A stretch of 64,000 nucleotides of DNA from Dyella sp. C11. GTDB taxonomy: Bacteria; Pseudomonadota; Gammaproteobacteria; Xanthomonadales; Rhodanobacteraceae. The notes beneath the pieces are model-generated. The model was not told the origin of the DNA and searched no databases. It saw nothing but the letters and a program-made list of their open reading frames with translations. The stretch is from positions 149,737-213,736 of the forward strand of contig NZ_QAVX01000006.1 of assembly GCF_003121485.1 (NCBI RefSeq), read 5' to 3'. Made by a program: the position numbers and the translations under genes. This document shows, one piece after another, positions 1 to 64,000 of this stretch. How positions within the stretch are numbered: position 1 is the first letter of the stretch; each line of letters opens with the position of its first letter.

Positions 1-2
1 CA

Positions 3-707
3 CCGGCCAACAACCTGACCGAAGCCGTGAGCCGCGCCAACGTTGCCAAACTGCGCTATCAGCAAGGCGACTACGCAGCTGCCGAAGATGGCCTGCGCGA
101 TGCCATCAACCGGAAACAGCGCCTGCTCGGCACGGATTACGGCGACAACGCCCGCAGCCATGATCGCGCGGGCCTGGCGGAAATACTTGTGGCCCGTGGC
201 CAACTGGATGAGGCACGTGACCTCGCTGACGATGCACTCGCCGAAGCGCGCAAGCGCCATCGGGATGCGCATCCGGATACGGCCTATGCACTCACCGTGG
301 AGGCGGAAATAGCGGCGGCGAAGAACGATACCGCGCACGCCGCCACGCTCGCCGCCGATGCCGTGAACATCTACGCCGCCTTGGCAGACACGATGTCGGA
401 TAAATCGATCCGCGCGCGTCTGCTCTACGGTGAGCTTCTTCAGGCGCTGGATCGCCCGGAAGAAGCGCGCCGCCCACTGGAGTCCGCGCTGGCCAGCGCG
501 AATGCCGTCATGCCAAGCGCCGCCGCGCTTGTGGCGCATATCGAAGGCGATCTGGCGCGCACCGACCTCGCCGTGGGCGACACGGCGACGGCGCAACGGT
601 TGCGTGGTGAAGCACGCGTGCTGCTCGCCGATGTCGAGCCCGGTCCGAATACCGAGCGCGACGCCACCGAACACATGCTCGCAGGCCTTCATGCGCGCGC
701 TCGTTGA
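3..707 (+). CDS. TPR-containing protein, 3' fragment
   Basis: The frame is open from the window edge, so the N-terminus is missing; about 235 residues are visible. The sequence is Ala/Arg/Glu-rich and helical, with several tetratricopeptide-like units (for example LRYQQGDYAAAEDGLRDAI and ARGQLDEARDLADDALAEA), so it is a TPR solenoid that probably mediates protein-protein contacts. In related bacteria such C-terminal TPR arrays often follow a serine/threonine kinase domain or a sigma-factor-like domain. That is inference, because no catalytic part is present here. It ends in TGA shortly before a small tautomerase gene on the other strand. Confidence 0.75.
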   Translation, partial: PANNLTEAVSRANVAKLRYQQGDYAAAEDGLRDAINRKQRLLGTDYGDNARSHDRAGLAEILVARGQLDEARDLADDALAEARKRHRDAHPDTAYALTVEAEIAAAKNDTAHAATLAADAVNIYAALADTMSDKSIRARLLYGELLQALDRPEEARRPLESALASANAVMPSAAALVAHIEGDLARTDLAVGDTATAQRLRGEARVLLADVEPGPNTERDATEHMLAGLHARAR

Positions 708-775
708 TCGAGCGCATAAGCTCCGACAATCCGCTCGCGCACAACGCCGTCTCATGCGTCGCACGCCAGCCAAGG

Positions 776-1009
776 CTACTTTCCGGCGCCGCGCTGCTTG
801 CGCATCTCGGAAACCGGCAGCCCTCCCCAGCCCCAGTTCTCAAGTTCTACTTCCTCGATCACCACGAAGGTGGCGTCAAGCGGTTTGTTGAGCACATCCA
901 GCAACAGCTGGCTGACGCCCTTGATCAAGGCGGCCTTTTCTTCAGCGGTGGCCGCACTGCGACCTGGGCCGGAACCTTCGCGGGTAATCTGAATGTTGAC
1001 GATGGGCAT
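776..1009 (-). CDS. 4-oxalocrotonate tautomerase family protein
   Basis: This 77-residue protein begins Met-Pro-Ile-Val. In this family Pro2 becomes the N-terminal catalytic base after Met removal. The length and the beta-alpha-beta pattern fit the 4-OT-like tautomerases, which form oligomers and convert enol to keto forms of 2-hydroxymuconate-type acids. The substrate cannot be read from sequence. It lies downstream of an SDR gene on the same strand but is separated from it by a hairpin at 1030-1052, so co-transcription would require read-through. Confidence 0.85.
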   Translation of the reverse strand: MPIVNIQITREGSGPGRSAATAEEKAALIKGVSQLLLDVLNKPLDATFVVIEEVELENWGWGGLPVSEMRKQRGAGK

Positions 1010-1029
1010 GATGCTCTCCTCGCGTGAAA

Positions 1030-1052
1030 GGGGTGAGCATGGCGCTCACCCC
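1030..1052 (-). terminator. hairpin downstream of SDR gene
   Basis: A 9-bp perfect stem (GGGGTGAGC / GCTCACCCC) with a 5-nt loop lies just after the SDR stop codon. On the minus strand it is followed by TTTCACG, a short T run, consistent with a weak intrinsic terminator. Confidence 0.55.
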
Positions 1053-1060
1053 GTCGTGCT

Positions 1061-1771
1061 TCAGTGACCGGCGCTCTGGCCGCCATCCACGTGCAGGATC
1101 TCGCCCGTGACGAAGCCCGCGTTGTCGAGGTACACCACCGCGTCGGCCACGTCGGCGATGTCGCCCATGCGACCCACCGGGTGCAGGCCGGCGAGTGCGC
1201 CGTGCGTTTCCACCGGATGCATCGGCGTCTTGATCACGCCCGGCGCCACGGCGTTCACGCGAATGCCCCGCTTGGCGTATTCAATGGCGAGCGACTTGGT
1301 GGCCGCATTCAACCCACCCTTGGTAAGCGACGCCAGCACCGAGGGCACACCATCAATGGCGTGATCGACCAGGCTGGTGGACACATTCACGATATGCCCG
1401 CTGCCCTGCTTCTCCATCGCGGCAATGGCGAGCTGCGTGATGTGGAAGAAACCATGCAGGTTCACTGAGATCACGTCTGCGTAGTCCTGCTCCGTGTACG
1501 CCGTGAACGGCTTGGCCACGAAGATGCCGGCGTTGTTGACCAAGGTGTCGATGCGACCGAACTTGGCAAGCGCTTCATCGACGATGCGCTGGGCCACGGC
1601 GCGCTCGGCGATGTCACCGGGCACGGCAAGCACGTCCGCGTCATTGGACGGCTTGATGGAACGCGAGTTGGCGACGACACGGTAATTGCGATCACGGAAG
1701 GCCTTGACCAGGCCCGCGCCAATGCCCTGCGAGGCACCCGTGATAACGACGACGTTCTGCTGACTGCTCAT
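1061..1771 (-). CDS. SDR family oxidoreductase
   Basis: A 236-residue short-chain dehydrogenase/reductase. The NAD(P)-binding TGxxxGIG motif is at residues 11-18 (TGASQGIG) and the NNAG motif follows. The usual catalytic YxxxK is not intact: the Lys is present in ASLTKGG but Ala occupies the Tyr position, so chemistry may be altered or use another residue. The open frame continues 87 codons upstream, but the ATG at 1771 starts the conserved fold and is the likely start. It shares strand and neighbourhood with a LysR gene at 1875-2846 that may regulate it. Substrate unknown. Confidence 0.9.
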   Translation of the reverse strand: MSSQQNVVVITGASQGIGAGLVKAFRDRNYRVVANSRSIKPSNDADVLAVPGDIAERAVAQRIVDEALAKFGRIDTLVNNAGIFVAKPFTAYTEQDYADVISVNLHGFFHITQLAIAAMEKQGSGHIVNVSTSLVDHAIDGVPSVLASLTKGGLNAATKSLAIEYAKRGIRVNAVAPGVIKTPMHPVETHGALAGLHPVGRMGDIADVADAVVYLDNAGFVTGEILHVDGGQSAGH

Positions 1772-1874
1772 GTGGATCACTCCGGGATGGGGAAAGGGGT
1801 TCAGCTTGATGCTGATCGGCCTTGTTTGCCGACGTACCCAATCTAGGAGCGATGCATGGATTAGCGAATCCCTG

Positions 1875-2846
1875 CTAGTCGACAGACACTCTTCCACGCC
1901 GCGGTGGAATGGCCGCTTCTGGCGTGGTTTCCGCGTCCTTCGACAGGCACGCGAAACGCGTGCGCAGACGCGGCAACGCAAAGTCGACGAAGGCGCGCAC
2001 TTTCGGCACCGAGAGACGCCCCTGCGGCGCAATGATGTTCACCGGAAGCGGCGTCGGTTCCGCATCGGCCAGCACGACCTGCAGCTTGCCTGCCTTGATC
2101 TCCGGCGCCACGTGATACGACAACAAACGCGCGACCCCGTGTCCGTCCACTGCCGATTCCACCACCGCGCGCACGTTGTTCACGGCGAGCCGAGGCGTGA
2201 ACACCACCGTGCGCGGCACGGCGGAGCCTTCCAAAGGCGGAAAGCTCCAGGAGTCCGTGCCGTTGTGGGTCATCGCGATGATCTGTTGCTTGCCCAGATC
2301 CGCAGGTTCGACGATACGAGGATGCGTGGCCAGGTAACGCGGCGAGGCGACGACCACGCGACGTGCTTCGCCGACATGGCGCGCCACCAGCGTGGAATCG
2401 GCCAGCGGATAAATACGCAGCGCCAGATCCATGCCTTCCTCGACAAGGTTGACCGGTCGTTCGAGCAGATGAAGCCGCACATTCACGGTGGGATATTCGT
2501 CCACGAAGGCGTCGACGATGGGGCGAAGAATCTCCACGCCCACGAACACGGTGGTGCTGATGGTAAGCGTGCCGCGCGGCACGGAGCGCTCGCCCGCTGC
2601 CGTGCGGTCGGCTTCTTCCAGCTCCGCCAATACCTTTCGGCACGACGCGGCATAGCGTTCGCCGGCTTCGCTCAACTTGATGGAGCGCGTGGTTCGATGC
2701 AGCAGCGGCACGCCCACGTGCGCTTCGAGAAAGGCGATGGCACGACTCACTGCGGCGGCGGAGCGTCCCGTACGCCGACTGGCGCCGGCGAGGCTTCCCT
2801 CGTCCAGCGCAGCGACGAATACCTTCATGGCATCGATGCGATCCAT
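1875..2846 (-). CDS. LysR family transcriptional regulator
   Basis: 323 residues with an N-terminal winged HTH (about residues 1-60, MDRIDAMKVFVAALDEGSL) and a LysR substrate-binding domain (about 90-295). The C-terminal tail is short and basic. It is most like the activator/repressor type that controls neighbouring oxidoreductases. It is transcribed in the same direction as the SDR gene downstream (103-bp gap), and the upstream gene is nitronate monooxygenase. Either could be a target, but no operator is obvious. The inducer is unknown. Confidence 0.93.
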   Translation of the reverse strand: MDRIDAMKVFVAALDEGSLAGASRRTGRSAAAVSRAIAFLEAHVGVPLLHRTTRSIKLSEAGERYAASCRKVLAELEEADRTAAGERSVPRGTLTISTTVFVGVEILRPIVDAFVDEYPTVNVRLHLLERPVNLVEEGMDLALRIYPLADSTLVARHVGEARRVVVASPRYLATHPRIVEPADLGKQQIIAMTHNGTDSWSFPPLEGSAVPRTVVFTPRLAVNNVRAVVESAVDGHGVARLLSYHVAPEIKAGKLQVVLADAEPTPLPVNIIAPQGRLSVPKVRAFVDFALPRLRTRFACLSKDAETTPEAAIPPRRGRVSVD

Positions 2847-2945
2847 GGCATGCCTCGCCTGTCAGCGTGATTGAGCGTCAGCAAAGTGTCCTACAACTGT
2901 TTGCCACGCGCACAGGCACGCCGATACCTGATAAATCAGGAACGG

Positions 2946-4022
2946 TCAGCACCGTGCCTGTTGCCATTCATCGATCAACGTCTGCATCAGTTCACGTGTC
3001 GGCATGGGCCGCGCCAACGGCGCACCCTGCCCGGCCCAGTGCGCGCCGTAACCTGCTTCGCCGGCAGCACGTCCCGCCGCATTCAACGCCTTGCCGGCGT
3101 CGTACGTGATGGGATAGTCAGGCACGTCGGCGCTCGGCACCGAAGCACCCAAGCGCGTAAACAGGCTGGCCAGGCTGCGTGCGGGGCGCCCGGAGACGGC
3201 GCGCGTCATCACGGTGTGTTGCGCCGCATCGCTCGCCAATGCCTTGCGATAGCCGGCATCGGCCAGCGACTCATCGGTAACGACGAAGGCCGTGCCCAGC
3301 TGCGCGGCTGCTGCGCCGAGCGCCAGCGCGGCAGCGATGCCCGCACCATCCATGATGCCGCCCGCAGCAATCACGGGAACGCGCACGTTCGCCACCAGCA
3401 GGCGCGTCAGCGCGAAGGTGCCCAGCTGGCTGTCTTCAATATCGGGATCGAACATGCCGCGATGGCCACCCGCTTCATAGCCTTGCGCCACGATGGCATC
3501 GATGCCTGCCTGCTCGATGGCCTTGGCCTCCACCAGGTTCGTGGCCGAAGCCATCAAGTAGATGCCTGCGTGATGCAGTGCCTTGATTTGTTCGGTGGTC
3601 GGCAAGCCAAAGTGGAAGCTCATCACGGTCGGCTTTTCCGCCACCAGCATGGCGAGCATGTCATCGTCGACGAGGAAGGAGGTATAGATCTCCTTCAACG
3701 ACGACGGCGGCGTGGCGCCGAAACGCTTGAATTCCGGTGCCAGGCGGGCAATCCACGCGGCCTGTCTTGCTTCGTCGGCATGCGCCGGGCGGTGAACAAA
3801 CACGTTGATGTTGAGTGGTCCGTTGCTCTGCTGGCGAAACGCGTGAATGGCCTCGCGCGCTTTTTCGGCCGTCATCGCACCCACGCCCAAGGAGCCCAGG
3901 CCACCCGCGTTGCTTACCGCGACCGCCATGGCCGGCGAGGACACACCGGCCATGGGCGCCTGGATAATGGGCACTTCCATACCGACCGCGCTGAGCAGCG
4001 ACGAGGAACCAGCCTGATTCAT
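2946..4022 (-). CDS. nitronate monooxygenase (2-nitropropane dioxygenase family)
   Basis: A 358-residue FMN-dependent TIM-barrel protein. The N-terminal IIQAPMAGVSSP motif, the central QGYEAGGHRG segment and the phosphate-binding AAGGIMDGAG loop are all hallmarks of class I nitronate monooxygenases. These oxidise alkyl nitronates such as propionate-3-nitronate to aldehydes and nitrite. The start is placed at the ATG at 4022, which follows a GGAG Shine-Dalgarno at good spacing; an in-frame ATG 10 codons upstream lacks one. It lies between an SDR gene and a LysR gene, all on the same strand, as part of a detoxification-like neighbourhood. Confidence 0.93.
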   Translation of the reverse strand: MNQAGSSSLLSAVGMEVPIIQAPMAGVSSPAMAVAVSNAGGLGSLGVGAMTAEKAREAIHAFRQQSNGPLNINVFVHRPAHADEARQAAWIARLAPEFKRFGATPPSSLKEIYTSFLVDDDMLAMLVAEKPTVMSFHFGLPTTEQIKALHHAGIYLMASATNLVEAKAIEQAGIDAIVAQGYEAGGHRGMFDPDIEDSQLGTFALTRLLVANVRVPVIAAGGIMDGAGIAAALALGAAAAQLGTAFVVTDESLADAGYRKALASDAAQHTVMTRAVSGRPARSLASLFTRLGASVPSADVPDYPITYDAGKALNAAGRAAGEAGYGAHWAGQGAPLARPMPTRELMQTLIDEWQQARC

Positions 4023-4116
4023 GGTGACAACTCCGGGGACGGACGGGGACACGTCGCAATGTACGCGCCCCCGCCGTCACTTCGAAGTCATGGCGCCCGG
4101 CAGTCACCCTTCCATG

Positions 4117-4935
4117 TCACGCAACAATGGCAGCCGATGACGCCACGCTGTAGCGTTCCGCAGGCTTGGAGCGCGACAGGTTCGGCAGCAGCTTCTGGCG
4201 CGCGCCCTCGTAATCGGCAAGGTCCGCGGCATCAGGCAGCGCAGGAATGGTGAAGAGCTCACCTTGATCCAGGCCCGCCAGCGCGGCGTCCACCATGTCG
4301 TCGGCGGTCATCACCCAGCTTTCCGGCAGGTTGCTGATGGGGTGGCCAAGCACATCCCAGAATTCCGTGGCGGTCGCGCCCGGCAACACGGCCTGCACGC
4401 GCACGCCCTTGTCGGCCAGTTCGTGCTCCAACGAACGCGTGAAGGCCAGCACATACGCCTTGGTGCCGCCGTACACGCCGTTCAACAGCTCCGGCGCCAC
4501 GGCCACGATGGAGGCGATGTTGATCACCGTGCCAGCCGCTCGCTCCACGAAGCCCGGTACGGCGGCATAAGTGAGTCGCGTCAGCGCATTGACGTTGAGC
4601 GTGATCATGTCGGACATGCGTGCCACATCCGATTGCAGCAGCGGCGTGGCCGCACCGAAGCCCGCGTTGTTCACCAGCATGGTGATGCTGCGGTCCGTGC
4701 GCAAAAGCGCTTCCACCCTGGCGAGATCGGTGGCGTCGCCGAGGTCGGCCGGAAACACCTGCACCGAACGGCCGGTGGCGTCCGTGAGGCGGCGCGCCAG
4801 GTCCGCAAGGCGCTCGCGATTGCGCGCCACCAGGATCAGGTCGTAGCCGCGGCGGGCCAACCGGTCGGCATAGATGGCGCCAATGCCGCTGGATGCGCCG
4901 GTGATGAGGGCAGAGCCCAGGGTTTGCGTGGTCAT
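4117..4935 (-). CDS. SDR family NAD(P)-dependent oxidoreductase
   Basis: 272 residues. The cofactor motif TGASSGIG is at residues 13-20, NNAG follows, and the catalytic YGGTK (YxxxK) is intact. The length and C-terminal extension resemble the DltE/YqjQ-like classical SDRs. The substrate cannot be assigned. The ATG at 4935 has a GGAG ribosome-binding site; the open frame upstream of it overlaps the divergent promoter region. It is transcribed divergently from the AraC/PfpI regulator at 5052, with a 116-bp shared intergenic region, so that regulator is the likely controller. Confidence 0.92.
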   Translation of the reverse strand: MTTQTLGSALITGASSGIGAIYADRLARRGYDLILVARNRERLADLARRLTDATGRSVQVFPADLGDATDLARVEALLRTDRSITMLVNNAGFGAATPLLQSDVARMSDMITLNVNALTRLTYAAVPGFVERAAGTVINIASIVAVAPELLNGVYGGTKAYVLAFTRSLEHELADKGVRVQAVLPGATATEFWDVLGHPISNLPESWVMTADDMVDAALAGLDQGELFTIPALPDAADLADYEGARQKLLPNLSRSKPAERYSVASSAAIVA

Positions 4936-5051
4936 GGCTGTTTCTCCGCATGGTCCGGCGGGGTGCCGGTGTCTGGGCATAGTTGTAAGTCCGGCCGCAA
5001 AAGACTTAAATGTCGCATATGCCACCTTTTAGGCCATAGCCGAGGCCAGCC

Positions 5052-6008
5052 ATGCAAACCGTGGGTTTCGTTGTTTACCCGGGCGTCCAGTCCATGAGCC
5101 TGGCCGCGCTGTCGGTCTTTGAATTTGCCAACCTTGAGCTGGATGAACCCGCCTACGACGTGCGCGTGGTGTCCGAAAACGGGGGCGCCATGCCCTGCTC
5201 GTTCGGTGTGACCATCCAGAGCGAGGCGTTTCCCGCCGAACCGTTCGACACGGTGATGGTCTGCGGCAGCACTGGCGTGCCCACCTCCACGCCCGGCCTG
5301 CTCGACTACCTGCGCGTAACGTCGCAAACGTCGCGCCGCGTGGCGGCCATCTGCACCGGCGCCTTCCTTCTTGCGGAAACCGGGCTGCTGGATGGCCGTC
5401 GTGCCACCACGCATTGGCTGCTTGCGCGCGAACTGCGCGAACACTACCCGGCGGTGCATGTGGAAGAAGACCGCATCTTCATCATCGATGGCACCGTGTG
5501 GACATCCGCCGGCATGAGCGCCGGCGTCGACCTTGCGCTGGCCATGGTGGAAAAGGATCTGGGCGCGGAACTGGCGCGCGCAGTGGCGCGCATGCTGGTG
5601 CTGTATCACCGGCGTGCGGGCGGGCAGTCGCAATTCTCGGCCCTGCTGGATCTGGAGCCGAAATCCGATCGCATCCAGACCGCGCTGAACTACGCGAAAA
5701 ACCATCTGCGTTCGGCGCTGTCCGTGGAGGAACTGGCCGCGGCCGCGAACCTGAGCCCGCGCCAATTCAGCCGCACGTTTCGCGCGGAGACCGGTCAGTC
5801 GCCAGCGAAGGCAGTGGAACATCTGCGCCTGGAAGCGGCGCGTCTGATGATGGAGCAGACGCGACATCCGGTTGAAGTGGTGGCGCGCGAAGTGGGGTTT
5901 GCCGATCGCGAACGCATGCGTCGCGCGTTTCTTCGCGCATTCGGCCAGCCGCCGCAGGCGATACGTCGCATGGCGCCGGAAAGTCCCATGGATGTTTCGG
6001 CAGCGTAG
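5052..6008 (+). CDS. GlxA/FtrA-type AraC regulator with DJ-1/PfpI domain
   Basis: 318 residues. The N-terminal DJ-1/PfpI (glutamine amidotransferase-like) domain spans about residues 1-170; its nucleophile-elbow segment AAICTGAFLLAETGLLDGR keeps the Cys. The C-terminal double HTH of the AraC family spans about residues 210-310. GlxA/FtrA-like regulators sense small metabolites through the N-terminal domain. It is transcribed divergently from the SDR at 4117-4935, a common arrangement for regulator and target. It ends 14 bp before the convergent AraC gene at 6023. Confidence 0.93.
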   Translation: MQTVGFVVYPGVQSMSLAALSVFEFANLELDEPAYDVRVVSENGGAMPCSFGVTIQSEAFPAEPFDTVMVCGSTGVPTSTPGLLDYLRVTSQTSRRVAAICTGAFLLAETGLLDGRRATTHWLLARELREHYPAVHVEEDRIFIIDGTVWTSAGMSAGVDLALAMVEKDLGAELARAVARMLVLYHRRAGGQSQFSALLDLEPKSDRIQTALNYAKNHLRSALSVEELAAAANLSPRQFSRTFRAETGQSPAKAVEHLRLEAARLMMEQTRHPVEVVAREVGFADRERMRRAFLRAFGQPPQAIRRMAPESPMDVSAA

Positions 6009-6022
6009 GCTTCGTCGGGCAA

Positions 6023-6940
6023 TCAGCCTGTGCTGTGCATGCGTCCGTACGCAGCAGGGCTGTTGCCGTAGCGCGCCTTGAACGCACGCGCGAAAGCAGC
6101 CTCCGAAGCGTAACCGGCGATTTCCGCCGCCCTGCCCGCCGATAGCTTTCCCGCACGCAACGACTGCGCCGCCACGGCAAGCCGCACGCCGTTCACCCAG
6201 TCCATGGGCGTGACGCCCGCCGTTTCCGCGAAATGACGCGCGAAGCTGGCACGCGAGGTATGTGCCACGTCTGCCAGGTTCTGCAGGGTCCATGCATGGG
6301 CCGGATCTTTCAGCACGGCTTCCACCACGTGAGCCATGCCAGGCTGCGTCAGCAATCCCAGGATGCCCAGCTGCAAGTGGCCGCCTTCCGTCATGCCGCG
6401 CAGGATCAGCGCAAACATGGCGCCCGTGATCATTTGCACGACGGCGCCGCCGCCCGGTTTCGGTTCGGCCGCTTCATCGCGCAGCAACTGGATAAGGCCA
6501 GGCAGCGCATCGCTGCGGCCTGTGCGCAGATGCAGCACCTTGGGCAAGCCTGTCCATAACGCGTCCGTGGCACCTGAAAGCACGAACTCGCCACACAGCA
6601 TGTCCAGCAGCTCACCGTCTCCCGTGCGCTCCACCAATGTCACCCGACCGTTCTGCTTCCGTGTCTCTCGACCGGCCGGCGACCGGTGGCCTGCGTCGTC
6701 CGGCGCGCTCCGCAAGATGTGCGCATCGCCATAGGGAAACAGCAGTACATCGCCCTTTTGCAGGGCAACGCGCTTGCCGTCCATCTCAAGTTCTGCGTGC
6801 CCGCCAAGTATCACGTGGTACGGCAGGTGATTGGTTCGCGCGGCGGGATGCTCGAGCGACCAGTCCCCCGCAAACCGGCATTGCAGCTCCACGCTTCCGG
6901 TGGGTGCGATGGCGTGAACCAGTCGGTCGAGACCATCCAT
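6023..6940 (-). CDS. AraC family regulator with N-terminal cupin
   Basis: 305 residues. The N-terminal half is a cupin_6 type sensory domain (HLPYHVILGG, then KGDVLLFPYGDAHIL) and the C-terminal half is an AraC HTH pair. The ATG at 6940 has an upstream GGGAG; a longer in-frame start at 7009 would run into the promoter of the AhpD-like gene. It is divergent from the AhpD-like gene at 7069 (128-bp gap). In proteobacteria this regulator type is frequently next to a carboxymuconolactone decarboxylase/AhpD gene or oxidoreductase, so that gene is its probable target. Confidence 0.9.
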   Translation of the reverse strand: MDGLDRLVHAIAPTGSVELQCRFAGDWSLEHPAARTNHLPYHVILGGHAELEMDGKRVALQKGDVLLFPYGDAHILRSAPDDAGHRSPAGRETRKQNGRVTLVERTGDGELLDMLCGEFVLSGATDALWTGLPKVLHLRTGRSDALPGLIQLLRDEAAEPKPGGGAVVQMITGAMFALILRGMTEGGHLQLGILGLLTQPGMAHVVEAVLKDPAHAWTLQNLADVAHTSRASFARHFAETAGVTPMDWVNGVRLAVAAQSLRAGKLSAGRAAEIAGYASEAAFARAFKARYGNSPAAYGRMHSTG

Positions 6941-7068
6941 CCGTTGAGACTCCCGGGCAAAAGGTTGAGACGCGCGTGTGCGGAAGGCAATGACCTTGCT
7001 ACCTATCATTTTCTCACGGTCAAGGCATCACCACACCGTCTTTCATCCATTACCCAGGAGTCAACGTC

Positions 7069-7605
7069 ATGAGCCGTTTGAAGACCATCAATGTTGCCGA
7101 CGCGCCGGAAGAATCGGCAGCACTGTTCGCTGCCGTGAAGAAGGCCATCGGCAAGGTTCCCAATGCCTACGCCACCATCGGCAGCAACGCGCCTGACGTG
7201 CTTGCCCATGTGCTGCAGACAGGCGCCTTGCTCAAGCAGGGAAAGCTGTCCGCGATGGAGCTGGAAGCCATCAACCTGGCCGTGAGCGAAGCGTCGCAGT
7301 GTGACTACTGTGTGGCCGCGCACTCGATGACCGGCAAGATGGTGGGCTATTCCGCCGAACAGGTTCACCAATTACGCAACGGAGGCCTGGAAGGCAACGC
7401 GAAGATCGACGCACTCACCAAGTTTGCCGTCACCCTGGTGACCACCAGCAACACGCTTTCGGCGGAGGCGGTGAACAACGTGAAGGAGGCAGGTTACAGC
7501 GACCAGCAGATCGTGGAAGCCATTCTGGCGGTGAGCGCCATCCTCTTCACCAACATGTTCAACCGCGTGAACGACACGGTGCTCGATTTCCCGAAAGCAG
7601 CGTAA
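7069..7605 (+). CDS. AhpD-like / carboxymuconolactone decarboxylase family protein
   Basis: 178 residues. The redox motif C78-D-Y-C81 followed by H85 is the CxxCxxxH signature of AhpD-type alkylhydroperoxidases within the CMD superfamily, so a thiol-dependent peroxidase role is likely. It starts behind AGGAG at good spacing. The divergent AraC gene probably controls it. A strong hairpin at 7612-7641 ends the transcript. Confidence 0.92.
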   Translation: MSRLKTINVADAPEESAALFAAVKKAIGKVPNAYATIGSNAPDVLAHVLQTGALLKQGKLSAMELEAINLAVSEASQCDYCVAAHSMTGKMVGYSAEQVHQLRNGGLEGNAKIDALTKFAVTLVTTSNTLSAEAVNNVKEAGYSDQQIVEAILAVSAILFTNMFNRVNDTVLDFPKAA

Positions 7606-7611
7606 ACGCAG

Positions 7612-7641
7612 CGAGGGCCGCGACACATCTCGCGGCCCTCG
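7612..7641. terminator. bidirectional hairpin terminator
   Basis: A perfect 12-bp stem (CGAGGGCCGCGA / TCGCGGCCCTCG) with a 6-nt loop lies between the convergent AhpD-like and metallothionein genes. There is no long T tract. Confidence 0.7.
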
Positions 7642-7647
7642 TGATGT

Positions 7648-7830
7648 TCAACCAGCCGAACCGTCCTGGTCTTCTTCAGATCGCCCCATGCAGGCGGGAT
7701 GACCGCACTGGCATTGGGCTTCGACGTTTCCCTTGGCTTGCGCCTGTCGACAATGGGCGCTGCAGAAATCGCCTTTCTTGTCCACGTAACACTGGCAAGG
7801 GGGATAGGCGCATTGATAGCCGGTAGGCAT
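7648..7830 (-). CDS. bacterial metallothionein-like protein
   Basis: 60 residues with nine cysteines. The spacing C-x4-PCQCYVD, FCSAHC, then CQCGHPAC, matches the prokaryotic metallothionein pattern (SmtA/BmtA family), where Cys and His bind a Zn/Cd cluster. The start at 7828-7830 has a GGAG at about 8 nt. It is expected to be a cytosolic metal-storage or zinc-buffering peptide. The C-terminal tail is acidic (SEEDQD). No metal-sensor gene is adjacent. Confidence 0.85.
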   Translation of the reverse strand: MPTGYQCAYPPCQCYVDKKGDFCSAHCRQAQAKGNVEAQCQCGHPACMGRSEEDQDGSAG

Positions 7831-7863
7831 GGCGATGCTCCGCGGACAGAGCGTCGAGTGTAG

Positions 7864-8046
7864 TTACTTGCGTCGCTGCATGGGTCTGGTCCACGTCAGA
7901 AGTGCGTTGTGGTTTCGATAGATTTCGAGGATGGCGACGGCATGTCCACCGCGCGTGAACTCGCCGTTCCTTCTTTGGTACCGTTGCGGCAAAAGGGCGA
8001 ACACATGGGTGTCACACGCGCGGCATTGCGCGCGCCTTAGGGTCAA
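7864..8046 (-). CDS. small hypothetical protein (weak)
   Basis: A 60-codon open frame fills otherwise empty sequence between the metallothionein and the DUF4142 gene. The translation is basic, with a plausible globular core (AVAILEIYRNHNALLTWT). Third-position GC is only about 70 percent and no clear Shine-Dalgarno is seen. I recognise no family. It could equally be a chance frame. Confidence 0.3.
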   Translation of the reverse strand: MTLRRAQCRACDTHVFALLPQRYQRRNGEFTRGGHAVAILEIYRNHNALLTWTRPMQRRK

Positions 8047-8079
8047 GTCACCTCGTTCCTTCCCAAGAAGGTGGCTGCC

Positions 8080-8628
8080 ATGAAACGAACATCGCTCGTC
8101 ATTGCCACGGCACTGTTCATGTCGGTGCCGGTATGCGGCGACTTGTGGGCACAGGCGGCAACGTCTGGCGCGTCACCTGTCGTGCAAGACCCCATTTCGG
8201 ATCAGGACTTCTTCACCAAGGCGTCAAGCGATGGTGCTGACGAAGTCGCGATGGGTCAGCTGGCCATGCAAAAAGCCGCGTCTTTGCAAACCAGGGCGTT
8301 TGCGCAACAACTGGTGAAGGATCACACCGCTGCCAACAAGGAGCTGGCAGCACTGGCCAACCGCAAGCACGCCACAGTCGTGCAGCAACCGCCATCGTCG
8401 GATCTGATGGATCGACTGCAATCGCTCAAGGGCAACGATTTCGACAAGGCCTACGCGACGGCCATGGTTGGCGGGCATCAAAAAGCCATCGAGCTGTTTG
8501 ATGCGGCCTCACACAGCAACGACCCGGACGTGAAGGCATTCGCCACCAGGACGCTGCCCACGCTGAAGCATCATCTCGCCATGGCCCAGGCGCTGAACGG
8601 CGATAGCCCGCCGATGGGTGCACCGTAA
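8080..8628 (+). CDS. DUF4142 domain-containing periplasmic protein
   Basis: 182 residues: a Sec signal peptide (about 1-24, ending LWAQA) followed by a helical DUF4142 domain (QDFFTKASSDGADEVAMGQLA, then AFAQQLVKDHTAAN). DUF4142 proteins are secreted, ferritin-like four-helix proteins of unknown role, often linked to stress. The ATG at 8080 is preferred over a GTG at 8071 because of AAGAAGG 8 nt upstream. A strong hairpin follows the stop. Confidence 0.9.
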   Translation: MKRTSLVIATALFMSVPVCGDLWAQAATSGASPVVQDPISDQDFFTKASSDGADEVAMGQLAMQKAASLQTRAFAQQLVKDHTAANKELAALANRKHATVVQQPPSSDLMDRLQSLKGNDFDKAYATAMVGGHQKAIELFDAASHSNDPDVKAFATRTLPTLKHHLAMAQALNGDSPPMGAP

Positions 8629-8647
8629 CCGAAACAAGTGACCAACT

Positions 8648-8680
8648 TCATCCCGCGACCCGGCAAGGGTCGCGGGATGA
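8648..8680. terminator. strong bidirectional hairpin terminator
   Basis: A perfect 14-bp stem (TCATCCCGCGACCC / GGGTCGCGGGATGA) with a GGCAA loop lies between the convergent DUF4142 gene and the small lipoprotein gene. Confidence 0.8.
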
Positions 8681-8695
8681 TCGTTCATCACGACA

Positions 8696-8932
8696 TCAGG
8701 GGGACGTCGTTGCCGGTGCGGGAGCCGGCGCGCTTTGGGGATACGCGGGCGCAGGCGTCATGGCGCTGGAGCTGGCTGCAGGCGTGGTCGCGGGAATGGC
8801 CGGCGACGGTGCCGCTGAACTTGCCGGTGCGGGCGGTGCGGTGTTGGCGTCTTCATCGCTGTGACTGCAGCCCGCCGTTGCCAGCAGGGCCAGCAGCAGC
8901 GGTGCACAAAGCTTGCGTGTCGAAAGAACCAT
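8696..8932 (-). CDS. small Pro/Ala-rich lipoprotein
   Basis: 78 residues. An N-terminal signal ends in the lipobox LATAGC, so the mature protein is a lipid-anchored chain of about 55 residues. It is almost entirely Ala, Pro, Ser and Thr after an acidic SDEDAN segment. It is probably an extended cell-envelope linker or spacer. No family recognised. The ATG at 8932 has GGAGG at 8 nt; longer in-frame starts do not. Confidence 0.75.
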   Translation of the reverse strand: MVLSTRKLCAPLLLALLATAGCSHSDEDANTAPPAPASSAAPSPAIPATTPAASSSAMTPAPAYPQSAPAPAPATTSP

Positions 8933-8976
8933 GTCATGCCTCCGTGGGCGGTGGTGGAGTGGATCAGCGTGATCAC

Positions 8977-9465
8977 TCATGCACGCGCCTTGCGCGTACG
9001 TGCAGCTTTCTTCGCAGCCGCCGAACGGCCGGCGGCGCCTTTTGTGCGAGCAGCCTTTTTGGCCGCCGTCGATTTCGATGCTGACGTGCGTTTCTTTGCA
9101 CTGGCCTTGGCCTGTCTGGACACGGCCGCGTGAGACGCCGCCGAATGTCCTTCCTTCTTCAACGCGCGTGTCGTGGCGTGGGAGCGCGTAGCCGAGGTCT
9201 TGCGAGGATGCCTGGAAGCCTTCTCGTCCTGGGCGGCCTTCTTGCGCGTTGCCTTGCTGGCTGTCTTGCCTGCCGGCACCTTCACGCCTGCTCTTCGCGC
9301 CTTGGACAGCCCGATGGCTATGGCTTGCTTCGTCGAGCGAGCGCCATGTTTTCCTTCCCGCACATGCTCGATTTCTTCGCGAACGTACTCTCCCGCCTGC
9401 GTACTGGCGGATTTTCCCTGTCGTTTGTCCCGCGCGACGGCTTTGCGCGTTTTTGCTTCGGGCAT
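8977..9465 (-). CDS. DUF6496 protein with histone H1-like tail
   Basis: 162 residues. Residues 1-70 form a DUF6496 region (VREEIEHVREGKHGARSTKQAIAIGLSKAR is split here by function: a helix, then a KQAIAIGLSKAR helix). The rest is a low-complexity Lys/Ala/Arg/Ser tail with repeated AAKKAAR units, like histone H1 or AlgP-type proteins. A DNA- or RNA-binding role is inferred from charge. The ATG at 9465 has CGGAG upstream. It lies 44 bp upstream of the small lipoprotein gene on the same strand. Confidence 0.82.
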   Translation of the reverse strand: MPEAKTRKAVARDKRQGKSASTQAGEYVREEIEHVREGKHGARSTKQAIAIGLSKARRAGVKVPAGKTASKATRKKAAQDEKASRHPRKTSATRSHATTRALKKEGHSAASHAAVSRQAKASAKKRTSASKSTAAKKAARTKGAAGRSAAAKKAARTRKARA

Positions 9466-9881
9466 GGTCTGCTCCGGTTTGAATGTCCTTATTCGTCTAA
9501 GCCCTGCCATGTGCAGTACGCGTCATCCTTTTGCGCACAAGGGCAAAGCGTTCAGTGGATGCTCATGCTCCGAGACTGCATGCTCACGCCGCACCATCAT
9601 CCTGTTAACGCGGGCAAGGCACGCCTGTTGACTTGCCGCCACGAGTCCATCGCCATGAGCGCTGAGCACGTAACCGGTACCTATCCGGTGTTTCGCCGTT
9701 ACTTAGGCGGAATTACCTAGATGCACCCCGTAGATGTTCGCTAGCCCGGGTGCCTCCCAACGGATGAAATAGGCAGGAGCCATCGTCGCCCATGGCAGCA
9801 AAGACCGACACGCCATGGCTTGCGTCAGCCGTGAGCGGCTTTCGCGATCACCCAGCGATGCCGAATCATCCGGAGAAGACC
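9466..9881. other. intergenic region, no convincing gene
   Basis: About 416 bp between the DUF6496 gene (minus) and the interrupted membrane-protein gene (plus). It must contain two divergent promoters, but I could not place -35/-10 boxes with confidence. An in-frame ATG at 9792 would extend the downstream gene by 30 codons. It has AGGAG only at a long spacing (13 nt), so the ATG at 9882 is preferred. Confidence 0.6.
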
Positions 9882-10403
9882 ATGAGCAAAGTCGGTGCCA
9901 AGATCAAAGAAGAATTCCTGAAGATGTAGCCGCCGACCATCTTCTTCTTCGTCATGCTCAACATCGTGCTGCTGGTGCGCGCACTGTTGACCCGCAACAC
10001 GGGTCTCTCCGTACCCACTTTTGCCACCGTGGCGATCTCCTCGCTCATTCTCGGCAAGGCCGTGCTGCTGGCGAACATGCTGCCTTTCATCAACCGCTTC
10101 CCCGAGAAACCGCTGATCTGGAACGCCGCATGGAAGACGGTGATCTACAGCGTCGTGGCCACGTTCATCCATTACCTCGAACGCCTGCACGAATTCTGGA
10201 AGGAAACGCATGACCTTGGCGCCGCCAATCACGCCATGCTTACGCAGATGGTCTGGGGGCATTTCATTGCCATCGAGATCCTGCTGCTGGTACTCATCTT
10301 CAATTACTGCGTGTTTGCCGAACTGGCACGCGTGATCGGCGTCGCCAGGATGAAGGCCATGTTCATCGGGCCGATACCGGCGCAGCCCGGTCCTTCGCGC
10401 TAG
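9882..10403 (+). pseudogene. integral membrane protein interrupted by in-frame TAG
   Basis: ATG at 9882 behind GGAGAAG encodes MSKVGAKIKEEFLKM and then TAG (9927-9929). The same frame continues without a gap as PPTIFFFVMLNIVLLVRALL and on for about 155 more codons to TAG at 10401-10403. The downstream part has three to four hydrophobic segments and polar loops and looks fully conserved, so this is one gene of about 173 codons with a single nonsense codon. Translation could restart at the ATG at 9954, but that would lose part of the first membrane segment. I do not know the function. It could be a recent pseudogene, a base error, or a read-through product. Confidence 0.75.
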
Positions 10404-12118
10404 ATCGCTGCCACGTTGGCGACATCCTGGCGCGTGACGGCCGAGACCGTCGCCTGCCCCGCCCGGATCGTGAGGCATTGATCCGCCACGCACGCCACAC
10501 CCGCGCGATGGGAGACGACCAGCAGGATGGTGGTCGGCAGGCGCCGCCTCAAAACGGAGAGCACGGCCAGCTCAGCTTCCGTGTCCAATGCGCTGGTGGC
10601 CTCGTCCAGCCAGGCCATGCGAGGACGATGCAGCAACACCTGCGCCAACAGCAGGCGCTGCAGTTCCCCACCGGAAAGCCGGCTCGATGAACTGCTGAGC
10701 GCGGTGTCCAGGGCGACGGATACATCGACCAGGCGCTTGTCGAGGCCGACGTCGACCAGTGCCTGCCACATCATGGCATCGGTCGCGTCCGGCGCAGCCC
10801 ATTGCAGGCACTCGCGCACGGTGCGCTGCCACGGGCGAACGCTCTGGCTCACGTACGCACCTTCGCGCACGAGTGTCTTGTAGGCACTGAAATCGATGGT
10901 GCGTTCGCCCATGCGTGCAACGAACGATGCCGGCTCAACCATGCCGGCCAGCACGTCGACGAGGCTGGTTTTCCCGATACCGGAGTCGCCACACACCAAT
11001 GTCAACTCGCCGGGAGTCAGTCGAAGATCGCTCAGCTCCAGCACGGTCGGTGCATCAGTGGTCAGCCTGCGAATGTGCAGGGTGTTGTCGATGGTGTCCA
11101 CCGATGCCGAGCACGGCCCTTCTTCCGTCGCCGAGGCATAGCGCAGCCACAACTCGAAGGCGGGAATGGCCGAACGCAACTGCTGAAGACTTTGCCTCGT
11201 GGATACCAGGTAAGGCAGAAGGCGTCCCAGCAACAGGCAGACGGCAATCAGCGCCGCGCGATCCACGCCATGCCAACGGCTCGCCACGAAGAAGATCGCG
11301 GCGATGCCGAGTGCGGCAAGCATCTCCAGCATCAACCGGCCCGACGCAATCAAGTCCATCTGTCGCCGATAGCCGCGCCCCAACCGCTGCGAGATGTCGG
11401 CGTAGTGTGCCTTTTCGACCGTTTCGCGGCCGAAGGAACGGATATGCCGCCAGCGCCTGGGGAAATCCTCGCTCAACCAGAACAGATGCGTCAGATCCGC
11501 CACGTACTGGCGCGCAACGGCAGCCTGTTCCCGGCTGCTGGCATGCGATGCAGCCCATGCCAATGCCCCGACGAACGGCACCGCCAGGAGCAGCGGCGGT
11601 GACAGCCACAGGGCCATGGCAAGGCTGACCACGGTGGTCAGGCCGGCAACCAGCAATTGCAGCATCACGCTGAAGCCCTGCGTGGCGATCTCGATGTTGT
11701 ACGTGAGCACGTTGGCCACTTCGGCGGAGGTGGCGTCGGCCAGCGAAGACAGCGGCGCGTCGATCAACCGTGCGTGCACCGTCTGGCGCAAGTACATGCC
11801 GTATCGGCTCGCCAAACGAGCACCCACGCGCGCCGCCTGCCATCGAAGCAGCGCAAAACTCGCGGAAATGCCGAGGAATACCGTCGCCTGCATGGCGGGA
11901 TCGCCATGCACCAGCCAGCCGAATCCGGCGGGCAGCGGCTGGTCAGGTTCCACCAGCGGCGCCAGGGACACGGCGGCGACGCTGCCAGTGAAAGCGCTGC
12001 CCAGCGACAGCGCGACGTACCAGACGATGCCGCCCAGGCCAAGGCTTGCCAACGTGGCAAAAAAGGGCCGCGACAGACCACGGACCTGCTCACGCGATCG
12101 CGCGTTTCCGGCCTGCAT
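10400..12118 (-). CDS. ABC transporter, fused permease-ATPase
   Basis: 572 residues. Six membrane helices lie in about residues 15-320, with an ATPase domain at about 350-560: Walker A GDSGIGKTS, signature LSGGELQRLL, Walker B MAWLDEAT and H-loop VVSHR. It is a half-size exporter that probably homodimerises. The arrangement resembles peptide or lipid exporters in natural-product clusters. It lies 189 bp downstream of the HprK-like kinase on the same strand, and its stop codon overlaps the stop of the convergent membrane-protein gene (CTAG). The substrate is unknown. It may export a product of the HprK/radical SAM module. Confidence 0.92.
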   Translation of the reverse strand: MQAGNARSREQVRGLSRPFFATLASLGLGGIVWYVALSLGSAFTGSVAAVSLAPLVEPDQPLPAGFGWLVHGDPAMQATVFLGISASFALLRWQAARVGARLASRYGMYLRQTVHARLIDAPLSSLADATSAEVANVLTYNIEIATQGFSVMLQLLVAGLTTVVSLAMALWLSPPLLLAVPFVGALAWAASHASSREQAAVARQYVADLTHLFWLSEDFPRRWRHIRSFGRETVEKAHYADISQRLGRGYRRQMDLIASGRLMLEMLAALGIAAIFFVASRWHGVDRAALIAVCLLLGRLLPYLVSTRQSLQQLRSAIPAFELWLRYASATEEGPCSASVDTIDNTLHIRRLTTDAPTVLELSDLRLTPGELTLVCGDSGIGKTSLVDVLAGMVEPASFVARMGERTIDFSAYKTLVREGAYVSQSVRPWQRTVRECLQWAAPDATDAMMWQALVDVGLDKRLVDVSVALDTALSSSSSRLSGGELQRLLLAQVLLHRPRMAWLDEATSALDTEAELAVLSVLRRRLPTTILLVVSHRAGVACVADQCLTIRAGQATVSAVTRQDVANVAAI

Positions 12119-12307
12119 GACTACGGAACCGCGCGACGATGAGCCCGCATCCGCCGCGGCACAATGGGCACCTGATGACAGTGCAGAAGGACACCTCGAC
12201 CCGTTTGAGCTCCCATGCGGGTGAGTGCGGGTTGAAACGCGACGGGTTGCGTCCTTTGCCGGAAAAGCGAGTTTCAGCCGGGGCGTCGCCCTCAGCTTGA
12301 ACGGAAA

Positions 12308-13327
12308 TCAGCCCAGCAGGCGCTTGACCGCATCCACCGAGGCGAAGGGGTTGGTCCCGCGTCGCAACTCATACGCTCCCCACTGCTTCACTTTCGCCAC
12401 AAAACCATCCCAGCCAGGCCGGGAGGCGGCGTAAGGCTGTTCGGCAGCGAGCCTTGCGGAAATCTCCTGCTCGGACATCGCCGTGATCAGCGCCTCCCCT
12501 TCCTGCGCATATCGACGGGATGCAAACACCACGCAGGCCACATCGAGCGGTCCTTGCGCCAGATGGCCACGGCCACCGCGAAGATCCACTTCGTATTTCT
12601 CCACGCCGCTGCGACGGCGAATCACCGGGGAACGCTCCACGTCATGTCGAAAGCCATCATCGCCCAGCAACTGAAGTGTGCCCGGCGTCACGTGCAGGTA
12701 GTTGGCAACGCCCAACGCCTGTCCCCCCTGCGCATGCACGAACACCGCATCCTCGGAAAGAAACTCCAGTCCCGCCATCCATGCATGCAGGGCGAGCGTG
12801 GATTTCCCGGCGCCGCTCGCTCCCATGACCAATGCACCGCGCCCATGCCAGCCGACGCAGGCCGCATGCAACGGCACCAGGCCAAGAGCACGCGTCGCCA
12901 ACGTGAACACGGTGAACTCGATCAACTCGTAGCGCAGGTGATACGGGCGCGCCAGCATGTCGGGCGAGGCCACGATCAGCGCACGGCGCTGCTGCGGGAA
13001 CAACACCGCGTAGTTTGACGCATCCATCACGCCGCACAGGAAGCCGGCGCCCGACTGCATCTGCACCAGGGGCGGTTCGTTTTCGGCAACCTGCCGTGCC
13101 GGCGACAAGCGCAATTCGATCTGGAACGCGGGCGCGATGCCGGGCAACAGCTGTGACGGCAGGCCGCCATAGGCCATCGCCACCACGTCGAGCAGCGCTG
13201 CATGATCGCTGGAAAAGCGGAACTGACCGCCCAGCACCTGCACGTCCATCGCATGCCGTTCGGCCGTCCGTTCAGCAAAGGGATCGGGACACATTTCGTC
13301 CGCGGAGAAATTCATCGTCTGCGCCAT
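12308..13327 (-). CDS. HprK-like P-loop kinase (HprK-related kinase family)
   Basis: 339 residues. The C-terminal half resembles the kinase core of HPr kinase/phosphorylase, with Walker A GASGAGKS at residues 169-176 and an acidic SEDAV segment after it. The HPr-binding N-terminal domain and PTS genes are absent, so HPr is not the expected substrate. HprK-like kinases occur in lasso-peptide clusters and in exopolysaccharide/exosortase loci, usually near NTP_transf_5 proteins as here. Start chosen at the ATG at 13327; the Shine-Dalgarno is weak. It is divergent from the radical SAM gene (202-bp gap). No PqqD-like partner is visible. Confidence 0.85.
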   Translation of the reverse strand: MAQTMNFSADEMCPDPFAERTAERHAMDVQVLGGQFRFSSDHAALLDVVAMAYGGLPSQLLPGIAPAFQIELRLSPARQVAENEPPLVQMQSGAGFLCGVMDASNYAVLFPQQRRALIVASPDMLARPYHLRYELIEFTVFTLATRALGLVPLHAACVGWHGRGALVMGASGAGKSTLALHAWMAGLEFLSEDAVFVHAQGGQALGVANYLHVTPGTLQLLGDDGFRHDVERSPVIRRRSGVEKYEVDLRGGRGHLAQGPLDVACVVFASRRYAQEGEALITAMSEQEISARLAAEQPYAASRPGWDGFVAKVKQWGAYELRRGTNPFASVDAVKRLLG

Positions 13328-13529
13328 GGTGGTCCATCGTCGATCAGCGGCGATGTGATAGCACAAGGTTCCGCGACACGACATCGAAATATTTTCGTTA
13401 CACACCGCAACCCATGCATCGAGCCATGGCACTCACCTGGCACGAGCGTTGAACGCTGGCGGCCGGGTGGCCGGCCTGCGGTGGAAGCGCCGGAGCAGTT
13501 TGCCCCACGGTTATCGAGGCTCTCCCGAC

Positions 13530-15008
13530 ATGCTAACGATCCAGGTCGGCCATTCCTATTTCCTCCGGTTCGACCGCAAGCAATGGGAACGTGGCAAGCC
13601 GTATCCACCGCTCGCCACCATGCAGGTGGCTGCCCTGCTACGACGCATGGGCCATGGCGTATCACTGTTCGACGCCATGCTCGCGGAAGGCGTGGACGAC
13701 TACGCCACGTCGCTGCACGAAGCAGCGCCCAGTGTCGTCGTGATCTACGAAGACAATTTCAACTACCTCACCAAGATGTGCCTTGGGCGCATGCGCGAAG
13801 CCGCCTGCGAAATGATCGCACTGGCGCATGCGAGGGGTGCGCGCGTGATCGTGGCGGGTTCCGATGCGTCGGACCAGCCGGAGGCTTTTCTGGCGGCGGG
13901 TGCGGATGCCGTGTTGATCGGCGAAGGCATTGCGCCGTTGATCGAGCTGATCCGTCGACTGGATCAGAATCCTTCCGTGCAGCCGCGCGACTGGGTTGCC
14001 AATCTCAACGGCGTGGCATCCATGATCGATGGACAGCTGCAACTGACGCGCGTGGGCGCCGTGCCACCCGACCCGCGCATCGTTGGCCACCCTGCGTGGG
14101 ACCTGGTGGACATCGCACGCTACCGCACGTTCTGGCGTGAACGACATGGCTACTTCAGCCTGAACATGGCGGCTTCCCGCGGCTGCCCCTTCCGTTGCAA
14201 CTGGTGTGCAAAACCCATCTGGGGCAACCACTACAACCGTCGCACCGCCGAAGACGTCGCGGCGGAAATGACCTATCTCAAGCACACCTACCAGGCCGAC
14301 CATATCTGGCTGGCCGATGACATCTTCGGATTTCATGTGGATTGGGTGGAGGCATTCGCCGCGCACGTGAACGCATCCGGCGGCTCGATTCCCTTCACCA
14401 TCCAGACGCGCGCCGACCTGATCAGCGAACGCATGGCCACCGCGTTGCACCATGCCGGTTGCGCAGAAGCGTGGATCGGCGCGGAGAGCGGCAGCCAGCG
14501 CGTGCTGGATCACATGAACAAGGGCACCAAGGTCGAGGATCTCATCGTCGCCCGCGAGCGGCTGGGCGCCGTCGGCATTCGGGTCGGCTACTTCATCCAG
14601 CTCGGCTATCTCGGTGAACAACTCGATGACCTGAAAGCCACGCGCGACCTCATTACGCGCGCCGCACCGGACGACATCGGCGTGAGCGTGTCCTATCCGC
14701 TGCCCGGCACGCGCTTCTACGAGCAGGTGAAAGCGCAGCTGGGCGAAAAAACACACTGGCAGGACAGCGACGACCTGGCCATGATGTTCCAGGGCGCGTA
14801 CGACTCCGAGTTCTACCGCCACGTGCGCGACCTGCTGCATGAGCAGGTGATCGTGCAACAGTGGAAAGTGGTGGGCCACACTGACCGACATCACCAGGCG
14901 TCCCGCGCGCTGGATGCACGATGGGATGCGCTGGTGGCTACCGAGGCCGTGCACCGCACGACCGCGCCGGAAGTCGTGCTGCGGTCGCGGACCACGTGCC
15001 ATGTCTGA
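13530..15008 (+). CDS. B12-binding domain radical SAM protein
   Basis: 492 residues. The N-terminal region (about 1-165) has the fold of a cobalamin-binding domain, ending in the IVAGSDASDQP and VLIGEG strands. The radical SAM barrel carries C219-x3-C223-x2-C226 (CPFRCNWC) for the 4Fe-4S cluster. The canonical B12 DxHxxG motif is not evident, which is common in this family. Members perform methylations, cyclisations or other radical steps on lipids, nucleosides or peptides. The ATG at 13530 follows GAGG. Its stop overlaps the start of the nucleotidyltransferase gene, so the two are coupled. Confidence 0.9.
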   Translation: MLTIQVGHSYFLRFDRKQWERGKPYPPLATMQVAALLRRMGHGVSLFDAMLAEGVDDYATSLHEAAPSVVVIYEDNFNYLTKMCLGRMREAACEMIALAHARGARVIVAGSDASDQPEAFLAAGADAVLIGEGIAPLIELIRRLDQNPSVQPRDWVANLNGVASMIDGQLQLTRVGAVPPDPRIVGHPAWDLVDIARYRTFWRERHGYFSLNMAASRGCPFRCNWCAKPIWGNHYNRRTAEDVAAEMTYLKHTYQADHIWLADDIFGFHVDWVEAFAAHVNASGGSIPFTIQTRADLISERMATALHHAGCAEAWIGAESGSQRVLDHMNKGTKVEDLIVARERLGAVGIRVGYFIQLGYLGEQLDDLKATRDLITRAAPDDIGVSVSYPLPGTRFYEQVKAQLGEKTHWQDSDDLAMMFQGAYDSEFYRHVRDLLHEQVIVQQWKVVGHTDRHHQASRALDARWDALVATEAVHRTTAPEVVLRSRTTCHV

Positions 15009-16236
15009 GCACGACACGTTGCCGCCATTGGCCACGCTCAAGGCGGGCCTGCAGCGCACCACCGAAGCGCTGGCCAACGAGTTGGGCAACCCCACCGGCA
15101 CCACCCCAGGCTGGACGGATCTCGAATGGCGGCTCGCCGCCGCCGTGGCCGCGGCACACGGCGTGGCACCGTTGCTGTCGGTCTATCCACGCTGGCAGAA
15201 CCCAAGTTGGTCGCGCTTTCTGGAAAGCCAGTACGAACATGTGGCGCAACGTCATCAACGCACTCATGCCCTGCTTGCGCGCATCGATGCAGACGCCCGT
15301 GCAGCCGGTATAGCGTTGGTTGCATTGAAAGGGTCGGCCCTGCATGCGCTGGGTATCTACACGCCTGGCGAACGCCCCATGGCGGATATCGACCTGCTGG
15401 TGCGTGATGCCGACATGGAACGCGCAGGCGCCTTGCTGGAAAAGCTTGGCTACGGCACGTCGTTCAACATGTGGAAACACCGCGTCTACAAGCCGTGTGG
15501 CGAATCACCCACCTTCGGGCTGGGCGAACACCGCGATACACCCATCAATATCGAACTGCACACGCGCATCCAGGAGCGCCTGCCCGTGGCGACGGTGGAT
15601 ATCACCGACCGCATCTACCCACGCGCGCCCGTGCCGGGCATCCATGCCTACCCTTCGACGGGTGCCTTGATGAGCCATCTGTTGCTGCACGCGGCGGGTA
15701 ACCTGTGCAGTCGTTCAATACGCCTCATTCATCTCAATGACATTTCGCTGTTGGCTTCACGCATGGTGCGCAGCGACTGGCACGAGCTGTGGGGAGGCGA
15801 CGCCGATGTATCGCCATGGTGGGCGCTGCCACCGCTGCAGCTGGTGTCGCGCTACTACCCCGATGCGGTTCCGTCCGCACTGCTGTACGAACTGGCCTTC
15901 GATTGTCACGCGCTCTTGCGTACGGTTTCCCGGCACCGGACGCTTACGCAGTGGTCGTGTTCGGAATTGTGGCTGCATGCCTGGTCCGGCTTCGAGTGGG
16001 CGCGCACCACTCGCGAACGTGTTCACTACATCTTCAATCGCGTTCGCCCCAGCAGGGAAGCGCAGCAAGAGCGCGATGACATGATTCGCACGCAGCTGTG
16101 GTTGCAGGGTGCGCCGTGGGTCAGGACGGGACAGATGCGCCGCGTGTTGACGTGGCTTACGCACCCTGTGCCGCGCATGGATACGTTGTATGTGTTGCGG
16201 GCTGCGCTAGGGTCTTCATTGGCTGCTTGGTCGTGA
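15001..16236 (+). CDS. NTP_transf_5 family nucleotidyltransferase
   Basis: 411 residues. The minimal nucleotidyltransferase core is shown by VALKGSALHALGIY followed by RPMADIDLLVRD, the KG...DIDLLV signature of PF14907. Members sit in peptide and exopolysaccharide clusters, often with an HprK-like kinase. They are thought to transfer a nucleotidyl group to a protein or metabolite, but few are characterised. The start overlaps the radical SAM stop by 8 bp. A large inverted repeat follows the gene. Target unknown. Confidence 0.88.
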   Translation: MSEHDTLPPLATLKAGLQRTTEALANELGNPTGTTPGWTDLEWRLAAAVAAAHGVAPLLSVYPRWQNPSWSRFLESQYEHVAQRHQRTHALLARIDADARAAGIALVALKGSALHALGIYTPGERPMADIDLLVRDADMERAGALLEKLGYGTSFNMWKHRVYKPCGESPTFGLGEHRDTPINIELHTRIQERLPVATVDITDRIYPRAPVPGIHAYPSTGALMSHLLLHAAGNLCSRSIRLIHLNDISLLASRMVRSDWHELWGGDADVSPWWALPPLQLVSRYYPDAVPSALLYELAFDCHALLRTVSRHRTLTQWSCSELWLHAWSGFEWARTTRERVHYIFNRVRPSREAQQERDDMIRTQLWLQGAPWVRTGQMRRVLTWLTHPVPRMDTLYVLRAALGSSLAAWS

Positions 16237-16270
16237 GCCGGGCTGCTCCCTCCAGTTGACTTATTCTCTG

Positions 16271-16353
16271 CCGTCATTCCCGCGCAGGCGGGAATCCAGC
16301 GACTTTGTACCTAGCGAAAAGGCACTGGATTCCCGCCTGCGCGGGAATGACGG
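16271..16353. repeat. 29-bp perfect inverted repeat (REP-like)
   Basis: Arms 16271-16299 and 16325-16353 are exact reverse complements, 29 bp each, separated by 25 nt. Each arm itself contains an internal dyad (ATTCCCGC / GCGGGAAT). A related half copy ending in GCGGGAATGACGGTGAG occurs at 61261-61296. It lies between convergent genes and could also end transcription. Confidence 0.85.
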
Positions 16354-16413
16354 TGAGGGATAGGTGGCTTCCCGGGGGGCTACTGAGCGCCCCAAAAGGC
16401 CTCTCCGTATTCC

Positions 16414-17526
16414 TCAGCGTCCCGCCCCTGCGGTCAGCAATTGAAGATAGAGCGCCTCGAACGTGCGCGCGGTGTAGTCGGCATCTTCCGTTACCGCCTT
16501 GCGTTGCGCCGCCACGGCCAGGCGAAGCCGAAGATCGTCATTCGACAGCACGCGGTCGATGGCATCGGCCAGCGCGGCCCAATCACCGACAGGCACCGCA
16601 AGCGCCGACGTGGGCGACCATTCCGCGATATGCCCTACGGCCGTGCCCACCGTGGGTATGCCCATCACGGCGGCTTCCAGCAATACCAATGGCCCGGCTT
16701 CGTGCAGGGACGACATCACCAGCAAGTCGGCTTCTTCCATCAAGGGCCTCAATTCGCGCTGCGTCTTGAAACCGTGGAAGCGCAGCCGGGCATCCAGGCC
16801 CAGCTCGTGTGCAAGCCGCTGCATTTCACCATCAAGCGTATCCACACCCACGATGTCCATGCTGAAGTCCACGCGCGCCTCGACCAGCACGGCGAGCGCG
16901 CGTAACAGCGTGGCCTGGTCCTTGACCCGGTTGAGGCTGGCCACATGGATCAGACGCGCACAACCATTGCGCCGCCCACGTGGCGGCAAGGGAGGCCAAA
17001 GGCGCAGATCCACGCCTAGCGGTACGCGCCTTGCCTGCAGACCCAGCGCACGTAGCGAATCGATGATGGGCGAACTGGCCGCCGTTATCGCGTCAGCAGC
17101 GCGCAGTACCAGTGCCTCACGAAGACGCCCCTTGAAGAAGCGTCGGCCGCCGTAGTCGATGTCATGCAACGCCACCAGCTCACCGCCCGCAATGTGCACC
17201 ACGCTGGGAATCCGCAGCAGCATGGCCGCGCACACCGCCACGAAACTGCATGAACCCGAAAAAATGGCGTGCACCAGGTCAAAGGGAGCACGACGATGTT
17301 CCTGTCGGATGGCATCGATGGCACGAAGTCGCGACCATCCGTCCCCGATGTTGTGGATGCGCGCACCGGCAAGCTGCCAGCAGTCGGCCGTCGCCTCCTG
17401 CCTCAGCGCAAACACATGCACGTCGTGTTCGTTGGCCAGACGACGTATCAAGGCGAGGAATACAGGGATCACGCGGAACTCGCCCGTGCGATCGACACCA
17501 CCGGGAACCACCAGCGCGATCTTCAC
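16414..17526 (-). CDS. glycosyltransferase family 4
   Basis: 370 residues with a GT-B fold: N-terminal VKIALVVPGGVDRTGEF, C-terminal nucleotide-sugar site HVASLNRVKD, and the E-x7-E motif in EAGPLVLLE. It is a retaining glycosyltransferase that adds a sugar during assembly of the surface glycan. The start is GTG at 17526, overlapping the upstream GT4 stop by 4 bp (GTGA) and preceded by GGGAG. It is the last gene of the minus-strand glycan operon. Donor and acceptor are unknown. Confidence 0.92.
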   Translation of the reverse strand: MKIALVVPGGVDRTGEFRVIPVFLALIRRLANEHDVHVFALRQEATADCWQLAGARIHNIGDGWSRLRAIDAIRQEHRRAPFDLVHAIFSGSCSFVAVCAAMLLRIPSVVHIAGGELVALHDIDYGGRRFFKGRLREALVLRAADAITAASSPIIDSLRALGLQARRVPLGVDLRLWPPLPPRGRRNGCARLIHVASLNRVKDQATLLRALAVLVEARVDFSMDIVGVDTLDGEMQRLAHELGLDARLRFHGFKTQRELRPLMEEADLLVMSSLHEAGPLVLLEAAVMGIPTVGTAVGHIAEWSPTSALAVPVGDWAALADAIDRVLSNDDLRLRLAVAAQRKAVTEDADYTARTFEALYLQLLTAGAGR

Positions 17527-18650
17527 GATGCCGCTCCCATCCGCGCGGTGCTCAATTCCTGATACGCCTGCTCCCAACGTCGCCCAACAGCCTCGAGCGA
17601 CAACGCCCGATCGAAATGGGCACGCACTTCCGCGGACGATGTGCGCGCGGCGGCGGCCTGCACCATGGTCCGTGCCAGTGCACTTGCATCACCGCGCTCC
17701 CAAAGACGCCCCACGTTGCCAACCAGGGCCCGAAACGACGGGATATTCGTCACCACCGGCATCACGCCGCAGGCCATGGCTTCCAGCAGCGCATAGCCAC
17801 AACTTTCCGCATGGCTGCCCGAAACGAAGATGTCGGCAGCACGCATCAGCGACTGCACATGCGGATGCGGCACCTTGCCGAGCAGGTGCACGCGATCGAC
17901 CAGGCGCGCATCGCCCTCGATGCGTCGGCGCACCTGATCCAGCAACGGCGCGCGGCCGAAAGCACACCACAATTGCAGGCCCGGCAAGGACTCGCTGGCC
18001 TGCGCGACGCCTTCCAGTACCGTAAGGGGATCCTTGCCGGATTGCAGATGGCCGACCCACACCACGCACGGATCGCCGTACAGCCCGGTCTCCGACCACG
18101 CGCTTGCGCGGCTGCCCGGCGTGAACCGGCTGGTGGATTCGGGCACCACGAAGATGCGTGTCGATGGCGCAAACAGCGCAGCGGATACGTAGGGCTTCGC
18201 CAGCTCTGGGGCCGTGAATGCCACGCCCTGCGCAGCCGCGTACCAGCGCCGCCAGCGCGGGTGACGCCAGCGCGAGGGCACGCGATCCGCGTGGTCCTGC
18301 AGCAGGATCGGCAAACGCGGCAGCTCGCGTGCCAACGCGTGCACATCCGCCGCACAACCCAGGCTGTGCACGTGCGCCACGTCGGCGCCCAGTTCTCCAA
18401 GCAGATGCGCCACGCCACGCGCGCGTCCAGCGACGCCAGCGTGGCCCGCCGGCATGAAGCGGTAGTCCACGCCGTTGTGCTTCATCCTCCCCTCCCGCGT
18501 CGCCATCTGGATGACGCTCACCTGCACGCCTGCACTGGCCGGGGCTTCGGCGATGTCCACCAGCGACGGCCAATGCGCAAGCATGTCGGCGGGTGAAAAA
18601 CCCTCCGGCGCCGGGAAATAGTTGATCTGGGCGACATGCAGGGGACGCAC
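17523..18650 (-). CDS. glycosyltransferase family 4
   Basis: About 375 residues, GT-B fold. The C-terminal half has VVWVGHLQSGKDP and the E-x7-E motif ESCGYALLE. The start is uncertain: GTG at 18650 gives VRPLHVAQINYFPAPEG, a normal GT4 N-terminus, 50 bp after the preceding gene. An ATG at 18749 would overlap that gene and add 33 atypical residues. It is paired with the GT4 gene downstream by a 4-bp overlap. Confidence 0.88.
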   Translation of the reverse strand: MRPLHVAQINYFPAPEGFSPADMLAHWPSLVDIAEAPASAGVQVSVIQMATREGRMKHNGVDYRFMPAGHAGVAGRARGVAHLLGELGADVAHVHSLGCAADVHALARELPRLPILLQDHADRVPSRWRHPRWRRWYAAAQGVAFTAPELAKPYVSAALFAPSTRIFVVPESTSRFTPGSRASAWSETGLYGDPCVVWVGHLQSGKDPLTVLEGVAQASESLPGLQLWCAFGRAPLLDQVRRRIEGDARLVDRVHLLGKVPHPHVQSLMRAADIFVSGSHAESCGYALLEAMACGVMPVVTNIPSFRALVGNVGRLWERGDASALARTMVQAAAARTSSAEVRAHFDRALSLEAVGRRWEQAYQELSTARMGAAS

Positions 18651-18699
18651 GGTCAGTGCCTGCGAAGGAAGCGTCGGCGCAACAGCATGAAAGCGCCGC

Positions 18700-20214
18700 T
18701 CAAAGGCCGGATACCTGCGGCATGCGCAAGCGCACCAGCCGGTTGGCAAGGTTCAATTCCCAGGGGCGATCGTACCTGCGCAAGCGGTATCGCCACGATG
18801 CTGCGGCCGCCAGCGTCCGTTTCGCCCACGGCGGCGAGCGCAGATCCTGCACGGTCGGGTAGCGGCAACGCAGCACCGTGACGAAATCGTGGATGCGCTG
18901 GCGAAGCTTGTCGTTGACCCAGGGCGCGTCCGCATGACAGGCGTAGTCCACCCATTGCTTCTGCGTCCATTCTTCGGGCGTGGAGGGGAACACCACGGGA
19001 TTGCCGTGGATGTCCAGCAGCGGCGTCGCACGCCGCTTGCCGTGATCCTTTTCGTGCCGGCTGCTGTCGGGTAGCGGCGTGTAGATGTACACGATGATTT
19101 CCGACTGCGGATTGATGCCCTTCAACTAGCGGATGAACTCGAACGTATGCTCGGTTTCTTCTTCCGTGTTTTCCGGCGGCGCGACCATGAACGACAGTTC
19201 CGGAATCACGCCGTGACGGCGGCACAGCTCCGCCACTTCCAATGTCTGATCGGGACGCGTGCCCTTGCGGATTTCCTTCAGCATGGCCGGGCTGGCCGAT
19301 TCCGCACCGATATACGCCATGCGCAGTCGACTCTTGCGCACCAGTTTCCACGTGCTTTCGGACAGGTTGAGCAAGGCATCGGCTCGCGCGTAACACCACC
19401 ATGGCATCTCGAAGCGGGCCATGATTTCAAGCAGCGGAATCATGTCCTGTTCGCGGTCGAAGAAGTTGTGGTCGAAGTACTGGATGGAATCGGCACCCAG
19501 GCCGTGCTTGAGGTATTTGAGGTCGCGCTCGAGTCGCGCCAGGGGAGGCAAGGCCGTGGCACCGCCGAACATAGCCGCCACGCCGCAGAACGTGCAGCGA
19601 AAACGGCAACCCACCGATGCCTGGTGCGCCACCGTGCGCCGCCCGAGGAACGTGCGAGCGAGATAACGGCGCGGATCGCCCAGCTTCTCGTACGGCAACA
19701 CCACGGACGGCCCGTTGCGGGAGAACGGCCGACTCGGGTTGTGTACCACGCCGCCCTCGCCCTTCCACGAGAGCCCGTTCACCGTGCCAAGCTTCGCCGT
19801 GTCGCCTGCATGCAATGCGGTGATCAACTCGGGAAAGCTGTCTTCTCCCTGCCCACGGATCGCATAGTCCACGTACGGCGCCGACAGCGCGGTATCGGTG
19901 TAAAGCGTGGGGAAATAGCCGCCCCATACAATGGGCGTGTCAGGTCGATGCGCACGTATGGCGCGCGATACCGCAATGGCCGGTTCAATTTGCGGACCAC
20001 CCATCACGCTGATGCCCACGGCCGTATGGGCACGCTGGTCCAGCGCATGCAAGGTGCGATCGATGAAGTCGCGATCCATGTTGCCGTCGATGATCGAACT
20101 GCTTCCTTCGCGATCCAGCGTGGTCGACAGATGCAGCAGCGACAGCGGGAACCTTGCGCTCGAACGCGAGGTAATCGTGGGATTGATCAGCAGCGTGTGC
20201 GGTGCGTGGTTCAT
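18700..20214 (-). pseudogene. B12-type radical SAM protein interrupted by in-frame TAG
   Basis: Residues from MNHAPHTLLINPTITSRSSA through a B12-like N-terminal domain and the CRFRCTFC cluster motif run to FEFIR, then TAG (19126-19128). The frame continues at once as LKGINPQSEIIVYIYTPLP for 142 codons to 18700. The segment after the stop is the normal C-terminal part of this HpnJ/BchE-like family, so the gene is one unit of 504 codons with a single nonsense codon. A TTG directly after the stop is a weak possible restart. An alternative start at 20238 (ATGA overlap with the methyltransferase stop) would add 8 residues. The cobalamin/SAM enzyme may methylate or rearrange a lipid or sugar. Confidence 0.8.
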
Positions 20215-20234
20215 GGCGTCCGGGTGCCGGGGAA

Positions 20235-20933
20235 TCATGGCTTGCGCCACAACTGGAAAACGAGGGCCACGGGCACGTCGAGCGCCACGCGGTCGAAGTG
20301 CGCGCCGGGCGGAATGTCCGCCGGGTCGAGCATGGGTTCGAGTACGCAACCGATCTCCAGCCCTTGCGCCGCACACGCGGCGTGCCAATGGCTGTAGTGG
20401 TGCGCGGTGTGGCGCACGGCATAACGCCGGCCTTCCGCCTTGAAGTCGCGCAGCCAGCCCAGGGCATGGCCGATGGGATGCACATCGCTGCACAGCACCA
20501 TGCCGCCGGGCTGCGTGACGCGGCACAACTCGGCAAGCACGGGTTCCAACTGCTCGACATGGCCCACCGCCAGTCCACACACGGTGAGATCGGCCCACGC
20601 ATCGGACACGGGCAGTGCATCCAGGCTGCCCTGCATGAGTTCAATGGATGCATGTCGATGCGGCGCCGCCAGTTCGTCCTGCGCGCGCACCAGCATGTCC
20701 GGCGAAAGATCCACGCCCGCCACGCGCGCAGCACCGCGCCGTATCGCATGGCGCATGTAGCGCCCGGTGCCACAGCCGGCGTCGAGCACATTGCGCCCGC
20801 CCATGTCGTGTGGCAGCAGGCCGAGCATGGCGCGTTCTTCCGCCAGCATCACCGGGTTGTGTGCCCGTGCCGGGTAACTTGGTGCCCACAGCGCGTATGC
20901 GTCGGCAGGATCGAGGATCGGCGTGGTAAGCAT
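20235..20933 (-). CDS. class I SAM-dependent methyltransferase
   Basis: 232 residues. Motif I VLDAGCGTGRYM (about residues 49-60), an acidic residue ending strand 2 (VAGVDLSPDML) and the LCRVTQPGGMVL segment show a Rossmann methyltransferase of the UbiE/COQ5-like type. Its start codon overlaps the amidohydrolase stop by one base (TGATG). It sits between the amidohydrolase and a B12-type radical SAM gene in the glycan operon, so a small-molecule, sugar or lipid acceptor is likely. Confidence 0.9.
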   Translation of the reverse strand: MLTTPILDPADAYALWAPSYPARAHNPVMLAEERAMLGLLPHDMGGRNVLDAGCGTGRYMRHAIRRGAARVAGVDLSPDMLVRAQDELAAPHRHASIELMQGSLDALPVSDAWADLTVCGLAVGHVEQLEPVLAELCRVTQPGGMVLCSDVHPIGHALGWLRDFKAEGRRYAVRHTAHHYSHWHAACAAQGLEIGCVLEPMLDPADIPPGAHFDRVALDVPVALVFQLWRKP

Positions 20934-22162
20934 CAGCAGCGCGCCTCGGCGATGGTGGCAGGTGCGGTGAAAGCCGCGCGCGCGGTCGCCAGTTCAAGTC
21001 CGGGCTCCAGCGCCAGCACGGCGGTATCGGCCAGGGCCTTCGCCAGCAACTTGGGACGTCCATCCAATACGACGCGTACCGTCTCCACGCCGGCGACGTC
21101 AAACCATTCGGCAAAATCGGGATCGGCGATGCGCGGCACGCCGCCGCGCACCACGGCGCGAATCTGGTTGCGTTCGATGCCCACCAGGTTCCACGCCTCG
21201 TGGCCGCCGCGATCCTCCACGATCACCAGGTCCGCATGTGCACCCGGTTGCAACGTGCCGTGCCACGGCATGCGCAGCAGCCGGGCACTGTCGTCGGTAA
21301 CCAGCCCGAGCAACTGTTGCGGCGACAGTTCACAGCGAACCGCTGCATGGCGCAGCTCTTCCAGCAGGTCACGCGAACCGCTCAACCGTGAATCCGTACC
21401 CAGCGCCAGCCTGCCTGTCTCGGCGAGGCGACGCGGTTGCAGCGTGCGTCCGAGCAGGCGTTCATTGCTGGACGGGCACCACACCACACCCGCACCGCAG
21501 GCGAGGATACGGTCGATGTCCTGTTCGCGCAGTCCCACGCCATGCACCAGCACCGTGTGCGCGGCGAGGCAACCGAGCTCATCGAGTCGCGCAAGTTCCG
21601 CTTCGGCCACGGCGTCGGTGCCTTCGGCGAGGTGAATGATCCACGGCCTATCCACCGGTGTCTGCGCAAAGCTCTGCTGCACCGGGGGCCCGTACGACGT
21701 CCAGCCCAGCGCATAGCTCCAACCGTGGTCGCGCAACAGCGCCACGGGGAAATCCACATCATCCAGCGCGGCATGCCATGGATCGTGGTGGGCGACGCAC
21801 GTAGTGCCCGCCAGCAGATTCTTCAAACCACCATGGCGCAAACGCGTGGCCTTGGGCACGCGCAACGCGGCAACGACCGCGGGATTGGCGAAGTGCGACT
21901 GAAACGCCTCGATCCACGCGTAGCTGTTGGGAAACGCGCCCGCATCCAGCGCAGGCACCGCGTTGACCTGCAAATGATCGTGCGCGTTGATCAGGCCGGG
22001 AAAGATCAGGTGATCGCGCAGGTCGACCCGGTACGCCCATGCCGGCAGCGAGGCGTCGATGCGGCCGCCGCGAATCTGCAGCGGTGCGCGCGTTACGCCG
22101 TCGCGCGTGACGCACGCCGCTCCGCACAGGCTGGCATGGGTTCGGGCCGACCGCGTGTCCAC
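20933..22162 (-). CDS. amidohydrolase family metal-dependent deaminase/hydrolase
   Basis: About 409 residues. The metal-binding HxH is in NAHDHLQ. Further ligands are suggested by the His of VLVHGVGL and the Asp of LGTDSRLSG, as in the TrzA/cytosine-deaminase-like branch of the amidohydrolase superfamily. The ATG start possible at 22228 would overlap the methyltransferase upstream, so GTG at 22162 is preferred. Such an enzyme is not a standard part of glycan assembly. Here it is flanked by two methyltransferases, suggesting a tailored small group. Substrate unknown. Confidence 0.87.
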   Translation of the reverse strand: MDTRSARTHASLCGAACVTRDGVTRAPLQIRGGRIDASLPAWAYRVDLRDHLIFPGLINAHDHLQVNAVPALDAGAFPNSYAWIEAFQSHFANPAVVAALRVPKATRLRHGGLKNLLAGTTCVAHHDPWHAALDDVDFPVALLRDHGWSYALGWTSYGPPVQQSFAQTPVDRPWIIHLAEGTDAVAEAELARLDELGCLAAHTVLVHGVGLREQDIDRILACGAGVVWCPSSNERLLGRTLQPRRLAETGRLALGTDSRLSGSRDLLEELRHAAVRCELSPQQLLGLVTDDSARLLRMPWHGTLQPGAHADLVIVEDRGGHEAWNLVGIERNQIRAVVRGGVPRIADPDFAEWFDVAGVETVRVVLDGRPKLLAKALADTAVLALEPGLELATARAAFTAPATIAEARC

Positions 22163-22166
22163 GCTA

Positions 22167-23006
22167 TCACCGCCTGCGCATGACAATAAGGAAGTGGTCG
22201 CCCATGTCGCGCAATAACGGAAAGGCACCGAGCTTGTCGTCGAGGCGACCGAGGCGCTCGTACCAATGCTGGCGTCGGCGATACCTGTCCACCAGATACG
22301 GCGGCGGCATGAACAGGCTCAGCGCGCGATAGCTCTCCAGCGAGAACTGCCCGGCAAAGGCGCGATAGAACTCACGCGGCAGGTAGTAGTAAGTCCAGAT
22401 GGTGTGCTTGTTCATGCCCACCGCCGCCGGGCCACGCGTGCCACGCACACTGGCGCGGCGAAAACGCCCGCGCAGCGCGTAATGCCCCAGTTCCCACGGG
22501 CAGATGCGACCCATCGCGGAGAACACCAGCTTGCCGCCGGGCTTCAGCAGGCGTGCGCACTGCTCGGCGACGGCAGCCAGGTCCGGCGCACAATTGAGCG
22601 GGCCGAAGTTGGAATAGATGCCGTCGAACGATTCCTGCAATTGGTCCAGCTGCTGCACGCCAAGGTGCATCGCCACCACGTTCGATTCCACGCCCGCCAC
22701 CGCGGCGCGTGAACGCGTGCGGCCCACCATGGCGGGCGACCAGTCGGTGGCCACCACCTGGTAACCGCGGTGCGCGAATTCCAGGGCATCCAGGCCCGTC
22801 CCGCAACCGATGTCCAGCAGTTGCGAGCCAGCGGGTACTTCGTGACACACCGTGTCCCACAGCGTGGTGCGCATGCGCTGGATCAATTCGTTATTGCCGC
22901 GCGGGCCATCGTAATCGGCGGCCACGCTGTCGAAGGCACGCTGCGTGTCGAGCAATTGCGCGTCGTTCAAGGAAGCCTCCATCGGGCGTCCGCTTGGTTG
23001 TCCCAT
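22167..23006 (-). CDS. class I SAM-dependent methyltransferase
   Basis: About 279 residues. Motif I LLDIGCGTGLDALEFA, the acidic ATDWSPAMV strand and the LLKPGGKLVFS segment give a clear Rossmann methyltransferase. The C-terminal third, with aromatic stretches (HTIWTYYYLPREFYRAF), resembles methyltransferases of O-antigen loci. Start at ATG 23006 without a strong Shine-Dalgarno; ATG 22982 is possible. The next gene starts 4 bp after its stop. Confidence 0.87.
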   Translation of the reverse strand: MGQPSGRPMEASLNDAQLLDTQRAFDSVAADYDGPRGNNELIQRMRTTLWDTVCHEVPAGSQLLDIGCGTGLDALEFAHRGYQVVATDWSPAMVGRTRSRAAVAGVESNVVAMHLGVQQLDQLQESFDGIYSNFGPLNCAPDLAAVAEQCARLLKPGGKLVFSAMGRICPWELGHYALRGRFRRASVRGTRGPAAVGMNKHTIWTYYYLPREFYRAFAGQFSLESYRALSLFMPPPYLVDRYRRRQHWYERLGRLDDKLGAFPLLRDMGDHFLIVMRRR

Positions 23007-23090
23007 CACTGGCTTACGGCACCCGTTTGCAGATTCATCGAGGCAACGCGTTCCCGTGCCGGGCGACGCGTCATGTGCAGGTAGGTGCCT

Positions 23091-23948
23091 TCACGCGTGC
23101 GTTTGGTTGAATGTCACGGTGGTGACGCGGGTGCGCCGCATGGCGTTGCGCACAATCGCGGCGAACGCGCCCAGCGTAAGCCCGAACAGCGCCCCGATAC
23201 CCCAGATCAGCGCGAGATTGGGAAATGCCGGCCCCTTGGGCACGTACACGGGCCACATCAGCGAGGTGTCATACGTGTAGTTCGGGCTGAGACGGATGCT
23301 CAGGTCGCCACGCACCTGGCGAAGATCGCGAATCTGCGTATCCGTGGCCGCCAGCAGCACGGAGGCCACACCGGCATCCTGCGCGGTACCGTGCGCACCT
23401 CCCGGCGTGGCCTGCTGGGTCAACTGCTTGCGCTGGTTTTCGGCATTGGCCAGATCCGACTGCACTTCACCCAGGCGCGCCTGAGCCAGGGTCAGCGGCG
23501 TGGCCAACAGTTTCTGATGGAGCGTCTTCAGCTGGGCCACGGTCGCTTCAGCAAATTGCCGCGCCTGTTCGGGCGACCAGCCACGTACGGAAAACTTCAC
23601 CAGCGGTCCTGCGTAGGGCAGCGGTTCGAGTTTCACGCTCTTTCGATACAGTCGCGCCTCAGTTGCATCCTCCGGGATATGCAGGCTCGCCAATACCTGG
23701 TTCTGGAACGGCACCAGCTGAAGGCGCTCCAGCACGCGCGCCAGCGGCTCCACCTTGGGGTCCTGCCCCGGAGGAATGCCGCCCACCTGCCCTATCTGGA
23801 TATACGCCGTGGCTTCCCACTGGGGGCGCGCCGCATGCGAAAACGCGAACGTCGCGACCAGCACCACCAGCAACCCAGCGAGAAACCACACCCACTCGCG
23901 GATGAAGATCCGCCACATGTCCACTACGTACACTTCGTCTCGTTGCAT
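23091..23948 (-). CDS. Wzz-like chain-length determinant protein
   Basis: 285 residues. An N-terminal membrane helix (about 18-38, WFLAGLLVVLVATFAFS), a long periplasmic helical region and a C-terminal membrane helix (about 240-262) preceded by the Pro-rich PVYVPKGPAFPN. This is the polysaccharide co-polymerase (Wzz) layout, without the cytosolic kinase domain of Wzc. It controls glycan chain length together with the Wzy-like polymerase, whose gene ends 11 bp upstream. Confidence 0.88.
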   Translation of the reverse strand: MQRDEVYVVDMWRIFIREWVWFLAGLLVVLVATFAFSHAARPQWEATAYIQIGQVGGIPPGQDPKVEPLARVLERLQLVPFQNQVLASLHIPEDATEARLYRKSVKLEPLPYAGPLVKFSVRGWSPEQARQFAEATVAQLKTLHQKLLATPLTLAQARLGEVQSDLANAENQRKQLTQQATPGGAHGTAQDAGVASVLLAATDTQIRDLRQVRGDLSIRLSPNYTYDTSLMWPVYVPKGPAFPNLALIWGIGALFGLTLGAFAAIVRNAMRRTRVTTVTFNQTHA

Positions 23949-23959
23949 GATCGTCTGGC

Positions 23960-25138
23960 TCACGGAGGGGTTGGCGTGGGCATGCCGCCGTTGGGATCGG
24001 CATGATCGAAGGGAGTGCCGGCATTGCCGCGTCGACTGGGCAACAAGGCCGCCACCAGCTGCAGCAGCAGGCACAGCACGATGAAGCCCGCATTGGTCCA
24101 GGTGAATGCCTGGGGCGCGAACGGCGCCATCAGGCAGGTATAGGCCACGCGCAGGAAAATCAGCAGCCCGAACAGCGGCACCGCGGGCTGCATGCGCCGC
24201 ACGCTCCACAGCAGCAGCGCGTACAGCGCCGCCATGGAAGCGACCGCACCGCCTGGGCCCAGCGCCATCAGGAACGGAAAGAATTCCGTGCCCACATTGA
24301 CGTTGGACGCATCCAGGGGAATGCCCGTGCCGGCGGTGACGATCGAACCCGCCATCGGCACCAGCTGGTTGATCAGGAAGTGCGTGTCCCGATAGTGCTT
24401 GGCGAGGATCGATGCGAAGTTGTACGGCCCGGCACTGGCGTACAGCAGCAACCACTTCACGCCCTGCGGCAATGCCTTGTACGTGTCGCTGAAGGGAAGC
24501 GTGACGTAATCGAGCGTGCCGGAACGCAGGATGCCGAGTACCGAAAACACCACGGCGCCGCCCAGCGCGAGCAACAGCACCCGCTTCCACGGCAACGGCC
24601 TGGCATCATCGCGACGGAACAGGATCACCAGCGCCACCGAAAACAGCGCGGCGAAGATGCGGTTGCGATCAATGACGAGCACGGGAAAGACGAATCCCGC
24701 GATGACCAGCGCCGCACGCAGCCCGCGATGGCGTGCGCAAAGCAAGCCGATCGGTGGCAGCACCCAGCACATGTCGGACACATGCCGAATGTGGTCGCGG
24801 CCGCCTTCCATGTTGGCGTACGACGAAGGTGCCGAAAACAACGGCACCGGAAACAGCACCAGATCGAGCACGCAGAACACCACGACGAGCCCGGCGAACA
24901 GCAGCGACACGAAAGCGTCCCGGGTGCCTGTGTAATCGCGGCTGCGAAAGACCGCGCTGCGCGGTACGCGAATGCCGGCCACGGCGTCGAAGGCGATCAT
25001 GGCCACACCTGCCGTGGCCAGCAGCAGGAGACCTTCCAGATAGTCCGGTGGCAGATCGTAGGTAAGCAGCGTGAGTCCGCAAGCCACCAGCAGCGGCACG
25101 CCCAGGTAGAACGACGGCCATCGAAGTAGCGTCTTCAT
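23960..25138 (-). CDS. Wzy-like O-antigen/EPS polymerase, membrane protein
   Basis: 392 residues with about ten hydrophobic segments and a large periplasmic loop (about residues 225-300). Sequence similarity within Wzy proteins is low, so the call rests on topology and on its place between a Wzz-like gene and a GT2 gene. It would link repeat units on the periplasmic face. The ATG at 25138 overlaps the GT2 stop by 4 bp (ATGA). Confidence 0.75.
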   Translation of the reverse strand: MKTLLRWPSFYLGVPLLVACGLTLLTYDLPPDYLEGLLLLATAGVAMIAFDAVAGIRVPRSAVFRSRDYTGTRDAFVSLLFAGLVVVFCVLDLVLFPVPLFSAPSSYANMEGGRDHIRHVSDMCWVLPPIGLLCARHRGLRAALVIAGFVFPVLVIDRNRIFAALFSVALVILFRRDDARPLPWKRVLLLALGGAVVFSVLGILRSGTLDYVTLPFSDTYKALPQGVKWLLLYASAGPYNFASILAKHYRDTHFLINQLVPMAGSIVTAGTGIPLDASNVNVGTEFFPFLMALGPGGAVASMAALYALLLWSVRRMQPAVPLFGLLIFLRVAYTCLMAPFAPQAFTWTNAGFIVLCLLLQLVAALLPSRRGNAGTPFDHADPNGGMPTPTPP

Positions 25139-26088
25139 GCCTGCGCCACCAGGCGATGGGCCTGACGACGCCGCGTCCGCGCCATCAACAGCAACAAGGC
25201 GTAGCCGGCCATGTGCAGGGCCACCGACCACACGCGACGTTCCAGAAAAGCAATCTTGGCGCCTATGTGATGCGACTGGGCCAACAGCAGCGTGCGGTCC
25301 GGCTCATCGAACAGCACCGCGCGCCGTATCGCGACATCGCGCGCTTCCATCAGGTTGCGAATGCGCGCGTGGGTGTCGCGCGTGCGGCTGAGGTTGCTGC
25401 CGTGGATGCGGTAGGCACACACATTGCGGTCGATGAAACCGATGGCATCGTGGGCCGCCAGGCGCAGGAAAAAGTCCCAATCGTCGATGCGCAGGCTCTC
25501 GCTCCAGCCCGCCACCGTTTCCAGCGCACGCCGGCGCACCAGCGTCACCGGACCGCCGATCGCCCATTGCGTGATAACCGCGCGGCGAATGCCTTCATCC
25601 GTGCGATACAGGCGCTTGTCGGCGTGGTGAAGATCGCGCATGCCGCTGTGATGCACGCGATGACCGTCCTGATCCACCACTTCCGAATCGCCGATCACCG
25701 CCCACTTGTTGGGATGCGCCAACAGATAGTCCACCTGTGCATCCAGGCCGCCCGGCAACAGATAGTCATCGCTCGCGCCCAGGCGAAGGAAATCGCCACG
25801 CGCACGCGCGGCCAGTTCGTTGAGCGTGGCAGCCACGCCCTTGTTGCCGCGACGCACGTACTCCACGGGTACATCGTTGCCATGTCTAGCGATCCACGCA
25901 GCGATCCGACAACCGGTATCGTCCGTCGAACCGTCATCGATGATGATGATCTCTTTCGCCGGATAGGGATCTTCCAGCACGCTATCGAGACAGCGCTCCA
26001 CGAAACGCTCGTGATTGAACGCGGGCACCAGCACCGACACCAGCGGCATGGGCGACGCGTTTTCCAGCATGCCGATTTCCATCGTCAT
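25135..26088 (-). CDS. glycosyltransferase family 2
   Basis: 317 residues. GT-A fold signatures are LVSVLVPAFNHERFVERCL, IIDDGSTDDT and the metal-site ASDDYL, followed by RIDDWDFFLRL. A hydrophobic C-terminal segment may associate with the membrane. It is an inverting glycosyltransferase for the glycan repeat unit. Start overlaps the flippase stop by 4 bp. Confidence 0.93.
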   Translation of the reverse strand: MTMEIGMLENASPMPLVSVLVPAFNHERFVERCLDSVLEDPYPAKEIIIIDDGSTDDTGCRIAAWIARHGNDVPVEYVRRGNKGVAATLNELAARARGDFLRLGASDDYLLPGGLDAQVDYLLAHPNKWAVIGDSEVVDQDGHRVHHSGMRDLHHADKRLYRTDEGIRRAVITQWAIGGPVTLVRRRALETVAGWSESLRIDDWDFFLRLAAHDAIGFIDRNVCAYRIHGSNLSRTRDTHARIRNLMEARDVAIRRAVLFDEPDRTLLLAQSHHIGAKIAFLERRVWSVALHMAGYALLLLMARTRRRQAHRLVAQA

Positions 26089-27335
26089 AGTCCCCCCAGG
26101 TAGCGATGCACCACGACCGCATTGAAAGCGAGATAGAGCACGTAGTTCGCCACGAAGGCATACATGGCACCCACCACGCCGTAGTGCGCCGTAAACAGGT
26201 ACACCAGTGCCACGTAGCTCGCGGCAAACACCAGCTCTGACGCCACGAACAAGCGAGTCATGGCCTTGGCCAGCATCACGTAGGAGAGAACGAACGAGGC
26301 GATCTTCACCACGTCGCCCATCAGCTGCGGCGCGTAGAGGTCGTTGGCGGGAGAAAATCCGGCGCTGAACAACAGCGAGGTCACCGCGTCACGGCAGAGG
26401 TAGACCGCCGCCGCCAACACCACCACCGCCGGCATGATGTAGCGGTACGCCATGCGCAACTCCGAGACCAGCGGCGTGCGCGCGTGCGTGGACGCCAGCT
26501 TGGGCAGGTAGTACACGTTGATCGCGGTGGTGAGGAACAACAGGTACGCGTCCGATACCTTGCTCACAGCCTGCCAGTAGCCCACCTGCTCCCAACCGAA
26601 CTGAGTGGCGAGATGGTCGCGAACCGCCAGGTTCACCAGCGGCGGCAGCAACGCGGAGGTCAACGTCATCACGGAAAAGGCAGCGAGGCGCGTGGTCATC
26701 TCGCGGTCGAAGTGCATGCGCAGCATGCGTCGGTCAAAGTAAGGGCTACGCCACCACGCAGGCAGGCCCACGGCGAGCACCAGCAGCTGGCCAATCACCA
26801 GCGCGAGCAACGCGCCGTACAGATGCAGCCAGTGCGAAAGCGCCAGCGCCGCAGCAATGCTCAACAGCGAACCCAGCACCTGGATGAACGCCAGGCGCTT
26901 CACGTCCATGAAGCCATTGATCACGGCAAGAATGTAGTTGACCAAAGCGATGCCGAGCTGCACCGCCGCCAACACGGCAATCAGGCCCTGGTAACGCGCG
27001 TCGCCCAACAGCCAGCCGGCGATCTGGCGGCTGAGCAACAAGCCCAGGGCGCCGATCAGGCACGAAGCGCACAACGCGTACCACAGCGCTGCAGCCAACA
27101 GGCGCGACAAGCGCTGCGGATCGTCGCGGTATTCCGCCACGTACTTCACCACGCCCGCGCTGATGCCACCGCCGGCCAGCACGGCGAGCACCGACATCAG
27201 GCTCATGAACTGGCCCAGCCGGCCCACGCCTTCGGGTCCGGCCATCCACGCCACCAGCTTGATGATCACCAGCCCCGCCAGCAGCTTGGCCGCCGTGGCG
27301 ATCGAGGCATAGAAGCCGGCGCGCACGATGTTCAC
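26085..27335 (-). CDS. Wzx-type flippase (polysaccharide biosynthesis protein)
   Basis: About 416 residues with 10-12 hydrophobic segments from the N-terminal INIVRAGFYASIATAAKL-like region to the end. It resembles WzxE/O-antigen translocases of the MOP superfamily. It would flip undecaprenyl-PP-linked repeats across the inner membrane. The start is GTG at 27335, overlapping the DegT stop by 4 bp (GTGA). A longer in-frame start would run far into the aminotransferase gene and gives a non-membrane N-terminus. Confidence 0.9.
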   Translation of the reverse strand: MNIVRAGFYASIATAAKLLAGLVIIKLVAWMAGPEGVGRLGQFMSLMSVLAVLAGGGISAGVVKYVAEYRDDPQRLSRLLAAALWYALCASCLIGALGLLLSRQIAGWLLGDARYQGLIAVLAAVQLGIALVNYILAVINGFMDVKRLAFIQVLGSLLSIAAALALSHWLHLYGALLALVIGQLLVLAVGLPAWWRSPYFDRRMLRMHFDREMTTRLAAFSVMTLTSALLPPLVNLAVRDHLATQFGWEQVGYWQAVSKVSDAYLLFLTTAINVYYLPKLASTHARTPLVSELRMAYRYIMPAVVVLAAAVYLCRDAVTSLLFSAGFSPANDLYAPQLMGDVVKIASFVLSYVMLAKAMTRLFVASELVFAASYVALVYLFTAHYGVVGAMYAFVANYVLYLAFNAVVVHRYLGGL

Positions 27336-28444
27336 GACATGCCCCCGAACGTATTGCAGGCATCGATGACGCGCTCGACCGCGTCGTCGTCCAGCGCGGG
27401 GCCCATGGGCAGGCTCAGCACTTCGTTGTGCAACTGCTCGGTGATGGGCAGGGGCACGTCGTGCAGCGATGCATAGGCCGGCTGGCGATGCGGCGGTACT
27501 GGATAATGCACCTGGCTTTGCACGCCCTGCAGGCTCAGGTGGCGCTGCAGTTCGGCGCGCTGGCTGCTTCGCACCACAAACAAGTGCCACGCGTGGCTTT
27601 CTTCAACGCCCACTTGCGGCAACACGATGCGCTCGTGACGAATGCCCTCGCGATAGCGCTGCGCCACCGAGCGGCGGCGCGACACCTCGTCATCGAGGTG
27701 GGCCAGTTTCACGCGCAGCATGGCCGCCTGTATTTCATCGAGCCGCGAATTAAAACCCTGGTAGAGATGGTGGTATTTCACCTCGGACCCGTAATTGCGA
27801 AGTGCAGCCACGTGCGTAGCCAGTTCGTCGTCGCCGGTAACCATGGCGCCACCATCGCCCAGCGCGCCGAGATTCTTCGCCGGAAAGAAACTGAAACCGG
27901 CTGCATGACCGAACGTGCCCGCCCGACGACCGTTGCGACGGGCGCCGTGCGCCTGGGCGGCATCTTCGATCAGCAGCAATCCGTGCTGGCTAGCCAAGGC
28001 TCCCAGGGAGTCCATATCCGCCAGCTGGCCGTACAGGTGCACCGGCATGATGGCGCGCGTGCGTGGACCGATGGCGGCTTCCACGCGCTCGGGATCGATG
28101 TTGAAGGTGAACGGGTCCGGCTCGACCGGCACCGGCACCAGCTGGTTGGCGGTAATGGCGAGAAAGGTGGCGATGAACGTGTTGGCAGGCACGATCACCT
28201 CGTCGCCGTCGCGCAGCACGCCCATCTCCTTGTAGCCACGCAGGATCAGTGACAGCGCATCCAGTCCGTTGCCCACGCCCAGTGCATGCGTGGAACCGCA
28301 GTAGGCGGCGAATTCCCGCTCGAACGCGACAAGCTCATCGCCCATCACGTACCAGCCCGAATCGATGACTCGGGACGCTGCTGCCTTGAGTTCATCGACG
28401 TAGCGCGCGTTGACGTCACGCAACGAGAGGAAGGGAACGTCCAT
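27332..28444 (-). CDS. DegT/DnrJ/EryC1/StrS sugar aminotransferase
   Basis: 370 residues, PLP-dependent fold type I. The Schiff-base Lys is in FFPAKNLGALGDGGA; NTFIATFLA and LIEDAAQAHGA are typical of nucleotide-sugar transaminases. With the FdtA/QdtA-like gene and a PglD-type acyltransferase in the same operon, a 3-amino group on a dTDP-3-keto-6-deoxyhexose (FdtB/QdtB-like) is the most likely reaction. The ATG at 28444 overlaps the upstream stop by one base (TGATG). Confidence 0.92.
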   Translation of the reverse strand: MDVPFLSLRDVNARYVDELKAAASRVIDSGWYVMGDELVAFEREFAAYCGSTHALGVGNGLDALSLILRGYKEMGVLRDGDEVIVPANTFIATFLAITANQLVPVPVEPDPFTFNIDPERVEAAIGPRTRAIMPVHLYGQLADMDSLGALASQHGLLLIEDAAQAHGARRNGRRAGTFGHAAGFSFFPAKNLGALGDGGAMVTGDDELATHVAALRNYGSEVKYHHLYQGFNSRLDEIQAAMLRVKLAHLDDEVSRRRSVAQRYREGIRHERIVLPQVGVEESHAWHLFVVRSSQRAELQRHLSLQGVQSQVHYPVPPHRQPAYASLHDVPLPITEQLHNEVLSLPMGPALDDDAVERVIDACNTFGGMS

Positions 28445-29376
28445 CACAACACCCACTCGTAGAAGTCATGGACGACGCCGCGTGCACCGAAGGATTCCTT
28501 CTGGGCGATCAAGCCGCTGTTGAGCACCGTGCCTTCGCTTTCGGTGGAAATGCCGAAGCTGAAATGGCTGCGATCCGCATAGACCTCGTCGACCAGCGTT
28601 CCCAGCAAAAGGCTCAGCGCATCGACTCGACGCCCCTCTTCCGAGGCGGCGATGTATTGCGCATGCACGGTCTGGCCAAAATCGTAGACGAGCACGCCCG
28701 CCAGCATGGCGCCATGCAACCGCGCTTCATGCAAAACGATCTGGTCGGGAAAGCGCGAGCGCAGCAAAGCCAGCTCACTTGCGCTGTGCGTGGGCACCGC
28801 ATCGTGGCGTTGCAGAACTTCGCCAAGCAGCGAGTGGTACGCCACAAGATCCTCGCCACGCCCCACCTCAACACCCTCGCCCCGCGCCCTGCGAATGGCG
28901 CGGCGGCGTCCGTCGGAAAAGCCGACGCGCTGCCTCAGCGGGATCACGGAAGAGATGTCGCGCCGTGTCAGCCGGGCGCCGAGGCGCTGCAAGGCGTAGA
29001 GATCTTCCTCGGAGGGATACGCGTGGAAGACATGGGGAACCGGCTTGTAGATAAGCCGTGCCACACCGCCCCGGCGATAGTGGCCACCCATCATTTCGAA
29101 TACCGCAAGCGTGGCGTCTGCTCGCAGGTCGTGCGTAGCGATGAGGCCCGCATAGGTCAGGCCGCCATGGCTGGTCACCCGGTCGCCCCGAATGCTGGCG
29201 GGAAAAACGGCGACCATCTCGCGCCCCCGTTCAACGACCAGCGACGCATCGGTAAAGCGATCGGCGTGGTAGTCCATGTAGCCGCGGCGGTGCAAAAAGT
29301 TGCCATTCCTCGACCGCAAGACCACGGCATCCCACGCTGCCGCGTCCGACGGCTGGTAGGCGCGCACGCTAAACAT
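28444..29376 (-). CDS. FemAB/GNAT-like N-acyltransferase
   Basis: 310 residues. The C-terminal half reads as a GNAT domain of the FemAB/lipid II aminoacyltransferase-like type (VLHEARLHGAMLAGVLVYDF, HAQYIAASEEGRRVDALS). The N-terminal half is a second degenerate copy, as usual for this group. Members in glycan loci transfer acyl or aminoacyl groups to amino sugars. The start overlaps the preceding stop by 8 bp. Donor and acceptor are not predictable. Confidence 0.85.
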   Translation of the reverse strand: MFSVRAYQPSDAAAWDAVVLRSRNGNFLHRRGYMDYHADRFTDASLVVERGREMVAVFPASIRGDRVTSHGGLTYAGLIATHDLRADATLAVFEMMGGHYRRGGVARLIYKPVPHVFHAYPSEEDLYALQRLGARLTRRDISSVIPLRQRVGFSDGRRRAIRRARGEGVEVGRGEDLVAYHSLLGEVLQRHDAVPTHSASELALLRSRFPDQIVLHEARLHGAMLAGVLVYDFGQTVHAQYIAASEEGRRVDALSLLLGTLVDEVYADRSHFSFGISTESEGTVLNSGLIAQKESFGARGVVHDFYEWVL

Positions 29377-30316
29377 GCGTGCCGCTCTCGAAGCGTGGCC
29401 GTTTGGCGACAGCCAGGCCGAAGCCGTCCATGCCCATGTCGTTGCCGTTGTAGAACATCAACATGTCGTCGCCGCGGGGCAACAGCGCGGGATAGCAGAT
29501 GGTGCGCGAATCCCACCCCGCGTCGGACAACGCCAGGCCCAGCGCCTCGTCGCGACGCTCCCAGGCGATGCCATCGTCGCTGAAGGCCATCCCGGGGAAG
29601 TATTCGCCGGTCACGTTGCCGCGCGTGAAATACATCGTGTAACGGCCATTTTCTCGATACACGCGAGGACGTCCGATGCGGTATTCGTTGCCGCGCGGCC
29701 TCAGGCAGACGTGAGCGTCCAGCGGAATGGCGGAAAGATCGTCCGTCGCAACGCTGCGAATGTGATAGCGCGGGAACGGCTGCCCGTCGATGCGTTCCCA
29801 GTCGTCGCCGACGGCATACCAGAGGCGCCACTGCCCGCCGTCGTACATCGCCGAATGTACAGCGCCGATGGTGCTTCGACCCGGGGCGCGATCCAGGATG
29901 GGCGTCTCCTGCACGCGCTCGAAATGCTCGCCGCCATCCGTGGATATCGCCAGGCCCGTAAACGCAAGGAACTTCGCCCTCGCCACCCGCTGGAATCCCA
30001 CGTAGAAAAGATGCAGTCCACCCGGTCCATCCACGATGTCGCCGAGGATCATGCCGTTGTCGTCGAAACAGCCACCGCGTCCGATATCGAGCGCGGGTTC
30101 GGCACTGACACGAAGCACGCGCGAAGGATCATCCGCGAGCACATCGACGTAGCCGATACGGCTGACGCCATCTTCGTCGCGAAAGCCTGCGTAGACGCGA
30201 ATGGTGTCGTCGTCGAGCCGCCAGGGTGTTGGCGTCAGCGCGGAATGGCGCATCCATCCGCCGACACCTTGCCGTGCGGTGTCGAACACCAGGCCTTGCT
30301 TGTGCCATGCCGTCAT
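29369..30316 (-). CDS. glycosidase-like beta-propeller protein
   Basis: 315 residues made of repeated beta strands with Trp/Tyr/Asp (RLDDDTIRVYAGFRD, GGQWRLWYAVGDDW, NGRYTMYFTRGN, GDDMLMFYNGND). This is a five-bladed propeller pattern like families GH32/43/68/130. No signal peptide is present, so it is probably cytosolic. The role may be trimming, or a phosphorylase or transfer on a sugar. The exact family is uncertain. ATG at 30316; a GTG at 30325 overlapping the upstream stop is equally possible. Confidence 0.8.
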   Translation of the reverse strand: MTAWHKQGLVFDTARQGVGGWMRHSALTPTPWRLDDDTIRVYAGFRDEDGVSRIGYVDVLADDPSRVLRVSAEPALDIGRGGCFDDNGMILGDIVDGPGGLHLFYVGFQRVARAKFLAFTGLAISTDGGEHFERVQETPILDRAPGRSTIGAVHSAMYDGGQWRLWYAVGDDWERIDGQPFPRYHIRSVATDDLSAIPLDAHVCLRPRGNEYRIGRPRVYRENGRYTMYFTRGNVTGEYFPGMAFSDDGIAWERRDEALGLALSDAGWDSRTICYPALLPRGDDMLMFYNGNDMGMDGFGLAVAKRPRFESGTHV

Positions 30317-30321
30317 GGCGT

Positions 30322-30987
30322 TCACAGCGTCACGTCGAAACTGGATCGACCCGGCACCGCCTTGGCCGGCGAACCGACGTAGACCCTGCCCGCCTCGGTG
30401 TCCTTGTGCACCAGCGCGCCGGAGCCGATGACGTTGTCGGAGGCGACCTTCACGTGATCGTTGAAGGTGGTGTTGACGCCGATGAAACTGCTCTCGCCGA
30501 TGTCGCAATAGCCGGAGATCACGGCATGCGAGGCGACGAACACGTGGTCGCGCACGACGGTGCGGTGCCCCACGTGGTTGCCGCTCCACAGGATGCAGTT
30601 GTTGCCGATGCGCACGAACGGCTGGATCACGTTGTTCTCGAAGATGAAGCTGTTTTCGCCGATCTCGGCATTGCGCCAGACGAAGGCGCGCGAACTCACG
30701 TAAGTGGCAAGGCGATAGCCGCGTTGCTTGGCATCCAGGTAGAAGCGCGTGCGCAAGCGATTGAGCTGGCTCGCGGGAATAGCCACGAACGCTTCGACAT
30801 CTTCAGGCGGATAGTGCTGCTCCAGCTCTTCGTACGGCACCACGGGACGACCGGCCAGCACGGGCTGGCTCAGGTATTGGCGTTCGACGCTGAAGGCCGC
30901 AACGTCGTAATCGCTGTCGTGTTCGAAGTATTCGCAGGCGATCTGCGCCAGTTCGCCTGCACCGATCAGGACTAGGCGCTTTGGCAT
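30322..30987 (-). CDS. PglD/NeuD-type sugar acyltransferase
   Basis: 221 residues. An N-terminal Rossmann-like segment (KRLVLIGAGELAQIACEYF) precedes a left-handed beta helix with hexapeptide repeats (NAEIGENSFIFENNVIQPF, ... AKAVPG). This is the PglD/NeuD/QdtC fold. With the aminotransferase in the operon it probably N-acetylates the new amino sugar. Its start lies within the last codons of the FdtA-like gene (16-bp overlap). Confidence 0.9.
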   Translation of the reverse strand: MPKRLVLIGAGELAQIACEYFEHDSDYDVAAFSVERQYLSQPVLAGRPVVPYEELEQHYPPEDVEAFVAIPASQLNRLRTRFYLDAKQRGYRLATYVSSRAFVWRNAEIGENSFIFENNVIQPFVRIGNNCILWSGNHVGHRTVVRDHVFVASHAVISGYCDIGESSFIGVNTTFNDHVKVASDNVIGSGALVHKDTEAGRVYVGSPAKAVPGRSSFDVTL

Positions 30988-31409
30988 GCGACCAGTTCCG
31001 CGGGAAAGACGAGCCCCTTCGCTTCGCGCAGGAATTCGTCATAGTCGGTGATGTAGTCGGCGGGATCGTACAGGTGGTCCGCCAGCACCATCAGCACGCA
31101 GTCGTCGCTGAAGTTGTACAGCTCGCGCCAGACCATGCGGCCCAGCAGCAGGCCTTGCGAAGGGTCGTCAAGCACCACCTCGGCGGCGCCCGAGCCATCG
31201 TCGACCAGGAACGTCACCGAACCACGCACGGCGACAGCCAACTGGTGCAGGTGTCGGTGCGCGTGCTTGCCACGGTGCACATCGTGCTCGGTCGCGAAGA
31301 TGTAATACACGCGACGGATTTCAAAAGGCACGTTGCGGTTCTGCTCAAGGGCAATGAGCATGCCGCCGTGGTCGCCGTGCGACTGCAACTGGACGCGTTC
31401 GATTTCCAT
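30972..31409 (-). CDS. WxcM-like cupin, dTDP-4-keto-6-deoxyglucose 3,4-ketoisomerase family
   Basis: 145 residues, a compact beta-barrel cupin of the FdtA/QdtA group. The conserved HRGKHAHRHLHQLAVAVRG core carries the catalytic His residues, followed by SVTFLVDDG and a C-terminal YDPADYITDYDEFLRE. FdtA/QdtA-type enzymes shift the 4-keto group of dTDP-4-keto-6-deoxyglucose to C3, the step before 3-amination. It is the first gene of the minus-strand glycan operon; the ATG at 31409 follows CCGAGA. rmlA/rmlB are not in the window. Confidence 0.88.
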   Translation of the reverse strand: MEIERVQLQSHGDHGGMLIALEQNRNVPFEIRRVYYIFATEHDVHRGKHAHRHLHQLAVAVRGSVTFLVDDGSGAAEVVLDDPSQGLLLGRMVWRELYNFSDDCVLMVLADHLYDPADYITDYDEFLREAKGLVFPAELVACQSA

Positions 31410-31473
31410 GTTCTCGGCCGGGCTCTGGAGTCGTCGACGACGATTCTTGTCACTGAGTGCCGGCCCGTTCGCA

Positions 31474-31526
31474 GAAGGTTGCGTCGCGCGCGTACCGTCC
31501 ATCGGCGGTGTTTATGCGCAACCTTC
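31474..31526. promoter_or_regulatory. inverted repeat in divergent promoter region
   Basis: Two perfect 10-bp arms (GAAGGTTGCG at 31474-31483 and CGCAACCTTC at 31517-31526) flank 33 nt in the intergenic region between the glycan operon (minus) and the cytochrome operon (plus). It could be an operator. No promoter boxes are certain. Confidence 0.35.
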
Positions 31527-31653
31527 GATGGCGTGTGCGGCACTCACCCGCACAACGCACGCTCCACCCCACGCGTCCCCTCCCCCGGCACACCTTCGCC
31601 GACGGCAGGCGCGTGACGAGCGGGTCACCGAGGCAAGGTGCAGAGGTCCATAC

Positions 31654-32271
31654 ATGGAATGGCAGAACAAGACTCCGCCAGCGGCGAATGACGAGGTGCT
31701 TTCCACGCCCGTCACCGACGAGCGCAACGAGGCCGAAACGAAGGTCATGCGACCACGTTCGCTGGTTGTCCTGCACTGGCTTACTGCATTGTTTCTTGCT
31801 GTTGCCGCCGCCCTCATCCTGATCCGCGATGAAGTGGATGGCCGCGCTTTGCGGTTATGGCTGCTGGAAGGTCATCGCCACTTCGGCCTGTTGGTGCTGC
31901 TGCTCTTTGCGGTTCGCGTAGTGCTGCGTTTTCGCCTGGGAAAACTGCCGGGCGAAGGCAATACATCCGCATTGATCCGTCTGGCAGCCGGCACAACGCA
32001 CATGGCGTTGTACGCGCTGCTTCTGGTCCAGCCGCTGCTTGGCTGGGCCTTGAGCAATGCCGAAGGCAAGCCAGTGCATTTTCTTGGCATCACGCTGCCG
32101 GCCCTCGTAGCCAGCGACGAGAACCTCGCGGACAGCCTTACCACGTGGCACCAGGACGTTGCCTGGGTGCTGCTTGCCCTGATCACGCTGCATATGGGTG
32201 CCGCGCTCTGGCACCACTTCGTGCTGCGCGACCGCACGCTCCGGATGATGTTGCCGGAGCGTCGCCGCTGA
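31654..32271 (+). CDS. cytochrome b561 family membrane protein
   Basis: 205 residues with four membrane helices. His residues suited to b-heme ligation lie in VVLHWLTALF, EGHRHFGLLVLL, THMALYALLLVQPLLGW and ALITLHMGAALWHH. Bacterial b561 proteins shuttle electrons between the quinone pool and periplasmic partners. ATG at 31654 has AGAGG; a second ATG at 31747 is possible. It begins a three-gene redox set with the two c-type cytochrome genes downstream. Confidence 0.9.
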   Translation: MEWQNKTPPAANDEVLSTPVTDERNEAETKVMRPRSLVVLHWLTALFLAVAAALILIRDEVDGRALRLWLLEGHRHFGLLVLLLFAVRVVLRFRLGKLPGEGNTSALIRLAAGTTHMALYALLLVQPLLGWALSNAEGKPVHFLGITLPALVASDENLADSLTTWHQDVAWVLLALITLHMGAALWHHFVLRDRTLRMMLPERRR

Positions 32272-32324
32272 TGCGCACCACACCGCACCATCCGCTTCCG
32301 CCCCAAGCGAGACAAGGAGTTCGC

Positions 32325-33650
32325 ATGCCGTCTTTTCTGACCCGTTGCCGGGCCGCGCTGGGTTCGTCTGCGCTGTTGGCCGCATTGATGTTGGCGGGCA
32401 ACGATGCCCATGCGGTTCCCGCCTATGCCCGTCAGACAGGCTCCGCCTGCGCGGACTGTCACGCAGGTGCGTACGGTCCGGCGCTTACGCCGTACGGCAT
32501 GCGCTTCAAGCTCAACGGCTATACCGACACCGATGGCCAGGGCACCAAGATTCCCGTCGCCGCCCAGCTGACCGGTTCGCACAATGTGCCTGCGCGCGGT
32601 GACAACACCACGCAGCTCACCGAAGCGGATGTCTATCTCGCCGGTCGCATCAGCGACCATCTCGGCGGCTTCGTGAAAGTAGAAACGGATAACAACGGCA
32701 ACGACCACTTCAGCACCAAGCTGAGCAACCTGGATCTGCGCTTCGTTGCCAAGGACCTGAAGGTGGCCGGCAAGGACACCATCATCGGCGTGAGCGTGAA
32801 CAACAGCCCGGGCTTTGACGACCCCATCGCCGCCCTGCCCAACGCATCCAGCCTCGGGCCGCCGGCGGTATCGGGCACGCTGCTCAACCTGTCCAGCGCC
32901 AACACGCTGTACAACCGCGTGATCGGTGGCGGCGTGTACGCGCTGTACAACAACGACTGGTACGGCGAGATTGGCACGTACAACACCATGCCCACGTCCA
33001 TGCAGGATCACCTGGGTTACAACATCGCCAACGATCCGGGACGCATCAGCGACACGGGTTACTTTCGCTTCGCCTACATGAAGGACATGAAGCGGCAGTT
33101 CTTCTCCGCAGGCGTGGTCGCGCTCACCACGAAGCGCCAGTTGCCGCGCAATGCACCCAGCGACGACATCACCGATCTCGGCTATGACCTGACGTACCAG
33201 TTCCTGGGCAATCGCGAGCACATCGTGCAGGCGAGCTACGTGAACATCCTGGAACAACGCGACTACGGCAGTACGCCGGTGGTGAACGGCGTGGTGGCCA
33301 AGCCACGTGGCGATGCACACGACCAGACGCTCAGCGTGACCTACACGTTCAAGCAGAGCTATGCGTTGCAGGTGGCACACCTGGTGAGCACCGGCACGCA
33401 GGATGCGGCGCGCTATCCACCGTTTGGCAAGCCCGACAGCACCGCCAACCTCATCACCCTGTACTGGACACCGTTCGGCAAGGACGACTCGTTCACGTCC
33501 ATTGCGAATTTGAAGATCGCTGCCACATGGTTCCGCTTCACGCGCTTCAACGGCGCCAGCTCGAACATTTTTGGCGCGCCCGTGGGATCGCCGATGACCA
33601 ACGCCAAAGACCTTGATGCCTTCACCTTGAGCGCAAGTGTTGCGTTCTGA
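32325..33650 (+). CDS. Cyc2-like outer-membrane cytochrome-porin fusion
   Basis: 441 residues. After a signal peptide (about 1-30, ending NDAHA) comes a single c-heme site, C-A-D-C-H, in YARQTGSACADCH, close to the N-terminus. The rest is about 390 residues of alternating strand-like sequence ending in Phe (SASVAF), a typical outer-membrane barrel end. One N-terminal heme fused to a porin is the layout of Cyc2, the outer-membrane Fe(II) oxidase of iron oxidisers. Many homologues are of unknown function. AAGGAG precedes the ATG at 32325. It is probably co-transcribed with the b561 and cytochrome c genes. Confidence 0.82.
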   Translation: MPSFLTRCRAALGSSALLAALMLAGNDAHAVPAYARQTGSACADCHAGAYGPALTPYGMRFKLNGYTDTDGQGTKIPVAAQLTGSHNVPARGDNTTQLTEADVYLAGRISDHLGGFVKVETDNNGNDHFSTKLSNLDLRFVAKDLKVAGKDTIIGVSVNNSPGFDDPIAALPNASSLGPPAVSGTLLNLSSANTLYNRVIGGGVYALYNNDWYGEIGTYNTMPTSMQDHLGYNIANDPGRISDTGYFRFAYMKDMKRQFFSAGVVALTTKRQLPRNAPSDDITDLGYDLTYQFLGNREHIVQASYVNILEQRDYGSTPVVNGVVAKPRGDAHDQTLSVTYTFKQSYALQVAHLVSTGTQDAARYPPFGKPDSTANLITLYWTPFGKDDSFTSIANLKIAATWFRFTRFNGASSNIFGAPVGSPMTNAKDLDAFTLSASVAF

Positions 33651-33669
33651 CATCGACAGGAGCCAAGAC

Positions 33670-34068
33670 GTGACTTGTTCCCCAAGGGTTAAAGCGGCAC
33701 GGCGTGCCTTGCTGGCCGGCCTGTTTTTCTACAGCGCCGGCACGCTGCCAGTGCTGGCCGGCGATGCCAGCGCGGGCGCGGACGTGTTCAAGCAGGAATG
33801 CGCCGAGTGCCACACCACCAAGGAAGGCAAGAACAAGAAGGGCCCCAGCCTGTTCGGCATCGTGGGACGCAACGCCGGCAGCCTGGACGGCTACAGCTAT
33901 TCGGATGCGCTGAAGAACGCAAAGTGGACCTGGACCGAGGACAAGCTGCACTGGTATCTCTCGCAGCCGGCCAAGCAGGCCAATCCCGGCACCAAGATGA
34001 AATATTCCGGACTGGACGATGCCAAGCAGCTCGATGATCTCATCGCTTACCTTCAATCAAATCACTGA
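33670..34068 (+). CDS. periplasmic class I cytochrome c
   Basis: 132 residues: a signal peptide (about 1-30, ending PVLA) followed by one CXXCH site (C-A-E-C-H), the GPSLFGIVGRNAG loop typical of cytochrome c2/c550, and a Met ligand in GTKMKYSGL. It is a soluble electron shuttle. GTG at 33670 is chosen because AGGAG is 8 nt upstream; a GTG at 33637 overlaps the porin gene end. It could link the Cyc2-like protein and the b561 protein. Confidence 0.9.
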   Translation: MTCSPRVKAARRALLAGLFFYSAGTLPVLAGDASAGADVFKQECAECHTTKEGKNKKGPSLFGIVGRNAGSLDGYSYSDALKNAKWTWTEDKLHWYLSQPAKQANPGTKMKYSGLDDAKQLDDLIAYLQSNH

Positions 34069-34150
34069 TGTGATGACAGGCGTGTCCGTGTACAGGGCTG
34101 TCTCGGTCCGACTAACCTACGTCGCACCGAGACGCACACACTAAGGGCTG

Positions 34151-34969
34151 ATGTTGCAAGGCGATCGACCAGCCAACGTGGACCGGCGGCACACTGTTCG
34201 GTCATCTGCTTCCGCGGCGTATTCGCGCTCGCGGCGCTGGCTGTGCGCGTTCGCTGCGTTGGCCGTTGGCTCCGGCGCATCGGGGGCCGCACACGCGCAG
34301 TCGTCGAATCTGAGCGGCACGGTCGGCCTGAGTTCGCAACTGGTGGACCGAGGCCTGGCAATTACACCCGACACGACCATCGCGCAGGGTGCGGTGTCGT
34401 GGACGCTGCCTTCCGGCTGGGCATTCGGCGCCGCAGCCAGTACCGAGGTGCGCGATGCCACGCCCCTGGCCGAAGCCTTCGCGCAGGCGTCCCACTTCTG
34501 GCGGCTCACGCCGGACTGGCAGTTCGAAGCCGGGCTGGCCTATTACGACTACCCGGGCCGCGGCGGCGGGGCCTTCAACCGTGCCGAAGGCAGCGCCAAC
34601 TGGATCTACCGCGACGTGCTTACCCTGGGCGCGTCGGCCATCTATCCCACCGGGGGTACCGACCACGCGTTGCGGGGAGCGGCGGACGTGGATTTCCACT
34701 GGCCGCTGCCCTGGCACGTCTCCTTTGCTGCCGGCGCGGGCTACGCCCAGGCCCAGGTGCCGTACTACCGGGTCTACCCCAACGGCCACGGCAGCTACGG
34801 CTATCACGGCGGGGACCGCGTAAACTCCTATGGGTACGGGCATTTGGGGCTGATCTGGGCCCAGGGACCCTGGCGCGTGGAGGTCGACCGCATGTTCGTG
34901 GATGCCAGCCTGCGCAGCGAAAACCTGGCCGCGTCGCCCTGGGTGGCCACCCTGTCGTTCTCTTTCTAG
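34151..34969 (+). CDS. outer-membrane beta-barrel protein (TorF-like porin family)
   Basis: 272 residues. A long N-terminus with an Arg-rich stretch leads to a signal peptide ending AAHAQ (about residue 50), then a beta-rich barrel with many Tyr/Trp/Gly and a C-terminal SFSF. The pattern resembles the TIGR02001/TorF putative porins. Substrate unknown. It starts 82 bp after the cytochrome c gene, with an imperfect TCTCGGT/ACCGAGA hairpin between, so it may form its own unit. The start 34151 may be too far upstream. Confidence 0.8.
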   Translation: MLQGDRPANVDRRHTVRSSASAAYSRSRRWLCAFAALAVGSGASGAAHAQSSNLSGTVGLSSQLVDRGLAITPDTTIAQGAVSWTLPSGWAFGAAASTEVRDATPLAEAFAQASHFWRLTPDWQFEAGLAYYDYPGRGGGAFNRAEGSANWIYRDVLTLGASAIYPTGGTDHALRGAADVDFHWPLPWHVSFAAGAGYAQAQVPYYRVYPNGHGSYGYHGGDRVNSYGYGHLGLIWAQGPWRVEVDRMFVDASLRSENLAASPWVATLSFSF

Positions 34970-35033
34970 GCCAGGGCAACCCTTTCGGCGAGATCAGGCA
35001 CTTACGCGTAACCCTCATGCCTCTGTCCTAGCC

Positions 35034-35618
35034 ATGAAAGACGCCGATATCGACGCTGACGAGACAGACCGCCTGCTGCTGCAACGCATGGCGTCGGGCG
35101 ACCGTGCCGCGCTGGCGGTGCTGTATCGCAGCTACCACGGCCGGTTGTGCCGCTTCCTGTCGCGACTGACCCGCCGCGCGGACCTGATCGAGGAAGTGAT
35201 CAACGACTGCTTCTGGATCGTCTGGCAGAAGGCGGCCACCTTCAAGGGCGAGTCGCGCGTCTCCACCTGGATCATCGGCATCGCCTATCGCTGCGGCCTC
35301 AAAGCCCTGCGTCAGCGTGGCGACGAACCGGTGGATGACGAAAACCTGCCGGAAGACCGCACCCCCGCGCACGACCCGGGCGAGGATCGCGAATTGCGCG
35401 ACTGGCTGAGCAAGGGCATGGAGCGCCTGTCGGCCGACCAGCGCGTGGTGGTGGAACTGGTCTACGGCGTGGGCCACACGCTGGACGACGTGGCCGCCAT
35501 CATGCAGTGCCCGGTGGGCACGATTAAGGCACGGCTGTTCCACGCCAGGGTGAAATTGCGCAACGTACTGCCAGCCTTGGCTGGTGACCAGCTCACGCAG
35601 AAAGAGAGCGTGCCATGA
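35034..35618 (+). CDS. ECF sigma factor
   Basis: 194 residues. Region 2 is at about residues 12-85 (LLQRMASGDRAALAVLYRSYH, FWIVWQKAATFKGESRVSTW) and region 4 at about 120-180 (LSADQRVVVELVYGVGHTLDD, MQCPVGTIKARLFHARVKLR). It directs RNA polymerase to a small stress or envelope regulon. Its stop overlaps the anti-sigma start (ATGA), so the two are coupled. The subtilase gene just downstream is a likely regulon member. Confidence 0.95.
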   Translation: MKDADIDADETDRLLLQRMASGDRAALAVLYRSYHGRLCRFLSRLTRRADLIEEVINDCFWIVWQKAATFKGESRVSTWIIGIAYRCGLKALRQRGDEPVDDENLPEDRTPAHDPGEDRELRDWLSKGMERLSADQRVVVELVYGVGHTLDDVAAIMQCPVGTIKARLFHARVKLRNVLPALAGDQLTQKESVP

Positions 35619-36247
35619 AGTTGACGAAGGATACCGACAGGGATTGTGCGCAGGCCTGGGAAGCCATGCCGTGGGTGCTGCAGGACAGCGCGCCACCGGA
35701 GCAGAGCGCCTGGCTGACCGAACACCTTGCGCGCTGCGAAGCGTGTCGCGAAGAGTTCGCGCAGCAGAGCCAGCTGCGGCTTGCGCTGGCACTGCCCACC
35801 GACATCGACCTCGACCCCGAGGTTGGCCTCAAGCGGCTGATGGGCCGCATTGATGCCACCCAAGTGGAGGAAACCCAGACGCATGCGCGTACCGGCACAT
35901 GGTTCACGCGTGCACTGGTGGCTGCCGTGCTGGTGCAGGCACTGGGCATCGGCGTGCTCGGCATCAAGCTGTGGTCCGAAGGTGATGCGCAGTCGTATCG
36001 CACGTTGAGCCAGCCGACACCGGCCGCCATGCCTGGCGCCATCCATGTCGTACCGGATGCCGGCATGAAGCTCGCCGACTGGAACACCCTGCTCCATTCG
36101 CTGCAGTTGCAGGTGGTGGGTGGACCCAACGATGTCGGCGCGTATACGGTGGTGCCCGCGCACGCGGCCGGTACCAGCGATACGCTGCAGCAGCTGCGAT
36201 CCACGCACGGCATCCGCCTTGCCGAGCCGGCCACGACGAGCCCGTGA
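35615..36247 (+). CDS. zinc-finger anti-sigma factor
   Basis: 210 residues. An N-terminal zf-HC2-like segment (LTEHLARCEACREEF, HxxxCxxC) binds the sigma factor. One membrane helix lies at about residues 95-117 (ALVAAVLVQALGIGVLGIKLW), with a periplasmic domain of about 90 residues. The order and 4-bp overlap with the sigma gene support sequestration of the ECF factor at the membrane until a signal arrives. Confidence 0.9.
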   Translation: MKLTKDTDRDCAQAWEAMPWVLQDSAPPEQSAWLTEHLARCEACREEFAQQSQLRLALALPTDIDLDPEVGLKRLMGRIDATQVEETQTHARTGTWFTRALVAAVLVQALGIGVLGIKLWSEGDAQSYRTLSQPTPAAMPGAIHVVPDAGMKLADWNTLLHSLQLQVVGGPNDVGAYTVVPAHAAGTSDTLQQLRSTHGIRLAEPATTSP

Positions 36248-36257
36248 TCACGCCTCG

Positions 36258-37559
36258 ATGAACGTCCGCGCCCTGTTTGCATTGCTGGCCGTGATCGCAC
36301 TGGGCGCATGCGCGCCCGCGCGCCCGGATGCCTCTGCGACCGCTACGGTGGCGCCGACCTCGAACGATCATGTCGCGAGCATGGATAGCGGTCGCGACAT
36401 CGTGCTTGCCGTGGCCAACCCGCAGGAACCGCCGTCCACGCATGCCGGTTCAAGCATGCTCGGCTACGTGCCTGCCACCAACTACGGCGCCGGCCAGCGC
36501 GCCATTTCCACGCTGGACGACATGCGCCAGCGCTATGGCTGGCACCAGGTCACCGGCTGGCCGATCAAGGCGCTGAGCCTGTACTGCATCGTGCTCGAAC
36601 CACCCGCCGGCATGACGCGCGACGACCTGCTCGCCGCCCTGGCCAAGGACGACCGCGTCGCACTGGCGCAGCCGTTGCAGGACTACACCGTGTATGCCGC
36701 GCAGACCGAACCGGCGCACAAGTACAACGATCCCTACGCGGAATTGCAGCGGGGCTTCGTCGAAACCGACGCGGCGCAGGCACACGCCGAAAGCCAGGGC
36801 GATCGCGTGCACATCGCCATCGTGGATACCGGGCTGGACATGAGCCATCCGGATCTCCAGGGCCGCATCCACGACATCACCAACGAAGTCGACGACGACG
36901 TACCCGCGTTCAACCGCGACCCGCACGGCACGGAGGTCGCCGGCATCATCGGTGCCATTGGCGACAACCATGTCGGCATCGTGGGCATGGCGCCCAAATC
37001 GATCATCAGCGTGTACAAGGCGTGCTGGTATCCCGGTGCCGTGCAGGCCGGTGCGCGCTGCAATTCCTTCACGCTGGCCAAGGCGCTGGCGGCGATATTG
37101 GATACGGATGCACGCATCATCAACCTGAGCCTGGGCGGCCCGGCCGACCCCTTGCTCAATCGCCTGCTCGCGCAGTTGCTGGAGCAGCGACGCATCGTGG
37201 TGGCGGCGCTCCCACCAGATGGCAGCACACGCGGATTTCCCGACAGCGCACCCGGCGTGCTGGTGGTGCGGGTAAGCAACGGCATGCCCGCGCCACCGGA
37301 CGTATTGAGTGCGCCGGGCAACGACATTCTCACGACCCAACCCGGCGGTGGCTACGACTTCACCTCCGGCTCGTCCATGGCTGCCGCTCACGTGAGCGGC
37401 ATCGTTGCGTTGCTGCTGTCGATTTCGCCGAATCTCGATGCGCACTCCATCCAGCAGCTGTTGCTCGGCAGCAGCAAGATGGTGAGCGGCAACCGCCAGG
37501 TCGACGCCGCAGCCGCGGTGACGACGTTGCGCAAGAGCATCGCCTCGTCGCGCCACTGA
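36258..37559 (+). CDS. S8 family serine peptidase, lipoprotein
   Basis: 433 residues. The N-terminal signal ends in lipobox LGAC (Cys18), so the protease is lipid-anchored. A propeptide-like segment (about 100-150) precedes the catalytic domain. The triad is D190 in IAIVDTGL, H223 in DPHGTEVAG and S373 in SGSSMAAAHVSG. It starts 10 bp after the anti-sigma gene. It may act in regulated envelope proteolysis; whether it cleaves the anti-sigma factor is speculative. Confidence 0.92.
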   Translation: MNVRALFALLAVIALGACAPARPDASATATVAPTSNDHVASMDSGRDIVLAVANPQEPPSTHAGSSMLGYVPATNYGAGQRAISTLDDMRQRYGWHQVTGWPIKALSLYCIVLEPPAGMTRDDLLAALAKDDRVALAQPLQDYTVYAAQTEPAHKYNDPYAELQRGFVETDAAQAHAESQGDRVHIAIVDTGLDMSHPDLQGRIHDITNEVDDDVPAFNRDPHGTEVAGIIGAIGDNHVGIVGMAPKSIISVYKACWYPGAVQAGARCNSFTLAKALAAILDTDARIINLSLGGPADPLLNRLLAQLLEQRRIVVAALPPDGSTRGFPDSAPGVLVVRVSNGMPAPPDVLSAPGNDILTTQPGGGYDFTSGSSMAAAHVSGIVALLLSISPNLDAHSIQQLLLGSSKMVSGNRQVDAAAAVTTLRKSIASSRH

Positions 37560-37590
37560 CACCCCTTCCCTCCCCATCGCGGACCCCACC

Positions 37591-38514
37591 GTGAAGCAGA
37601 TTGCCGAAGCCCCTTCCTGCATGCCCGATGTCGCCGTCCAGCCGTTGCTCGGTGGACGACTCGACTGGGTAGGCATGGAAGGTATCGACGCGCCCTTGCA
37701 TATCGACGCCGGCAACGGCAGCACGCAACAGGTCACCGCCCACGTGGGCGCCTTCGTCAACCTCACGCGCACGGACCGGCGCGGCATCCACATGTCGCGC
37801 CTGTATCTGTTGATCGACGAGCATTTGGGCACCAGTACGCTCAGTCCCTTCACGCTGGAACGATTGCTGCGCGCCTTCCTGCAATCGCACCACGACCTGG
37901 CCGACCGTGCGCGACTTCGCCTGCGCTTCGAACAGCGCGTGCTGCGCAAGGCGTTACGCAGCGATCACTATGGCTGGCGAAGCTATCCGGTGACGGTGGA
38001 CGCCACGCTCGGGCACCACGGCATCGACATAACGCTGTCCGCCGATGTCACCTATTCGTCCACCTGCCCTGCGTCGGCCGCGTTGTCGCGACAGTTGATC
38101 CAGGAACGATTCGCCAGCGATTTTCCGAACGCTGCGCCGCTGCATCACGCCGACGTACTCGCGTGGCTGGGCACCGAGCAAGGCATCGTGGCCACGCCAC
38201 ACGCGCAGCGCAGCATTGCGCAGGTATCGGTACGCCTGGCACACGACGCGCCGTTGGACATCATCGGCCTGATCGATCGGGTCGAGACCACGCTGGGCAC
38301 ACCGGTGCAGACTGCCGTGAAGCGCGAGGACGAACAGGCCTTCGCGCTCGCCAACGGAGCCAACCTCATGTTTTGCGAAGACGCGGCGCGCCGCATTCAG
38401 CGTGCGCTGGATGCCGACGAGCATTTCGCGGATTTCCAGGTGCGCGTGGAACACCAGGAAAGCCTGCACGCGCACGACGCCGTGGCGTGGGCCAGCAAGC
38501 ACGGCGCCGTGTAA
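37591..38514 (+). CDS. folE2: GTP cyclohydrolase FolE2 (type IB)
   Basis: 307 residues. FolE2/MptA signatures: N-terminal QQVTAHVGAFVNLT, RRGIHMSRLYLLIDEH, and the active-site Cys in YSSTCPAS. It converts GTP to dihydroneopterin triphosphate, the first step of folate and tetrahydrobiopterin routes. It is the metal-flexible alternative to the zinc enzyme FolE, and in many bacteria it is induced under zinc starvation. I did not find a Zur box. GTG start at 37591. Confidence 0.93.
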   Translation: MKQIAEAPSCMPDVAVQPLLGGRLDWVGMEGIDAPLHIDAGNGSTQQVTAHVGAFVNLTRTDRRGIHMSRLYLLIDEHLGTSTLSPFTLERLLRAFLQSHHDLADRARLRLRFEQRVLRKALRSDHYGWRSYPVTVDATLGHHGIDITLSADVTYSSTCPASAALSRQLIQERFASDFPNAAPLHHADVLAWLGTEQGIVATPHAQRSIAQVSVRLAHDAPLDIIGLIDRVETTLGTPVQTAVKREDEQAFALANGANLMFCEDAARRIQRALDADEHFADFQVRVEHQESLHAHDAVAWASKHGAV

Positions 38515-38519
38515 CCCGC

Positions 38520-39746
38520 TCAGGGCTTCGCGAACAGCACCGGGATATCGAACGCCGCAGCAATCGCCTTGTGACCGGCATCGTTCGGGTGCAGGTGATC
38601 GCCACTGTCGTACGCGGCCAGCAGGCGTTCCGGATGCGCCGGGTCGCGCAACGCCTTGTCCGTGTCCACCACGCCATCGAACGCGTGGCCGTTGCGTATC
38701 CACGCGTTGACGGCCTGTCGCTTCGCCTCGCCATCCGCCGAATGGAAGGGCCATTCCAGTCCATCGAATGGCAGCAGCGTGGCGCCGATGACTTTCACCT
38801 TGCGCGCATGGGCTCGCGCAACGATGGTCTTCATGCCATCGATGATCTGTTGCGCGGTGACATCATCCGGCGTGCCGGGAAAGTAGCTGCTTGCGGAAAT
38901 ATCGTTGATGCCTTCCAGCAGCACCACGTAGCGCACGCCGGGCTTGTTCAACGCATCGGCGTCCAGTCGCGTCAACGCGCTGGGACCGATGAATGGCAGG
39001 TGTTCGTCGTGCAGCACGCGGTTGCCCGCAACGCCTTCATCGAGCACGGCCACGTTGTTCATGCCCGCGGTGTGTTGCAACGCAGACGCAAGATCGTCCG
39101 GCCAGCGTGCATCAGTATCCGGTGTGGAACCCACGCCATCGCTGATGGAATCACCCAGGACGGCGATGGCATAACCCGACGTGCCGGGTGCCACGTCCAC
39201 GCCAGTGAGGAACAACCGGCTGCTCACCTTTTCCTGGACGGGAAACGCAGCGTCGCCGGTGGCATCGCCCTTGGCGATCCAGGCGGTCTGGTTGCCCACG
39301 CCGTGAGCCGTCGTGGCGCCAGCACCGTCGCCTACATGGATGCTCACCGCCAAGGCCTGCCATGGCGACACGGTCATGGCGACGGGATCACTCGTTGCCG
39401 TCCCGCCCTTCGCCAGCGTCACGGTCGGCTGGCCATGAAACATCACGGCGTGATCGGAGCCCGGCACGATGGCCGCGCCATCGGCCCGCTGGGCCACGCG
39501 CACCGGTCCCAGCGTGACGGGGCCCGTACCATTGACGTTGGATAGTTCCAGCCGCACTTCCGTGCCGCCCACGCTCGTGCGAATGGCTTCGCGCACGGTG
39601 GTCCCGGCAAGCGTGGGCAAGGTGGAATCCGGTGATGCGGACCAGGTGGCGACCCATGACGGTGCGGGTGCGGCATGCGCCGCCACCATGCTCAACCCAG
39701 ACAACCCGCAGAACGCGACAACACGCTTCAACGACCTTCCGGGCAT
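38520..39746 (-). CDS. SGNH/GDSL hydrolase family protein, secreted
   Basis: 408 residues. Signal peptide about 1-27 (ending VAAHA). Block I is VLGDSISDGVGS, block III contains the Asn of EGINDIS, and the catalytic Asp/His pair is in DHLHPNDAGH. An N-terminal beta-rich domain (about 30-200) precedes the hydrolase. Members of this secreted group act as esterases on polysaccharides or other acylated glycans. Start at ATG 39746 with AAGGGG upstream. The convergent stop of folE2 is 5 bp away. Confidence 0.9.
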   Translation of the reverse strand: MPGRSLKRVVAFCGLSGLSMVAAHAAPAPSWVATWSASPDSTLPTLAGTTVREAIRTSVGGTEVRLELSNVNGTGPVTLGPVRVAQRADGAAIVPGSDHAVMFHGQPTVTLAKGGTATSDPVAMTVSPWQALAVSIHVGDGAGATTAHGVGNQTAWIAKGDATGDAAFPVQEKVSSRLFLTGVDVAPGTSGYAIAVLGDSISDGVGSTPDTDARWPDDLASALQHTAGMNNVAVLDEGVAGNRVLHDEHLPFIGPSALTRLDADALNKPGVRYVVLLEGINDISASSYFPGTPDDVTAQQIIDGMKTIVARAHARKVKVIGATLLPFDGLEWPFHSADGEAKRQAVNAWIRNGHAFDGVVDTDKALRDPAHPERLLAAYDSGDHLHPNDAGHKAIAAAFDIPVLFAKP

Positions 39747-39904
39747 GGCTTGGTACCCCTTGGCGAAAGTGGGACAGCGGCCGCGGCATGGTCCGAGGCT
39801 TGGGACCGGGCAACCAGTGCCATTCTTCACACCAAGTTGGCAAGCCTGGGTATGCACTGGGTGGACGCCCTGCGACCCGGCACGGCCCCAGCGGAGACCC
39901 ACGC

Positions 39905-40111
39905 ATGTCCGAGCATGTCTACAAGTCCATCGAACTCACCGGTTCATCCAAGACCAGTTGCGATGACGCCATCCGCGCTGCAATTGCGCAGGCGTCCAAA
40001 TCGGTACGCAACATCCGCTGGTTCCACGTGATCGAGACGCGCGGCCACGTCGACGACGGCAAGGTCGCCTATTGGCAGGTGACGCTGAAGGTAGGCTTCA
40101 CGCTCGAGTGA
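39905..40111 (+). CDS. dodecin family protein
   Basis: 68 residues, with a small beta-alpha-beta-beta fold. The motif SVRNIRWFHVIETRGHV and the length match the flavin-binding dodecins, which form hollow 12-mers that store or protect FMN/riboflavin. ATG at 39905 has GGAG at 8 nt. It is divergent from the GDSL hydrolase. Transcription probably ends before the ABM gene, which is convergent. Confidence 0.95.
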   Translation: MSEHVYKSIELTGSSKTSCDDAIRAAIAQASKSVRNIRWFHVIETRGHVDDGKVAYWQVTLKVGFTLE

Positions 40112-40184
40112 ACCAGCACGTGCGGTGCGTCTTGCCTGTCCATTCGTTTAAGCGGGTGGACAGCGCGAAGGCACACGCCAGGCC

Positions 40185-40502
40185 TCAGGCGCGCGCGTAA
40201 CCACGCTTGAGATCGAGAAACTCGATGGTGCGTTCTGCGCGCAGCCATTGCGGCAAGGCGGCTTCGAATGCCTGTCGATAAGACTTGCCAAGGTGATGCT
40301 GCAGGAAATGTTCGCGGCTGCACGACCACACTTCATACAACACGAACGTATCCGGATCATCCGGGGCTTGATGCAGATGAGTGGACACGAAATCCGGCTC
40401 TTCCTGCATCGCGTCCAGCACATCCAGCATGCCACGCTCCAGTTGGGCCGCATGCTCGTGACGTGCGGGAAGATGCACGATGAAGGCGATGGTTTCGCTC
40501 AT
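40185..40502 (-). CDS. antibiotic biosynthesis monooxygenase (ABM) domain protein
   Basis: 105 residues. The ferredoxin-like ABM fold is suggested by FIVHLPARHEHAAQLE, PDTFVLYEVWSCSREHFLQH and the dimer-forming YRQAFEAALPQWL. The role of stand-alone members ranges from quinone oxidation (YgiN-like) to structural. The ATG at 40502 has a GAGG upstream. It lies between dodecin (+) and an SDR (+) and seems to be a single-gene unit. Confidence 0.88.
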   Translation of the reverse strand: MSETIAFIVHLPARHEHAAQLERGMLDVLDAMQEEPDFVSTHLHQAPDDPDTFVLYEVWSCSREHFLQHHLGKSYRQAFEAALPQWLRAERTIEFLDLKRGYARA

Positions 40503-40764
40503 GACGTTTTCCTCGACGTTGCCAGTTGGATCGATGCGCCGCAGGACGGCGAGCCGACAGACAGCATGATCCCGCGCCATCCAGGCACAGATATTCGAAG
40601 GGGCTGATGAACATGTGCAACATCATCGAACGATGATGGACAGGTCCTTGAGGTTCATTCGGCAGGCCACCACGTGACATGCCCGAAGGGACGCTGGCCG
40701 ATCCGTTGCCGCGTCGCTCGCCATCCCATATCCGCCACGTCACCGCTTTCCCGAGGAGTTTTCC

Positions 40765-41559
40765 ATGCACATCGATCTCACCGGCCGCACGGCCATCGTC
40801 ACCGGTTCCACCGCCGGCATCGGCCTGGCCATTGCCACCGGTCTTGCCGGCACCGGCGCGCACGTCATCGTTACCGGGCGCACCCAGGCACGCGTGGATG
40901 AGGCCATCGCCAGCATCAAGGCGGCGGTTTCCTCCGCCAGCGTCAGCGGCGTCGCAGGCGACCTTGGCTCAGCCGAAGGTGCACGCGAGTTGATCGCCAA
41001 GATTCCCGACGCCGACATCCTCATCAACAACCTCGGCATCTTCGAACCCAAGCCGTTCTTCGACATTCCCGACGAAGACTGGATGCGCTTCTTCGAAGTG
41101 AACGTGCTCAGCGGCGTGCGCCTGTCGCGCCATTACGCGCAAGGCATGGCCAAGCGTGGCTGGGGCCGCATCCAGTTCGTCTCCAGCGAATCGGGCCTGC
41201 AGATTCCCGCGGAGATGGTGCATTACGGCACCACCAAGACGGCGCAACTGGCCGTGGCGCGCGGACTGGCCGAGTCGCTGGCTGGAACCGGCGTCACCGT
41301 GAATTCCATCTTGCCGGGCCCGACACGCTCCGAAGGCGTGGGCGATTTCTTCGCCAAGATCGCCAAGGAACAAGGTGTGTCGCAGGAACAGGTGGAGCGC
41401 GACTTCATCCAGACGCACCGTCCGTCGTCGCTCATCAAGCGCCTGGCCACGGTGGAAGAAGTGGCGAACCTGTCGGTGTATCTCGCTTCCGAACAGGCGT
41501 CGGCCACCACCGGTGCCGCCATGCGCGTCGACGGTGGCGTGGTGCGTTCCATCGCCTGA
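40765..41559 (+). CDS. SDR family oxidoreductase
   Basis: 264 residues. The TGSTAGIG cofactor motif is at about residues 13-20, INNLG replaces NNAG, and the catalytic YGTTK is intact. The C-terminal VNSILPGPTRSEGV segment resembles 3-oxoacyl-ACP reductase-like or DltE-like enzymes. GAGGAG precedes the start. A strong terminator follows. Substrate unknown. Confidence 0.93.
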   Translation: MHIDLTGRTAIVTGSTAGIGLAIATGLAGTGAHVIVTGRTQARVDEAIASIKAAVSSASVSGVAGDLGSAEGARELIAKIPDADILINNLGIFEPKPFFDIPDEDWMRFFEVNVLSGVRLSRHYAQGMAKRGWGRIQFVSSESGLQIPAEMVHYGTTKTAQLAVARGLAESLAGTGVTVNSILPGPTRSEGVGDFFAKIAKEQGVSQEQVERDFIQTHRPSSLIKRLATVEEVANLSVYLASEQASATTGAAMRVDGGVVRSIA

Positions 41560-41584
41560 TGACTTGCAACCCGACGTGCTGAAC

Positions 41585-41616
41585 GATGGACGCCCGCCTT
41601 GATGCGGGCGTCCATC
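41585..41616. terminator. bidirectional hairpin terminator
   Basis: A perfect 13-bp stem (GATGGACGCCCGC / GCGGGCGTCCATC) with a 6-nt loop lies between the convergent SDR and class V aminotransferase genes. Confidence 0.75.
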
Positions 41617-41625
41617 AAATGGAGA

Positions 41626-42819
41626 TCACGACGTCAGCCACGCCACGCAGCGCTCCACATCGCCCGACGCATGCCAGCCGTGGAATGCAATGCGGAGATA
41701 GCCTTCGCGCATGCTCGCGTGAATGCCTTGCGCCTCGGCGGCGCGCAGCAAATGTGCCGCGCGCTGCGGCGGCACCGCGAACGAAAGTATCGAGCCGAGC
41801 CTGTTGTTGCGCATCAATGCGTGCAGACGTTGTGCCTCGGACGACCACGACGGGTCGTTCGCCAGCGCAGCGAGCAACGCCTGCTGCAATCCGGCGATGT
41901 GTGACTGGATCGCCGCGACGCCACCGCTGTCCAGCAGCAACTGGATCGACGATGCCAACGCGGCGCACGACACGATCGATGGACTGCCTGCCTCCAGGCG
42001 ACGACCATCGGCGGCCCACAACGCATCGCGCGATGCCTGCGTGCCTTCCTGCGAAAAATCATCGGGCGCGGATAACCATGTGCCCAAGGGAATCAGCTGC
42101 TGGCGGAAGGCGCGTTCGGTCCATAACAACCCCTGCCCCTGCAGCCCCAGCAGACCCTTGTGGCCACCCGTGGCAAACGCACTCACGCCATCCAACGCCG
42201 CCACGGCAGTACCGGCACCCTGAATGCCGTCGACCACCAGATGCACGCCACGCTCGCGGCAGGCGCGTCCCAGCCTTTCGATGTCCAGACGCAAACCATC
42301 CTGGTAGCGCACCCATGACACGGCGATGAGGCGCGTGCGCGGCGTAATCGCATCCAGCAAGCGCTGCTCCGGATCGACCGTGGCTTCGGGCGCCACGGGT
42401 GCATCGCCGGTCTGGCCGTCCCAAAGCACCACCTCCGTGCAAGTCACGCCCTTGTCCCGCAGCGCCAGCCAGGGCAAGCGGTTGCTGGGAAATTCACCGG
42501 CGGGAATGATGACTTCATCGCCGGACTTCCACGGATAGCCGAGCGCCACCGCCTCCAGCCCGCTCGACGTGCACGTCACCAGGCTCATGTCGTGAGCATC
42601 CACACCAAGCAGTTGGGCGCCGGCGTGACGCAGCGAGCGCTGCACATCGAGGAAATCCTCGTTCCAACGCACATCCCAGGGTCGCAGTTCGGTTTCCATC
42701 AGCGTGCTGATGGCTCGCGCCGATGCGCGTGGCAGCGGACCATCCTTGCAGTGGGACAACCACAGCACGGATGCCGGCATGTCGAAGTGGTCGCGGGAAA
42801 TGAGCGGCTTGACCAACAC
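41626..42819 (-). CDS. class V aminotransferase family protein (NifS/isopenicillin-N-epimerase-like)
   Basis: 397 residues with a PLP fold. The Schiff-base Lys is in ATGGHKGLLGL and the Asp that pairs with the cofactor is in HLVVDGIQGAG. It lacks an obvious cysteine-desulfurase active-site Cys loop, so a lyase, epimerase or aminotransferase role is as likely. The start is chosen as GTG at 42819 because of AAGGA 8 nt upstream and protein-like sequence from there; ATG at 42780 is possible. The region upstream contains a sigma-54 promoter pointing the other way. Confidence 0.85.
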   Translation of the reverse strand: MLVKPLISRDHFDMPASVLWLSHCKDGPLPRASARAISTLMETELRPWDVRWNEDFLDVQRSLRHAGAQLLGVDAHDMSLVTCTSSGLEAVALGYPWKSGDEVIIPAGEFPSNRLPWLALRDKGVTCTEVVLWDGQTGDAPVAPEATVDPEQRLLDAITPRTRLIAVSWVRYQDGLRLDIERLGRACRERGVHLVVDGIQGAGTAVAALDGVSAFATGGHKGLLGLQGQGLLWTERAFRQQLIPLGTWLSAPDDFSQEGTQASRDALWAADGRRLEAGSPSIVSCAALASSIQLLLDSGGVAAIQSHIAGLQQALLAALANDPSWSSEAQRLHALMRNNRLGSILSFAVPPQRAAHLLRAAEAQGIHASMREGYLRIAFHGWHASGDVERCVAWLTS

Positions 42820-42949
42820 GTGCGGGTTCCTTGAATGCGGGCACCGCCGAGTCGGCACGAATGCGGCGCGTGAAAACGGGGACACGGCACGCTAGCACAA
42901 CGATTTGGGTCCCTTGTCGCGTTGAGCACGCGGCAAACGAACACTTGCG

Positions 42950-43005
42950 TGTCCGTAGCGGTGTCCGCGGTCTGCCGCGCCTGTCCGGACACCGTCCGCG
43001 GACAC
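42950..43005 (+). promoter_or_regulatory. cluster of TGTCCG/CGGACA sites (likely enhancer, UAS)
   Basis: TGTCCG occurs at 42950, 42962 and 42982, and its reverse complement CGGACA at 42986 and 42999. Two dyads result: GTGTCCGCGG (42961-42970) with CCGCGGACAC (42996-43005), and the self-complementary TGTCCGGACA (42982-42991). The set lies about 70-125 bp upstream of a sigma-54 promoter, the usual distance for an enhancer-binding protein. Confidence 0.7.
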
Positions 43006-43071
43006 TCGTCACCGCAACGGCACATTGCCAGAAAATGGCTTCACAGCGCGGTTTACAGGGCATGCAAAGGG

Positions 43072-43088
43072 TTGGCACGGGGCTTGCC
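43072..43088 (+). promoter_or_regulatory. sigma-54 (RpoN) promoter
   Basis: TTGGCACGGGGCTTGCC matches the consensus TGGCACG-N4-TTGC with the invariant GG (43074-43075) and GC (43086-43087) exactly 10 nt apart. Transcription would begin near 43099, about 35 nt before the ATG of the 51-residue gene. Confidence 0.8.
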
Positions 43089-43134
43089 ATATATCCAGTG
43101 AAAGCCACCCAACCCAAGTTCAAGGAGAACGACC

Positions 43135-43290
43135 ATGAAATTCGAAAACCTGATGCTGCACAGCCTGTTCGCCGCCTGCCTGCTGGTTTGCGTGCTGACC
43201 CTGGGCGCCATGGTGACCGCACCGAACTTCACGTCCGCCGCCGTGGCCAGCAATGCCCCGGTCGCTACCACGGCGCAGCCCGCCGGTTGA
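43135..43290 (+). CDS. 51-residue membrane peptide behind a sigma-54 promoter
   Basis: The frame begins at ATG 43135, 7 nt after AAGGAG, and codes for 51 residues. An N-terminal MKFENLM is followed by a hydrophobic segment (about 8-29, HSLFAACLLVCVLTLGAMV) and a Pro/Ala/Thr-rich tail ending TAQPAG. It could be a membrane-anchored peptide or a secreted leader. The strong ribosome-binding site and promoter favour a real gene, though too short for family assignment. It is followed by a hairpin at 43370-43390. Confidence 0.75.
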   Translation: MKFENLMLHSLFAACLLVCVLTLGAMVTAPNFTSAAVASNAPVATTAQPAG

Positions 43291-43369
43291 GGAACGACGA
43301 CGTGTACACACGTGCGTTCCCCCACGCACCGGGGAACCGATCGACGGACGGGTTCCCCCCAGAAAAATA

Positions 43370-43390
43370 GCCCCGGGAAATTCCCGGGGC
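43370..43390. terminator. hairpin terminator
   Basis: GCCCCGGGAA and TTCCCGGGGC form 10-bp arms around a single base. On the minus strand the hairpin is followed by TATTTTTCT, so it is a good intrinsic terminator for the gene at 43508-43759; it may also stop the 51-residue gene. Confidence 0.7.
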
Positions 43391-43507
43391 TCGATGAGCG
43401 CAAGGGCATGCGCTGAAACACGCGTGACACAGGGATGCTTCACCACACAGGAAATCGTGTCTCTCGAAGCTCTACAACGAAGCAAGGGACACGTGGAACG
43501 AACGCTC

Positions 43508-43759
43508 TCAGTGAGCGCTCGACGCCAGCTGACTCAACTCGGTCAGCCCATGCCGCTCCATCGTCGAATACAGCTGCTCCCACCACCAGCGGCGATCCGC
43601 TTCGGCGATATCGGACGTCGGCAGCTGGACCAGTTGCTCGATGGCTGCCCAGCGTTCCTCTTCAAGTGCATGGCGCCGTGCAAGCCGCACCAGCTGCGCA
43701 TCCAGCGCGGCAAAGCGGAAGGTCAACTGTTCCCGGGAAAATGGCACGTTGCTGTCCAT
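43508..43759 (-). CDS. small hypothetical protein
   Basis: 83 residues, helix-rich and charged (LDAQLVRLARRHALEEERWA), with a Trp-rich motif RRWWWEQLYSTMER. There is no signal peptide or membrane segment. I do not recognise a family. The ATG at 43759 has only a weak Shine-Dalgarno. The gene ends 118 bp before a hairpin with a T tract on its own strand, which supports transcription. Confidence 0.65.
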   Translation of the reverse strand: MDSNVPFSREQLTFRFAALDAQLVRLARRHALEEERWAAIEQLVQLPTSDIAEADRRWWWEQLYSTMERHGLTELSQLASSAH

Positions 43760-44193
43760 CGTCTATCGGTGTTCGTTGCAGTGTTCCCTTTCTACTACGC
43801 CGGAGCACCCCGCAATGCACGAATCTGGCAGGCATGACTAAACGGGCTGGTTGAAGGCGTCGCCGGAAAGGTGACTGCCATTCACTCCCCATGTCGACGT
43901 TGCTGCGCATTGCCCGACGTTGGCAGCCGCGATATCACCTGCTTGACGGTTACTTCACCGCCACAAGAGGAATCTTCGGCGGGTGACGCGAGCCGACGTG
44001 CGTCACCCGTGGTGCTTCGCGTGACAGCGGAGCCCACACCCACCGCAGGGACACCAGCGCACGGGGACCAGCGCGCCTTCGAGTTGCTGTGCGCATGACT
44101 TTTTCTTTGCCGCTCGTTGAACTGTTTTATCCATGGCTGGCGTTTCGGCGCCAAGCGTCCGCATCGCGCCACTCAACCAACAGGTGTAAGCAC
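43760..44193. other. intergenic region with 10-bp inverted repeat
   Basis: About 434 bp between a minus-strand small gene and the chloroperoxidase-like gene. It contains a perfect inverted repeat (CGGGTGACGC at 43980-43989 and GCGTCACCCG at 44000-44009, 10-nt spacer). Open frames here are short or have poor coding character. Promoters for the flanking genes must be here but are not obvious. Confidence 0.55.
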
Positions 44194-45024
44194 ATGGGCA
44201 GCAGCACGATCACTACGAAAGATGGCGTCGAGATCTACTACAAGGATTGGGGCAAGGGTCAACCGATCGTCTTCAGCCACGGCTGGCCGCTGTCGGCCGA
44301 CGATTGGGACGCGCAGATGCTGTTCTTCCTCAGTCACGGCTATCGGGTGATCGCGCACGATCGTCGCGGGCACGGCCGCTCCACGCAGACGGAGGACGGC
44401 AACGACATGGATCACTACGCGGCGGATCTGGCCGCGCTCACCGAAAAGCTGGACCTGCACGATGCCATTCACGTGGGCCACTCCACCGGCGGTGGCGAAG
44501 TGGTGCATTACGTAGCCAAGCACGGCATGGCGCGCACCGCGAAGATCGTGCTGATCAGCGCCGTCCCGCCGATCATGCTCAAGACCAAGGACAACCCGGA
44601 CGGCACGCCGATGGAAGTATTCGACGGGTTCCGCGCCGCCCTGGTGGCCAATCGTGCGCAGTTCTATTTCGACGTCGCCTCGGGGCCGTTCTACGGCTAC
44701 AACCGCCCGGGCGCCAAGCCGTCGCAGGGCACCATTACCAACTGGTGGCGCCAGGGCATGATGGGGGGCACCAAGGCCCACTACGACTGCATCAAGGCGT
44801 TCTCGGAAACGGACTTCACCGAGGACCTGAAGAAGATCGACAAGCCGGCGCTGGTGATGCACGGCGATGACGATCAGGTGGTGCCCTACAAGGACGCCGG
44901 CGTGCTGTCGGCCAAGCTGCTGAAGAACGCGACCCTGAAGATCTATCCGGGCTACCCGCATGGCGCGCTCACCACGCACCACGAGGTCATCAACAAGGAC
45001 CTGCTGGAATTCTTCAAGAGCTGA
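44194..45024 (+). CDS. alpha/beta hydrolase, non-heme chloroperoxidase/arylesterase-like
   Basis: 276 residues. Oxyanion region [12 protein letters not shown], nucleophile elbow GHSTGGG, acid in [10 protein letters not shown] and His in [11 protein letters not shown] define the catalytic triad. The sequence is very close to the cofactor-free haloperoxidase/arylesterase family. It may hydrolyse esters or form peracids. AGGTG precedes the ATG at 44194; the upstream open frame has low coding character. A hairpin with a small T run follows at 45034. Confidence 0.93.
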
Positions 45025-45033
45025 TGGGGTATC

Positions 45034-45060
45034 GCAGCCCCTGCCATGGGCGGGGGCTGC
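45034..45060. terminator. hairpin terminator
   Basis: A 12-bp stem with one G-T pair (GCAGCCCCTGCC / GGCGGGGGCTGC) and a short loop lies between convergent genes. Confidence 0.65.
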
Positions 45061-45064
45061 GGCC

Positions 45065-45238
45065 TTATTCGGGACTCTTGTCGCGCCCCTTCACCAGGCA
45101 CGCCACGCCCAGCAACAGGAACATGGTGCCGACACCCCAGAAGGCCGTCAGGTGGCCGATATAAGCGGCCACCAGGAACATGGCCCCGGCCGCCAGAAAC
45201 AGGTAACCGCTGGTCTTCTTGCCTTGCTCTGCGGACAT
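45065..45238 (-). CDS. small two-helix membrane protein
   Basis: 57 residues: MSAEQGKKTSG, then two hydrophobic segments (about 12-32 and 35-50) and a charged C-terminus KGRDKSPE. The ATG at 45238 has GGGGAAAG upstream. The family is unknown, but many Xanthomonadales encode similar small predicted inner-membrane proteins. It is probably a monocistronic gene, divergent from the diguanylate cyclase gene. Confidence 0.75.
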   Translation of the reverse strand: MSAEQGKKTSGYLFLAAGAMFLVAAYIGHLTAFWGVGTMFLLLGVACLVKGRDKSPE

Positions 45239-45444
45239 GGCTTTCCCCGGTTGGTCGCGCCGACTATAAGCCGCGTCCCGGCCGCAGCCAAATGCCCGCC
45301 CCCTGCCCGACACCCACCTGGCCTCTGCTCAAAGCATTCACGCCCGCACGGCTATATGTGACGGCCGCAACAACGCCTGTGACCGGAACCACAGCGTTCC
45401 GCGAGGACCGGGCATAGGCTGACGCAGTATTTTCCGGGGGACTC

Positions 45445-47247
45445 ATGGCAGTGCCGGCTCCGCTTGCATCCGACGAAGGGCGACGCCTTGAGCGGTTGCT
45501 CTCGCTCGGCGTGCTCGATTCCGAAGCGGAGCCCCTGTTCGATGCCCTGACCCGCGCCGCATCGCTGCTCACCGGTGCGCCCATTGCGTTGATGACGCTG
45601 GTCGATGACAGGCGCCAGTGGTTCAAGTCCAACATCGGGCTGGAAGGAACGGCCGAAACCTCGCGCGACATCGCCTTCTGCTCGTACACCATCCTTGGCG
45701 ATGAGCCCTTCGTGGTGCGCGATGCCATGAAAGATCCGCGCTTCTCGGACAACCCGCTGGTTACCGACGCGCCGCATATCCGGTTCTATGCGGGTGCGCC
45801 CATCACGCTGGGTGACGGCCTGCGCATGGGCGCGCTGTGCGTCATCGATCGACGTCCGCGCGAACTGTCCGAGCAACAGGCCTCCATCCTGCGCGAACTC
45901 GCGCGTGCTGCCGCCGAGGCCCTGGAACAACGCAAGGCGGCGCTTGAACGCAGCGAATCGCTGCATCGCGAGGCCCTGCTGCATCGGTTGCAGATGGATG
46001 ACCGCAAGCGTCTGGCCGCCATTCTCGATGCCTCACAGGCCGGCACGTGGGAATGGAACATCCAGACCGGCGAGATGCGCTTCAACGAACAATGGGCGCG
46101 CATTCTCGGCTACAAGCTGGAAGACCTTGATCTGCTTTCGTCGAGCGTATGGCGTCATCTGCGCGCGGACGAAGGTGGCATTGTCCAGGGCGCGCAACGA
46201 CGCCTCACCCATCCCGACGACCTGCCCCTGCTGGACGAACGCCTGCAGGAACATCTACGCGGCGAACGCCCGCTGTTCGAAAGCGAAGCGCGGCTGCGCC
46301 ATCAGGATGGGCACTGGCTGTGGGGTCTGCTGCGCGGACGCGTCATCAGCCATACCGACGACGGTGCGCCGCTGTGGATCTACGGCACGCTGGTGGATGT
46401 CTCCGAACGCAAGCGTGCCGTGGAATACGTGCAGCGCAGCGAGCATCGCTTCCGCAAACTGTTCGAGGAAAGCCTGGGACTCATCTGCACGCACGACCTG
46501 GATGGCACCATTCTTTCGGCCAACCCGGCGGCCGCGCAGTCGCTGGGTTATTCGATGGGCGAGCTGCTGGGCCGGCCGTTCAAGGACCTGATCGAACCGA
46601 CCTTGCATCCCATGTTCGATGCCTACCTGCAACGCGTCACCACCACGGGCGTGGCGCAAGGCCTGCTGCGCATCCAGTCGAAAAGCGGCAACACGTTGAC
46701 CTGGCAGTACCACAACTCGCTGGACACCGAGGGCGAAGACCCTTACGTGCTCGGCCATGCACTCGACGTCACCGAACGCATGCGCCACGAAAGCCAGTTG
46801 CGCGAATGGAGCGTGCGCGATTCGCTCACGGGCTTATATAACCGGCGCTATCTCGGCCAGGTTGCCGAGAACCTCGTGCGTGGTGAGCCATGGGGTTGCA
46901 TCGTGATCGACCTGGAAAGGTTCAAGTCGGTGAACGATACCTACGGCCACCAACGCGGCGACCAGGTGCTGGTGGCCATGGGCCAGTTCCTCACGACGCA
47001 TGTTCGACCCGATGACATCGTGGTCCGTTCCGGCGGCGACGAATTCGTGGTGCTGCTGCCGGGTGCCGGCGAACAGGACACGCTCGCCATCATGCAGCGC
47101 CTGGACAGCGCACGTGCCAGCGCGCCCATCGGTTTCACGATGGGGCACGCCATCCGTTTCGGCGACGCGCCGCTGGATGCGGCGCTGGCGCAGGCGGACA
47201 ATCAGCTTTACCGCGTGCGCCGCGACCGCGGCTACCAGGGCCGCTAG
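45445..47247 (+). CDS. GAF-PAS-PAS-GGDEF sensor diguanylate cyclase
   Basis: 600 residues. GAF domain at about 20-165, first PAS at about 190-335 (ASQAGTWEWNIQTGEMRFN), second PAS at about 345-450 (GLICTHDLDGTILSANPAA) and GGDEF at about 460-595. The active-site motif RSGGDEF is intact, so it should make c-di-GMP. There is no EAL domain or membrane segment, so it senses a cytosolic signal through GAF/PAS. Start at ATG 45445 with a G-rich Shine-Dalgarno. The last codons are followed by 9 bp, then poxB on the other strand. Confidence 0.95.
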   Translation: MAVPAPLASDEGRRLERLLSLGVLDSEAEPLFDALTRAASLLTGAPIALMTLVDDRRQWFKSNIGLEGTAETSRDIAFCSYTILGDEPFVVRDAMKDPRFSDNPLVTDAPHIRFYAGAPITLGDGLRMGALCVIDRRPRELSEQQASILRELARAAAEALEQRKAALERSESLHREALLHRLQMDDRKRLAAILDASQAGTWEWNIQTGEMRFNEQWARILGYKLEDLDLLSSSVWRHLRADEGGIVQGAQRRLTHPDDLPLLDERLQEHLRGERPLFESEARLRHQDGHWLWGLLRGRVISHTDDGAPLWIYGTLVDVSERKRAVEYVQRSEHRFRKLFEESLGLICTHDLDGTILSANPAAAQSLGYSMGELLGRPFKDLIEPTLHPMFDAYLQRVTTTGVAQGLLRIQSKSGNTLTWQYHNSLDTEGEDPYVLGHALDVTERMRHESQLREWSVRDSLTGLYNRRYLGQVAENLVRGEPWGCIVIDLERFKSVNDTYGHQRGDQVLVAMGQFLTTHVRPDDIVVRSGGDEFVVLLPGAGEQDTLAIMQRLDSARASAPIGFTMGHAIRFGDAPLDAALAQADNQLYRVRRDRGYQGR

Positions 47248-47256
47248 TTTCCTCGA

Positions 47257-48987
47257 TCAACGAAACAGGTTCGTCTTCGCCAGCTCGACCAGTTCGTCAC
47301 CGCGTCCGTTGATCACCGTGCGCAGCGCCCACAGGCCGAAGCCCTTGGCCTGCTCCAGCTTGATGCTGGGCGGCATCGCCAGTTCCTGCGTGTTGGTCAC
47401 CACGTCGAGCAACGCAGGTCCGTCGTGCGCAAGTATGTCCTTGATGGCCGCGGGAAGATCGGCGGGATCTTCCACCCGAATGCCGTGCACGCCCACTGCG
47501 CGCGCCATGGCGGCGAAATCGGGATTGACCAGCGACGTGCCTGTTTCCAGGTAACCACCCGCTTTCATCTCCAACGCCACGAAACCCAGCGTGTGGTTGT
47601 TGAACACCACGATCTTCACCGGCAGCTTCTGTTGCACCAGCGTGAGGAAGTCGCCCATCAACATGCTGAAACCGCCGTCACCCGAAAGGCTGATCACCTG
47701 CCGTCCCGGATACGCCGACTGCGCGCCTATCGCCTGCGGCATGGCATTCGCCATCGAGCCGTGCACGAGCGAACCGATGAGGCGGCGATGGCCATTCATC
47801 TTCAGGTAGCGCGCAGCCCAGATGGATGGCGTGCCCACGTCGAAGGTGAACACCGCATCGTCCGCCGCGGCGTCGCTCACCAGCTTGGCCAGGTATTGCG
47901 GGTGAATGGGCTTTTTGCCGGGTTTTCCGATAGCGAGTTCGTCCAGGCCTTCGCGCGCCTTGCGGTAGTGCGCGAGGCATGCATCAAGGTGTGCCCTGTC
48001 CGTCTTGGGTTTCAGCTTGGGAAGCAACGCTTCAATAGTCGCGACGACATCGCCCACCATGCCAAGGTCGAGACGCGCACGGCGTCCGAGATTCTCCGGC
48101 CGCAAATCCACCTGCGCGATCCTGGCTTCCGTGGGATAGAACTGGCGATACGGGAAATCCGTGCCCAGCATCAACAACGTGTCGCAATTCAACATGGCGT
48201 GATAGCCGGAGCTGAAGCCGATCAGCCCCGTCATGCCCACATCGTAGGGGTTGTCGTATTCCACGTATTCCTTGCCGCCAAACGCATGCACGATGGGCGA
48301 CTTCAGCGCCTCGGCAAGCTTGATCAGCGGATCGTGCGCGCCGGCGCAACCACGGCCGCACAGCAAGGTGACTTTCTTGCCGCTGTTGAGCAGTTGCGCG
48401 AGCGCTTCGATATCTTCCCCGGCTGGGGTCACCACGGGTGCGCGCAGTGCCAGGGACGGGCCAGCCGCCGGCTTGGCGTCCAGTTCGCGCAGCGCCACAT
48501 CACCGGGAATGATCACCACGGCCACACCGCGCAAACCCACGGCGGCGCGAATCGCGCTTTCCAGCACACCCGGCAGCTGCTCGGGACTCGACACCAGTTC
48601 GCAATAACAGCTGCATTCGCGGAACAGCGATTCCGGATGCGTTTCCTGGAAATAGCCGCGACCGATTTCCGCACTGGGAATATGCGCCGCGATGGCCAGC
48701 ACCGGCACGTGCGAACGGTGGCAATCGAACAGTCCGTTGATCAGGTGCAAGTTGCCCGGTCCGCAACTACCTGCGCATACCGCAAGTTCTCCGGTGAGAT
48801 GCGCCTCCGCACCGGCGGCGAAAGCGGCAGCTTCCTCGTGCCGCATGTGAATCCAGTCGATGTCACCGCGGCGACGCAGGGATTCGGTGATGCCGTTGAG
48901 GCTGGCGCCCACGAGGCCATAAATGCGGCGAACGCCCGCCACGTGCAGCGTTTCGGTGACGACGTCGGAGACTTTCGTGCTTGCCAT
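47257..48987 (-). CDS. poxB: pyruvate dehydrogenase (ubiquinone) / TPP-dependent oxidase
   Basis: 576 residues, three-domain ThDP enzyme. The N-terminal Pyr domain carries [12 protein letters not shown] (catalytic Glu), the central domain binds FAD, and the PP domain has [15 protein letters not shown] with the Asn in FNNHTLG. Length and domain order match PoxB, which oxidises pyruvate to acetate and reduces quinone at the membrane. The start is ATG 48987 behind GAGG. It is a single-gene unit. Confidence 0.9.
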
Positions 48988-49173
48988 GTGTCGATGTCCT
49001 CGTGGGAAAGAAGCGGCATGTGCTTCATCAATCCCTTCGAGTATCGGGACGCCAGCGTGACAAGGACGTCAGCCGGCATCGCAATGGTCCACCGCAGCGT
49101 TACCCGAATGGGTAAATCACCGTTCGGTGCGTCGCCGCGCGGCACCGGGGGGCGCGGCGGCGTGGTCCCTGCA

Positions 49174-50001
49174 TCACTCGCCGGCCGTGCGCTCCCATCG
49201 CGCCAGCTGTTCGCGCAGGGCGCCGTTGTCGGCGTTCAGCTCAGCCACTTCTGCCGACAATTCGGCAACACGGCGGCGCAGCGTGGGCAGGTCGTCGCCC
49301 GCGCCATCTTCGGCTTCCTTTTTCGGCTTGCGCTTGGCTTCCCGCACGCGCTTGGCGGCCTGCTTCAGCTCGTCGTCGCCCGCGCTGGCTGCGGCCCGCT
49401 GCTCCTCTTCGGGCAGGCTGGCCACGGCGGCCGCGGCATTGATCGAAAGCACACCCGATTTCACCGCCGCCACCACTTCCGGCGCGGCCTGCTTCTGGAT
49501 CTTTTCGATCATCACCACCTGGTTGTTGCTCAGGCGCGCCTCGCGCGCGATGGCCTGCCGGCTCGGCAAGGCCTCCGCCTTGGCGGTTGCCGCGGGCGGC
49601 GCGGCGTCCTGCGCAACGTCCGGCGATGCATCGGGTGCTGGCGCGACTTCATCGTCGGCCGGCTTGGCGCGCTCGCGACGTTCGGCCAGGATCTCGCGCT
49701 TGCGCAGTGCCAGCACGCCACGCTGGAAATCCGACACGCTGCGGCGCCCCAGGTGCTGCTCGATCATCCACAGGTGCACGTCGTCCATCGACTGGAAGCG
49801 CGTGTTCTGTACCGTATTGAACGGCAGGTTGTGCTTGCGGCAAATGCCGTAGCGGTTGTGTCCGTCCACCAGCACGTTGCCCCACAGCACCAGCGAATCG
49901 CGGCAGCCTTCGGCGAGCAGGCTGCGCTCCAGCGACTCGTACTCCTCCGGCGTCAGCGGGTCGATATAGGCCTTGAGTTCTTGGTTGACGAGGATGTCCA
50001 T
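49174..50001 (-). CDS. ParB/Srx-like domain protein, partition-related
   Basis: 275 residues. The N-terminal half has the ParB-like nuclease fold: EYESLERSLLAEGCRDSLVLW then NVLVDGHNRYGICRKH (GHNR motif). A Pro/Ala-rich linker and an HTH-like segment follow, then a C-terminal coiled coil (LRRRVAELSAEVAELNADNGALREQL). It resembles the plasmid replication/partition-related proteins found on Xanthomonadales chromosomes. The DNA target is unknown. The start is ATG 50001. Confidence 0.85.
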   Translation of the reverse strand: MDILVNQELKAYIDPLTPEEYESLERSLLAEGCRDSLVLWGNVLVDGHNRYGICRKHNLPFNTVQNTRFQSMDDVHLWMIEQHLGRRSVSDFQRGVLALRKREILAERRERAKPADDEVAPAPDASPDVAQDAAPPAATAKAEALPSRQAIAREARLSNNQVVMIEKIQKQAAPEVVAAVKSGVLSINAAAAVASLPEEEQRAAASAGDDELKQAAKRVREAKRKPKKEAEDGAGDDLPTLRRRVAELSAEVAELNADNGALREQLARWERTAGE

Positions 50002-50147
50002 GGGCGATGCAGATACGGCAAGGGGGCGGCATTGTAGATAACCTTGGCCGCCGTTTCGCGGCTTGTATTTCCCGCCGGAACGTGCGCGCGCCGCGCACTC
50101 CCGCGCCACTCTGCTACCTTGCAGGCTTTCCATCCGGGGGAGATTCC

Positions 50148-51086
50148 ATGCTGCTGCGCCGTTGCCTTGCCCTTGCTCTGGCCATTGCCCTGCCCGTTGC
50201 GGTATCGGCCGACGAAACCCAGCCGGCGCGCACACCGGCACCCAAGGAACTGCTGGCCAAATCGCAGCCCCAGGAATGGCGCACGCCCGATCCGCAGAAC
50301 CTGCTGGTGATGCAGCTGCCGCAAGGCCGCGTGCTGATCGAACTCGCGCCGGATTTCGCACCGCTGCACGTCACCAACATTCGTACGATGGCCCACGAGC
50401 ACTACTACGACGGACTGGCCATTACGCGCGTGCACGACAATTTCGTCACCCAATGGGGCGACCCTGCCAGTGATGACGACAACGGCGACAAGAGCAAGCT
50501 CAAGCCGCTGGGCTCCGCCAAAGAAAAGCTGCCACCGGAATACACCCGCGTTTACGACGCCAAGCTGCCCTTCACGCCACTGAAGGACGGTGACTTCTAC
50601 GCGCCCGAAGTGGGTTTCTCCGAAGGCTTTCCCGTCGCACGCGATCAGACGCACCAGCAGGAATGGTTGACGCATTGCTACGGCATGGTCGGCGTGGGGC
50701 GCGACATCGATCCGGAAACGGGCAGCGGCGCCGAGCTGTATGCGGTGATTGGCCAGGCACCGCGCGCGCTCGACCGCAACATCGCCGTCGTGGGGCGCGT
50801 GCTGCAGGGCATGGAGTTTCTCTCCGGCCTGCCGCGCGGCACGGGACCGTTGGGTTTCTATGAGAAGCCCGAACAGCACGTCATGATTTCTTCGGTGCGC
50901 CTCGCGTCGGACATCCCCGCCGCGCAGCGACCGCAGATCCAGGTGCTTCGCACGGACAGTGCGACGTTCGCGGCGCTGGTCGATGCCAAGCGCAATCGCT
51001 TCGACGATTTCTACCGCGTCCCGACCGGCAAGGTCGATGTGTGCAGCGTCACCATTCCCGTGCGCGACGCGAAGACCGCGCACTGA
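50148..51086 (+). CDS. peptidylprolyl isomerase, cyclophilin type, secreted
   Basis: 312 residues. Signal peptide about 1-21 (ending AVSA). The cyclophilin fold lies at about 55-260: MQLPQGRVLIELAPDFAPLHV, YYDGLAITRVHDNFVTQWGD, and HCYGMVGVGRDIDPETGSGAELYAVIGQAP. Inserts make it longer than a classical 165-residue cyclophilin. It is a periplasmic fold catalyst. GGGGGAG precedes the ATG at 50148. Confidence 0.9.
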   Translation: MLLRRCLALALAIALPVAVSADETQPARTPAPKELLAKSQPQEWRTPDPQNLLVMQLPQGRVLIELAPDFAPLHVTNIRTMAHEHYYDGLAITRVHDNFVTQWGDPASDDDNGDKSKLKPLGSAKEKLPPEYTRVYDAKLPFTPLKDGDFYAPEVGFSEGFPVARDQTHQQEWLTHCYGMVGVGRDIDPETGSGAELYAVIGQAPRALDRNIAVVGRVLQGMEFLSGLPRGTGPLGFYEKPEQHVMISSVRLASDIPAAQRPQIQVLRTDSATFAALVDAKRNRFDDFYRVPTGKVDVCSVTIPVRDAKTAH

Positions 51087-51104
51087 CGTTATCCACGGCG
51101 AAAA

Positions 51105-51128
51105 GCGGCATGCATCCCTGCATGCCGC
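51105..51128. terminator. hairpin terminator
   Basis: A perfect 10-bp stem (GCGGCATGCA / TGCATGCCGC) with a TCCC loop lies 18 bp after the cyclophilin stop. Confidence 0.65.
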
Positions 51129-51244
51129 GCTTGCGCACAAATGACGCCTTTGGGTGAACACTGCCTTAGCCCTGAACCCAACGACGACACGTTCTTCACC
51201 CCCAAGCCCGGCAGGATGGCCGCACACCCTGAACGGAGCAACGC

Positions 51245-53407
51245 ATGCGGCGGGGCTGGAAAATACTGTCATGGATTGTCGGCGTCTGCGTGGCGCTGAT
51301 CGTGGTGCTGTTGATCGTCATCGCCACATTCGACTGGAACCGACTCAAGCCCACCATCAATGCGCACGCCAGCGAAACCCTTGGACGTCCGTTCGCCATC
51401 AATGGCGACCTGAGCGTTCGCTGGCGCCGCGAAGAGCGTGCCAGCGGCATCGAGGGTTGGGTACCGTGGCCGGAATTCGTTGCGCAGGACATTCGCGTCG
51501 GCAATCCCTCGTGGGCCAGCCAGCCTCAGTTTGCGCAGCTCGAAGCATTGCGCTTCCGCATTTCTCCACTGCCGTTGATCGTGCATCGCGTGGAGATCCC
51601 GGTGCTCTATCTCACGCAGCCCACCATCGATCTTGAGCGCGACGCACAAGGCCAGGCCAACTGGAATTTCGACCTTGGCAATGGCTCACCCTCGGCATGG
51701 ACACTGGACCTGCATGCCATCGGCTTTGACCGTGGCCATATCACGCTCAACGATGCGATGAACAAGGCGGAACTGCAGATCACCATGGAGATGCTGCAGC
51801 GTGCCATTTCCTATGGCGACATTGTTTCGCAGCAATCGAAGGATGCACGCGAGCAGGCGAGCAAGACGGTGGGTTCGAACGCCAAGGTGACGCTGGAGAA
51901 GGATGCCGGCACCGACGAGAACAAACCCGGCAGCACCACCGCCACCTACCAGTTTGCGTGGCAGGCCCTGGGCAAGTATCAGGGCGCGCCGGTGGAAGGC
52001 AACGGCAAGACCGGCGGCGTACTGGCCTTGCAGCAGACCGACCAGCCCTTCCCGCTTCAGGCGGATGTGCATGTGGGTGACACGCATATCGCCTTGGTCG
52101 GCACGCTCACCGACCCGTTGCATCTGGCCGCGCTGAATATTCGCCTGTGGTTTTCCGGCAGCAGCATGGCCAAGCTGTATCCGCTCACGGGCGTCACCCT
52201 GCCCGACACACCGCCGTATGCCACGGAAGGCCATCTGCGCGCCAACCTTAAAAAGGGCGCCAGCCATTTCTCCTACGATCACTTCCGCGGCCGCGTGGGT
52301 GGCAGCGACCTGGCCGGCGATCTTGCCTTCGATACCGGTGGTGCAAGACCGAAGCTGAGTGGCAATGTGAAGTCACAGCTGCTCCGTTTCGCCGATCTCG
52401 CACCGCTGATCGGCGCCGATTCCAACGCCCAGAAAGAGCAGCGCGGCGACGCGACACCTACGCCGTCTGACAAGGTGTTGCCCGTGGAGCCATTCCGCAC
52501 GGATCGCTGGCGCGCCATGGATGCCGATGTCACCTTCAGCGCCGCCAGGATCGTGCGCGAGGCGTCCCTGCCCATCAACGCGCTGTCCACGCATGTCGTC
52601 ATGGACAACGGCGTGCTGACGCTCAATCCGCTCGACTTCGACCTCGCCGGCGGCAAGGTTGCCAGCAACCTGCACCTGGACGGCAGCGTGACGCCGATGA
52701 AGGGTGACATCAAGCTCAAGGCGCGACACATCAAGCTCAAGGAACTCTTCCCCACGTTCGCGCCGATGCAGACGAGCTTTGGCGAGATCAACGGCGATGC
52801 AGCGATCAATGCCCGCGGCAATTCGGTGAGCGAGCTGATGGGCACGTCCACCGGCGAGCTGAAGCTGCTGATGAACGATGGTGCGATCAGCAAGACGCTG
52901 CTGGAAACGGCCGGCCTCAACGTGGCCAACATCGTCATCGCCAAGTTGTTCGGCGACAAGACGGTGAAGATCAACTGCGCGGCATCGGACCTGACGGCCA
53001 CGAACGGCCTGTACGAAACGCGCCTGTTCGTGTTCGACACCGAAGACGCCACCATCCGCGTCAACGGCACGGTGAATTTTGCCAACGAGAAGCTGGATCT
53101 GGACGTCCGTCCGGAATCGAAGGGCTTGCGCATCTTCTCCTTGCGTTCGCCGCTTTACGTCAAGGGCACGCTGAAGAATCCCGACGTGGGCGTGCAGCCC
53201 GGCCCGCTGATCCTGCGCGGCGGCGGCGCCGTGGCGCTGGGCGTGCTGGCCACCCCCATCGCGGCCCTGTTGCCGCTGGTGGCAACCAGCAAGGGCGAGC
53301 CGGACAACACCTGCGCCACGGTGCTGGAACAGATGCGCGGCGCCTCCAAGGCAGGCACGGCACCCAAGCCGGGCACGCCGCAGCCACCCACGCCACCGTC
53401 CCACTGA
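51245..53407 (+). CDS. AsmA family protein
   Basis: 720 residues. An N-terminal membrane anchor (about 7-29) is followed by a long repetitive periplasmic region. The AsmA signatures are near the N-terminus (DWNRLKPTINAHASETLGRPFA) and in the C-terminal AsmA_2 part (TSTGELKLLMNDGAISKTLLE, DLDVRPESKGLRIFSLRSPL). AsmA proteins are bridge-like lipid-transfer or outer-membrane assembly factors. A Pro/Lys tail of about 25 residues ends the chain. ATG at 51245 has CGGAG. Confidence 0.93.
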   Translation: MRRGWKILSWIVGVCVALIVVLLIVIATFDWNRLKPTINAHASETLGRPFAINGDLSVRWRREERASGIEGWVPWPEFVAQDIRVGNPSWASQPQFAQLEALRFRISPLPLIVHRVEIPVLYLTQPTIDLERDAQGQANWNFDLGNGSPSAWTLDLHAIGFDRGHITLNDAMNKAELQITMEMLQRAISYGDIVSQQSKDAREQASKTVGSNAKVTLEKDAGTDENKPGSTTATYQFAWQALGKYQGAPVEGNGKTGGVLALQQTDQPFPLQADVHVGDTHIALVGTLTDPLHLAALNIRLWFSGSSMAKLYPLTGVTLPDTPPYATEGHLRANLKKGASHFSYDHFRGRVGGSDLAGDLAFDTGGARPKLSGNVKSQLLRFADLAPLIGADSNAQKEQRGDATPTPSDKVLPVEPFRTDRWRAMDADVTFSAARIVREASLPINALSTHVVMDNGVLTLNPLDFDLAGGKVASNLHLDGSVTPMKGDIKLKARHIKLKELFPTFAPMQTSFGEINGDAAINARGNSVSELMGTSTGELKLLMNDGAISKTLLETAGLNVANIVIAKLFGDKTVKINCAASDLTATNGLYETRLFVFDTEDATIRVNGTVNFANEKLDLDVRPESKGLRIFSLRSPLYVKGTLKNPDVGVQPGPLILRGGGAVALGVLATPIAALLPLVATSKGEPDNTCATVLEQMRGASKAGTAPKPGTPQPPTPPSH

Positions 53408-53424
53408 CGCACCACGCCAACGGC

Positions 53425-53460
53425 GGGGAGCACCGCTAGAATGCGGTGCTTCCCCATTTT
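53425..53460 (+). terminator. intrinsic terminator
   Basis: A hairpin of 12 bp with one bulge (GGGGAGCACCGC / GCGGTGCTTCCCC) is followed by ATTTTCG, just after the AsmA stop. Confidence 0.7.
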
Positions 53461-53472
53461 CGACGTGCGTGC

Positions 53473-54402
53473 ATGCAACCGGTTACCAAAGCCCGCTGGC
53501 AGATCCATTTCTGCGTCCTGCTCTGGGGCTTCACGGCCATCCTCGGCAAGCTGATTACCCTGCCGGCGCTGCAGCTGGTGTGGTGGCGCACGCTGCTGGT
53601 CTCCGGCGCGCTGCTGCTCATCCCCAAGGTATGGCGCGGATTGAAGGCGATGCCTGCCAGGCTGCGCTGGGGTTACGCGGGTATCGGCGTGCTGGTGTCG
53701 CTGCACTGGCTCACGTTCTACGCCTCGATCAAGCTTGCCAATGCATCGGTGGGTGCGACCTGCATCGCGCTAGGTCCGGTATTCCTGTCGCTGGTGGAAC
53801 CCTGGATCGCGAAGCGCAAGTTCGATCCGCGCGAATTGCTGATCGGCGTGGCGGTGGTGCCCGGCGTGGCGATGGTGGTGGGTGGCGTGCCCACCGGCAT
53901 GCGCATGGGCATTGTGGTGGGCGCATTGTCCGCGTTGCTGGTGGCGCTGTTTGGCGCATTCAACAAGCGGCTGGTGGAACATGGCGACCCGCTCACCGTG
54001 ACCTGCATCGAGCTTGGCACGGGCACGCTGTTCCTGACCTTGCTGGCACCGTTGCTGCCTCATGCTGGACCGGCTTTCGTGCTGCCCAGCCTTCACGATG
54101 CAACGCTGCTGCTGTTGCTGTCGTTCGGCTGCACCCTGCTGCCGTTCGCGCTGGCGCTGGTGGCGCTGCGGCACATGAGCGCCTTCGGCACGCAGATGGT
54201 GACGAACCTGGAGCCGGTGTACGCCATTGTGCTGGCCATCGTGCTGCTCGGCGAACAACGGCAATTGGACGGCTGGTTCTATGCCGGCGTGGCCGTGATT
54301 CTGGCGGCAGTGTTCGTGCACCCACTGCTCTCCCGCAAACAGGCACCGGCGTCCCAGCCGGAACTGCTGGGCACGGCGGAAAGCCACAGTGTGGTTGAAT
54401 AG
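53473..54402 (+). CDS. EamA/DMT superfamily transporter
   Basis: 309 residues with ten predicted membrane helices in two EamA repeats (HFCVLLWGFTAILGKLI; LGTGTLFLTLLAPLLP). The SIKLANASVGATC and LEPVYAIVLAIVLLGE segments are typical for RhaT/YdcZ-like metabolite exporters. Substrate unknown. ATG at 53473. Confidence 0.92.
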   Translation: MQPVTKARWQIHFCVLLWGFTAILGKLITLPALQLVWWRTLLVSGALLLIPKVWRGLKAMPARLRWGYAGIGVLVSLHWLTFYASIKLANASVGATCIALGPVFLSLVEPWIAKRKFDPRELLIGVAVVPGVAMVVGGVPTGMRMGIVVGALSALLVALFGAFNKRLVEHGDPLTVTCIELGTGTLFLTLLAPLLPHAGPAFVLPSLHDATLLLLLSFGCTLLPFALALVALRHMSAFGTQMVTNLEPVYAIVLAIVLLGEQRQLDGWFYAGVAVILAAVFVHPLLSRKQAPASQPELLGTAESHSVVE

Positions 54403-54482
54403 GCGCCGTTGTTCGGGAGGGTGAGCCCTCCCCCTTCCTGAGGTAACCGGCGCCTGCCGCCGGTTGGCGCGAGGTGCTTGCG

Positions 54483-55592
54483 ATGTCGTCTGGCGGATTA
54501 TCCAGGCTTGTCCGGCGCGAATGGTTTCTCGCGGCCAGCGTGGCCACGTCCGTGGCCTTTCTTTTCGCCAGCCCACGCTTGCTCGATGGCCTCGACGGCC
54601 CCTTCTGGCTGGCAGTGATCTTCGTGTGGCTGTTCGCCGTGATCCTGGGCTCCGCACTTGCCGTGGTGCGCCATGCGGAGCATCTGGGTGAACAACTGGG
54701 CGAACCCTACGGCACGCTGGTGTTGACGCTGTCGATCACGGCCATCGAAGTCATCAGCATCACCGCCATCATGCTGCACGGCGAAAACAACCCCACGCTG
54801 GCGCGCGACACGTTGTTCGCCGTTACCATGATCGTGCTCAACGGCATGGTGGGCCTGTCGCTGCTGGCGGGCGGTTGGCGCCATCGCGAACAGCAATACA
54901 ACCTGCAGGGTGCGAATGCCTATCTCGGCGTGGTGATTCCGTTGGGCATTCTTGCGCTGGTGATGCCCAACTTCGCCGCGCACCGGCAAGCCACGCTCAC
55001 GTTCGCCCAGGAAGCGTTCCTCGCCGTGACGTGCGCCGGCCTCTACATCGCCTTTCTGGCCTTGCAGACACGCCGACACCGCGCCTATTTCGCTCCCGAC
55101 GACGATGACGAGACCGCCGCCGTCCTGCATGGCGGCCTGTCGCGCACCCTGTTCCATGCACTGATGCTCGGCGCCTACATGGTGCCGGTGGTGTACCTCG
55201 CGGAGAAGCTCGCTCACCCCGTGGATTACGTGGTGGAAACACTGCGCGAGCCTGCCGCGCTTGCGGGCCTGGTGATGGCCGTGCTGGTGGCCACGCCCGA
55301 GGGCATCGGCGCGGTAAAGGCTGCACGGGGCAACCACATGCAGCGTTCCGTGAACATTTTTCTCGGCTCGGTGCTGTCCACGATTGGCCTCACCATTCCG
55401 GCCATTCTCGTCATCAGCCACTTCACGGCCCACCCCATCGAGCTGGGCCTGCAACATACGGACCTGGTGCTGTTCCTGCTGACGCTCACGGTGAGCCTGG
55501 TGACGTTCTCCAGCGGCCACACGAACGTGCTCCAGGGCGCCGTGCACCTGATCCTGTTCATGGCCTACCTGTTCTACATGTTCCAGGGTTGA
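54483..55592 (+). CDS. CaCA family calcium/proton antiporter (ChaA-like)
   Basis: 369 residues, about eleven membrane helices in two alpha repeats. The acidic repeat motifs are TAIEVISITAI and ATPEGIGAVKA. This is the bacterial CAX/ChaA type that exports Ca2+ (or Na+/K+) in exchange for H+. The ATG at 54483 has GAGG at 8 nt; a GTG at 54474 is less likely. It ends 5 bp before the convergent LysR gene. Confidence 0.93.
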   Translation: MSSGGLSRLVRREWFLAASVATSVAFLFASPRLLDGLDGPFWLAVIFVWLFAVILGSALAVVRHAEHLGEQLGEPYGTLVLTLSITAIEVISITAIMLHGENNPTLARDTLFAVTMIVLNGMVGLSLLAGGWRHREQQYNLQGANAYLGVVIPLGILALVMPNFAAHRQATLTFAQEAFLAVTCAGLYIAFLALQTRRHRAYFAPDDDDETAAVLHGGLSRTLFHALMLGAYMVPVVYLAEKLAHPVDYVVETLREPAALAGLVMAVLVATPEGIGAVKAARGNHMQRSVNIFLGSVLSTIGLTIPAILVISHFTAHPIELGLQHTDLVLFLLTLTVSLVTFSSGHTNVLQGAVHLILFMAYLFYMFQG

Positions 55593-55597
55593 TCGAC

Positions 55598-56494
55598 TCA
55601 ATCGACTGCGGCGAGCGTTTCGCGCATGTGCTCGATGAAGGCACGCACCTTGGCCGGCGGTTGCTTGCCCGGATACACCGCGTAGATGCCACATGTCAGC
55701 AGGCTGTACTGCGCCATCAGCGCGACAAGGCGCCCCTGCCGGATGTCCTCGGTCACCAGGTAGTCGGGCAACACGCTGACGCCGGCGCCGTGGCATACCA
55801 GTGCGTGCGCCGCCGTGACGTTGTTCGCCTGCACCACCTGGCGCATGCGCACGGTGCGGCGCGAACCGTCGGGGGCGGTGAACGTCCAGCGCAGCGGTGT
55901 CGCGAGCAGCGCCAGCGCCACCCAGTCGTGCGAAGCGAGGTCGGTTATCAGGCGCGGTGAACCGCTGCGTGAGAGGTATGCGGGCGACGCCACCATCAAC
56001 TGGCGGAACGATCCCAGGCGCATGGAACGCAGGTTCGAGTCGCGCAACAATCCCATGCGAACGGCAAGGTCGAAGCGCTCGGCGATCAGGTCGCTCATGT
56101 GATCGTCGAGCACAAGATCCGCCTGCATGTCCGGATGCGCGCGAAGAAACGCCGCCAGCGCGGGCGCCACCACCGCCGTGCCGTAATCGCTGGTGGCCGT
56201 GAGCCGCAACGTGCCGCTGGGCTTTTCCTGCGCACGCCCCACCAGCGCGATGGCGTCTTCGGCCTCGGCCAGGATGCGCACGCAGGCGGCATGAAACGCC
56301 GCTCCCGCTTCGGTCAACGCCATGCGTCGCGTGCTGCGGGAAAGCAGCGTTACGCCCAGTTCGCCTTCCAGTCGTGCGATGTGCTGGCTCACCATCGCCT
56401 TGGTCATGCCCAGTACTTCGGCCGCCGCAGTGAACGAACCTGCGCGTACCAGGGCCACGAATACCGATAAGCGATTGAGATTGACGTCGGCCAA
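55598..56494 (-). CDS. LysR family transcriptional regulator
   Basis: 298 residues with an N-terminal HTH (VFVALVRAGSFTAAAEVLGM, then KAMVSQHIARLE) and a substrate-binding domain (about 90-290). Divergent from the oxidoreductase at 56661 with 166 bp between. A LysR-type dyad at 56505-56531 supports regulation of both genes. Confidence 0.93.
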   Translation of the reverse strand: MADVNLNRLSVFVALVRAGSFTAAAEVLGMTKAMVSQHIARLEGELGVTLLSRSTRRMALTEAGAAFHAACVRILAEAEDAIALVGRAQEKPSGTLRLTATSDYGTAVVAPALAAFLRAHPDMQADLVLDDHMSDLIAERFDLAVRMGLLRDSNLRSMRLGSFRQLMVASPAYLSRSGSPRLITDLASHDWVALALLATPLRWTFTAPDGSRRTVRMRQVVQANNVTAAHALVCHGAGVSVLPDYLVTEDIRQGRLVALMAQYSLLTCGIYAVYPGKQPPAKVRAFIEHMRETLAAVD

Positions 56495-56504
56495 TAGCTT
56501 TTCC

Positions 56505-56531
56505 TCACTGTCAATTCAAACTTTACAGTGA
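56505..56531. promoter_or_regulatory. LysR-type inverted repeat, probable operator
   Basis: TCACTGTCAA and TTTACAGTGA form a 10-bp dyad with one mismatch around a 7-nt centre. It sits 10 bp upstream of the LysR start and in the shared promoter region, and includes a T-N11-A arrangement expected for LysR proteins. Confidence 0.65.
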
Positions 56532-56660
56532 TTTCCCTTTTGATGCGTTTATCCGTATCAGCGGCGGGCGCATCATCAGCCCCGTTCCCCGCTGGCGATT
56601 CTTTCACGCGCTGCGCGTCATCGTCCGTGGCACTCCCCTTCCCCCTGGAGACAATCGTCC

Positions 56661-57302
56661 ATGAAGATCGCCTTGTTCGGCGCCACCGGCCATGTCGGCC
56701 ACGCCATTCTTGAAGAAGCCCTTGCGCGCGGCGCGGATGTGACCGCCATTGTTCGTGACCCCGCGCGACTGGCCAACCAGGATGCGCGCGTTACCGTCGT
56801 TACCGGCGACCTTGCCAAGCCGGACACGTGGCTGGACGCCGTGCGCGGCGCCGATGTGGCGGTGGTGAGCATTTCCGCCCGACGCGACGGTTCCAACGAC
56901 GCCGTGCCGACCCTGGCCGCCACCACGCTGGACTATTTGCCCAAGGCGGGCGTGAAGCGCCTGGTCTGGGTGGGCGGCGCGGGTTCGCTGGAAACATCGC
57001 CCGGCGTGCGCGTGGTGGACGATCCGCACTTTCCCGACGCTTGGAAAGCCGAAGCGCTGGGCCAGGCAAAGGCACTTGAGGTATTCCGCCACAGCAAGAG
57101 CGACGTCGACTGGACGTACATCAGCCCGGCCGCGTTGCTCGAAGACGGCCCGCGCACCGGCACGTATCGCGTGGGCAGCGACCAATTGCTGGTGGGCGCC
57201 AACGGCAAGAGCCAGATCAGCATTCCCGACTATGCGATGGCCTTGTTCGATCGCATCGAGAAGAACGACGCGCGCCGCCAGCGCATTACCGTCGCTTACT
57301 GA
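56661..57302 (+). CDS. NAD(P)-binding oxidoreductase, NmrA/YwnB-like
   Basis: 213 residues, an atypical SDR with the GATGHVGHAIL dinucleotide-binding motif at residues 7-17 and no YxxxK. SDVDWTYISPAAL is a conserved feature of this family. It belongs to the NAD(P)H-binding, quinone-reductase-like or redox sensor type. It is divergent from, and probably regulated by, the LysR gene at 55598. A strong terminator follows. Confidence 0.9.
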   Translation: MKIALFGATGHVGHAILEEALARGADVTAIVRDPARLANQDARVTVVTGDLAKPDTWLDAVRGADVAVVSISARRDGSNDAVPTLAATTLDYLPKAGVKRLVWVGGAGSLETSPGVRVVDDPHFPDAWKAEALGQAKALEVFRHSKSDVDWTYISPAALLEDGPRTGTYRVGSDQLLVGANGKSQISIPDYAMALFDRIEKNDARRQRITVAY

Positions 57303-57311
57303 TCAACGCGG

Positions 57312-57344
57312 CGCCCTGTGCCCGACGGTGCCGGGCACAGGGCG
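57312..57344. terminator. bidirectional hairpin terminator
   Basis: A perfect 13-bp stem (CGCCCTGTGCCCG / CGGGCACAGGGCG) with a 7-nt loop lies between the convergent oxidoreductase and copB genes. Confidence 0.75.
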
Positions 57345-57348
57345 TTCG

Positions 57349-58299
57349 TCAGAGCCAGATCCTAACGCCAGCGACCCACGTCGTTTCCCGCGCATGCCAC
57401 ACCGGCATGCCGGGAACATCGCTGGCGTTACCGAAGCGACGCATCCAATCCACGCCCACATACGGCGCAAGCTTGCGACTGAATTCGTAGCGCAAGCGCA
57501 GGCCGGCCTGCACATCCGACAGGCCCGATGAGACGCCTCGCTGCGGATCGTCCTTGCCATAGACGTTGAGTTCGATCTGCGGCGTCAGGATCAACCGCTG
57601 CGTGAATCGCATGTCATAGCTCGTTTCCAGACGCAGCGCCGTACGGCCTTCTTCGCCGACATAAAAAGTGGCCTGCGTCTCGAACCAGCACGGCGCCAGG
57701 CCTTCCACGCCAGCCGCCAGCCACTGTCGATTCGGACCCCGCCCGAAATCCTGCCGCACACCGAGCTGCCCGTCCCAGAAGCTGCTCCACGCGTGGCTCC
57801 AAAGCAGTTCCAGACGGCCATCTTCCGTGCCATCGCTGGTGCGTTCGCCCTCGGTCTTCAGCCATACGCGATCGATGGGGTTGCCGTACCAGCCTTCGGC
57901 TTCCCAGCTTATCGCGTAGTCGCCACCGGTACTTCGACTGCGTTCAAGGCGATCGAGCATGAACATGCCCAGCGATGCGTTGTCGTCCATCTGCATCATT
58001 GCGTTCATCTGCGACGGCGTCATGTCGTGCGGCGTGTACTGCGGCGCAGGCGGCGGCACATGATCGTTGGGCGGCAACGGCGGGGCATCCATCGATGCCA
58101 TATCGTGGTTCGCGTGATCCATGGGCATGGGCATGGGCATGGGCGCCGAGGGTGGCGGCGCATCGTGCGCGTGGTCATGATCCTGCGGTGAAGGCATGGT
58201 CATGCCGGGCATGTCCTGCATGTCCATGCTCTGCGCCAGCAGCGGCAAAGGCAGCGAAGCGGACATGGCTGCGATGGCGAAGGCAAGCGCGTTCTTCAT
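57349..58299 (-). CDS. copB: copper resistance protein B (outer membrane)
   Basis: 316 residues. Signal peptide about 1-22 (ending LLAQS). A Met/His/Pro-rich segment (about 25-115) with repeated MPMPMPMDH and NHDMASMD motifs can bind Cu ions. The C-terminal domain (about 130-316) is the CopB beta-barrel (WLKTEGERT; LRYEFSRKLAPYVGVDW). It binds or sequesters copper at the outer membrane. The ATG overlaps the copA stop by 4 bp, so they are one operon. Confidence 0.93.
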   Translation of the reverse strand: MKNALAFAIAAMSASLPLPLLAQSMDMQDMPGMTMPSPQDHDHAHDAPPPSAPMPMPMPMDHANHDMASMDAPPLPPNDHVPPPAPQYTPHDMTPSQMNAMMQMDDNASLGMFMLDRLERSRSTGGDYAISWEAEGWYGNPIDRVWLKTEGERTSDGTEDGRLELLWSHAWSSFWDGQLGVRQDFGRGPNRQWLAAGVEGLAPCWFETQATFYVGEEGRTALRLETSYDMRFTQRLILTPQIELNVYGKDDPQRGVSSGLSDVQAGLRLRYEFSRKLAPYVGVDWMRRFGNASDVPGMPVWHARETTWVAGVRIWL

Positions 58300-60032
58300 G
58301 CCACCACCACTTCGCGGAACATGCCCGCTTCCATGTGATAGAGCAGATGGCAGTGGTAAGCCCAGCGTCCCGGCGCATCCGCATTCACACGATACGCCAG
58401 GCGTTGCGCGGGCTGCACCATCACCGTGTGCTTGCGCACCTGGAACGCACCATCCGGCGATTCGAGCTCGCTCCACATGCCGTGCAGGTGGATGGGGTGG
58501 ATCATCATGGTGTCGTTCACCAGCACGATGCGCACGCGTTCCCCGTGCCGCAATCGCAACGGCTCCGCTTTTGAATAGCGCGTACCGTCAAACGACCACA
58601 GATACCGTTCCATGTTGCCCGTGAGCCGCAATGTCAGCTCGCGGTCGACGTCCGCGGAAATGGGCGCGGTGTCGGTGTGCAAGTCACCGTAGGTGAGTAC
58701 GCGGCGCCCGTTGTCGCGCAGGCCCACGCCGGGATCGTCGAGGTTGCTGCGTGGTGTTGGCACGCGCATGTCCACTTCGGGGCTGGTGTTCAACGGCGCT
58801 GAAGGAGCCGCCTCATGCGTCATGGACATGCCGGCCACGCCAGGCATCGCCATCATGTCCATGCTGGCCATATCGTGCGATGCATGGCCGTGATCCATCG
58901 CACCCATCATGTCGCCCATGCTCAGCAAGGGGCGCCGATCAAGCGCGGGAACATCAGCCACCATGCCCGCGCGCGGCGCCAGCGTGGCGCGGGCAAAACC
59001 CGTGCGATCCATGCTCTGCGCGAAAATGGTCCACGCACGATCCGCCGACGGCTGCACGATCACGTCATAGGTTTCCGCCGTGCCGATGCGAAACTCGTCC
59101 ACCGTCACCGGTTCGATGGCCTGCCCGTCGGCAGCTACCACGGTCATCTTCAAGCCCGGGATGCGCACGTCGAAGAGCGTCATCGACGAGCCGTTGATGA
59201 AACGCAGGCGTACCTTCTCCCCGGCACTGAACAGCCCCGTCCAATTGCCGGCTGGCGTACAGCCATTCACCAGATAGGTATAGGCAACGGCGGACACATC
59301 GGCCAGATCCGTAGGGTCCATGCGCATCTGATTCCACATGCGCCGATCCGCGAGGGCTTTCGAAACGCCATCGTCGCCAGCATCGTGCAGGAAGTCGCCC
59401 ACGGTGCGCTTGCCGACGTTGTAGTACCCGCTCTGCTTTTTCAGATTGGCGTAGATGGTTTCCGGATCCAGGTCGGTCCAGTCATTGAGCATCACTACGT
59501 AATCGCGGTCTGCGTGCTGGCGTTCGCCGTCGCGTGGTTCGATCACGATGGGACCGTAGAGTCCTGTTTGCTCCTGGAAACGCGAATGGCTGTGATACCA
59601 GTACGTACCCGACTGGTTAACGGTGAACCGGTAGGTGTATTCGCCGCCGGCCGGAATGCCATCGAAGCTCAGGCCAGGGACGCCATCCATGTCCGCCGGC
59701 AACACCATGCCGTGCCAATGGATGGAGCTGGCCACGTTGAGCCGATTGCGCACGCGCAGCGTCACGGTATCGCCCTGCCGCCAACGCAGCAGCGGCGCCG
59801 GCAACTGGCCGTTCACCACCGTGGCGATGCGCTTGCGACCGGTGAAGTCGACAGGCAGCTCACCGATCTCCAACTCGAAACGTTGGCCATTCAACTCGGC
59901 GCGTGGTGTCACCACCTGCGCAAACGCATTACCCCGCCAAAGGCCAAGCCCTGCCGCCACGCCACCCAACGCCAACCCTTGTACGAAACGCCGACGCGGC
60001 AGCTGAAAGCCGCGCGGTTCCTGCTTATCCAT
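58296..60032 (-). CDS. copA: copper resistance multicopper oxidase CopA
   Basis: 578 residues. The N-terminus has a twin-arginine signal (PRRRFVQGLALGG, cleavage near FAQ). Copper-binding motifs of multicopper oxidases are intact: HWHG, WYHSHSRF, HPIHLHGM and HCHLLYHMEAGMF. A Met-rich insert (MGDMMGAMDHGHASHDMASM) near residue 375 is typical of CopA/CueO. It oxidises Cu(I) to Cu(II) in the periplasm. Followed by copB and preceded by a CopL-like gene. Confidence 0.95.
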   Translation of the reverse strand: MDKQEPRGFQLPRRRFVQGLALGGVAAGLGLWRGNAFAQVVTPRAELNGQRFELEIGELPVDFTGRKRIATVVNGQLPAPLLRWRQGDTVTLRVRNRLNVASSIHWHGMVLPADMDGVPGLSFDGIPAGGEYTYRFTVNQSGTYWYHSHSRFQEQTGLYGPIVIEPRDGERQHADRDYVVMLNDWTDLDPETIYANLKKQSGYYNVGKRTVGDFLHDAGDDGVSKALADRRMWNQMRMDPTDLADVSAVAYTYLVNGCTPAGNWTGLFSAGEKVRLRFINGSSMTLFDVRIPGLKMTVVAADGQAIEPVTVDEFRIGTAETYDVIVQPSADRAWTIFAQSMDRTGFARATLAPRAGMVADVPALDRRPLLSMGDMMGAMDHGHASHDMASMDMMAMPGVAGMSMTHEAAPSAPLNTSPEVDMRVPTPRSNLDDPGVGLRDNGRRVLTYGDLHTDTAPISADVDRELTLRLTGNMERYLWSFDGTRYSKAEPLRLRHGERVRIVLVNDTMMIHPIHLHGMWSELESPDGAFQVRKHTVMVQPAQRLAYRVNADAPGRWAYHCHLLYHMEAGMFREVVVA

Positions 60033-60114
60033 TGCCCTGCTCCGTCATGCTCGCCTGTCACGCAGGCGCATCAAACCGACCGGCTTGTGCCGGCCTGCGA
60101 CCTTCAACGGAGAG

Positions 60115-60465
60115 TCAGGCGACCGGCGGCCGCAAAGGCGGTTCGTACACCGGCTGCGGCGCCGCTTCACGCCGTGCCTGGGCCAGCGAGTTATTGGCCT
60201 GCACGTGAAGCACGTGCGGCACCAGGGAATCGGGCACGCTGGCCGGCGCGTGGGTACAGCAACTGTCTGCCGCCGCGCTGGATGCATGTGTCGCGCCGTG
60301 ATCGGTCGACACGTGCTGCATGGCCGCCACGCTCATGTCCGACGGACAGCAATCGTCATGCCGCGGCATGGCCCACGCCACACTGGAAAGCGTCAGCCAT
60401 GCGCACAGCGCCAGCACCAACAAGGTGCGGCAGCGGCGTAGATGGCGGAACAGGTGACGGGGCAT
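60115..60465 (-). CDS. copL: CopL family metal-binding regulatory protein
   Basis: 116 residues: a basic N-terminus, a signal-like hydrophobic segment (about 12-32, TLLVLALCAWLTLSSVAWA), and a short exported domain with HDDCCPSDM, HVSTDHGATH and CCTHAPAS. The Cys/His content and position upstream of copAB match CopL, needed for copper-induced expression of copAB in Xanthomonas. The start is uncertain, with no strong Shine-Dalgarno. There is an 82-bp gap to copA. Confidence 0.75.
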   Translation of the reverse strand: MPRHLFRHLRRCRTLLVLALCAWLTLSSVAWAMPRHDDCCPSDMSVAAMQHVSTDHGATHASSAAADSCCTHAPASVPDSLVPHVLHVQANNSLAQARREAAPQPVYEPPLRPPVA

Positions 60466-60671
60466 GCCGGGAGCATAGCGATGTGGGGGTTGGGGGCTCA
60501 ACTCTGGAGGTGGGTCCTTGGGGGTTTGGAGATAAGCCCGGACGGTTGAGGAGCGTTTGCATCCTCCGCCGAGAGACAGCGGGTGCCTGATGACGCGTCG
60601 CGTCGCAGCAAAGCGAAGAGGATTTGGAGCGGCAAGCCACTGCGCTTTGCTCTTGCCTGCAAGAGATCGAC

Positions 60672-60719
60672 ACGTGGGTGTGAGTGATGGATCGCACGTG
60701 GGTGTCAGTGATGGATCGA
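60672..60719 (+). repeat. 24-bp tandem direct repeat, two copies
   Basis: CACGTGGGTGTGAGTGATGG and the next ATCG form copy 1 (60672-60695); copy 2 (60696-60719) differs by one base (GTG to GTC). Each begins with the palindrome CACGTG. It lies 207 bp upstream of the copL start. Confidence 0.8.
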
Positions 60720-60746
60720 AGGCCATCCTCCGGTCTTGCGATCCCT

Positions 60747-60825
60747 TGTAGGAGCGCACTTGTGCGCGACCGTCGCCTGAATGTCACCGTGTCGCCGGGT
60801 TGTCGCGCACAAGTGCGCTCCTACA
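60747..60825. repeat. REP element, 24-bp inverted repeat
   Basis: Arms 60747-60770 (TGTAGGAGCGCACTTGTGCG then CGAC) and 60802-60825 are perfect complements separated by 31 nt. This matches the GGAGCGCAC-type REP sequences of gammaproteobacteria. The same family occurs at 63902-63970. Confidence 0.85.
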
Positions 60826-60984
60826 GAAGATCGAAAACAGACGCTGTCCCACCCAAGAAGAAGCCACCACGCGTGCAACGCTTCGCGACGCGATGTGCAG
60901 CGCAGCGGCACGAGCCGTCCGCTCCGCTCTTGATCTTGGGCTTCCTGTGCGGCGGTGAGGGGTGGACGAGCAGGCCCCGCAGGG

Positions 60985-61012
60985 GTGCCTGACATGGATG
61001 TCAGGCACTTTT
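60985..61012 (+). terminator. intrinsic terminator-like hairpin
   Basis: GTGCCTGACA / TGTCAGGCAC form a perfect 10-bp stem with a TGGA loop, followed by TTTT. No gene ends immediately upstream on the plus strand, so it is probably part of a larger repeat. Confidence 0.55.
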
Positions 61013-61110
61013 CGCCCGGGCAGGAGCCCGGTCGAAAAGCCCGGCCGCCCCTCACGGACTGGCTGGGCTGCAAGCCCAGACAGCGCCAAGTGGGGGTGCC
61101 TTTTCTTTTG

Positions 61111-61144
61111 GTTACTTTTCTTTGGGCACGCAAAGAAAAGTGAC
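61111..61144. repeat. T/A-rich inverted repeat
   Basis: GTTACTTTTCTTTG (61111-61124) pairs with CAAAGAAAAGTGAC (61131-61144) with one mismatch and a GGCACG loop. The same TTTTCTTTG-type sequence is known from intergenic repeats in Xanthomonadaceae; that is recognition from memory, not a search. Confidence 0.6.
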
Positions 61145-61260
61145 CCGGCGATCGGCAGATCGGCGGAAGCCCGCGGCAGGCGGCTAGGGTACGGAGAGTC
61201 CGCAAACGAGCAAAAGCGCAAAGTCACTGGATGACCGGCCCTTCGGCCGTTGAAAAGCGC

Positions 61261-61296
61261 CTCCCGCCTTCGCGGGAATGACGGTGAGAGATAAGG
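61261..61296. repeat. half copy of the 16271-16353 repeat
   Basis: CGCGGGAATGACGGTGAG followed by AGATAAGG matches the right arm and its flank at 16337-16365 (CGCGGGAATGACGGTGAG GGATAGG). The left arm is missing. Confidence 0.7.
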
Positions 61297-61361
61297 ACAT
61301 CATCGCCAGGATGGCGGTGATGGATAGACACGTTCCCGCGAGCACCCACCCCTCACCCCAA

Positions 61362-61384
61362 CCCTCTCCCCAAAGGGGAGAGGG
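61362..61384. repeat. GC-rich hairpin
   Basis: CCCTCTCCCC / GGGGAGAGGG are perfect 10-bp arms with an AAA loop, 66 bp upstream of rlmJ. Such a hairpin is common in GC-rich intergenic repeats. It could impede upstream transcription or lie in the rlmJ leader. Confidence 0.7.
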
Positions 61385-61449
61385 AGCCAAAGCCGGCTCC
61401 GTGTGCGCCACACCCTATAATGACCCACCCTCCGGCGCCCCCAATCCCC

Positions 61450-62331
61450 ATGAACTACCGCCACGCCTACCACGCCGGCAACTTCGCCGATGTCCTCAAG
61501 CACACCGTCCTGCTCGCCCTCGTTGAAGCGATGCAGGCCAAGCCCACGCCGTTCGCTTTTGTCGACACCCACGCCGGCAGCGGTTGCTACGCGTTGGACA
61601 GTAAGGAGGCGGGCAAGACGGGGGAGTACAAGGACGGCATCTCGCGCCTGCTTTTCCCCGATCTCCACGCCGCCGACGGCAAGCACCACACGCTGCCGCC
61701 GCTGCTGCGCCGCTGGCTCGATGCCATCCTGCGGCTTCCCGGCAACGAGCATGGGCTCAAGCTTTACCCCGGTTCGCCGCTGCTGGTCGCCAGTGCCATG
61801 CGCGATATCGACAGCGCGCAGCTGTGCGAGCTGCACCCGGAAGAAGCCTCGCGCCTGCGTGAGTTGTTCCATCACGACCATCGTGTCCATGTGCATCACC
61901 GCAATGGTTACGAAGCACTCAATGCCTTGTTGCCGCCGAAGGAAAAGCGAGGACTGGTGTTGATCGATCCGCCGTATGAAGCACAGGACTCCGAATACCG
62001 CATCATCGAAAAGGCACTCAAGGCAGCTCTCCAGCGCTGGCCCACGGGCGTCTACGCGGTGTGGTATCCGATCAAGCTGCGCAGCCAGGTGCAGCCGTTT
62101 CATCGCTGGTTGCAGAACTGCGGCTCGCGTCGCGTGCTGCGCGCCGAGTTGCTGGTGCACCCGGACGACTCGCCGCTGCGCCTCAATGGGTCGGGCATGG
62201 TCATCCTCAATGCACCGTGGAAGCTCGACGAGGCCCTGCGCGATTCGCTCCGCGTGATGGCGCCCATGCTGTCGCAGGAGCGTCCGGCGCAATGGCGGCT
62301 GGACTGGCTGGTCGAAGACAGCGCCAGCTGA
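61450..62331 (+). CDS. rlmJ: 23S rRNA (adenine(2030)-N(6))-methyltransferase RlmJ
   Basis: 293 residues. The N-terminal MNYRHAYHAGNFADVLKH, VDTHAGSGCYAL (SAM site) and catalytic LIDPPYE are the RlmJ signatures. It methylates A2030 of 23S rRNA. The length is slightly above the E. coli enzyme (280). The open frame continues 10 codons upstream, but ATG at 61450 starts the conserved N-terminus. Confidence 0.95.
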   Translation: MNYRHAYHAGNFADVLKHTVLLALVEAMQAKPTPFAFVDTHAGSGCYALDSKEAGKTGEYKDGISRLLFPDLHAADGKHHTLPPLLRRWLDAILRLPGNEHGLKLYPGSPLLVASAMRDIDSAQLCELHPEEASRLRELFHHDHRVHVHHRNGYEALNALLPPKEKRGLVLIDPPYEAQDSEYRIIEKALKAALQRWPTGVYAVWYPIKLRSQVQPFHRWLQNCGSRRVLRAELLVHPDDSPLRLNGSGMVILNAPWKLDEALRDSLRVMAPMLSQERPAQWRLDWLVEDSAS

Positions 62332-62414
62332 ACGCTCAGCCCGGTTTGTACGGGCCGTATACCTTCCGCCCGGCGAGCCCGTTAAGCTCGAATCAAACCC
62401 AGCGGGATACGGCC

Positions 62415-62930
62415 ATGAACCACGTCACCAGCACACTTATGCGCAGTGCCATCGCCAGCGGCCTGCTGGCCCTTGCCGGCTGCGCGCCCGCGCCGATCTA
62501 CAAGCCGGCGACGACCACCGTCGCCACGGCGCCGAACATCGTGGCGCAGTCGCCCAACCAGTTCACCAATGCGGATGTGATCTGGGGCGGACGCGTGGTG
62601 GAAGTGCGCAACCTCGCCGACCGCAGCGAGGTGGAGATCGTGGGCTATCCGCTCGACAGCTCGCAGCGTCCCAAGCTGGACAACAACGGCGGCTGGGGTC
62701 GCTTCATCGCCGTCATGCCTGGCTATGTGGAGTCGTTCAATTATCCGACCGGCGCGCTGGTCACATTGACCGGCCGCATCACCGGCGTGCGCAATGGCAA
62801 CGTGGGCGAAGCCAGCTACGTGTTCCCGCTGGTGGGCGTGGCGCAGTCGCACGTATGGACGGCCGACGAAATGACCGCCGGCAAGTCGAACGTGAGCTTC
62901 GGCATTGGCGTGGGCGGCGTCATACGCTGA
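62415..62930 (+). CDS. slp: Slp family outer-membrane lipoprotein
   Basis: 171 residues. Lipobox LALAGC near residue 22. The Slp core is visible (NADVIWGGRVVEVRNLADRSEVEI, LDNNGGWGRFIAV, VTLTGRITGVRNG). Slp proteins are starvation- or stress-induced lipoproteins of the outer membrane. It starts 84 bp after rlmJ. A weak Shine-Dalgarno precedes ATG 62415. Confidence 0.88.
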   Translation: MNHVTSTLMRSAIASGLLALAGCAPAPIYKPATTTVATAPNIVAQSPNQFTNADVIWGGRVVEVRNLADRSEVEIVGYPLDSSQRPKLDNNGGWGRFIAVMPGYVESFNYPTGALVTLTGRITGVRNGNVGEASYVFPLVGVAQSHVWTADEMTAGKSNVSFGIGVGGVIR

Positions 62931-62979
62931 CGACGAATGGCCGGCTAAACTGCCGGCCTTCGTCGAAAGGAAGGGATCG

Positions 62980-63888
62980 ATGTCCGGCCAGGCCAACTCA
63001 CTCAAGGCGATCCTGCTCGCGCTTGGCGCCAACTTCGCCATTTTCCTGAGCAAGCTGGTCGCGGCATTGATTACCGGCTCCGGCGCCATGCTGGCCGAAG
63101 CCGTGCATTCCCTGGCCGATTGTGGCAACCAGGGCCTGTTGCTGCTGGGCATGCGGCAGGCGGATCGACCACCGTCCGACGAATACCCGCTGGGCTGGGG
63201 GCGCGCGCTGTATTTCTGGTCGTTCCTGGTGGCCATGCTGCTGTTCAGTGTGGGCGGCATGTTTTCGATTTACGAAGGCATCCACAAGCTCAGCCATCCG
63301 GAACCGTTGAAGTGGCCGTGGCTGGCGATCGGCGTGCTGGGCTTCGGCGTGGTAGCCGAATCCATTTCCATGCACGGCTGCCTGAAGGAAGTGAACAAGG
63401 CACGCGGCGACCGCAGCCTGTGGCGCTGGTTTCATGAAACGCGTTCAAGCGAGTTGCTGGTGATCTTTGGCGAAGACCTCGCCGCCCTGCTCGGCCTCGC
63501 CATCGCACTGATCGCCGTGCTCGCCACCATGATCACTGGCAACCTGCTTTACGACGCCGTGGGCACCATTGGTATCGGCGTGCTGCTGGTGATCGTGGCG
63601 GTGGCGGTGGCCAGCGAGGTGAAGGATCTGCTGATCGGCCAGGGCGTGGAACCCAAGCGCCGCGAGGAACTGGTGGATTTTATCAACGCCCGCCCGGAAG
63701 TGGACGTGGTGCTCAACGTCATCACGTTGCAGATGGGTCCGGACGTGATGGTGGCGGTGAAGGCTCGCATGTCACCTGCGCCCGATCAAACCGCGCTGGT
63801 GCAGGCCATCAACAGCGTCGAGCGGGCCATGAAGGCGCAGTTCCCGGATATCCGCTGGAGCTTCTTCGAGCCGGACATCACTGACTGA
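62980..63888 (+). CDS. cation diffusion facilitator (CDF) transporter
   Basis: 302 residues with four to six membrane helices. Metal-site motifs AEAVHSLADCGN (HxxxD) and GEDLAALLG (second ED pair) fit the Zn/Fe/Mn CDF family. A cytosolic C-terminal domain (about 215-302) ends the chain. It exports a divalent cation in exchange for H+; the metal cannot be decided. AAGGAAGG precedes ATG 62980. Confidence 0.93.
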   Translation: MSGQANSLKAILLALGANFAIFLSKLVAALITGSGAMLAEAVHSLADCGNQGLLLLGMRQADRPPSDEYPLGWGRALYFWSFLVAMLLFSVGGMFSIYEGIHKLSHPEPLKWPWLAIGVLGFGVVAESISMHGCLKEVNKARGDRSLWRWFHETRSSELLVIFGEDLAALLGLAIALIAVLATMITGNLLYDAVGTIGIGVLLVIVAVAVASEVKDLLIGQGVEPKRREELVDFINARPEVDVVLNVITLQMGPDVMVAVKARMSPAPDQTALVQAINSVERAMKAQFPDIRWSFFEPDITD

Positions 63889-63901
63889 CGCGAAGAACTC
63901 T

Positions 63902-63970
63902 TGTGGGAGCGCACCTTCTGCGCGACTGCGGCGCTTCGCGAATCCGTCGCGCACAGGGTGCGCTCCCACA
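63902..63970. repeat. REP element, inverted repeat
   Basis: TGTGGGAGCGCACC (63902-63915) and GGTGCGCTCCCACA (63957-63970) are perfect 14-bp arms with an additional paired stretch inside. Same family as the element at 60747-60825, differing at a few bases. Confidence 0.85.
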
Positions 63971-64000
63971 TGAAGGGACGGAATCAGCCCGTCTTCAACT

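Follow-up and report, generated by a model that had tools for sequence, protein, structure and literature searches.

A divergent four-gene module as a possible tailoring and export arm of a surface-glycan cluster in Dyella sp. C11 and its relatives

Four genes of Dyella sp. C11, encoding an ABC exporter and an HprK-like kinase on the minus strand and a radical SAM protein and an NTP_transf_5 nucleotidyltransferase on the plus strand, have in our estimate an even chance of forming a lineage-specific, divergently placed arm for tailoring and export within a single conserved Wzx/Wzy-type surface-glycan cluster, as opposed to a free-standing module. They lie in a stretch of 64,000 nucleotides that was analysed as a whole (the window; Table 1). 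The linkage, order and co-occurrence of the genes, their intact motifs and the lack of peptide-pathway partners at the module were observed, and for the chemistry of the kinase, the NTP_transf_5 protein, the radical SAM protein and the ABC protein we infer the scheme given below. An earlier note on this DNA had described the genes as two divergent pairs, and the four ORFs were found in those places in the ORF list. Alignments of relatives indicated that all four genes are intact and keep their motifs.

Table 1. Features of the four-gene module, the facing glycan operon and the flanking gene
Feature	Position	Strand	Basis
MsbA-like ABC exporter with membrane and ATPase domains fused	10400..12118	-	ABC_tran and ABC_membrane above cut-off
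HprK-like kinase	12308..13327	-	weak family matches, predicted model, conserved residues
Intergenic region between the divergent pairs; conserved DNA blocks, probable promoters	13328..13529	.	98-locus alignment
Radical SAM protein, sub-threshold B12-binding domain	13530..15008	+	Radical_SAM above cut-off
NTP_transf_5 nucleotidyltransferase	about 14998..16236	+	NTP_transf_5 (PF14907) 103.1 bits, above curated cut-off 31.2
GT4a glycosyltransferase, end of operon	16414..17577	-	Glycos_transf_1; after NTP_transf_5 in 38/38
GT4b glycosyltransferase	17523..18749	-	Glyco_trans_1_4; conserved order
rSAM2, B12-binding radical SAM	18700..20433	-	Radical_SAM and B12-binding above cut-off in upstream piece
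Methyltransferase MT1	20235..20933	-	Methyltransf_11
Amidohydrolase	20933..22228	-	Amidohydro_1
Methyltransferase MT2	22167..23009	-	Methyltransf_25; 8/8 further genomes
Wzz-like chain-length protein	23091..23990	-	Wzz 30.5 bits, above cut-off, on longer ORF 23091-24590
Putative polymerase, by position only	23960..25231	-	order conserved; no Pfam/NCBIfam family
GT2 glycosyltransferase	25135..26088	-	Glycos_transf_2
Wzx-type flippase	26085..27590	-	Polysacc_synt above cut-off; WzxE model 294.6 bits, cut-off 325
DegT sugar aminotransferase	27332..28456	-	DegT_DnrJ_EryC1 384.1 bits
FemAB/GNAT-like protein	28444..29376	-	Acetyltransf_6 above cut-off
Uncharacterised, weak beta-1,2-mannobiose phosphorylase match	29369..30313	-	22.8 bits, cut-off 450
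NeuD/PglB/VioB-type sugar acetyltransferase	30322..30987	-	191.2 bits, above cut-off 160.8
FdtA-like sugar ketoisomerase	30972..31502	-	FdtA 159.3 bits
ORF, flanking gene	31857-33650	+ (taken as coding)	better conserved frame

The likeliest start of the kinase is 13327 and that of the radical SAM protein 13530, where at least 85% of the 98 loci in the alignment keep the ATG. Between these starts the blocks GTGATAGCACA, GACATCCAAATATTT, GCAACC and GGCACTCAC, some of them varying, stand at fixed spacing in 14 of the 98 loci. No coding signature was found in the blocks in these 14 loci carrying the core block, and they are probably promoters. A plus-strand frame present in 52 loci was considered as coding and rejected on the evidence of those 14 loci (of 98) that carry its core block, where third codon positions are no less conserved than the others and a stop lies inside the frame in nine. 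Because of the fixed-spacing blocks, the missing third-position signal and these stops, the frame is read as a putative regulatory element, as judged from 14 of its 52 loci. An Rfam scan of 9000-34500 gave nothing at gathering score. For the flanking ORF the plus strand was taken as coding because its frame is better conserved; neither this ORF nor its antisense shadow matched a Pfam family.

Each of the four genes is strongly matched in one identical set of 38 of the 148 relatives (for the ABC exporter at E <= 1e-40). The radical SAM and ABC proteins have no match at E <= 1e-40 in the other 110 genomes, and only weak family-level matches (E <= 0.001) occur there for the kinase (16/110) and the NTP_transf_5 protein (10/110). 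In 36 of the 38 genomes a single stretch holds the four genes in one and the same divergent arrangement, and all four keep this order in 96 of 98 distinct loci. Against the glycan arm count G057, where the ABC gene does not adjoin the kinase, L073, where it is not in reach, and the AhpC/TSA-like gene that sometimes lies between the two. Random neighbours are ruled out by the identical presence, and the random scatter in relatives that would have spoken against the earlier grouping was not found, although the 38 presences do not count as independent, the block being inherited as a unit. The cluster is common to Dyella, Rhodanobacter, Luteibacter and Xanthomonas and is present in many Xanthomonas species. 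The module radical SAM protein has no match at E <= 1e-90 in the 368 other genomes of an even sample of the class.

The glycan operon converges on the module, a layout with no common transcript. GT4a follows NTP_transf_5 in every one of the 38 module genomes, in four of them beyond a 7-11 kb insertion, which holds unrelated genes in the two scanned. The rSAM2 gene was found in 37 of 148 relatives, all of them module genomes; in the window it is broken by an in-frame TAG at 19126-19128, and relatives hold intact copies. MT2 was present in all eight further genomes checked, in some on another contig, and four of these eight are the genomes behind loci with GT4a out of reach. The check proposed earlier for the four genes without the glycan operon therefore revealed no such case, and the separate pathway suggested in the earlier note was not borne out. 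That note had expected a small product or a glycan-linked group; the glycan is now favoured over the small product because the module was never met apart from the operon. The convergence of module and operon, and the 7-11 kb of other DNA between them in 4 of 38 genomes, are counted against a glycan arm. The module also has its own probable divergent promoter region, and these features would suit four genes that produce and secrete something of their own, a non-peptide small molecule or a lipid, and have only locus and inheritance in common with the operon. We consider this unlikely, as one presence pattern extends over 148 genomes and is kept between Rhodanobacteraceae and Xanthomonas.

The cluster resembles Wzx/Wzy-type clusters of the WzxE/ECA-like kind, in that a Wzx, a Wzz, glycosyltransferases, a sugar aminotransferase and FdtA are also found here. 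It differs from them in the added four-gene arm, in a putative polymerase without family match and in the initiating phosphoglycosyl transferase, of which none was seen among the cluster proteins scanned, a point against the glycan arm. Kinase/methyltransferase caps set chain length in some O-antigens, and this one cluster has, beside its kinase, two methyltransferases and a Wzz-like protein. The kinase and the NTP_transf_5 protein might cap the growing glycan through a phosphate linkage and in this way set its length. To our knowledge, however, such capping is known from ABC-dependent and not from Wzx/Wzy-dependent pathways, and the module's ABC protein has its domains fused in one exporter, unlike a two-gene polysaccharide transporter; we regard capping as quite unlikely.

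HprK-like kinases and NTP_transf_5 proteins are recurrently near one another in Gammaproteobacteria, as seen by profile searches of loci outside the module. Their occurrence in lasso-peptide clusters, stated in the earlier note, was confirmed by the review PMC8498205 and by two outside loci (L141 and L142). According to that review, the pseudomycoidin and paeninodin lasso genes (HPr kinase homologue K, nucleotidyltransferase N) combine both families with an ABC exporter, as here, and the phosphate made by the kinase receives one or two hexoses from the nucleotidyltransferase. The module differs from them in its radical SAM gene and glycan operon, and no lasso protease or precursor was found at it. 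In a RiPP-like pathway, a ribosomal peptide encoded elsewhere or unrecognised would receive a phosphate and a cap, undergo modification by the radical SAM protein and be exported, with the genes merely beside the glycan operon. Radical SAM enzymes often modify peptides, and one genome (G007) has a sub-threshold PqqD match about 8 kb from the module (19.6 bits, cut-off 23.4). Nevertheless, no PqqD above cut-off lies near the module in the 38 module genomes, the single one above cut-off (1/38) being far from it. Matches to Transglut_core3 (B2-type lasso protease) were found in 34 of 38 genomes, all on other contigs or more than 50 kb off and none near the module; two genomes, G122 and G134, have such a match beside a kinase/nucleotidyltransferase pair. 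No asparagine-synthetase-like cyclase was found among the conserved neighbour genes clustered. The gaps and flanks of 96 loci contain no conserved precursor-like ORF, although a very short or distant gene may escape such a search. Gap ORF clusters considered as precursors traced to kinase or radical SAM ends in various frames, to the AhpC/TSA-like gene (12 loci; Pfam confirms the family in the two scanned) or to the blocks without coding signature. The earlier remark that PqqD and a precursor are missing thus holds for a PqqD above cut-off and a conserved precursor-like ORF, neither of which was found at the module in related loci to explain the set. A lasso or other RiPP pathway was rejected at the module after these searches for PqqD, lasso protease and conserved small ORFs, and with the link to the glycan operon fixed, a RiPP-like pathway is improbable.

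Outside pairs of HprK-like and NTP_transf_5 proteins can adjoin PqqD and lasso-type genes. Of 13 such loci, selected because the kinase or NTP_transf_5 matched them weakly, five have a PqqD-like match and none has a match to either radical SAM protein, a comparison in which distant relatives may be missed because single-sequence phmmer was used. Sets of PqqD, HprK-related kinase A and nucleotidyltransferase (HPr-rel-A) are found in exopolysaccharide loci, and the module is like them in having an HprK-like kinase and NTP_transf_5 beside glycan genes. The outside locus L153, with PqqD, kinase, glycosyltransferase and NTP_transf_5 matches, may be an example. The module is unlike these sets in its additional exporter and radical SAM gene, in the lack of a PqqD above cut-off and in its kinase, which scores 37.3 bits against HprK_rel_A (TIGR04352) and 48.0 bits against HprK_rel_B, with cut-offs of 200 each.

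The kinase also falls below cut-off for Hpr_kinase_C (24.8 bits, cut-off 33.3). Its predicted model (pLDDT 89.7) matches PEPCK and HprK/P structures, and the P-loop, H154, E192, D193 and R250 are invariant or nearly so in 58 sequences. In Xanthomonas, a related bacterium, the HprK-type kinase HprKXcc belongs to the phosphotransferase system and its gene is clustered with ptsI, ptsH and ptsN, according to PMC6916182; the module kinase family differs in its fixed glycan setting and its only partial similarity to HprK. In the NTP_transf_5 protein, K111, G112, D130, D132 and E186 are invariant (50 sequences). Its predicted model (pLDDT 90.5) has no fold match at E <= 0.001, which weighs against the glycan reading; in its favour, the best sub-threshold matches are ANT(2'')-Ia and LnuA, which act on antibiotic hydroxyls. 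Over the class sample, window genome included, the kinase and NTP_transf_5 profiles match in 207 and 24 of 369 genomes, respectively, the kinase matches being, among those listed, mostly short P-loop stretches.

The module radical SAM protein scores above cut-off for Radical_SAM (62.2 bits) and below it for B12-binding (27.7 bits, cut-off 32.1), and C219, C223 and C226 of its CxxxCxxC motif are invariant in 26 sequences. The earlier assignment to cobalamin-type radical SAM proteins therefore stands for the radical SAM part and is weaker for cobalamin. Besides 9ccb, its best solved relatives are AprD4 and OxsB, both distant; AprD4 acts on an aminoglycoside. The ABC exporter is above cut-off for both ABC_tran (68.8 bits) and ABC_membrane (30.6 bits) and is related to MsbA, BmrA and ABCB1.

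For the arm of the glycan cluster, the HprK-like protein would transfer phosphate from ATP to a hydroxyl on the lipid-linked oligosaccharide or on a precursor. The NTP_transf_5 protein would cap this phosphate with a sugar, or else nucleotidylate a sugar hydroxyl. The module radical SAM protein may make a modification at carbon, for example C-methylation or dehydration, in the glycan unit on which these two act, and the ABC protein would flip the amphipathic product beside the cluster's own Wzx. Against this scheme, the cluster already has a Wzx, and it is not evident why an ABC flippase would be needed as well. A more specific proposal, tentative and rather doubtful, has the pair attach a glycosyl or nucleotidyl group to a lipid-linked sugar through a phosphodiester; the group would also be radically modified, and an MsbA-like ABC protein dedicated to this product would flip it. 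If true, this would be a new way to decorate bacterial surface polysaccharides.

No published description of the cluster was recognised from titles and abstract starts in the open PMC literature, and PMC3130047 and PMC6722718, in their available parts, do not concern it. In the literature consulted, lasso peptides are the only substrates of the kinase/nucleotidyltransferase pair (PMC8498205). Here the pair has no recognisable peptide partner and always stands at one position within a glycan cluster of soil bacteria. This suggests that two enzymes known chiefly from lasso peptides serve in this case to decorate a glycan. In Xanthomonas species the cluster would make a surface or secreted glycan.

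The module at 10400-16236 of the window consists of four intact genes arranged as two divergent pairs, in a source genome of 4.73 Mb and 46 contigs. By module locus, Dyella japonica and D. kyungheensis are the closest named relatives, with radical SAM proteins 89% identical to that of the window. All four module proteins were searched over the same 148 relatives. The radical SAM and ABC proteins each match 38 of the 148 at E <= 1e-40, the kinase matches 54 at E <= 0.001 (38 strong) and the NTP_transf_5 protein 48 (38 strong). The strong matches of all four proteins fall in the identical 38 genomes. Outside these, the weak matches (16 for the kinase, 10 for NTP_transf_5) are at the family level, some of those to NTP_transf_5 covering most of the protein at below 30% identity. 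The same divergent order occurs in one stretch in 36 of the 38 genomes; a contig end separates the kinase from the radical SAM gene in G081, and the kinase of G057 has no adjoining ABC gene, with two ABC matches on another contig.

Positions and strands of the features in window coordinates
Feature	Position	Strand	Details
Gene adjoining the module on the left	9882-10403	+	in-frame TAG at 9927-9929
ABC exporter, HprK-like kinase	within 10400-16236	-	module
Radical SAM protein, NTP_transf_5 protein	within 10400-16236	+	module
Divergent intergenic region	13328-13529		conserved DNA blocks
Inverted repeat	16271-16353		about 29 bases per arm; lies between NTP_transf_5 and GT4a
Glycan operon	GT4a 16414-17577 to FdtA 30972-31502	-	from the module: GT4 (GT4a), GT4, rSAM2 (B12-binding radical SAM), methyltransferase, amidohydrolase, methyltransferase, Wzz, putative polymerase, GT2, Wzx, DegT aminotransferase, FemAB/GNAT-like protein, uncharacterised protein, NeuD-type acetyltransferase, FdtA
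In-frame TAG splitting rSAM2	19126-19128	-	
Wzx	26085-27590	-	
Conserved protein	31857-33650	+	no Pfam family

From the relatives and 80 named loci, 98 distinct loci in which both the kinase and the radical SAM gene occur were retrieved (window included; identical radical SAM DNA counted once; L038, L045 and L046, with a partial gene set, excluded). All four genes are present in 96, in the same divergent order in all 96; the ABC gene is not in reach in L037 (the G057 case) and L073. In 14 loci (L036, L047, L054, L056, L057, L058, L059, L062, L074, L075, L084, L086, L098, L129), more than 400 bases separate the kinase from the ABC gene; an ORF of one cluster occupies the wide gap in 12 loci, and belongs to the AhpC/TSA family in both scanned (L036, L047). 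Among the best 80 of 380 candidates, the module was found in Dyella, Rhodanobacter, Luteibacter, Frateuria, Xanthomonas, several MAGs of the order and one Hydrocarboniphaga MAG. Of 369 genomes sampled evenly across the class, only the window's own yielded the radical SAM protein at E <= 1e-90. Presence is patchy, with four of the sampled same-genus genomes (G001, G011, G012, G017) lacking the module.

The earlier note had read the four genes as an uncharacterised pathway and raised the question of whether they co-occur without the convergent glycan operon. GT4a, the glycosyltransferase at the operon end facing the module, directly follows NTP_transf_5 in 34 of the 38 module genomes (window counted), and in G019, G051, G059 and G063 it lies beyond an insert of 6.9-10.7 kb. 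Two inserts were scanned and hold unrelated genes (VgrG, PLD and DUF6396 in L134; a protein kinase in L137). GT4a is in reach in 89 of the 97 other distinct loci; the eight exceptions are the four insert-bearing loci and L054, L065, L075 and L120. The operon methyltransferase MT2 was found in all eight genomes tested, those of the last four loci and four more, in some on another contig. rSAM2, the operon's own B12-binding radical SAM gene, occurs at E <= 1e-40 in 37 of the 148 genomes, which are the module genomes minus G141 (Xanthomonas arboricola, L123). X. arboricola keeps the operon order as far as FdtA, without the rSAM2, GNAT-like, uncharacterised and NeuD-type genes. GT4a and the methyltransferase MT1 without rSAM2 were found in 25 of 97 loci, all Xanthomonas; rSAM2 is present in three Xanthomonas loci (L104, L118, L127). 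Based on the distribution of GT4a, rSAM2 and MT2, the answer is negative, and the module is not separate from the glycan operon.

The G019 insert (L134:8502-18179) places about 9 kb between GT4a and NTP_transf_5, including VgrG, PLD and three genes of the DUF6396 family. It is bordered by a duplicate of the 3' part of NTP_transf_5, which would fit the entry of a cassette at the end of that gene. In the window, an inverted repeat seen by eye between these two genes looks like a REP- or MITE-type element. rSAM2 is split by a TAG that may be a mutation or a sequencing error; relatives have intact copies. The gene adjoining the module on the left also carries a TAG; it is intact in L024 and L130, and L023 and L051 have an uncut frame across the place. 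The two premature stops lie within about 10 kb. With the model of the lipid III flippase WzxE (cut-off 325), Wzx reaches 294.6 bits, a hint of an ECA-like glycan. The protein at 31857-33650 adjoins FdtA in Dyella (L138) and X. arboricola (L132); read by eye, its sequence suggests an outer-membrane protein bearing a c-type haem motif.

One known counterpart of the kinase/NTP_transf_5 pair is the HPr-rel-A set of exopolysaccharide loci (PqqD, HprK-related kinase A, nucleotidyltransferase). PqqD was over the cut-off in only one of the 38 module genomes, far from the module; sub-threshold matches occur in four more, that of G007 (19.6 bits) about 8 kb away. Transglut_core3 matches in 34 of the 38 are all on other contigs or more than 50 kb from the module. 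Across 96 loci, neither the gaps nor the flanks hold a conserved precursor-like ORF. A 52-locus frame in the kinase-radical SAM gap traces to conserved DNA blocks where examined. Control loci from another family of the order have the partners to be expected of a peptide pathway: PqqD, Asn_synthase, NTP_transf_5 and two Hpr_kinase_C proteins (under cut-off) in L141, and Transglut_core3, Asn_synthase and two NTP_transf_5 proteins in L142; in the controls G122 and G134, Transglut_core3 shares a contig with the kinase/NTP_transf_5 pair. PqqD-like matches were found in 5 of 13 outside loci (L141, L143, L144, L147, L153). In outside locus L146 (9030-12302), an NTP_transf_5 protein is directly followed by an ABC exporter-like protein, with no kinase match. 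In the window's divergent intergenic region, the blocks keep fixed spacing in 14 loci, mostly of the window's genus; GCAACC and GGCAC-type blocks recur in further loci, and one block resembles a CRP/Clp-type site.

Structures matched by the kinase model (pLDDT 89.7) include PEPCK (best E 9.3e-9) and HprK/P (best 3.3e-5). The P-loop, H154, E192, D193 and R250 of the kinase show little or no variation across 58 sequences. The NTP_transf_5 model (pLDDT 90.5) gave no structural match at E <= 0.001, the top six being ANT(2'')-Ia and LnuA. K111, G112, D130, D132 and E186 do not vary among 50 sequences, with D130, D132 and E186 the putative catalytic carboxylates; two relatives (G018, L069) have a stop inside this gene. 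The radical SAM protein is the best conserved of the four, with 212 near-invariant positions versus 55 (kinase), 92 (NTP_transf_5) and 101 (ABC). It keeps all three cluster cysteines, its B12 domain scores under the cut-off, and its profile matches are 9ccb, AprD4 (listed as apramycin biosynthetic oxidoreductase 4) and OxsB. Exporters similar to the ABC protein include MsbA, BmrA and those of the P-glycoprotein type.

According to passages of PMC8498205, in a peptide pathway kinase K modifies a C-terminal Ser with a phosphate, which nucleotidyltransferase N extends by one or two hexoses. Because the peptide partners are absent and the glycan operon is present, we infer a glycan substrate here. 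The kinase/NTP_transf_5 pair would act on a hydroxyl group, either of a lipid-linked glycan or of a precursor, the radical SAM enzyme on the same unit, and the ABC protein would flip the unit so modified. What is new is a kinase/NTP_transf_5 pair that lacks PqqD and is accompanied by a radical SAM enzyme and an exporter. In one lineage, this kinase/NTP_transf_5 arm is tied to a Wzx/Wzy-type glycan cluster.
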